A stretch of 19,150 bases of DNA from Bacteroidales bacterium (GTDB lineage: Bacteria; Bacteroidota; Bacteroidia; Bacteroidales; UBA932), in the NCBI GenBank assembly GCA_017429885.1, contig JAFROA010000290.1, positions 1 through 19,150 of the forward strand. Direction: 5' to 3'. The position numbers and the translations under genes are program-made. The notes below the pieces were generated by a model that was given only the letters and a program-made list of their open reading frames with translations, ran no database searches and was not told where the DNA came from. This document shows, in pieces, positions 1-19,150 of this stretch (position 1 is the stretch's first letter; the number at the start of each line of letters is the position of its first letter).

Positions 1-2065
1 ACTTGACACGGATACGTACTTGGTCGCCTAGACGGTAAATCTTCTTGGTGCGCTTGCCAACAATCCTGTAGTTATCCTCATCAAACTCAAAGAAGTCTGA
101 GCGCATTTCCCGGAGGGCTACCATTCCCTCAATCATCTCAGGCTTGATCTCCACATACATTCCCCACTCCGTGAGACCGGATACAACTCCGTCAAATTCC
201 TGCCCGATCTTGTCGATCATGTACTCGATCAGCTTATACTTGATGCTGTCACGCTCGGCGTTGGCCGCTATCTGCTCCCTCTCGGACGCATGCTGGCACT
301 GAGCCTCGTAATAGTCCTTATTCTGGCTCTCCCGATTGTCAAGGTACATGGCAAGGAGCCTGTGGACCATGGTGTCTGGATAGCGACGGATCGGGGATGT
401 GAAATGGGTATAGAACTTGAACGCCAAACCATAGTGGCCGATGTTCTCAGTGGAATAAATAGCCTTTGCCATAGAGCGGAGGGCTATCATCTGGAAAGCG
501 TCCCGCTCAGGAGTGTCCTTAGAATCGGAAAGCAAGTTGTTCAGCGACTTAGCGATGTCACGCCCTGTCGTGACCGGCCCCATCTTGTAGCCGAAATTGC
601 CCACGAACTTACCCAGGCTGGCGATTTTCTCCATATTCGGCTCATCATGGATACGATATATGAATGTCTTGGCGTTCTTGTCCTCCCTGCCGTTCATCTT
701 GCCTGATGTGGCGATGAACTCGGCGACAGACTTGTTGGCCAAAAGCATGAATTCCTCTATCAGCCAGTTGGCTTCCTTGGAGACTTTCTCATATACCCTC
801 ACCGGCTTACCCTTCTCATCAACCTCAACCTTCATCTCCGGTCTCTCAAAACTGATAGCGCCTGATGAGAAACGTCTCTTGCGCATGATGGCGGCTAACT
901 TGTTCAACTCGAGGACAGCCTCACGTATCTCCTGGGTCAGCGCCGGATCCTCAGGCTCCTTGCCCTCGGTCTCAATGATTCTCTGGGCACCCTCATAATC
1001 AAAGCGATAGTCAGAACGGATCACTGTTCTTCCAAACCAGCGATCGACCACATTGGCGTCCGGAGTGATCTCAAATACCGCCGAGAAAGTCAGTTTATCC
1101 TCGTTAGGACGCAAGGAACAAAGCTTATTGGAAAGCTTCTCCGGAAGCATAGGGACTGTCCTGTCCACGAGATATACGGAAGTACCCCTCGCCTGCGCCT
1201 CCTGATCCATTACGGATCCTGGCTTGACATAATATGAGACATCAGCAATATGCACTCCAACCTCGTAATTGCCGTTCTTCAACTTGACCAGTGACAACGC
1301 ATCATCAAAATCCTTAGCGTCAGTCGGGTCAATAGTGAATGTCAGGGTGCCGCGGAAGTCCTTACGGCCTTTCAAATCCTTGTCGGTGATCTCCTCTGAG
1401 ATCTTGTCGGCCGCATTCTCCACCTCCGGAGCGAACCTATATGGAAGTCCATATTCAGCCAGGATAGCGTGCATCTCTGTCTCATTTGCGCCAGGCTCAC
1501 CAAGCACATCAGAGACATATCCATGGGGATTAGGTTCTTTCCTGTCCCAGCCGTCAATGATGGCCGCAACCTTCATTCCTTTCTTAGCCCCTTCCGGAAG
1601 TGTGTCAAAATCAACGGATATGTCATAAGGCATAGTCCTTGACTGCATGATCACCCAAGCCTGTTTTCCGACAATGTGGAGTATTCCCACGAACGGAGTC
1701 TTGCTCCTCTCGACAATCTCTATAATCTCACCTTCCCTGCGTCTGCCTCCGTCCTTACCTTGCTGCCGGCCACCCTTGATCCTAGGGGCTATCACAGCCT
1801 TCTTCTCTTTAGTGACAACGCATCTGACGATGTCCCCGTTCAGGGCTCCTCTTGTCTTTGCCGCCCTGACGAAAACATCATTATCTTTATCTCCTCCTTC
1901 CGGGACGACGAAGACAAAACCGTCCCTGCTCATCTGGACCTTTCCGGTCACTTCCTCAAATTTCCGCTTACCACCCTGCCTCGAGCCGAATTGTTTCTCA
2001 CGACTTTTCTTGAGGGCTTGTCTTCCTCCTTTGGCGCCACCTTGGCGCTGGTTTCCTCTTTTCAT
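1..2065 (-). CDS. rnr: Ribonuclease R (RNase II/VacB family exoribonuclease), 3' end beyond window
   Basis: This is a 3'-to-5' hydrolytic exoribonuclease that degrades structured RNA in the cytoplasm. I translated the minus strand from the ATG at 2065-2063; 688 codons stay open to the window edge. The first ~40 residues are a Lys/Arg/Gly/Gln-rich basic tail, followed by cold-shock/OB domains (about 40-200) and the RNB catalytic domain (about 235-560). The RNB domain carries the metal-binding DPTDAKDFDDAL motif at 246-257 (D246, D252, D254 and D255 match the four catalytic Asp of RNase II/R) and HFTSPIRRY near 554-562. An S1 domain begins near 623 and is cut by the edge. The start is supported by a -7-like box just upstream and by the basic tail starting at this Met. 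The neighbour at 2181 is divergent, so the gene is probably transcribed alone or as the first gene of a unit leading leftwards. Family assignment is firm. Confidence 0.96.
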   Translation of the reverse strand, partial: MKRGNQRQGGAKGGRQALKKSREKQFGSRQGGKRKFEEVTGKVQMSRDGFVFVVPEGGDKDNDVFVRAAKTRGALNGDIVRCVVTKEKKAVIAPRIKGGRQQGKDGGRRREGEIIEIVERSKTPFVGILHIVGKQAWVIMQSRTMPYDISVDFDTLPEGAKKGMKVAAIIDGWDRKEPNPHGYVSDVLGEPGANETEMHAILAEYGLPYRFAPEVENAADKISEEITDKDLKGRKDFRGTLTFTIDPTDAKDFDDALSLVKLKNGNYEVGVHIADVSYYVKPGSVMDQEAQARGTSVYLVDRTVPMLPEKLSNKLCSLRPNEDKLTFSAVFEITPDANVVDRWFGRTVIRSDYRFDYEGAQRIIETEGKEPEDPALTQEIREAVLELNKLAAIMRKRRFSSGAISFERPEMKVEVDEKGKPVRVYEKVSKEANWLIEEFMLLANKSVAEFIATSGKMNGREDKNAKTFIYRIHDEPNMEKIASLGKFVGNFGYKMGPVTTGRDIAKSLNNLLSDSKDTPERDAFQMIALRSMAKAIYSTENIGHYGLAFKFYTHFTSPIRRYPDTMVHRLLAMYLDNRESQNKDYYEAQCQHASEREQIAANAERDSIKYKLIEYMIDKIGQEFDGVVSGLTEWGMYVEIKPEMIEGMVALREMRSDFFEFDEDNYRIVGKRTKKIYRLGDQVRIRVK

Positions 2066-2086
2066 CTTATAATCTTAAAATCTATG

Positions 2087-2094
2087 CAAAGTTA
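2087..2094 (-). promoter_or_regulatory. Bacteroidota-type -7 promoter box for RNase R gene
   Basis: On the minus strand this reads TAACTTTG, matching the Bacteroidota primary sigma -7 consensus TAnnTTTG. It lies about 21 bases upstream of the RNase R start codon, implying a very short leader. I see no convincing TTTG -33 element at the usual distance, so the call rests on the -7 box and its position. Confidence 0.55.
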
Positions 2095-2137
2095 GCAATT
2101 TCCAGCCAAAGGCATAGCCTTGAAACATGATAATGAT

Positions 2138-2145
2138 TATCTTTG
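2138..2145 (+). promoter_or_regulatory. Bacteroidota-type -7 promoter box for ROK kinase-manA unit
   Basis: The sequence TATCTTTG matches TAnnTTTG and sits 35 bases upstream of the kinase ATG in the 115-bp divergent intergenic region. The leader after it is A/T-rich with no strong Shine-Dalgarno, as is common in Bacteroidota. A CTTG at 2119-2122 is a weak and rather close -33 candidate. Confidence 0.55.
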
Positions 2146-2180
2146 TGTGATAGATTGAATCTTTAAAAACATCTTCCCAT

Positions 2181-3287
2181 ATGGCAGACATCAAAAAAGA
2201 CAGCAGAATCGTCCTGACCTTGGACGCCGGCGGCACCAACATGGTGTTCGGAGCGATGAAGGGCGGAGAGTATCACGGTGACACAATAACCCTTCCCTCG
2301 AACTCAGGCAATCTCGACCTTTGCCTCCAAGCGATGGTTTTGGGTTTCGCCACCATCATAGAGAGGCTCGGTGATGAGAAGCCGGTGGCCATAAGTTTCG
2401 CTTTCCCTGGCCCTGCGGACTATCCTAACGGAATCATCGGTGGCTTCCTCCCCAACTTCCCTTCTTTCAGGGACGGTGTGGCCCTGGGACCCTTCCTTCA
2501 GAAGAAGTTCGGTATCCCGGTGTTCATTAACAATGATGGCGATCTTTACGCCTATGGCGAGGCTCTTGGCGGAGCTCTTCCCGAGGTCAACAAGAGGCTG
2601 GAGGAGGCAGGATGCTCTAAGCGTTACCACAATCTCATCGGTTACACTTTCGGTACAGGTTTCGGTGTCGGTACCGTGATAGACGGCCGACTCAACCGGG
2701 GAGACAATTCCTGCGTCGAGACATTCTGCCTCAAGCATCCCGATATGCCAGACATAATAGTCGAGGATGGAGTCGCCATTCGTGCTGTCAAGAGGGTTTA
2801 TGGAGAGCTTTCCGGCAATCCCAGCCATGGTCTTGAACCGAAGGAAATTGGCGCTATAGCGAAGGGAACAGCTCCCGGTGACCGTGAGGCGGCGATCAAG
2901 GCATTCGATAAAATGGGAGAGGTCGCAGGCGACGCTATCGCCACTGCGGTCACTCTGATTGACGGTCTGGTCGTGATAGGAGGCGGAATCATGAATAACC
3001 ACGAGTTCCTGATGCCAGGAATACTCCGCACTATGCGCTCTAAGATGCATCAATTGACCGGTGAGGAACTCAACAGGGTGCAGATGAAGGTCTACAATCT
3101 TGACGATCCCTCGGAGTTCGTGGACTTCGCCCGCGGCGAGGCCAGGAAGCTGAAAGTTTACGGCAGTGATGATGAGGTGGTCTACGACCCTCAGAAGAGA
3201 ATCGGAATAATGCGCTCAAAGATTGGCGCGAGCAAGGCCATCTCTCTCGGAGCCTATGCTTTCGCCCTTTCAGAACTTGACAAATAG
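2181..3287 (+). CDS. ROK-family sugar kinase (probable hexokinase, possibly manno- or fructokinase)
   Basis: This cytoplasmic protein is predicted to phosphorylate a hexose with ATP. The 368-residue product has the ROK/actin-like fold signatures: phosphate loop DAGGTN at 15-20, a sugar-binding FPGP segment at 75-78, INNDG at 116-120 with D119 as the likely catalytic base, GTGFGVG at 158-164, and the second nucleotide-binding loop VIGGGI at 265-270. It is longer than typical ~300-residue ROK glucokinases. The classical ROK zinc motif CxCGxxGCxE is not intact: the region at 174-186 has only GDNSCVETFCLKH, so zinc binding may differ or be lost. The gene lies 11 bp upstream of mannose-6-phosphate isomerase. 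That pairing matches known kinase + isomerase pairs in mannan/glucomannan operons (gmuE-gmuF of Bacillus subtilis), so mannose or fructose is a reasonable substrate guess. Specificity cannot be read from the sequence. Confidence 0.88.
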   Translation: MADIKKDSRIVLTLDAGGTNMVFGAMKGGEYHGDTITLPSNSGNLDLCLQAMVLGFATIIERLGDEKPVAISFAFPGPADYPNGIIGGFLPNFPSFRDGVALGPFLQKKFGIPVFINNDGDLYAYGEALGGALPEVNKRLEEAGCSKRYHNLIGYTFGTGFGVGTVIDGRLNRGDNSCVETFCLKHPDMPDIIVEDGVAIRAVKRVYGELSGNPSHGLEPKEIGAIAKGTAPGDREAAIKAFDKMGEVAGDAIATAVTLIDGLVVIGGGIMNNHEFLMPGILRTMRSKMHQLTGEELNRVQMKVYNLDDPSEFVDFARGEARKLKVYGSDDEVVYDPQKRIGIMRSKIGASKAISLGAYAFALSELDK

Positions 3288-3291
3288 GAGG
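3286..3291 (+). promoter_or_regulatory. Strong Shine-Dalgarno for manA
   Basis: AGGAGG overlaps the TAG stop of the upstream kinase and lies 7 bases before the manA ATG. It is a textbook ribosome binding site, which most other genes in this window lack. It fixes the start at 3299 and suggests coupled translation with the kinase. Confidence 0.75.
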
Positions 3292-3298
3292 TTTTGAG

Positions 3299-4285
3299 AT
3301 GTATCCCCTAAAATTCAAGCCTTACCTTTGCGAAAAGGTCTGGGGCGGAGAGAAGATTGCCCCTTTCAAAGGAATATTCACAACCAGGAACCGCATCGGT
3401 GAAAGCTGGGAGATTTCAGCGGTAGAGGGTCATGTGTCTGTGGTCGAGAATGGCCCGCTAGCCGGGAAGTCGTTGACAGACATTATGAAAGAGAATGGAG
3501 CGGAACTCGCCGGAAAGAAGGTTGTGGCTAAGACAGGGACCGAATTCCCTCTCCTGATCAAGTTCATCGATGCCAAGCAGGATCTCTCTGTCCAAGTCCA
3601 TCCGACTGATGAGCTGGCCGCCAGGATAGCTCCGGGGCAGAAGGGAAAGACCGAGATGTGGTATGTCGTGGGAGCGGACAAGGGAGCCAAACTCTTGAGC
3701 GGCCTCACCCAAGAGATCACGCCGGAAGAATATGAGGAAAAGGTGAATGACAACACCATCACCGATGTCCTCGGACATTATCAGGTGCATCCCGGAGACG
3801 TGTTCTTCCTTCCTGCCGGACGTATTCATGCCATTGGAGCCGGCTCTTTCGTGGCGGAGATCCAGCAGACCTCTGACATTACCTACAGGATTTATGATTA
3901 TGGCCGCCTTGGACTTGACGGCAAGCCACGCGAGCTTCATCTTGAGAAGGCCAAGGAGGCCATAGACTACACTGTCTATCCCGACTATAGGACCAATTAT
4001 ACCCCCACAAAAAATGTCGAGACTCCGCTCGTCAGCTGCAAGTATTTCACCACCAACCTGTTCGATCTGAACAAGATGGTCTCAAAGAATCTTTCGGCAC
4101 TCGACTCATTCGTCGTGGTCATGTGCGTGGCCGGAAAGGGAGTTTTGGTTGACAACGAAGGTGACGGCAGTGTTCACCGTCTTGATCTCAAACAGGGCGA
4201 GACCGTTCTTGTTCCCGCCACATCCAGTACCATCGAGTTTCATCCTGACGGTGAAATGACATGCCTGGCCAGTTTCATAGAGTAA
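3299..4285 (+). CDS. manA: Mannose-6-phosphate isomerase, class I
   Basis: This zinc-dependent cytosolic enzyme interconverts mannose 6-phosphate and fructose 6-phosphate, linking mannose to glycolysis and to GDP-mannose synthesis. The 328-residue protein starts with the family-typical YPLKFKPYLCEKVWGG segment. It contains the cupin zinc ligands Q99 and H101 in QVHP, E119 in KTEMWYVV, and H177 in LPAGRIHAIGAG. These are followed by the catalytic-Arg region TYRIYDYGR (192-203). Length fits the short bacterial class I form. The start is fixed by AGGAGG 7 bases upstream. It is the second gene of a two-gene unit with the ROK kinase. Its last codons and stop lie inside an inverted repeat (4261-4297) that probably terminates transcription. 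The downstream gene is convergent. Confidence 0.95.
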   Translation: MYPLKFKPYLCEKVWGGEKIAPFKGIFTTRNRIGESWEISAVEGHVSVVENGPLAGKSLTDIMKENGAELAGKKVVAKTGTEFPLLIKFIDAKQDLSVQVHPTDELAARIAPGQKGKTEMWYVVGADKGAKLLSGLTQEITPEEYEEKVNDNTITDVLGHYQVHPGDVFFLPAGRIHAIGAGSFVAEIQQTSDITYRIYDYGRLGLDGKPRELHLEKAKEAIDYTVYPDYRTNYTPTKNVETPLVSCKYFTTNLFDLNKMVSKNLSALDSFVVVMCVAGKGVLVDNEGDGSVHRLDLKQGETVLVPATSSTIEFHPDGEMTCLASFIE

Positions 4286-4297
4286 CCGGCCAGGCAT
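4261..4297. terminator. Inverted repeat between convergent genes; probable bidirectional terminator
   Basis: ATGCCTGGCC (4261-4270) and GGCCAGGCAT (4288-4297) are perfect 10-bp inverted arms around a 17-nt loop. The left arm is within the last codons of manA and the manA TAA lies in the loop. The right arm is 15 bp from the stop codon of the convergent beta-barrel gene. There is no long T-run on either side (only a T/A-mixed stretch), so rho-independent termination is plausible but not textbook. Confidence 0.6.
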
Positions 4298-4312
4298 AAT
4301 CTCTATTCATAC

Positions 4313-4966
4313 CTACTTGAAAAGGAAGCTGACTCCGATATTGAAGGAGTTCCTGTAGGCCATCTCATCGTCGTACTTCAAGTCCTTGTTGTCCTTCAAG
4401 CACTTGGTGATACCGAAATCATAACCTCCGCGAAGCACGACAGCATCCGCGATAGTTATTCCCACACCTACGCCCCACTGAGCGTCAATTGGCCTTATGC
4501 TGGGGTAGGTTTTACCTGTGCTGAAGGAATTGCCTCCAACTCCCAAGTTGAGACGAGGACCAGTGAATACAGCAAATCCAAATCCCGAATCACTCGTCGG
4601 GAATGTGAATTTCAGATTGACAGGGATGTTGAAGTAATTGCAATGGTAGGACTTGTTCTTCTTATCATCAGAATCTCCGAAAGTGAAAGACTTCCCATAA
4701 TGAACAATGTTGAGACCTGGCTCCAAGGTCAAGCCCTCAATTGATGAGAACGGATAGTCCAAAATCACTCCGAAATAGAATCCCGGCAGAGGCTGAAAGC
4801 CCCAGCCTTTGGCTTTATCAGCACCCTCCCCGGAAAGGCTCATCATAGAGAAACCTCCGCCAAAAGACCATACACCATCGATGTTCGAGATCTGGCCGAA
4901 TGTCTTTGGGCCGGCAAGGAGCAACAGCGCTCCCATTAGTGTGACCAATACTTTCTTCATAGTCAT
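4313..4966 (-). CDS. Small outer-membrane beta-barrel protein (PorT/OMP_b-brl type)
   Basis: The 217-residue protein has a Sec signal peptide: MTMKK, then a hydrophobic stretch, with likely cleavage before Q25. Behind it are alternating hydrophobic strands rich in Gly and aromatics, ending in the aromatic-terminated strand NIGVSFLFK. This is the pattern of Bacteroidota 8-to-10-strand outer-membrane beta-barrels. A second Met at residue 3 (ATG at 4960) could be the true start. It is the last gene of the long minus-strand run, 21 bp after the S41 protease, and is followed by the inverted repeat at 4261-4297. I cannot assign a substrate or partner. A role as an assembly or accessory barrel is only a guess. 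Confidence 0.75.
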   Translation of the reverse strand: MTMKKVLVTLMGALLLLAGPKTFGQISNIDGVWSFGGGFSMMSLSGEGADKAKGWGFQPLPGFYFGVILDYPFSSIEGLTLEPGLNIVHYGKSFTFGDSDDKKNKSYHCNYFNIPVNLKFTFPTSDSGFGFAVFTGPRLNLGVGGNSFSTGKTYPSIRPIDAQWGVGVGITIADAVVLRGGYDFGITKCLKDNKDLKYDDEMAYRNSFNIGVSFLFK

Positions 4967-4987
4967 GAATATTTAATTTCTATTTAA

Positions 4988-7900
4988 TTACTTAATCTGA
5001 GGAAGACCGAGATCCTTGAACGTACGAGGCGCCGGCTTTCCAGGGAGATCCTTGTGGGACTTCTGGGTCTTGATCTGCTCGAGGGCGACCTCAATGGCCT
5101 TCAGGAGCTGCTCGTCAGTGCCGGCGTACTCCTTGATCGGGTCATTGTCCAAAAGGATGTCAGGATCGACACCATGATTCTCTATGATCCACTCACCTGT
5201 GTTGGGATCGTAACTGGTGGATCCCGGGACTCTCACGTCAGTCCCGTCCATGTAAGGCAGTGAGCCACCGATTCCGATGATACCACCCCATGTCCTGGTA
5301 CCGATGACGGTACCAAGGTTGTTGGCTTTGAAGCCCCAAGGGAAGAGGTCTCCGTCAGAAGCGGAATACTTATTGATCAGCAACACCTTAGGTCCAACAT
5401 GCGCTCCATCTGGAATGGTGCTGACACGGTTGGATCCGCGGCCGGCGTTCATCCTGTAGACAGTCCTTTGGAGACGCTCGATGATCATCGGGGAAACGTT
5501 ACCGCCACCGTTCTCACGATCGTCGATGATGAGAGCCTCCTTATCAAGCTGAGGATACCAGTAACGGGCGAACTCGTTCAGACCTTCTGCGCCCATGTCA
5601 GGAATGTAGATATAGCCGACCTTGCCGCCAGACTTCTCCTCGACGGTCTTGATGTTCTTGAGAATCCACTCGTAATGCTCGAGAGGATACTCATCGCTAA
5701 TCGGCCTGACCACGACCTTGCGGCCTCCCTCGACGGCTTTCTTATTGACAGTCAACTCGATGAGTTTGTCAGCCTTGCCAATGAGGAGCTTGTAGATATT
5801 ATCGACATCCTTCAGAGACTTGCCATTAATGGCCGTGATATAATCACCCTCAACGATTTCCATTCCAGGCTCAGTCAGAGGGCTGCGGAGCTCAGGCCTA
5901 TAGGTCGCACCCGCATAGATGTGATCAATCTTGAAATACCCCTTATCCTTGCTGACCTTTGCCCCAAGAAGTCCCATCGGGATACGCTCAGGCTTAGGAT
6001 AGGAACCGGGAGTGACATAAGCGTGGCCGCTAGCCACCTCAGCTATCATACCTCCGAGAATATAATTAAGATCAAGGCGAGTCTTGACATAAGGAAGGAG
6101 AGGCTCGTATTTGGCCTTGACACCCTTCCAGTCACGCCCGTGCATATTCTCAGTGTAGTAACCGTCTCGGAATGCCCTCCAAACCTCGTTGTAAATCTGA
6201 GGCCACTCCTGGGCGTAATCGATAGTGGCGTACATGTTGTCAGCGTCAATCTCCTCGCCACCACCAACTTTCGGAGACGGGAAATTAACGACCGTCGTCT
6301 TGCCCCTGGAAGATAGGATAGCCTTCTTGTCTCCAAGTCTGTAGCTGATCATTCCATCTGCGCAATCCTCGGTCTTTCCGGAAGCGAAGTCGTAAGTCTT
6401 GACAGCGCCACCACCAAAGCCTCCTCCGAAGCCTCCGCGGCCTCCACCCATGGCTCCTCCGGTGAACCATACCTTCTTACCATCGCTGAAGAACACCCTG
6501 CCGCTGACAGGAAGTTTAACGACTCTGTCAATAAGGCCGTCTGGATCGATCTTGGTCTCGGCGACCTTCTTCTCACCTTTGTCACCAGGTTTCTCACCAG
6601 GTTTGGCACCGGGGCCATCAGGGCGTCCAGGACGCTCTGGAGCCGCCTTCTCATCTTCCTTGGCGGGAGAAGTCTCGCTGTCGGAAGGCATCAAAGGAGA
6701 CGGGGTGTCCTTCGCGAGCATAACCATGTAGGTGCCAGACATATCGCTGTAAGCATAGTTCCACTCGATGCGGCTATAAATCGGGGTGAGATCCCTTTGG
6801 GCGGTGAATATCAAGTATTTCCCATCGGAGGAGAACATCGGGGAACCCGAATCGTACCATTTCTCGGTGACAGGGAACGACTTACCGGTGGAAAGGTTCT
6901 GGATATAGATGATACTCATGTCGTTGTCCGCCCGCTTTGTGTAGGCGATCCATTTGCTGTCGGGTGAGAAAGCGACTCCATAGAGACCTCCATCAGGGCT
7001 GGAGTAGACAACATTCTTCGCCTTTGTGGCCGGATCAACCTCGACAAGACGGTTCTTGCGGTCGGTGTAATAGATATGCTTGCCGTCCGGAGCCCACATC
7101 AAATTGCTGATGTAAGTGTCGTTATCCTTTGTGGCCTGAACAGTGGTCCCTGTGGCAGGCTCATAAAGATACACCTCATTCTCACCGGTGGAATCGCCGA
7201 TGTAGGCTATATATTTGCCGTCAGGACTCCATGAAGCGCCTCTTTCATTGGCGCCAGGAGTCTGGGAAATATTCCTTGTGATACCCTTGCCCACAGGCAC
7301 GTCGAAGACCTCTCCACGGGCAATCACTGCCGCTCTCTTGCCATCAGGAGATACGCTGAAACCTCTTCCGCTGACCTTCTTATACTCGGTACGAGAATAT
7401 ACCAAGTCGGAAGCGAGGGTGATATGGATCTGCTCAGCCTTCTTCGTGGCGGGATCGAGTTTGTAAAGGAAGCCTCCCTTCTCGAAAATGACCAACTTAC
7501 CATTGGTGCTGGGGAACTTCACGTCGAAATCATCGAAATTGGTGACCTTGGAAGTGGCCTTCGTCTTGGTGTTATAAACAAAGACATTCATCGTCATGTC
7601 TCGGTCAGAGACGAAATAAATCTCATCACCCACCCACATCGGGAAGATGTCCTGGGCGTCGTTATCCGTGATCTTCTCAACCTTTTTACCGTCATATACC
7701 CAGACCTCGTCGGCCATTCCGCCGCGATAGTACTTCCAGGTGCGGAACTCCCTCATCACACGGTTATAAGCCAGTTTCTTGCCATCCGGGGAATAGCTGC
7801 AGAAACCACCTTCGGGAAGAGGCAACTCCTCAGGCATTCCTCCGTTGATGGAGACTTTCCATAATTTTCCGGGGAAGCCGTCACCAGTCCTGTTGCGGTA

Positions 7901-8302
7901 TATGACATATTTCCCGTCAACAGTCCAACCCATGACTATATTATTGGGTCCCATACGGTCACCAAGGTCGTCACGGCCATTGGTGGCGGTGTAGGTAAGA
8001 CGCACGGGCTCTCCGCCGGTGGCGGGAATAATATAAACTTCCCTGTTGCCGTCATACTCACCTGTGAAGGCTATAGTCTTCCCGTCCGGGGAATATCTCG
8101 CGAACATCTCGTAACCAATGTGCGAGGTGAGACGCTTCGCCTCGCCTCCGGCAAGGGGAGCTGTGAACAAATCTCCAGCATAGGAGAAAACGACATCGGT
8201 TCCGTTTGTGGCGGGGAACCTGAGCAGGCGGGCCTCATCAGCCTTCGCCGGGAAGGTGAAAGCAAGGCCACACGCCAGGACCATCAAAAGGATTCTTTTC
8301 AT
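4988..8302 (-). CDS. Secreted tricorn-like S41 serine protease with beta-propeller and PDZ domains
   Basis: The 1104-residue protein starts with a signal peptide (about 1-21, cleaved near AKA-DE), so it is probably periplasmic. Residues ~25-530 carry repeated SPDGK/APDGK blades of WD40/PD40 type, forming beta-propellers like those of tricorn. Then come a Pro/Gly/Lys/Glu-rich linker (~545-585), a short Gly-rich loop (~615-633), a tricorn C1-like region (~690-765), a PDZ domain (~775-865) and the S41 catalytic core (~880-1065). Catalytic residues visible by analogy to tricorn are H760 in SGHAYV, nucleophile S982 in YSASDGD, D983 at the specificity position, and E1041 in ENHGVDPD. The residue before H760 is Gly where archaeal tricorn has Ser745. 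The size is close to archaeal tricorn. Known tricorn proteases trim peptides; with the M3 peptidase 25 bp upstream, sequential peptide breakdown is inferred. Confidence 0.92.
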   Translation of the reverse strand: MKRILLMVLACGLAFTFPAKADEARLLRFPATNGTDVVFSYAGDLFTAPLAGGEAKRLTSHIGYEMFARYSPDGKTIAFTGEYDGNREVYIIPATGGEPVRLTYTATNGRDDLGDRMGPNNIVMGWTVDGKYVIYRNRTGDGFPGKLWKVSINGGMPEELPLPEGGFCSYSPDGKKLAYNRVMREFRTWKYYRGGMADEVWVYDGKKVEKITDNDAQDIFPMWVGDEIYFVSDRDMTMNVFVYNTKTKATSKVTNFDDFDVKFPSTNGKLVIFEKGGFLYKLDPATKKAEQIHITLASDLVYSRTEYKKVSGRGFSVSPDGKRAAVIARGEVFDVPVGKGITRNISQTPGANERGASWSPDGKYIAYIGDSTGENEVYLYEPATGTTVQATKDNDTYISNLMWAPDGKHIYYTDRKNRLVEVDPATKAKNVVYSSPDGGLYGVAFSPDSKWIAYTKRADNDMSIIYIQNLSTGKSFPVTEKWYDSGSPMFSSDGKYLIFTAQRDLTPIYSRIEWNYAYSDMSGTYMVMLAKDTPSPLMPSDSETSPAKEDEKAAPERPGRPDGPGAKPGEKPGDKGEKKVAETKIDPDGLIDRVVKLPVSGRVFFSDGKKVWFTGGAMGGGRGGFGGGFGGGAVKTYDFASGKTEDCADGMISYRLGDKKAILSSRGKTTVVNFPSPKVGGGEEIDADNMYATIDYAQEWPQIYNEVWRAFRDGYYTENMHGRDWKGVKAKYEPLLPYVKTRLDLNYILGGMIAEVASGHAYVTPGSYPKPERIPMGLLGAKVSKDKGYFKIDHIYAGATYRPELRSPLTEPGMEIVEGDYITAINGKSLKDVDNIYKLLIGKADKLIELTVNKKAVEGGRKVVVRPISDEYPLEHYEWILKNIKTVEEKSGGKVGYIYIPDMGAEGLNEFARYWYPQLDKEALIIDDRENGGGNVSPMIIERLQRTVYRMNAGRGSNRVSTIPDGAHVGPKVLLINKYSASDGDLFPWGFKANNLGTVIGTRTWGGIIGIGGSLPYMDGTDVRVPGSTSYDPNTGEWIIENHGVDPDILLDNDPIKEYAGTDEQLLKAIEVALEQIKTQKSHKDLPGKPAPRTFKDLGLPQIK

Positions 8303-8327
8303 AAATAATATGATTTAAAACAATTGT

Positions 8328-10364
8328 CTATTCAAGGCCTCTAGCTCTAAGCAAGGCTCCAGGATCGGGCTGCGTGCGACGGAACATCATGTAAAGCACC
8401 ATCGGCTCCTCACTACCTCCCCTCTCAAGGAAAGTCTGGCGGAACTTCGCTGCCACGGCAGGATTGTAAATCCCGTTCTCCTCGAAATATTCAAAAGCGT
8501 CTTTATCAAGCACTTCCGCCCAAAGATAGCTATAGTAACCAGCGCTGTAACCGCTATTGAATATGTGGTTGAAATAGGTCGTGCGGTAGCGGGGTATAAT
8601 CTCGCCGGGAAGACCCATCTCCTTGCAGACCTTATCCTCGAAAGCGGCAACATTGGCAGCCTGGTCTCCCTCGCTCATTTTCGCCAAGTCCTCAAGAGTT
8701 AACTCATGCCATTTCATATCCAGAATCGACGCCGCACAAAGCTCCGCTGTCATGAAGCCCTGGTTGAACTTGCGGGAGTTGTTTATCTTAGCCACAAGAG
8801 AATCGGGGATAACCTCCCCTGTCTGGTAGTGCTTCGCATACATGGCGAGAATCTCGGGCTGGAAAGCCCAGTTCTCGTTGAACTGAGAGAAGGTCTCCAC
8901 GAAGTCACGCTTGACGCTTGTTCCACTCACTGATTTATAGGCGCACTTCGTCAAAAGCCCATGCAATCCGTGGCCGAACTCATGGAAAACGGTCTCCACA
9001 TTGTCAATGGTCAGAAGTCCCGGCTCAGTCTCAGTCGGAGGATTCATATTACCGACATTGACCACGATGGGACGCACGTCATTACCATCCTTGTCGAGAT
9101 ACTGGTCACGGAAAACATTCATCCACGCACCACCTCTCTTTGAGGAGCGGGGGAAATAGTCGGTCATGAATATTCCGAGAAGGCTACCGTCAGAGTCTGT
9201 GACTTTAAAGGTCTCGACAGCGGGATTGTACACGGGGACACCCTCCAACGGCTCCACATTGATGCCATATATCTTATGAGCGGCGGCGAAAATACCCTCC
9301 CTGACATTCTCCATCTTGAAATATGGCTTGGTCTGGCTCTCATCAAGGGCATACTTGCGAGCCCTGACCTTATCAGCATAATAGAACCAATCCCAAGGCT
9401 GGATGCTCGATCCCTTCGGAAGCTTACCTGCAGCGATATCCTCATCCATAATCTTCTGCATATCAGCGACTTCCTCTTTAGCCTTCACGTTGGCGGATTT
9501 TTGGATTTTGTCAAGGAACTCATCCACCGTAGCCGGATTTCCAGCCATCTGGTCGTCAAGCTGATAGGCGGCGAAAGAGTCGAAACCAAGCATCTTGGCT
9601 TTCTCGGCGCGGAGTTTCAAGATGTCAAGGGCGAGCGCCTTATTGTCATACTCGTTGCCATTGTTGCCCCTTGATGAATATGCCTTGAACATTTCCTCCC
9701 TGCGGGAGCGATCCTCGCAGGATGTCATCTCGTCGGTATAGGACGAGACGGGAATCCCGAACTTGTCCTTGAAAGCGTTATTCTCAGCGAGAAGGTTGGT
9801 TCCGAATTTCTGCTGGAGACCGGCGATCTTGATGTTGATTTCCTTCAGACGCTCCTGTGAGGCCTCATCCAGATCAACTCCATTGCGGGTGAAACTCTTA
9901 TATAGGTTTTTAAGGACCATCTGCTGCTCTCTTGTCAAGGCGCTCTGATCAGCCTCGTAAATCACCTTGACCCTCTCGAAGAACTTCTTGTTCATTGAGA
10001 TGGAGTTATCAAGGGCGGTAAGAAGCTCGGTTGCCTCCTCGGCGACTTTCTCCATCTCGGGACCGCCATCTGTCTCTTGGAGATTGAACAGCACTCCCGT
10101 GACCTTCTCGAGGATTTCCCCTGACTGCTCATAAGGATCGATAGTGTTCTTGAAAGTCGGAGCCTCCGGATTACTCAAGATCGCTTCCAATTCCTTCTCC
10201 TGTTGCTCAATACCGGCCTTGACGGCGGGAATATAATCAGCAAGGGTTATCTTATCGAACGGCGGGATGCCGTAGGGGGTGTCCCATTCCTGCAAGAACG
10301 GGTTCTTGGGTGTACAAGCTGTCATCGCCACAATCACTCCTATCGCTAATGTTGTTTTTCTCAT
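8328..10364 (-). CDS. M3-family zinc metallopeptidase lipoprotein (peptidyl-dipeptidase Dcp-like)
   Basis: This zinc peptidase is expected to release dipeptides from the C-terminus of oligopeptides. Starting at the ATG at 10364-10362, the product is 678 residues and begins with a lipoprotein signal, MRKTT through AMTAC, with Cys17 as the lipidation site. This places it in the periplasm or on a membrane. The HExxH zinc motif is HEFGH (H461, E462, H465), and the third ligand is probably E490 in DFVETFSQ. The helical M3 fold and the C-terminal YSAGYYSYLWAEVLDKDAF segment match Dcp/oligopeptidase A. An upstream in-frame ATG at 10403 would add 13 residues with no signal character and overlap the previous gene. 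The 10364 start instead leaves a 10-bp gap and exposes the lipoprotein signal, so I chose it. It is followed 25 bp later by the tricorn-like protease. Confidence 0.93.
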   Translation of the reverse strand: MRKTTLAIGVIVAMTACTPKNPFLQEWDTPYGIPPFDKITLADYIPAVKAGIEQQEKELEAILSNPEAPTFKNTIDPYEQSGEILEKVTGVLFNLQETDGGPEMEKVAEEATELLTALDNSISMNKKFFERVKVIYEADQSALTREQQMVLKNLYKSFTRNGVDLDEASQERLKEINIKIAGLQQKFGTNLLAENNAFKDKFGIPVSSYTDEMTSCEDRSRREEMFKAYSSRGNNGNEYDNKALALDILKLRAEKAKMLGFDSFAAYQLDDQMAGNPATVDEFLDKIQKSANVKAKEEVADMQKIMDEDIAAGKLPKGSSIQPWDWFYYADKVRARKYALDESQTKPYFKMENVREGIFAAAHKIYGINVEPLEGVPVYNPAVETFKVTDSDGSLLGIFMTDYFPRSSKRGGAWMNVFRDQYLDKDGNDVRPIVVNVGNMNPPTETEPGLLTIDNVETVFHEFGHGLHGLLTKCAYKSVSGTSVKRDFVETFSQFNENWAFQPEILAMYAKHYQTGEVIPDSLVAKINNSRKFNQGFMTAELCAASILDMKWHELTLEDLAKMSEGDQAANVAAFEDKVCKEMGLPGEIIPRYRTTYFNHIFNSGYSAGYYSYLWAEVLDKDAFEYFEENGIYNPAVAAKFRQTFLERGGSEEPMVLYMMFRRTQPDPGALLRARGLE

Positions 10365-10374
10365 AATGTATGAT

Positions 10375-11415
10375 CTATTGGATCTTGACGCCGTCAAGGT
10401 CAATTAGGGTAAACTGGGCCGCACCGTTGTAGTTGGTCAGGATGCCGGTCACATTGACCTTGGCTCCGCCAAGAATTATCTGATCAATCGGTGTGTCAGA
10501 GAACTTCGCATATCCGCTGGAACGGATCTGGATCTGAAGGTTACTACCATTGGACTTGGGCATATTGAAATACTGGCTCACAGCATAGGCTCCCGCATTA
10601 TTGATCAGCTCAGTACGATGGTCGCTGACCGTTCCATAGTTGTAATCACCGGAATTGCCGATCTTGGCGGAATCCCAGACACCCCACTGAAGATACGTCT
10701 TCATCTGCTGAGCACTGAAAGCCCAAGTGGTCACTCCCCACTGCTGGTCCGAGAGGAACAGTCGGTTGGAAGAGGCCTTCTTGTCGGCATTGCTGTCAAG
10801 ATAGATAAGTACAAAAATCTCCTTGCCATAAGTCAACCCGTTGAGAGTCACCAGTTTCCCGAAAAGCGGACCTTTATATCCCATTTTCAGGTTAGAGTCA
10901 ATCTCATCCGCTGTGACCACCTGGGGAGACAAGGGGCTTCCCTTTGGACCCTTGAACACATGCGAGGCGATAATGCTCTTCACGTCAATATATGCGGTCT
11001 CATATTCCCCGGTCGGATCCTCCATACCAATCTGGAGCATTCCACCGTAGTTGCCAAGGGCGAGACCCTGGCATTTGACATATAACATCTGCCCGACTTT
11101 ATAGTCATTGTACAGCGCTGAGTTGCCAATCTTGACCTCGATCGCTCCGGTCTCATCCTGGATGTAAAGGGAGCGGTAGATGTTTCCGGAAGCGTCAGAG
11201 GAAATCACCTGGCCTCCAATGATGATGTCCTGCTCGATGTGTACGGGCTTCCCTTGATAAAGGGCCTTCAAGCCGGCTATGGTGGTGTTAGGCTGCATTG
11301 TGGCGGCAGCCGGTTCGGCCGGTTCACCCTGATTGCCCAAAACGGGTTCCCACTCTTGGCAGGAAATAACTGTGAATGAGAGCGCTATCGCTATTGAATA
11401 TATTAACTTTCTCAT
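10375..11415 (-). CDS. DUF5689 OB-fold lipoprotein
   Basis: The 346-residue protein has a lipoprotein signal peptide (hydrophobic 5-17, Cys19 in VISC), so it is probably anchored in the outer membrane. From about residue 44 it shows the Bacteroidota DUF5689 pattern: TTIAGLKALYQG, VISSDASGNIYRSLYIQDETGAIEVKIG, then a second half ending in VNVTGILTNYNGAAQFTLIDLDGVKI. Strand order and the INVTG-like and LYIQDETGAI motifs suggest OB-like folds, the same architecture class as the repeat protein at the head of the operon. The biochemical function of DUF5689 is not established to my knowledge. It lies 16 bp after the TonB-dependent receptor, in the place a SusD lipoprotein would take in a glycan locus, so a ligand-capture partner role is inferred. 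A good Shine-Dalgarno (AGGAGA, 7 bases upstream) supports the start. Confidence 0.87.
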   Translation of the reverse strand: MRKLIYSIAIALSFTVISCQEWEPVLGNQGEPAEPAAATMQPNTTIAGLKALYQGKPVHIEQDIIIGGQVISSDASGNIYRSLYIQDETGAIEVKIGNSALYNDYKVGQMLYVKCQGLALGNYGGMLQIGMEDPTGEYETAYIDVKSIIASHVFKGPKGSPLSPQVVTADEIDSNLKMGYKGPLFGKLVTLNGLTYGKEIFVLIYLDSNADKKASSNRLFLSDQQWGVTTWAFSAQQMKTYLQWGVWDSAKIGNSGDYNYGTVSDHRTELINNAGAYAVSQYFNMPKSNGSNLQIQIRSSGYAKFSDTPIDQIILGGAKVNVTGILTNYNGAAQFTLIDLDGVKIQ

Positions 11416-11422
11416 AATCGTG

Positions 11423-11428
11423 TCTCCT
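11423..11428 (-). promoter_or_regulatory. Shine-Dalgarno for DUF5689 lipoprotein
   Basis: AGGAGA on the minus strand, 7 bases before the ATG at 11415, inside the 16-bp gap after the TonB-dependent receptor gene. It is one of only two clear Shine-Dalgarno sequences in the window and fixes the start. Confidence 0.55.
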
Positions 11429-11431
11429 GCT

Positions 11432-14317
11432 TTAGAATCTGAAATAAAGGTTCAGCATATAATTGAAACCAGACATGTAGAAATACTTCGGATCGAAGTT
11501 ATAGTAGCGGCTCTTGCTGACAGTGTTGTCGACCATCCTGGTCTGCTCGAAACCGCCGGTCTTGACATCCGTCTTATTAAGGATGTTCTTTGCGTTGAGC
11601 GAGAATCCAAGCTGGTATTTTCTCTGGATGTACCAGGACTTACCCACACTGAAGTTCACAAGCCAGGCCGGATCGAATTTCTCCTGTGAAGTCATAGCCT
11701 CGACCTCTTCAGGAGTGATGGTCTTGTCTGGACCCGCCGTGGCGTAGTCTGTGCGGCTCAACGGACTCATATCGAGATACGAATTGGCGAAATAATCCAC
11801 GTCCGCATCTATGAACCAGTAATTGTGGAAATAAGACAATCCGAGGCTTCCGGCAATCTGTGGCGTGCTGGGCACGTAATGCTTCTGATATGTCCCATCC
11901 GTTTTCGGAGTACCCTTCCAGTAAGGGACGGGAAGGTTCGAATAGATCGGGGAAGCGTTATTGTCGACAGTCGCTGTCAGGATCGGGGTAGATGTGTAGA
12001 TATATTCTCCTGCCGTGAAGGCGCCGACCACAGAAAGCCCGCTCAATGGAGTCGGAACCTCGAAGCCCAATTCCATTCCCGTGTGCCTCTCATCGATGCC
12101 GCTGAGGGCGAAGTTTCCGAATGAGTTGTTGAGGTCGTAATACACGCTCATCACGTCTGTCTGGTCGGTGATATTAGTGTAGAACCCGGTGATACGAAGG
12201 CTGTATCCGTTTGTGGCGTACATGTAGTTCAAGTCCGCGGAAAGCGCCTTTGTGTTCTCGATTCCCTTGATAAGGGTGTTCCTGGTCCTCGGGGCAACGA
12301 AAGCCTTATCGAAATACGGGGCCTCGCTGGAATAACCTGCGTTGGCGTAGATCCTGTGTCCACCTGTCAAGGTGTAGGTCAGGTTGATTTTGCCGGCGTA
12401 GGTAAGGAACGAGCTCTTCTCTGAATTGCCCTTGGAAGTGATCGGGGATCCGTCTTCCTCGTAAGAAGTGTAGATGTCATCTCCTATTTGGATAGGGTTC
12501 CCGTCGTCATCCAGACCAGGGAAAAGTCCCTTACGGACAAGACCCTCCCTCCAGAATGAGTTGGATCCCAACCTGCCGCCTACTGTCACGTCAAGACCGC
12601 CGAAAGCGAACTTGCCGGTAGCCCAGGCTTCCCCTTTAAGAAGGTGAGCATAGTAGTCATAACCATATTTGTCACCCACCTTCAGTTTGCGGGCCTCACC
12701 GTGGGAAAGATAGTAGTCAAGGTCGTTCTGAACCCTGATGGCTGATGCGGAATAATCCCTCTCAGCGAACTGGTCAACATCAAGGAAATAACTTCCTCCG
12801 AGCAGGTCGTTGATTGACTTGTAGTATTCTGTGCGGTTGTATTTTGCGTTGAAACCAGCCCTTACAGCGATGCCTGTCTTAGGTTTCCAAAGGATACTTG
12901 TGGCGAGATTGAGGTCGTTCTGGTCCACGTGCCTCTCCTCCAGGGCATATTTCGAACGCCCTCCATCGGAATTGCGGTTGACCGAATAAAGCCTGTCCCA
13001 ATCCACATGAGTGGTGGATGCCTGGTCTGTCTGCCATGCCTCCCTGGCCCAAGCCGCTTTCGTGGGATTCAGGCGGTTGTAATCCTCATTCGCCATATAG
13101 AAATAGCTCGGGAGGTTGCGGTAATAGTCCGGACGGGGATCCGGAGCGTCATACCAGTCAAGTGCTGTGTATCCGTTTTTACCGGTCCTGAAAAGAAGGG
13201 TGCTGGAGAGAGCGAATTCTTTCGATGGGGTGTAGTCGTATTTGAGGAAGGTGATAGGCTCGTAGGTTATCCTGTTGCGAGCGTTGCGGACCTTACCGTT
13301 CTGATATCCCCAGTTGGAGTTGTACATGTTGTCACCCATAAGGTCGTAAACCTCCTGGGTGGAAGCGTTCTGTGCTCCTCTCTGACCGGGAGCACCGAAG
13401 GTGACCAGAGCAAGGCGATGGACGTCACCCCAGTTCTTCTCCACACCGAGATAATAAGCGAAAGAACGATAGTAAACACCTTGTATCCAATCGTTTCCTC
13501 CAAGACGGGCGGAAGCGCTCACGGCGTAAGACCAGCCTTTATCATTCTCGGGAACAGCCCATGTCCCCATCAAACGAAGGCGGTAGAGGGCGCTGTTGGT
13601 GAGGATGCTGAACCTGTTGCCTGGACGGACCTGGCCCGGGGTCGCATAGATATTTGTCAATCCGTTATAACCTCCTATACCGTAAGGGGATATCTCCGAT
13701 CCGATAGCGGAGGATTTTGCCCTGGTGACCTCGTTGAGACCACTCCAGAGGGAATACGGGGAATAACCAGTCAAGGCATCGTTCATCTTCACTCCGGCGA
13801 TGTACACGTCCTGGGACTCGCTGGCATAGCCGCGGGCCTTGAAACGGACAGCGCTGAAGTTGTAACCTGCCTGGTTGTTGAACACGTCATTCTGGTCATA
13901 AAGGATCGTTGGGGTGTCCTCATACCCATTACCGTCCAGGTCGAACTCGCCGAATGAAGAGTCATCCACCTCACCAGCCACGACAGAGGGCGAAAGGCTG
14001 AGGTTGAACATATTCTTCACATAACCGTCATTGACCGTCACGTTGACAATGGTAGGAAGATACCCCGGGGCCTCTATCGTAAGGTTGTATATACCGTCAG
14101 CCAGTTCGCTGATGAGGAAGTTGCCTTTGGCGTCGGAACGCATCTCGCCAATTTCCGCGGCACCGGAAGTCAGCTTCAGCACAGCCCCTTCAATGGGAGT
14201 CCTGTCGGCCCTGTTGACTACCGTTCCCTTCACTCCTCCCGTCGGGATCTGGGCGTACATGACGACACCTGCCAGACAGGCGGCGAGGGCAACGGAAATT
14301 CTCTTGAGGATATTCAT
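11432..14317 (-). CDS. TonB-dependent outer-membrane receptor with CarboxypepD_reg-like N-terminal domain
   Basis: This outer-membrane active transporter is energised by TonB/ExbBD. The 961-residue protein has a signal peptide (about 1-22, cleaved before QIPTGG). A CarboxypepD_reg-like beta-sandwich follows at ~27-108 (GVKGTVVNRADRTPIEGAV, then GNFLISELADGIYNLTIEAPGY). Next is an acidic linker with DLDGNGYED at 126-134, a plug domain from ~140 (FSAVRFKARGYASESQDVYIAGVKMND), and a long beta-barrel ending in NLYFRF with a terminal Phe. It is not an obvious SusC: no SusD-type gene is adjacent. The partner immediately downstream is instead a DUF5689 lipoprotein. Upstream, only 1 bp away, is the EEP nuclease/phosphatase gene, followed by the NUC1 nuclease. 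Import of nucleic-acid fragments is therefore inferred from context; the substrate cannot be read from the barrel. Confidence 0.93.
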   Translation of the reverse strand: MNILKRISVALAACLAGVVMYAQIPTGGVKGTVVNRADRTPIEGAVLKLTSGAAEIGEMRSDAKGNFLISELADGIYNLTIEAPGYLPTIVNVTVNDGYVKNMFNLSLSPSVVAGEVDDSSFGEFDLDGNGYEDTPTILYDQNDVFNNQAGYNFSAVRFKARGYASESQDVYIAGVKMNDALTGYSPYSLWSGLNEVTRAKSSAIGSEISPYGIGGYNGLTNIYATPGQVRPGNRFSILTNSALYRLRLMGTWAVPENDKGWSYAVSASARLGGNDWIQGVYYRSFAYYLGVEKNWGDVHRLALVTFGAPGQRGAQNASTQEVYDLMGDNMYNSNWGYQNGKVRNARNRITYEPITFLKYDYTPSKEFALSSTLLFRTGKNGYTALDWYDAPDPRPDYYRNLPSYFYMANEDYNRLNPTKAAWAREAWQTDQASTTHVDWDRLYSVNRNSDGGRSKYALEERHVDQNDLNLATSILWKPKTGIAVRAGFNAKYNRTEYYKSINDLLGGSYFLDVDQFAERDYSASAIRVQNDLDYYLSHGEARKLKVGDKYGYDYYAHLLKGEAWATGKFAFGGLDVTVGGRLGSNSFWREGLVRKGLFPGLDDDGNPIQIGDDIYTSYEEDGSPITSKGNSEKSSFLTYAGKINLTYTLTGGHRIYANAGYSSEAPYFDKAFVAPRTRNTLIKGIENTKALSADLNYMYATNGYSLRITGFYTNITDQTDVMSVYYDLNNSFGNFALSGIDERHTGMELGFEVPTPLSGLSVVGAFTAGEYIYTSTPILTATVDNNASPIYSNLPVPYWKGTPKTDGTYQKHYVPSTPQIAGSLGLSYFHNYWFIDADVDYFANSYLDMSPLSRTDYATAGPDKTITPEEVEAMTSQEKFDPAWLVNFSVGKSWYIQRKYQLGFSLNAKNILNKTDVKTGGFEQTRMVDNTVSKSRYYNFDPKYFYMSGFNYMLNLYFRF

Positions 14318-14318
14318 A

Positions 14319-15401
14319 TTACTTGTTGGATATTACTATGTAAGTTGGATAGTGGTCGCTGTAACCGTTGATGAAAGCCCCGTTGGACGAGGTTCTCTTA
14401 GGGGTTCCTTTGTACTGACCCTCCTGCTGGGTCATGAAGGGCTGTTGGAACACCCTGCCGTAGAATTTCTTCTTGACCAGAGGTTGGATGCCAAAGGTTC
14501 CTTTCGCCGGATTCACGAGATTCTGATTGACCATGATGATGTCGAATATGCACCAGACACCTTGATAAGCGAGAGAGCCGTATCCGGCTTTGATCATCGA
14601 GAGGAAAGGATCGAAGAAATCCTCCTTACCGACTTCGGAGATATTCTCCTTGCCGTGGAGATAAGTCACCATACTCTCATCGAACGGGTTGTCATTCATA
14701 TCCCCCATCACAACGATCTTGATTCCGGGATATTTCTCCATGAGACTCATGGCATTCTCGTGGATGATCTCGGCTCCCCTGGAACGAAGGTCACCGCTCT
14801 TCCCGCCAATCCTGGAGGGAAGGTGGGTAACATAAAAGGCGAACATCTCGTCACCGATGGTACCCCTCACCTCAAGAATATCCCTGGTGCGGAAATTCGC
14901 CTGCTCCTCAGGTGTCATTGAGAAATTGATGGACTGGGAGTCGAAAGTGAAAGGTATCGAACGGCTTTCCAAAAGGGTGAACTGGTCCGGTCTGTAAAGG
15001 AGACCGCAGTCCACGCCACGCCTGTCGGGACCATCGTAATGGACAATCTGGAAATTGGCGTCGGCTATCTCTGGCTGGGAAACCAGATCCTCAAGCACGT
15101 TGCGATTCTCAATCTCGCTGACGCCCAAGACGGTGTGATACACCTTGTTGTCGTCCTTCATCGCCCGAATCACTTCGGCCATATTGTGGAGTTTCTTCTG
15201 GTATTTGACATCGGTCCACTGATTGGCACCGTCCGGAAGATACTCGTAGTCGTTCTTGCCTTCGTCGTGATAAGTGTCGAACAGGTTCTCGAGGTTATAG
15301 AACCCGATCACGTGGGTCTTCTGCACCTTCTGCGCCCCGGCGAATGGAGCGAGAATAAGGATGGCGGCGAAAGCCAAGACTATGCTATATACTTTTCTCA
15401 T
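14319..15401 (-). CDS. Secreted endonuclease/exonuclease/phosphatase (EEP) superfamily protein
   Basis: The 360-residue protein has a signal peptide (about 1-23, ending in AGA before QKVQ), so it is probably periplasmic or secreted. It carries the DNase I/EEP fold signatures in order: GFYNLENLFDT (33-43, N36), GVSEIENR (93-100, metal ligand E96), GVDCGLLYRPD (129-139), YVTHLPSR (190-197, H193), VMGDMNDNP (231-239, D234 and N236) and the C-terminal GYSDHYP (346-352, catalytic D349-H350). All key catalytic positions are present, so it should be an active Mg-dependent phosphodiesterase or phosphatase. EEP members cut DNA, RNA or phospho-substrates, so the exact substrate is open. It lies between a NUC1 nuclease lipoprotein (20 bp upstream) and a TonB-dependent receptor (1 bp downstream), which favours oligonucleotide processing. 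Confidence 0.92.
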   Translation of the reverse strand: MRKVYSIVLAFAAILILAPFAGAQKVQKTHVIGFYNLENLFDTYHDEGKNDYEYLPDGANQWTDVKYQKKLHNMAEVIRAMKDDNKVYHTVLGVSEIENRNVLEDLVSQPEIADANFQIVHYDGPDRRGVDCGLLYRPDQFTLLESRSIPFTFDSQSINFSMTPEEQANFRTRDILEVRGTIGDEMFAFYVTHLPSRIGGKSGDLRSRGAEIIHENAMSLMEKYPGIKIVVMGDMNDNPFDESMVTYLHGKENISEVGKEDFFDPFLSMIKAGYGSLAYQGVWCIFDIIMVNQNLVNPAKGTFGIQPLVKKKFYGRVFQQPFMTQQEGQYKGTPKRTSSNGAFINGYSDHYPTYIVISNK

Positions 15402-15421
15402 TGACTATTAGTTTATTATAC

Positions 15422-16696
15422 TTATTGCCACCACCAGCTGACGGTAGCGGGATTTTCTTCTTTGATGGCTTTATAGGTCTCGGCCCCGACTTTGGCCTCA
15501 AGGTTCACGAACAGCTTGTAACCGAGTTTCTTCTCAAGGTCGGCCACGGACATGGACAGGTCCTTGTTGATCTTCGACCCGTACTTGTTCTCATTCTCAA
15601 AGTAGAAGGCGCAGGCCATGAAGCCTTTATGGCCGACAGACTCGTTGTTCTTGTACCTTAACAGGGCTTTGAAATATCCTTCCGGGACAGCCACGGCTTT
15701 GCCGTGATTGTCATAAGCCTTGATCGTTGACTCTCCGACAAAACAACCCGTAACCACATAGAGGGTATCGGTCCCGGCCGTAGCGCCAGTCTTCTTCGCC
15801 CATGTGCGGACCTGGTTCTCAAGGTTTGACCAAATGCCTCCGTTGAAGTCATGATTTTGAGGAGTCATATTAACTCCATAAAAAGTCTGAACGTTCGCTT
15901 CTCTGGAAGTCAATCTGTCTGCTGAAGGGATTTGGTGCCCCCTGTCCAAAACACCATTGTATTTGTAACCGTAGCCTGAATAGGCGTTGAACAAAACAGG
16001 TTGCTTGGTGTTTGGTATCAGCGGATCGAGTCCCCACTCATCGGAACGGCCGCCGCTGCCGATATTACCGGCACAGAGCGGATAGGCCACCCAAGGGGCC
16101 ACGAGGTTGTCGTAGTCCCAGTCAAAAGAATAATTCCTCACGGTGGCGCCGCCGATTTTCATATAGTGGGTGAAGAACTCAAGCTTATCATCCTCAGGAG
16201 TTTCCGGCAATTCGAGCCATTTGTGCTGAGCTGTCTTGAAACCATAACCGTTCCCATCTTGAGGAGGATCATCGCCGGAGGGACCTGATCCAGGCGGTGT
16301 CGGGGGGACAGGAACAACAAGTTTGCTCTGGGTGATATTAGCGACTGCGGAACCTCCAGAACTAGAGATAGTTACAGAGGCCGTACGAATAGCGTCGGTG
16401 TTCTCGGTGTAGCTGAGAACAACTGTGCTGGAACTGCCGGAACCGCTTGAAGGGCTCACAGTGAGCCACGTCGCGTTTGTGGAGATTGTCCAGTTTCCCG
16501 TAGCAGTCACTGTCAGGAATTGGCTGCCCGCCTCTCCCGAGACCGACTGAGTCTTGATGCTGACAGAAGGCGGGACAAGAGGTTCCTCTTTACCGCCATT
16601 CTCCGAACCGCCACCACAGGATACGACCATCAGTGACAGCGCCAAAAGCGCTGCCACTGATCTCGTAATCGCATAAACCCGGCGGTTAACAGTCAT
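15422..16696 (-). CDS. BACON-domain DNA/RNA non-specific endonuclease (NUC1 family) lipoprotein
   Basis: The 424-residue protein has a lipoprotein signal (hydrophobic 13-25, Cys27 in VVSC followed by GGGSENGG). The flexible Gly/Ser/Asn tail after Cys27 is typical of surface-exported Bacteroidota lipoproteins. Residues ~43-125 form a BACON beta-sandwich (GNWTISTNATWLTVSPSSG, then ASVTISSSGGSAVANITQSK). A Pro/Gly linker (~127-150) joins it to a beta-beta-alpha-metal nuclease domain (~155-424). The nuclease motif is DRGHQIPSADR (251-261) with general base H254. NMTPQNHDFNGGIWSNLE (276-293) supplies the metal ligand N285 and the conserved E293. The Serratia-type consensus is DRGHL; Gln follows His here. 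It is expected to cleave single- and double-stranded DNA and RNA without sequence preference at the cell surface. It starts 2 bp after the end of the broken OB-repeat gene and lies 20 bp before the EEP gene. Confidence 0.93.
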   Translation of the reverse strand: MTVNRRVYAITRSVAALLALSLMVVSCGGGSENGGKEEPLVPPSVSIKTQSVSGEAGSQFLTVTATGNWTISTNATWLTVSPSSGSGSSSTVVLSYTENTDAIRTASVTISSSGGSAVANITQSKLVVPVPPTPPGSGPSGDDPPQDGNGYGFKTAQHKWLELPETPEDDKLEFFTHYMKIGGATVRNYSFDWDYDNLVAPWVAYPLCAGNIGSGGRSDEWGLDPLIPNTKQPVLFNAYSGYGYKYNGVLDRGHQIPSADRLTSREANVQTFYGVNMTPQNHDFNGGIWSNLENQVRTWAKKTGATAGTDTLYVVTGCFVGESTIKAYDNHGKAVAVPEGYFKALLRYKNNESVGHKGFMACAFYFENENKYGSKINKDLSMSVADLEKKLGYKLFVNLEAKVGAETYKAIKEENPATVSWWWQ

Positions 16697-17149
16697 AACT
16701 ATTCAGCAAACGTGACCTCCACTTTCTGCAAACGCCAGTGACCAGAACCTGAAGCTCGAGTCACAATTATAGACTTAGAAGAACCCGTCCATGTGGCAGT
16801 CGCGTCTTAGATTGCAATACTCCCCACATTGACAGAATAATCGCTAGAAATCGGATAGGTTTTATAAGTAACCGTATTATTTCCAGAACCGGAAGTTCCT
16901 GTAGCTTTGTTAAATGTATAAACTATCTTGGTAATAGTCTTAGAAGAGGACTCTACTCTAATATAGCCATTGCCATAAGTTCGAACCCCTTCACCAGTAC
17001 TGTAATACTTACCATCATTAGAGCCCTTTCCGAAAGCGACCTTGAAATCAGTTCCGTTAATAACAGTTTTATCATCTCCACTGCCATTATACTGCTTACC
17101 ATTCTCAATGTTGAGACTTGAAAACACTATCGTGTTGCCTGATACCTCT

Positions 17150-17194
17150 CCGCCAGGAGTGTCTCCACCGGGAGTGTCGCCACCTGGCGTGTCA
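17150..17194 (-). repeat. Three 15-bp repeats encoding a GDTPG linker
   Basis: A 15-bp unit of the type CCACCGGGAGTGTCG (plus strand) occurs three times with minor changes, encoding repeated DTPGG in the surface protein. It is a flexible interdomain linker ahead of the C-terminal beta-sandwich and is a candidate for slippage-driven length change. Confidence 0.75.
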
Positions 17195-17730
17195 CCATCT
17201 CCACCGGTGATGGCTGTTCCATTGATGTCGGTAGCGATGACGTAGAGATACTTATCGCCGGACTTGGCGGTTGTGTGGTAGAGATAGTAACCCTTGATCG
17301 TAACCTCCTTGCCATTAAGGGAGGAGATGTCTTCAACAGGCTTCACTATGCTTCCGGTCACGGTCTCAGCTCCAGCGACAGTGATGTTGAAATACTTGTC
17401 ATTCTCGATTGAAAGCGTGCCTTTGTAAGTCACGAATTCACGGGTCTCCGCAGAATATGACCCGAACGAGGAGGTGATGTCCTTGGCCTCGGGATAAGTG
17501 ACCTCAACTCCTGTGGAGTTAACCGTCACCTTCGGATCCGTAAGCTGAGGAACCTCTTTATATTCAGCACGTGTAGCCTCAACAGTGACATTGGAGCCAA
17601 CAGCGGCCTTGCCACCATAGACATAGATCAAAGCTCCATCCTGCTCCATGAGGAACCCGGCGGAAGCGGAAGCCACAACAACAGCGGGACCGACCTTCAA
17701 CTGAGAATCATTCTCGGCGGCAATCGCCTC

Positions 17731-18630
17731 TGCGACAGTTGCCTCTTGAGCCTCAGGCGGAGCGGCCGCCTCGAAGGAGAGAATGTATGCCTCAATAACT
17801 TCATGCTGCTCTTTAGCCGCATAATAGTCGTATTTACCAGCAAGAGTAACAGTTCCTTCATTGGAGACTTTAGAAGACCACTCATTCTTGTTAGCGACAC
17901 TGTAAACATAGATAGTTCCGCTGTCATCAGTCAAATCAAAGCTGCAATACTGGGAGTTGAACTTGCTGACGGTACCGGTAAGTTTGAAGTAAGTGTTCTT
18001 ATCAGCCGCAGATATGAAGTCTGCAACAGTCTTGGGCTCTGCATCGCTGTAATCTGGCTGCTCCCCAGCCTCGAAGGAGAGAATCTGGGCACTGACAACC
18101 TCATGCTGCTCCTTGGAGGAGTAGTAATCGTATTTACCCGCCAAGGTTACAGTGCCTCCATTGGAAATCTTCGAGGCCCAATCAGCCTTATTAGCAACAC
18201 TGTAAACATAGATCGAGCCACTCTCATCCGTTATATCGAAGCTGCAGAACTGCGAGTTGAACCCGCTGACGGTACCGGTAAGTTTGAAGTAAGTGTTCTT
18301 GTCCGCAGCAGATATGAACTCAGCGACGCTCTTTGGCTCCGCATTCTCGTAATCCTCACCTTGACCTTCCTCGAAGGAGAGAATCTGGGCGCTTACGACC
18401 TCATGCTGGCTGTTCTTCTCGTAGTAGGTATACAGACCGGCAAGCTCAACGGTGCCTCCGTTCTTGATCTTGTCAACCCATTCGTCTTTGTTGTTAACGC
18501 TGTAGACATAGATCTTACCGCTGTCATCTGTCAAATCGAAGCTGCAGTACTCCTTATTGAAACGACTTACTGTTCCTTTAAGACGGTAGAAATGGGCCTT
18601 ATCAGCCTTATCAATGAACGCCTGGACAGT
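17731..18630 (-). repeat. Three tandem 300-bp repeats encoding OB-fold units
   Basis: The coding sequence repeats with an exact 300-bp (100-residue) period: units 18630-18331, 18330-18031 and 18030-17731. CTCGAAGGAGAGAAT recurs on the plus strand at 17770, 18070 and 18370. A longer segment containing GACGGTACCGGTAAG recurs at about 17968 and 18268. Each protein unit runs from VAxFISAADKNTYFKL through GTVSxFNSQYCSFDLTDDSG, IYVYSVANK and GTVTLAGKYDYY to EHVV-like SAQILSFE. Units 2 and 3 are nearly identical at the DNA level; unit 1 (transcription order) is more diverged. Confidence 0.9.
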
Positions 18631-19150
18631 TATGAGTTCGAACTTGGTGAAATCAATCTTGGCAGGCTCTGTGCTGCCGTTGATGGAAATGAGCTTGCTG
18701 CCAGCGGTGTATTCCGGAGTAGTTCCCTTGAAATTGACCAGAGTTCCGTATACGACAACCTCATCCCCGACCTTTAACTGATCTGCCAATAGGAAGTTTT
18801 CACCATTGAGATACTTGCCACTGTAGACCTCGAGCTGTGTCTCGGCCGTTCCATCAGCGGAGATAAAGTAGGAAGCGTTGCCATAGCTCGGATCGACTTC
18901 TACAGATACAACCTTACCCTTGGTATAGACCGTCGCGGAGTTCTGTGTTCCGAGGACATCTCAATTGTTGTACGCGACAAGCGACTGTGCTTTCTGTAGC
19001 GCTGCGGCGACATTGTAAGGATCGGCCGCTGTTCCGCTGCCTGAAGGAGTCACGTTAGGATCCTCTCCCTTCTGACCCTTCTGCGAGACTGTGACTGTCT
19101 TGAAGTCAAAGTCAGTCTTAACTTTGAAGGAGGAAGTCCTGTCGTGTGAA

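Follow-up and report, generated by a model that had tools for sequence, protein, structure and literature searches.

A conserved Bacteroidales operon joining nucleases to a TonB-dependent receptor and an OB-fold lipoprotein, probably for nucleic-acid uptake

The window, i.e., the whole stretch of DNA analyzed here, is an entire 19150-base contig from a source genome that is 68% complete. Among the best 80 of at least 519 confirmed receptor candidates, its closest relatives belong to uncultured Bacteroidales, for the most part sampled from ruminant guts. Along the minus strand, the window encodes a broken OB-fold-repeat gene, a Serratia-type nuclease (NUC), an EEP-family enzyme (EEP), a TonB-dependent receptor, a DUF5689 lipoprotein, an M3-family peptidase, a tricorn-like protease, and a small barrel protein (Table 1). 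The original prediction described five consecutive genes with gaps of 1–20 bp. This holds for NUC, EEP, receptor, and DUF5689 (gaps of 20, 1, and 16 bp) but not for the OB-fold-repeat gene, which is broken and lies 110 bp from NUC as read, or 2 bp if its frame is extended to the stop at 16699–16701. The predicted identities of the central four, including that of NUC as a BACON + NUC1 nuclease lipoprotein, are borne out by domain matches.

Table 1 Genes of the operon in the window, with the domain matches that identify them (M3-peptidase coordinates assume an ATG start at 10364)
Feature	Coordinates	Strand	Evidence
BACON + OB-fold-repeat gene, incomplete	16699–19150	-	Longest open piece is ORF 16807–18789
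NUC	15422–16696	-	Endonuclease_NS (PF01223) 5.5e-34; BACON 1.5e-10; lipoprotein
EEP	14319–15401	-	Exo_endo_phos_3 (PF19580) 2.7e-90
TonB-dependent receptor	11432–14317	-	N-terminal CarboxypepD_reg 1.3e-12; TonB barrel 9.3e-09
DUF5689 lipoprotein	10375–11415	-	DUF5689 1.1e-45; OB fold at residues about 29–165
M3-family (Dcp-like) peptidase	8328–10364	-	PF01432 5.7e-125; lipobox MTAC read from sequence

Two boundaries of the predicted operon had to be redrawn. At its downstream side, the operon was thought to end at 10375, but the M3-peptidase gene starts 10 bp after DUF5689 and is followed by the tricorn-like protease (25 bp gap) and the small barrel (21 bp); these three trailing genes occupy 4313–10364. 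At the upstream side, the OB-fold-repeat gene cannot be counted as an intact member: the reading at 16807–18789 is interrupted by in-frame stops at 18961–18963 and 16807–16809, and its frame overruns the contig end at 19150. These stops may reflect decay or an assembly error. At the corresponding place, isolate RUG579 (L202), whose receptor is 100% identical, encodes an uninterrupted protein of 880 residues that has BACON and OB domains. As predicted, no SusD family was detected, here in a scan, at E up to 0.1, of the eight window proteins encoded beyond the three genes at 1–4285. Likewise, no competence gene, ComEC included, was found in the window, and three proteins searched against anti-phage families gave no match at E 0.001.

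Both nucleases retain residues that we take to be catalytic. NUC carries a VVSC lipobox (read from sequence) as well as the DRGH motif and N/N/E set of Serratia-type DNA/RNA non-specific nucleases, and it matches Serratia nuclease 1ql0 at 1e-12; D251, R252, G253, H254, N276, N285, and E293 were invariant in 9/9 sequences. EEP has a signal peptide (also read from sequence), and its presumed active-site residues N36, E96, H193, D234, N236, D349, and H350 were invariant in all 72 receptor-adjacent EEPs. It weakly resembles ExeM/NucH DNase and ExoIII models; its score of 22.3 bits falls far short of the 300 that the NCBIfam ExeM/NucH model sets as family threshold. PDB sequence searches with EEP, the receptor, and DUF5689 returned nothing below E 0.05.

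The receptor has the plug and barrel fold of a TonB-dependent transporter, with BtuB, FhuA, OprC, and their kin among the fold matches listed; SusC does not appear in that listing, an absence without diagnostic value. At E 0.001, it matched no SusC/RagA model in NCBIfam, a library that presumably includes such a receptor model. For DUF5689, whose lipobox was read from sequence, the AF2 model (pLDDT 85.5) shows an N-terminal domain with an OB fold that matches HIN, RPA70, Teb1, LysRS, and MCM10, in agreement with the predicted OB-fold lipoprotein. DUF5689 may be a DNA-binding protein.

Next, we evaluated how far this arrangement is conserved. We used the 80 loci, from named genome records, most similar to the window receptor; as the best 80 of at least 519 confirmed candidates, these represent the near end of the family. 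Gene order was counted on all ORFs, and loci were scored where the stretch has room. Linkage across genomes, on which the original prediction hinged, was pervasive in these best 80 of at least 519: NUC lay upstream of EEP in 70/70 loci, EEP directly upstream of the receptor on the same strand in 78/78, and DUF5689 directly downstream of the receptor in 78/79. The M3 peptidase directly followed DUF5689 in 57 of 73 loci and was found elsewhere in the stretch in another 6, while an OB or DUF5689 protein stood further upstream in 56/64 (both again among the best 80 of at least 519). Part of this conservation is accounted for by shared descent, the loci being related. Overall, the operon is real and conserved, and the M3 peptidase is its sixth gene in the window's clade; the conserved position of the M3 gene suggests either a link with DNA-bound protein or a shared transcript.

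Variation around this core concerned mostly the flanking genes. Long DUF5689-matching proteins were encoded before NUC in L053 (13627–16290) and L143 (3–6646) and two genes past the receptor in L187 (12310–16356), because of which OB repeats and DUF5689 may form a single family of DNA-holding domains. In L202 (449–4926), metallophosphoesterase and exodeoxyribonuclease-III-like (Exo_endo_phos) genes lie upstream of the OB gene, with similar gene starts in L203 and L207; in L142 and L224, an OMP_b-brl_4 receptor and a BACON protein take the place of these genes. One NUC operon (L114, 8010–15949) has a clostripain-family peptidase at its end and a fimbrillin-like protein inside.

We then considered a wider sample of 112 stretches of our choosing plus the window. 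Of these stretches, 40 came from 56 matching genomes out of 247, 12 from 116 out of 120, and 60 from 98 out of 198 genomes of the window's order. For 107 of the 109 strong receptors in this sample, DUF5689 was the next gene on the same strand by gene order (103/109 by a strict distance rule). NUC was much rarer, being found within 9 kb of the receptor in 9/99 phylum-wide loci. Of 106 loci with room, 69 had EEP at most 600 bp upstream of the receptor (64 divergent, 5 co-directional), and the remaining 37 had none in this interval. In 20 chosen genomes, EEP family members were found every time but with only 1–5 matches per genome, some of these being pieces of one gene, so that the adjacency in 69/106 loci exceeds chance; the same counts indicate that EEP also has other jobs.

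The association between receptor and DUF5689 also held at the genome level. Here, matches were called strong at E < 1e-40 for the receptor and E < 1e-25 for DUF5689, thresholds of our choosing, with at most four receptor candidates scored per genome. Among the 198 genomes of the order, a strong receptor was found in 92, a strong DUF5689 in 92, and both in 91, although relatedness inflates this pairing test; the 13 weaker DUF5689 matches were all in receptor-negative genomes. By our reading, each of eleven families (f68, f69, f72, f73, f84, f109, f112, f113, f114, f115, f125) has a receptor-positive and a receptor-negative genome, and strong DUF5689 tracked the receptor every time. In the 20 chosen genomes, DUF5689 was strong in 15/15 with the receptor, and absent in 4 and weak in 1 of the 5 without it. 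Receptor and DUF5689 thus form a near-obligate pair, a pattern that fits the predicted role of DUF5689 as a SusD-like partner. Two Bacteroidales genomes encode two copies of the receptor module (L282 and L166 in G440, L283 and L165 in G543).

Experimental information on this pair comes from Riemerella anatipestifer, a bacterium of ducks. Unmarked deletion of either RA0C_RS04915, a CarboxypepD_reg outer-membrane protein, or RA0C_RS04920, a DUF5689 + DUF5017 protein, was reported to bring natural transformation below detection (PMC8459023). The screen led its authors to conclude that the transformation machinery is unique, with essential proteins unlike any known, and a model presented as speculative had RS04920 bind DNA and RS04915 carry it. 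Homologues were called widespread in Bacteroidetes, yet the receptor was reported only from Flavobacteriaceae, and RS04910 was named as the upstream gene, with unchanged transcription; it does not figure among the mutants of Table 2 (PMC8459023). In other reports, tonBA and tonBB mutants showed reduced transformation, although iron uptake by the tonBA mutant was unimpaired in the medium used (PMC8383284), and R. columbina is also transformable (PMC7965970). Flavobacterium johnsoniae is reported to have homologues but showed no transformation under the conditions tried.

The window proteins are homologous to this pair: the receptors share 30% identity over their whole length (1e-112), while the similarity of the DUF5689 proteins (1e-15) lies largely in the OB domain. 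M949_1556 gives its name to the NCBI family of the DUF5689 protein from Riemerella, and the window DUF5689 matches this NCBIfam lipoprotein family at 8.6e-20 (71 bits, under the cut-off of 475). Within our sample, L104 represents the Riemerella locus, on two grounds: a published primer matches its genome exactly (as it does one other genome with that genus code, a third having a single mismatch), and a cluster bearing the name R. anatipestifer is 94% identical. Its gene order is a RecA-like start, a DinB-like gene, three succinate-dehydrogenase-like genes (names that we presume from protein starts), ComEC, two genes, EEP, the receptor, and DUF5689 with DUF5017. Provided that tag numbers increase by five from gene to gene, this order matches the tags published for recA, comEC, and the pair, and by the same count RS04910 is EEP. 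The ComEC arrangement was seen only in L104 and L105 among 12 loci compared and was not seen in the 20-kb stretch of R. columbina (L103), and is thus not defining. A receptor neighbor in L046 had been considered as ComEC, but its gene start reads as what we take to be Rho, the true match being L104. CRISPR-type genes, Cas9-like by our reading of the sequence, adjoin the module in L104 (16491–19901) and L107 (10894–15090).

Given the Riemerella homologues essential for transformation, the involvement of TonB, and the OB fold of DUF5689, nucleic acid is well supported as the substrate. The conserved linkage and the conserved residues of both nucleases add to this in favor of the predicted bind, cut, and import scheme. 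Specifically, OB-fold and DUF5689 lipoproteins would hold extracellular DNA at the cell surface, where the anchored Serratia-type NUC would cut long DNA and secreted EEP, as a putative working partner, would trim it further. The receptor, with DUF5689 acting as SusD does with SusC, would then pull the pieces across the outer membrane, DNA being the presumed cargo, and the M3 peptidase would perhaps handle DNA-bound protein. In the window's clade, the product would most likely be food, i.e., phosphate, nitrogen, and nucleosides. Where NUC is lacking, the receptor–DUF5689 core, which EEP often adjoins, may be what admits DNA through the outer membrane during transformation in Riemerella, and perhaps also in numerous other Bacteroidota.

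The module comes in two versions. In a receptor tree, full local support was obtained for a clade of the five first-sample receptors of the window type, and all nine NUC-linked rows fell inside one group of 20, with weak support (79). G290, G306, and G318, drawn from 120 genomes of the Chryseobacterium–Riemerella family (from the names, apparently Weeksellaceae), each combine a NUC operon with a further receptor of the transformation type, the second copy in G318 being called from the receptor match alone. Because a Serratia-type nuclease has been added and because these three genomes keep a separate transformation-type copy, NUC operons probably serve something other than gene uptake, and we favor feeding with moderate confidence as the purpose of the window's version. 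The window's own family, however, has a single receptor locus in the window's own genome (68% complete), in G371, and in G488 (4/5 candidates scored in G488), as would be expected if the window operon were itself a natural-transformation system in which NUC makes entry cuts and DNA passes to ComEC. This alternative, which we consider unlikely but worth keeping in view, is also consistent with transformation being the experimental role found for the pair, and with the presence of ComEC in all three genomes and of DprA in G371 and G488. Yet ComEC is near universal in the order (188/198 genomes) and carries little weight, no DprA turned up in the window's own genome at 68% completeness, no competence gene was found in the window, and long DNA would not survive a non-specific nuclease of the Serratia type. 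Competence-gene profiling was set aside as evidence for the same order: besides ComEC, HHH_3 (192/198 genomes, best matches mostly in ~700-residue frames) and NamZ/DUF1343 (182/198) are too common to inform.

Two other readings depart further from DNA import. The substrate could be nucleotides, oligonucleotides, RNA, or phosphate esters instead of DNA, with EEP acting as a phosphatase in phosphorus scavenging: NUC and OB folds do not discriminate DNA from RNA, the EEP superfamily contains phosphatases, and the metallophosphoesterase and ExoIII-like genes of L202, with their counterparts in L203 and L207, would suit such a function. We regard this as improbable, since EEP resembles, albeit weakly, the ExeM/NucH DNase and ExoIII models, and the homologous pair is reported to be required for DNA transformation. 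Much less probable still, the pair might serve outer-membrane or O-antigen integrity, with DNA uptake affected indirectly and the nucleases being neighbors by history. The role reported for R. anatipestifer M949_1556 in O-antigen synthesis, antigenicity, and pathogenicity makes an indirect cause of the transformation defect conceivable, and 37/106 loci have no EEP nearby. This is difficult to reconcile with the recurrence of nuclease genes by the pair in many lineages and two orientations, with the OB fold of DUF5689, and with a transformation level that was reported as below detection and not just reduced. Weighing these alternatives together, we consider it probable that the window operon is an outer-membrane nucleic-acid uptake machine whose product, in the window's clade, is most likely food.

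Taken together, the window operon is probably a version, armed with a nuclease, of a TonB-linked module for DNA uptake about which little is known. More broadly, and tentatively, it is quite possible that throughout the Bacteroidota a TonB-dependent transporter, with an OB-fold lipoprotein as its lid, moves DNA across the outer membrane in place of the type IV pilus and secretin, and that an ancestral module for gene exchange became, in its nuclease-armed version, a feeding system. The parts are known singly, and the literature searched, preprints being outside the search, gave no description of the nuclease-armed combination, the near-obligate pairing, or the EEP link. While the receptor had been reported only in Flavobacteriaceae, receptor and DUF5689 almost always accompany each other in the window's order (198 genomes), a nuclease gene is often the third member of the module, and the nuclease-armed version occurs in rumen and gut bacteria. 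Two testable questions follow, namely whether DNA can enter through a TonB transporter and whether gut bacteria feed on extracellular DNA by this route.

Several known systems share components with the window operon. Gram-positive EndA and NucA are DNA-entry nucleases that make entry cuts in competence; from this general description, they likewise place a surface nuclease beside a DNA-entry route, but differ in envelope and import machine. The Shewanella ExeM/ExeS and Serratia nuclease systems use extracellular DNA and resemble the window in their secreted EEP-type and Serratia-type nucleases, whereas the window nucleases are tied to a TonB-dependent receptor and EEP is far under the ExeM cut-off. 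Riemerella RA0C_RS04915/RA0C_RS04920 present the same succession of a CarboxypepD_reg barrel and a DUF5689 protein, with EEP next door (as seen in L104); there, EEP is divergent, NUC and OB-repeat genes are absent, and comEC and recA lie nearby, while the window has no linkage to comEC. Finally, a polysaccharide-utilization locus of the SusCD type combines a receptor, a surface lipoprotein, and secreted hydrolases in one operon. The predicted likeness to such loci stands by analogy only: without a SusD among the eight proteins scanned or a SusC/RagA match in NCBIfam, the window instead assembles the same plan from an OB-fold lipoprotein, with nucleases as its hydrolases.
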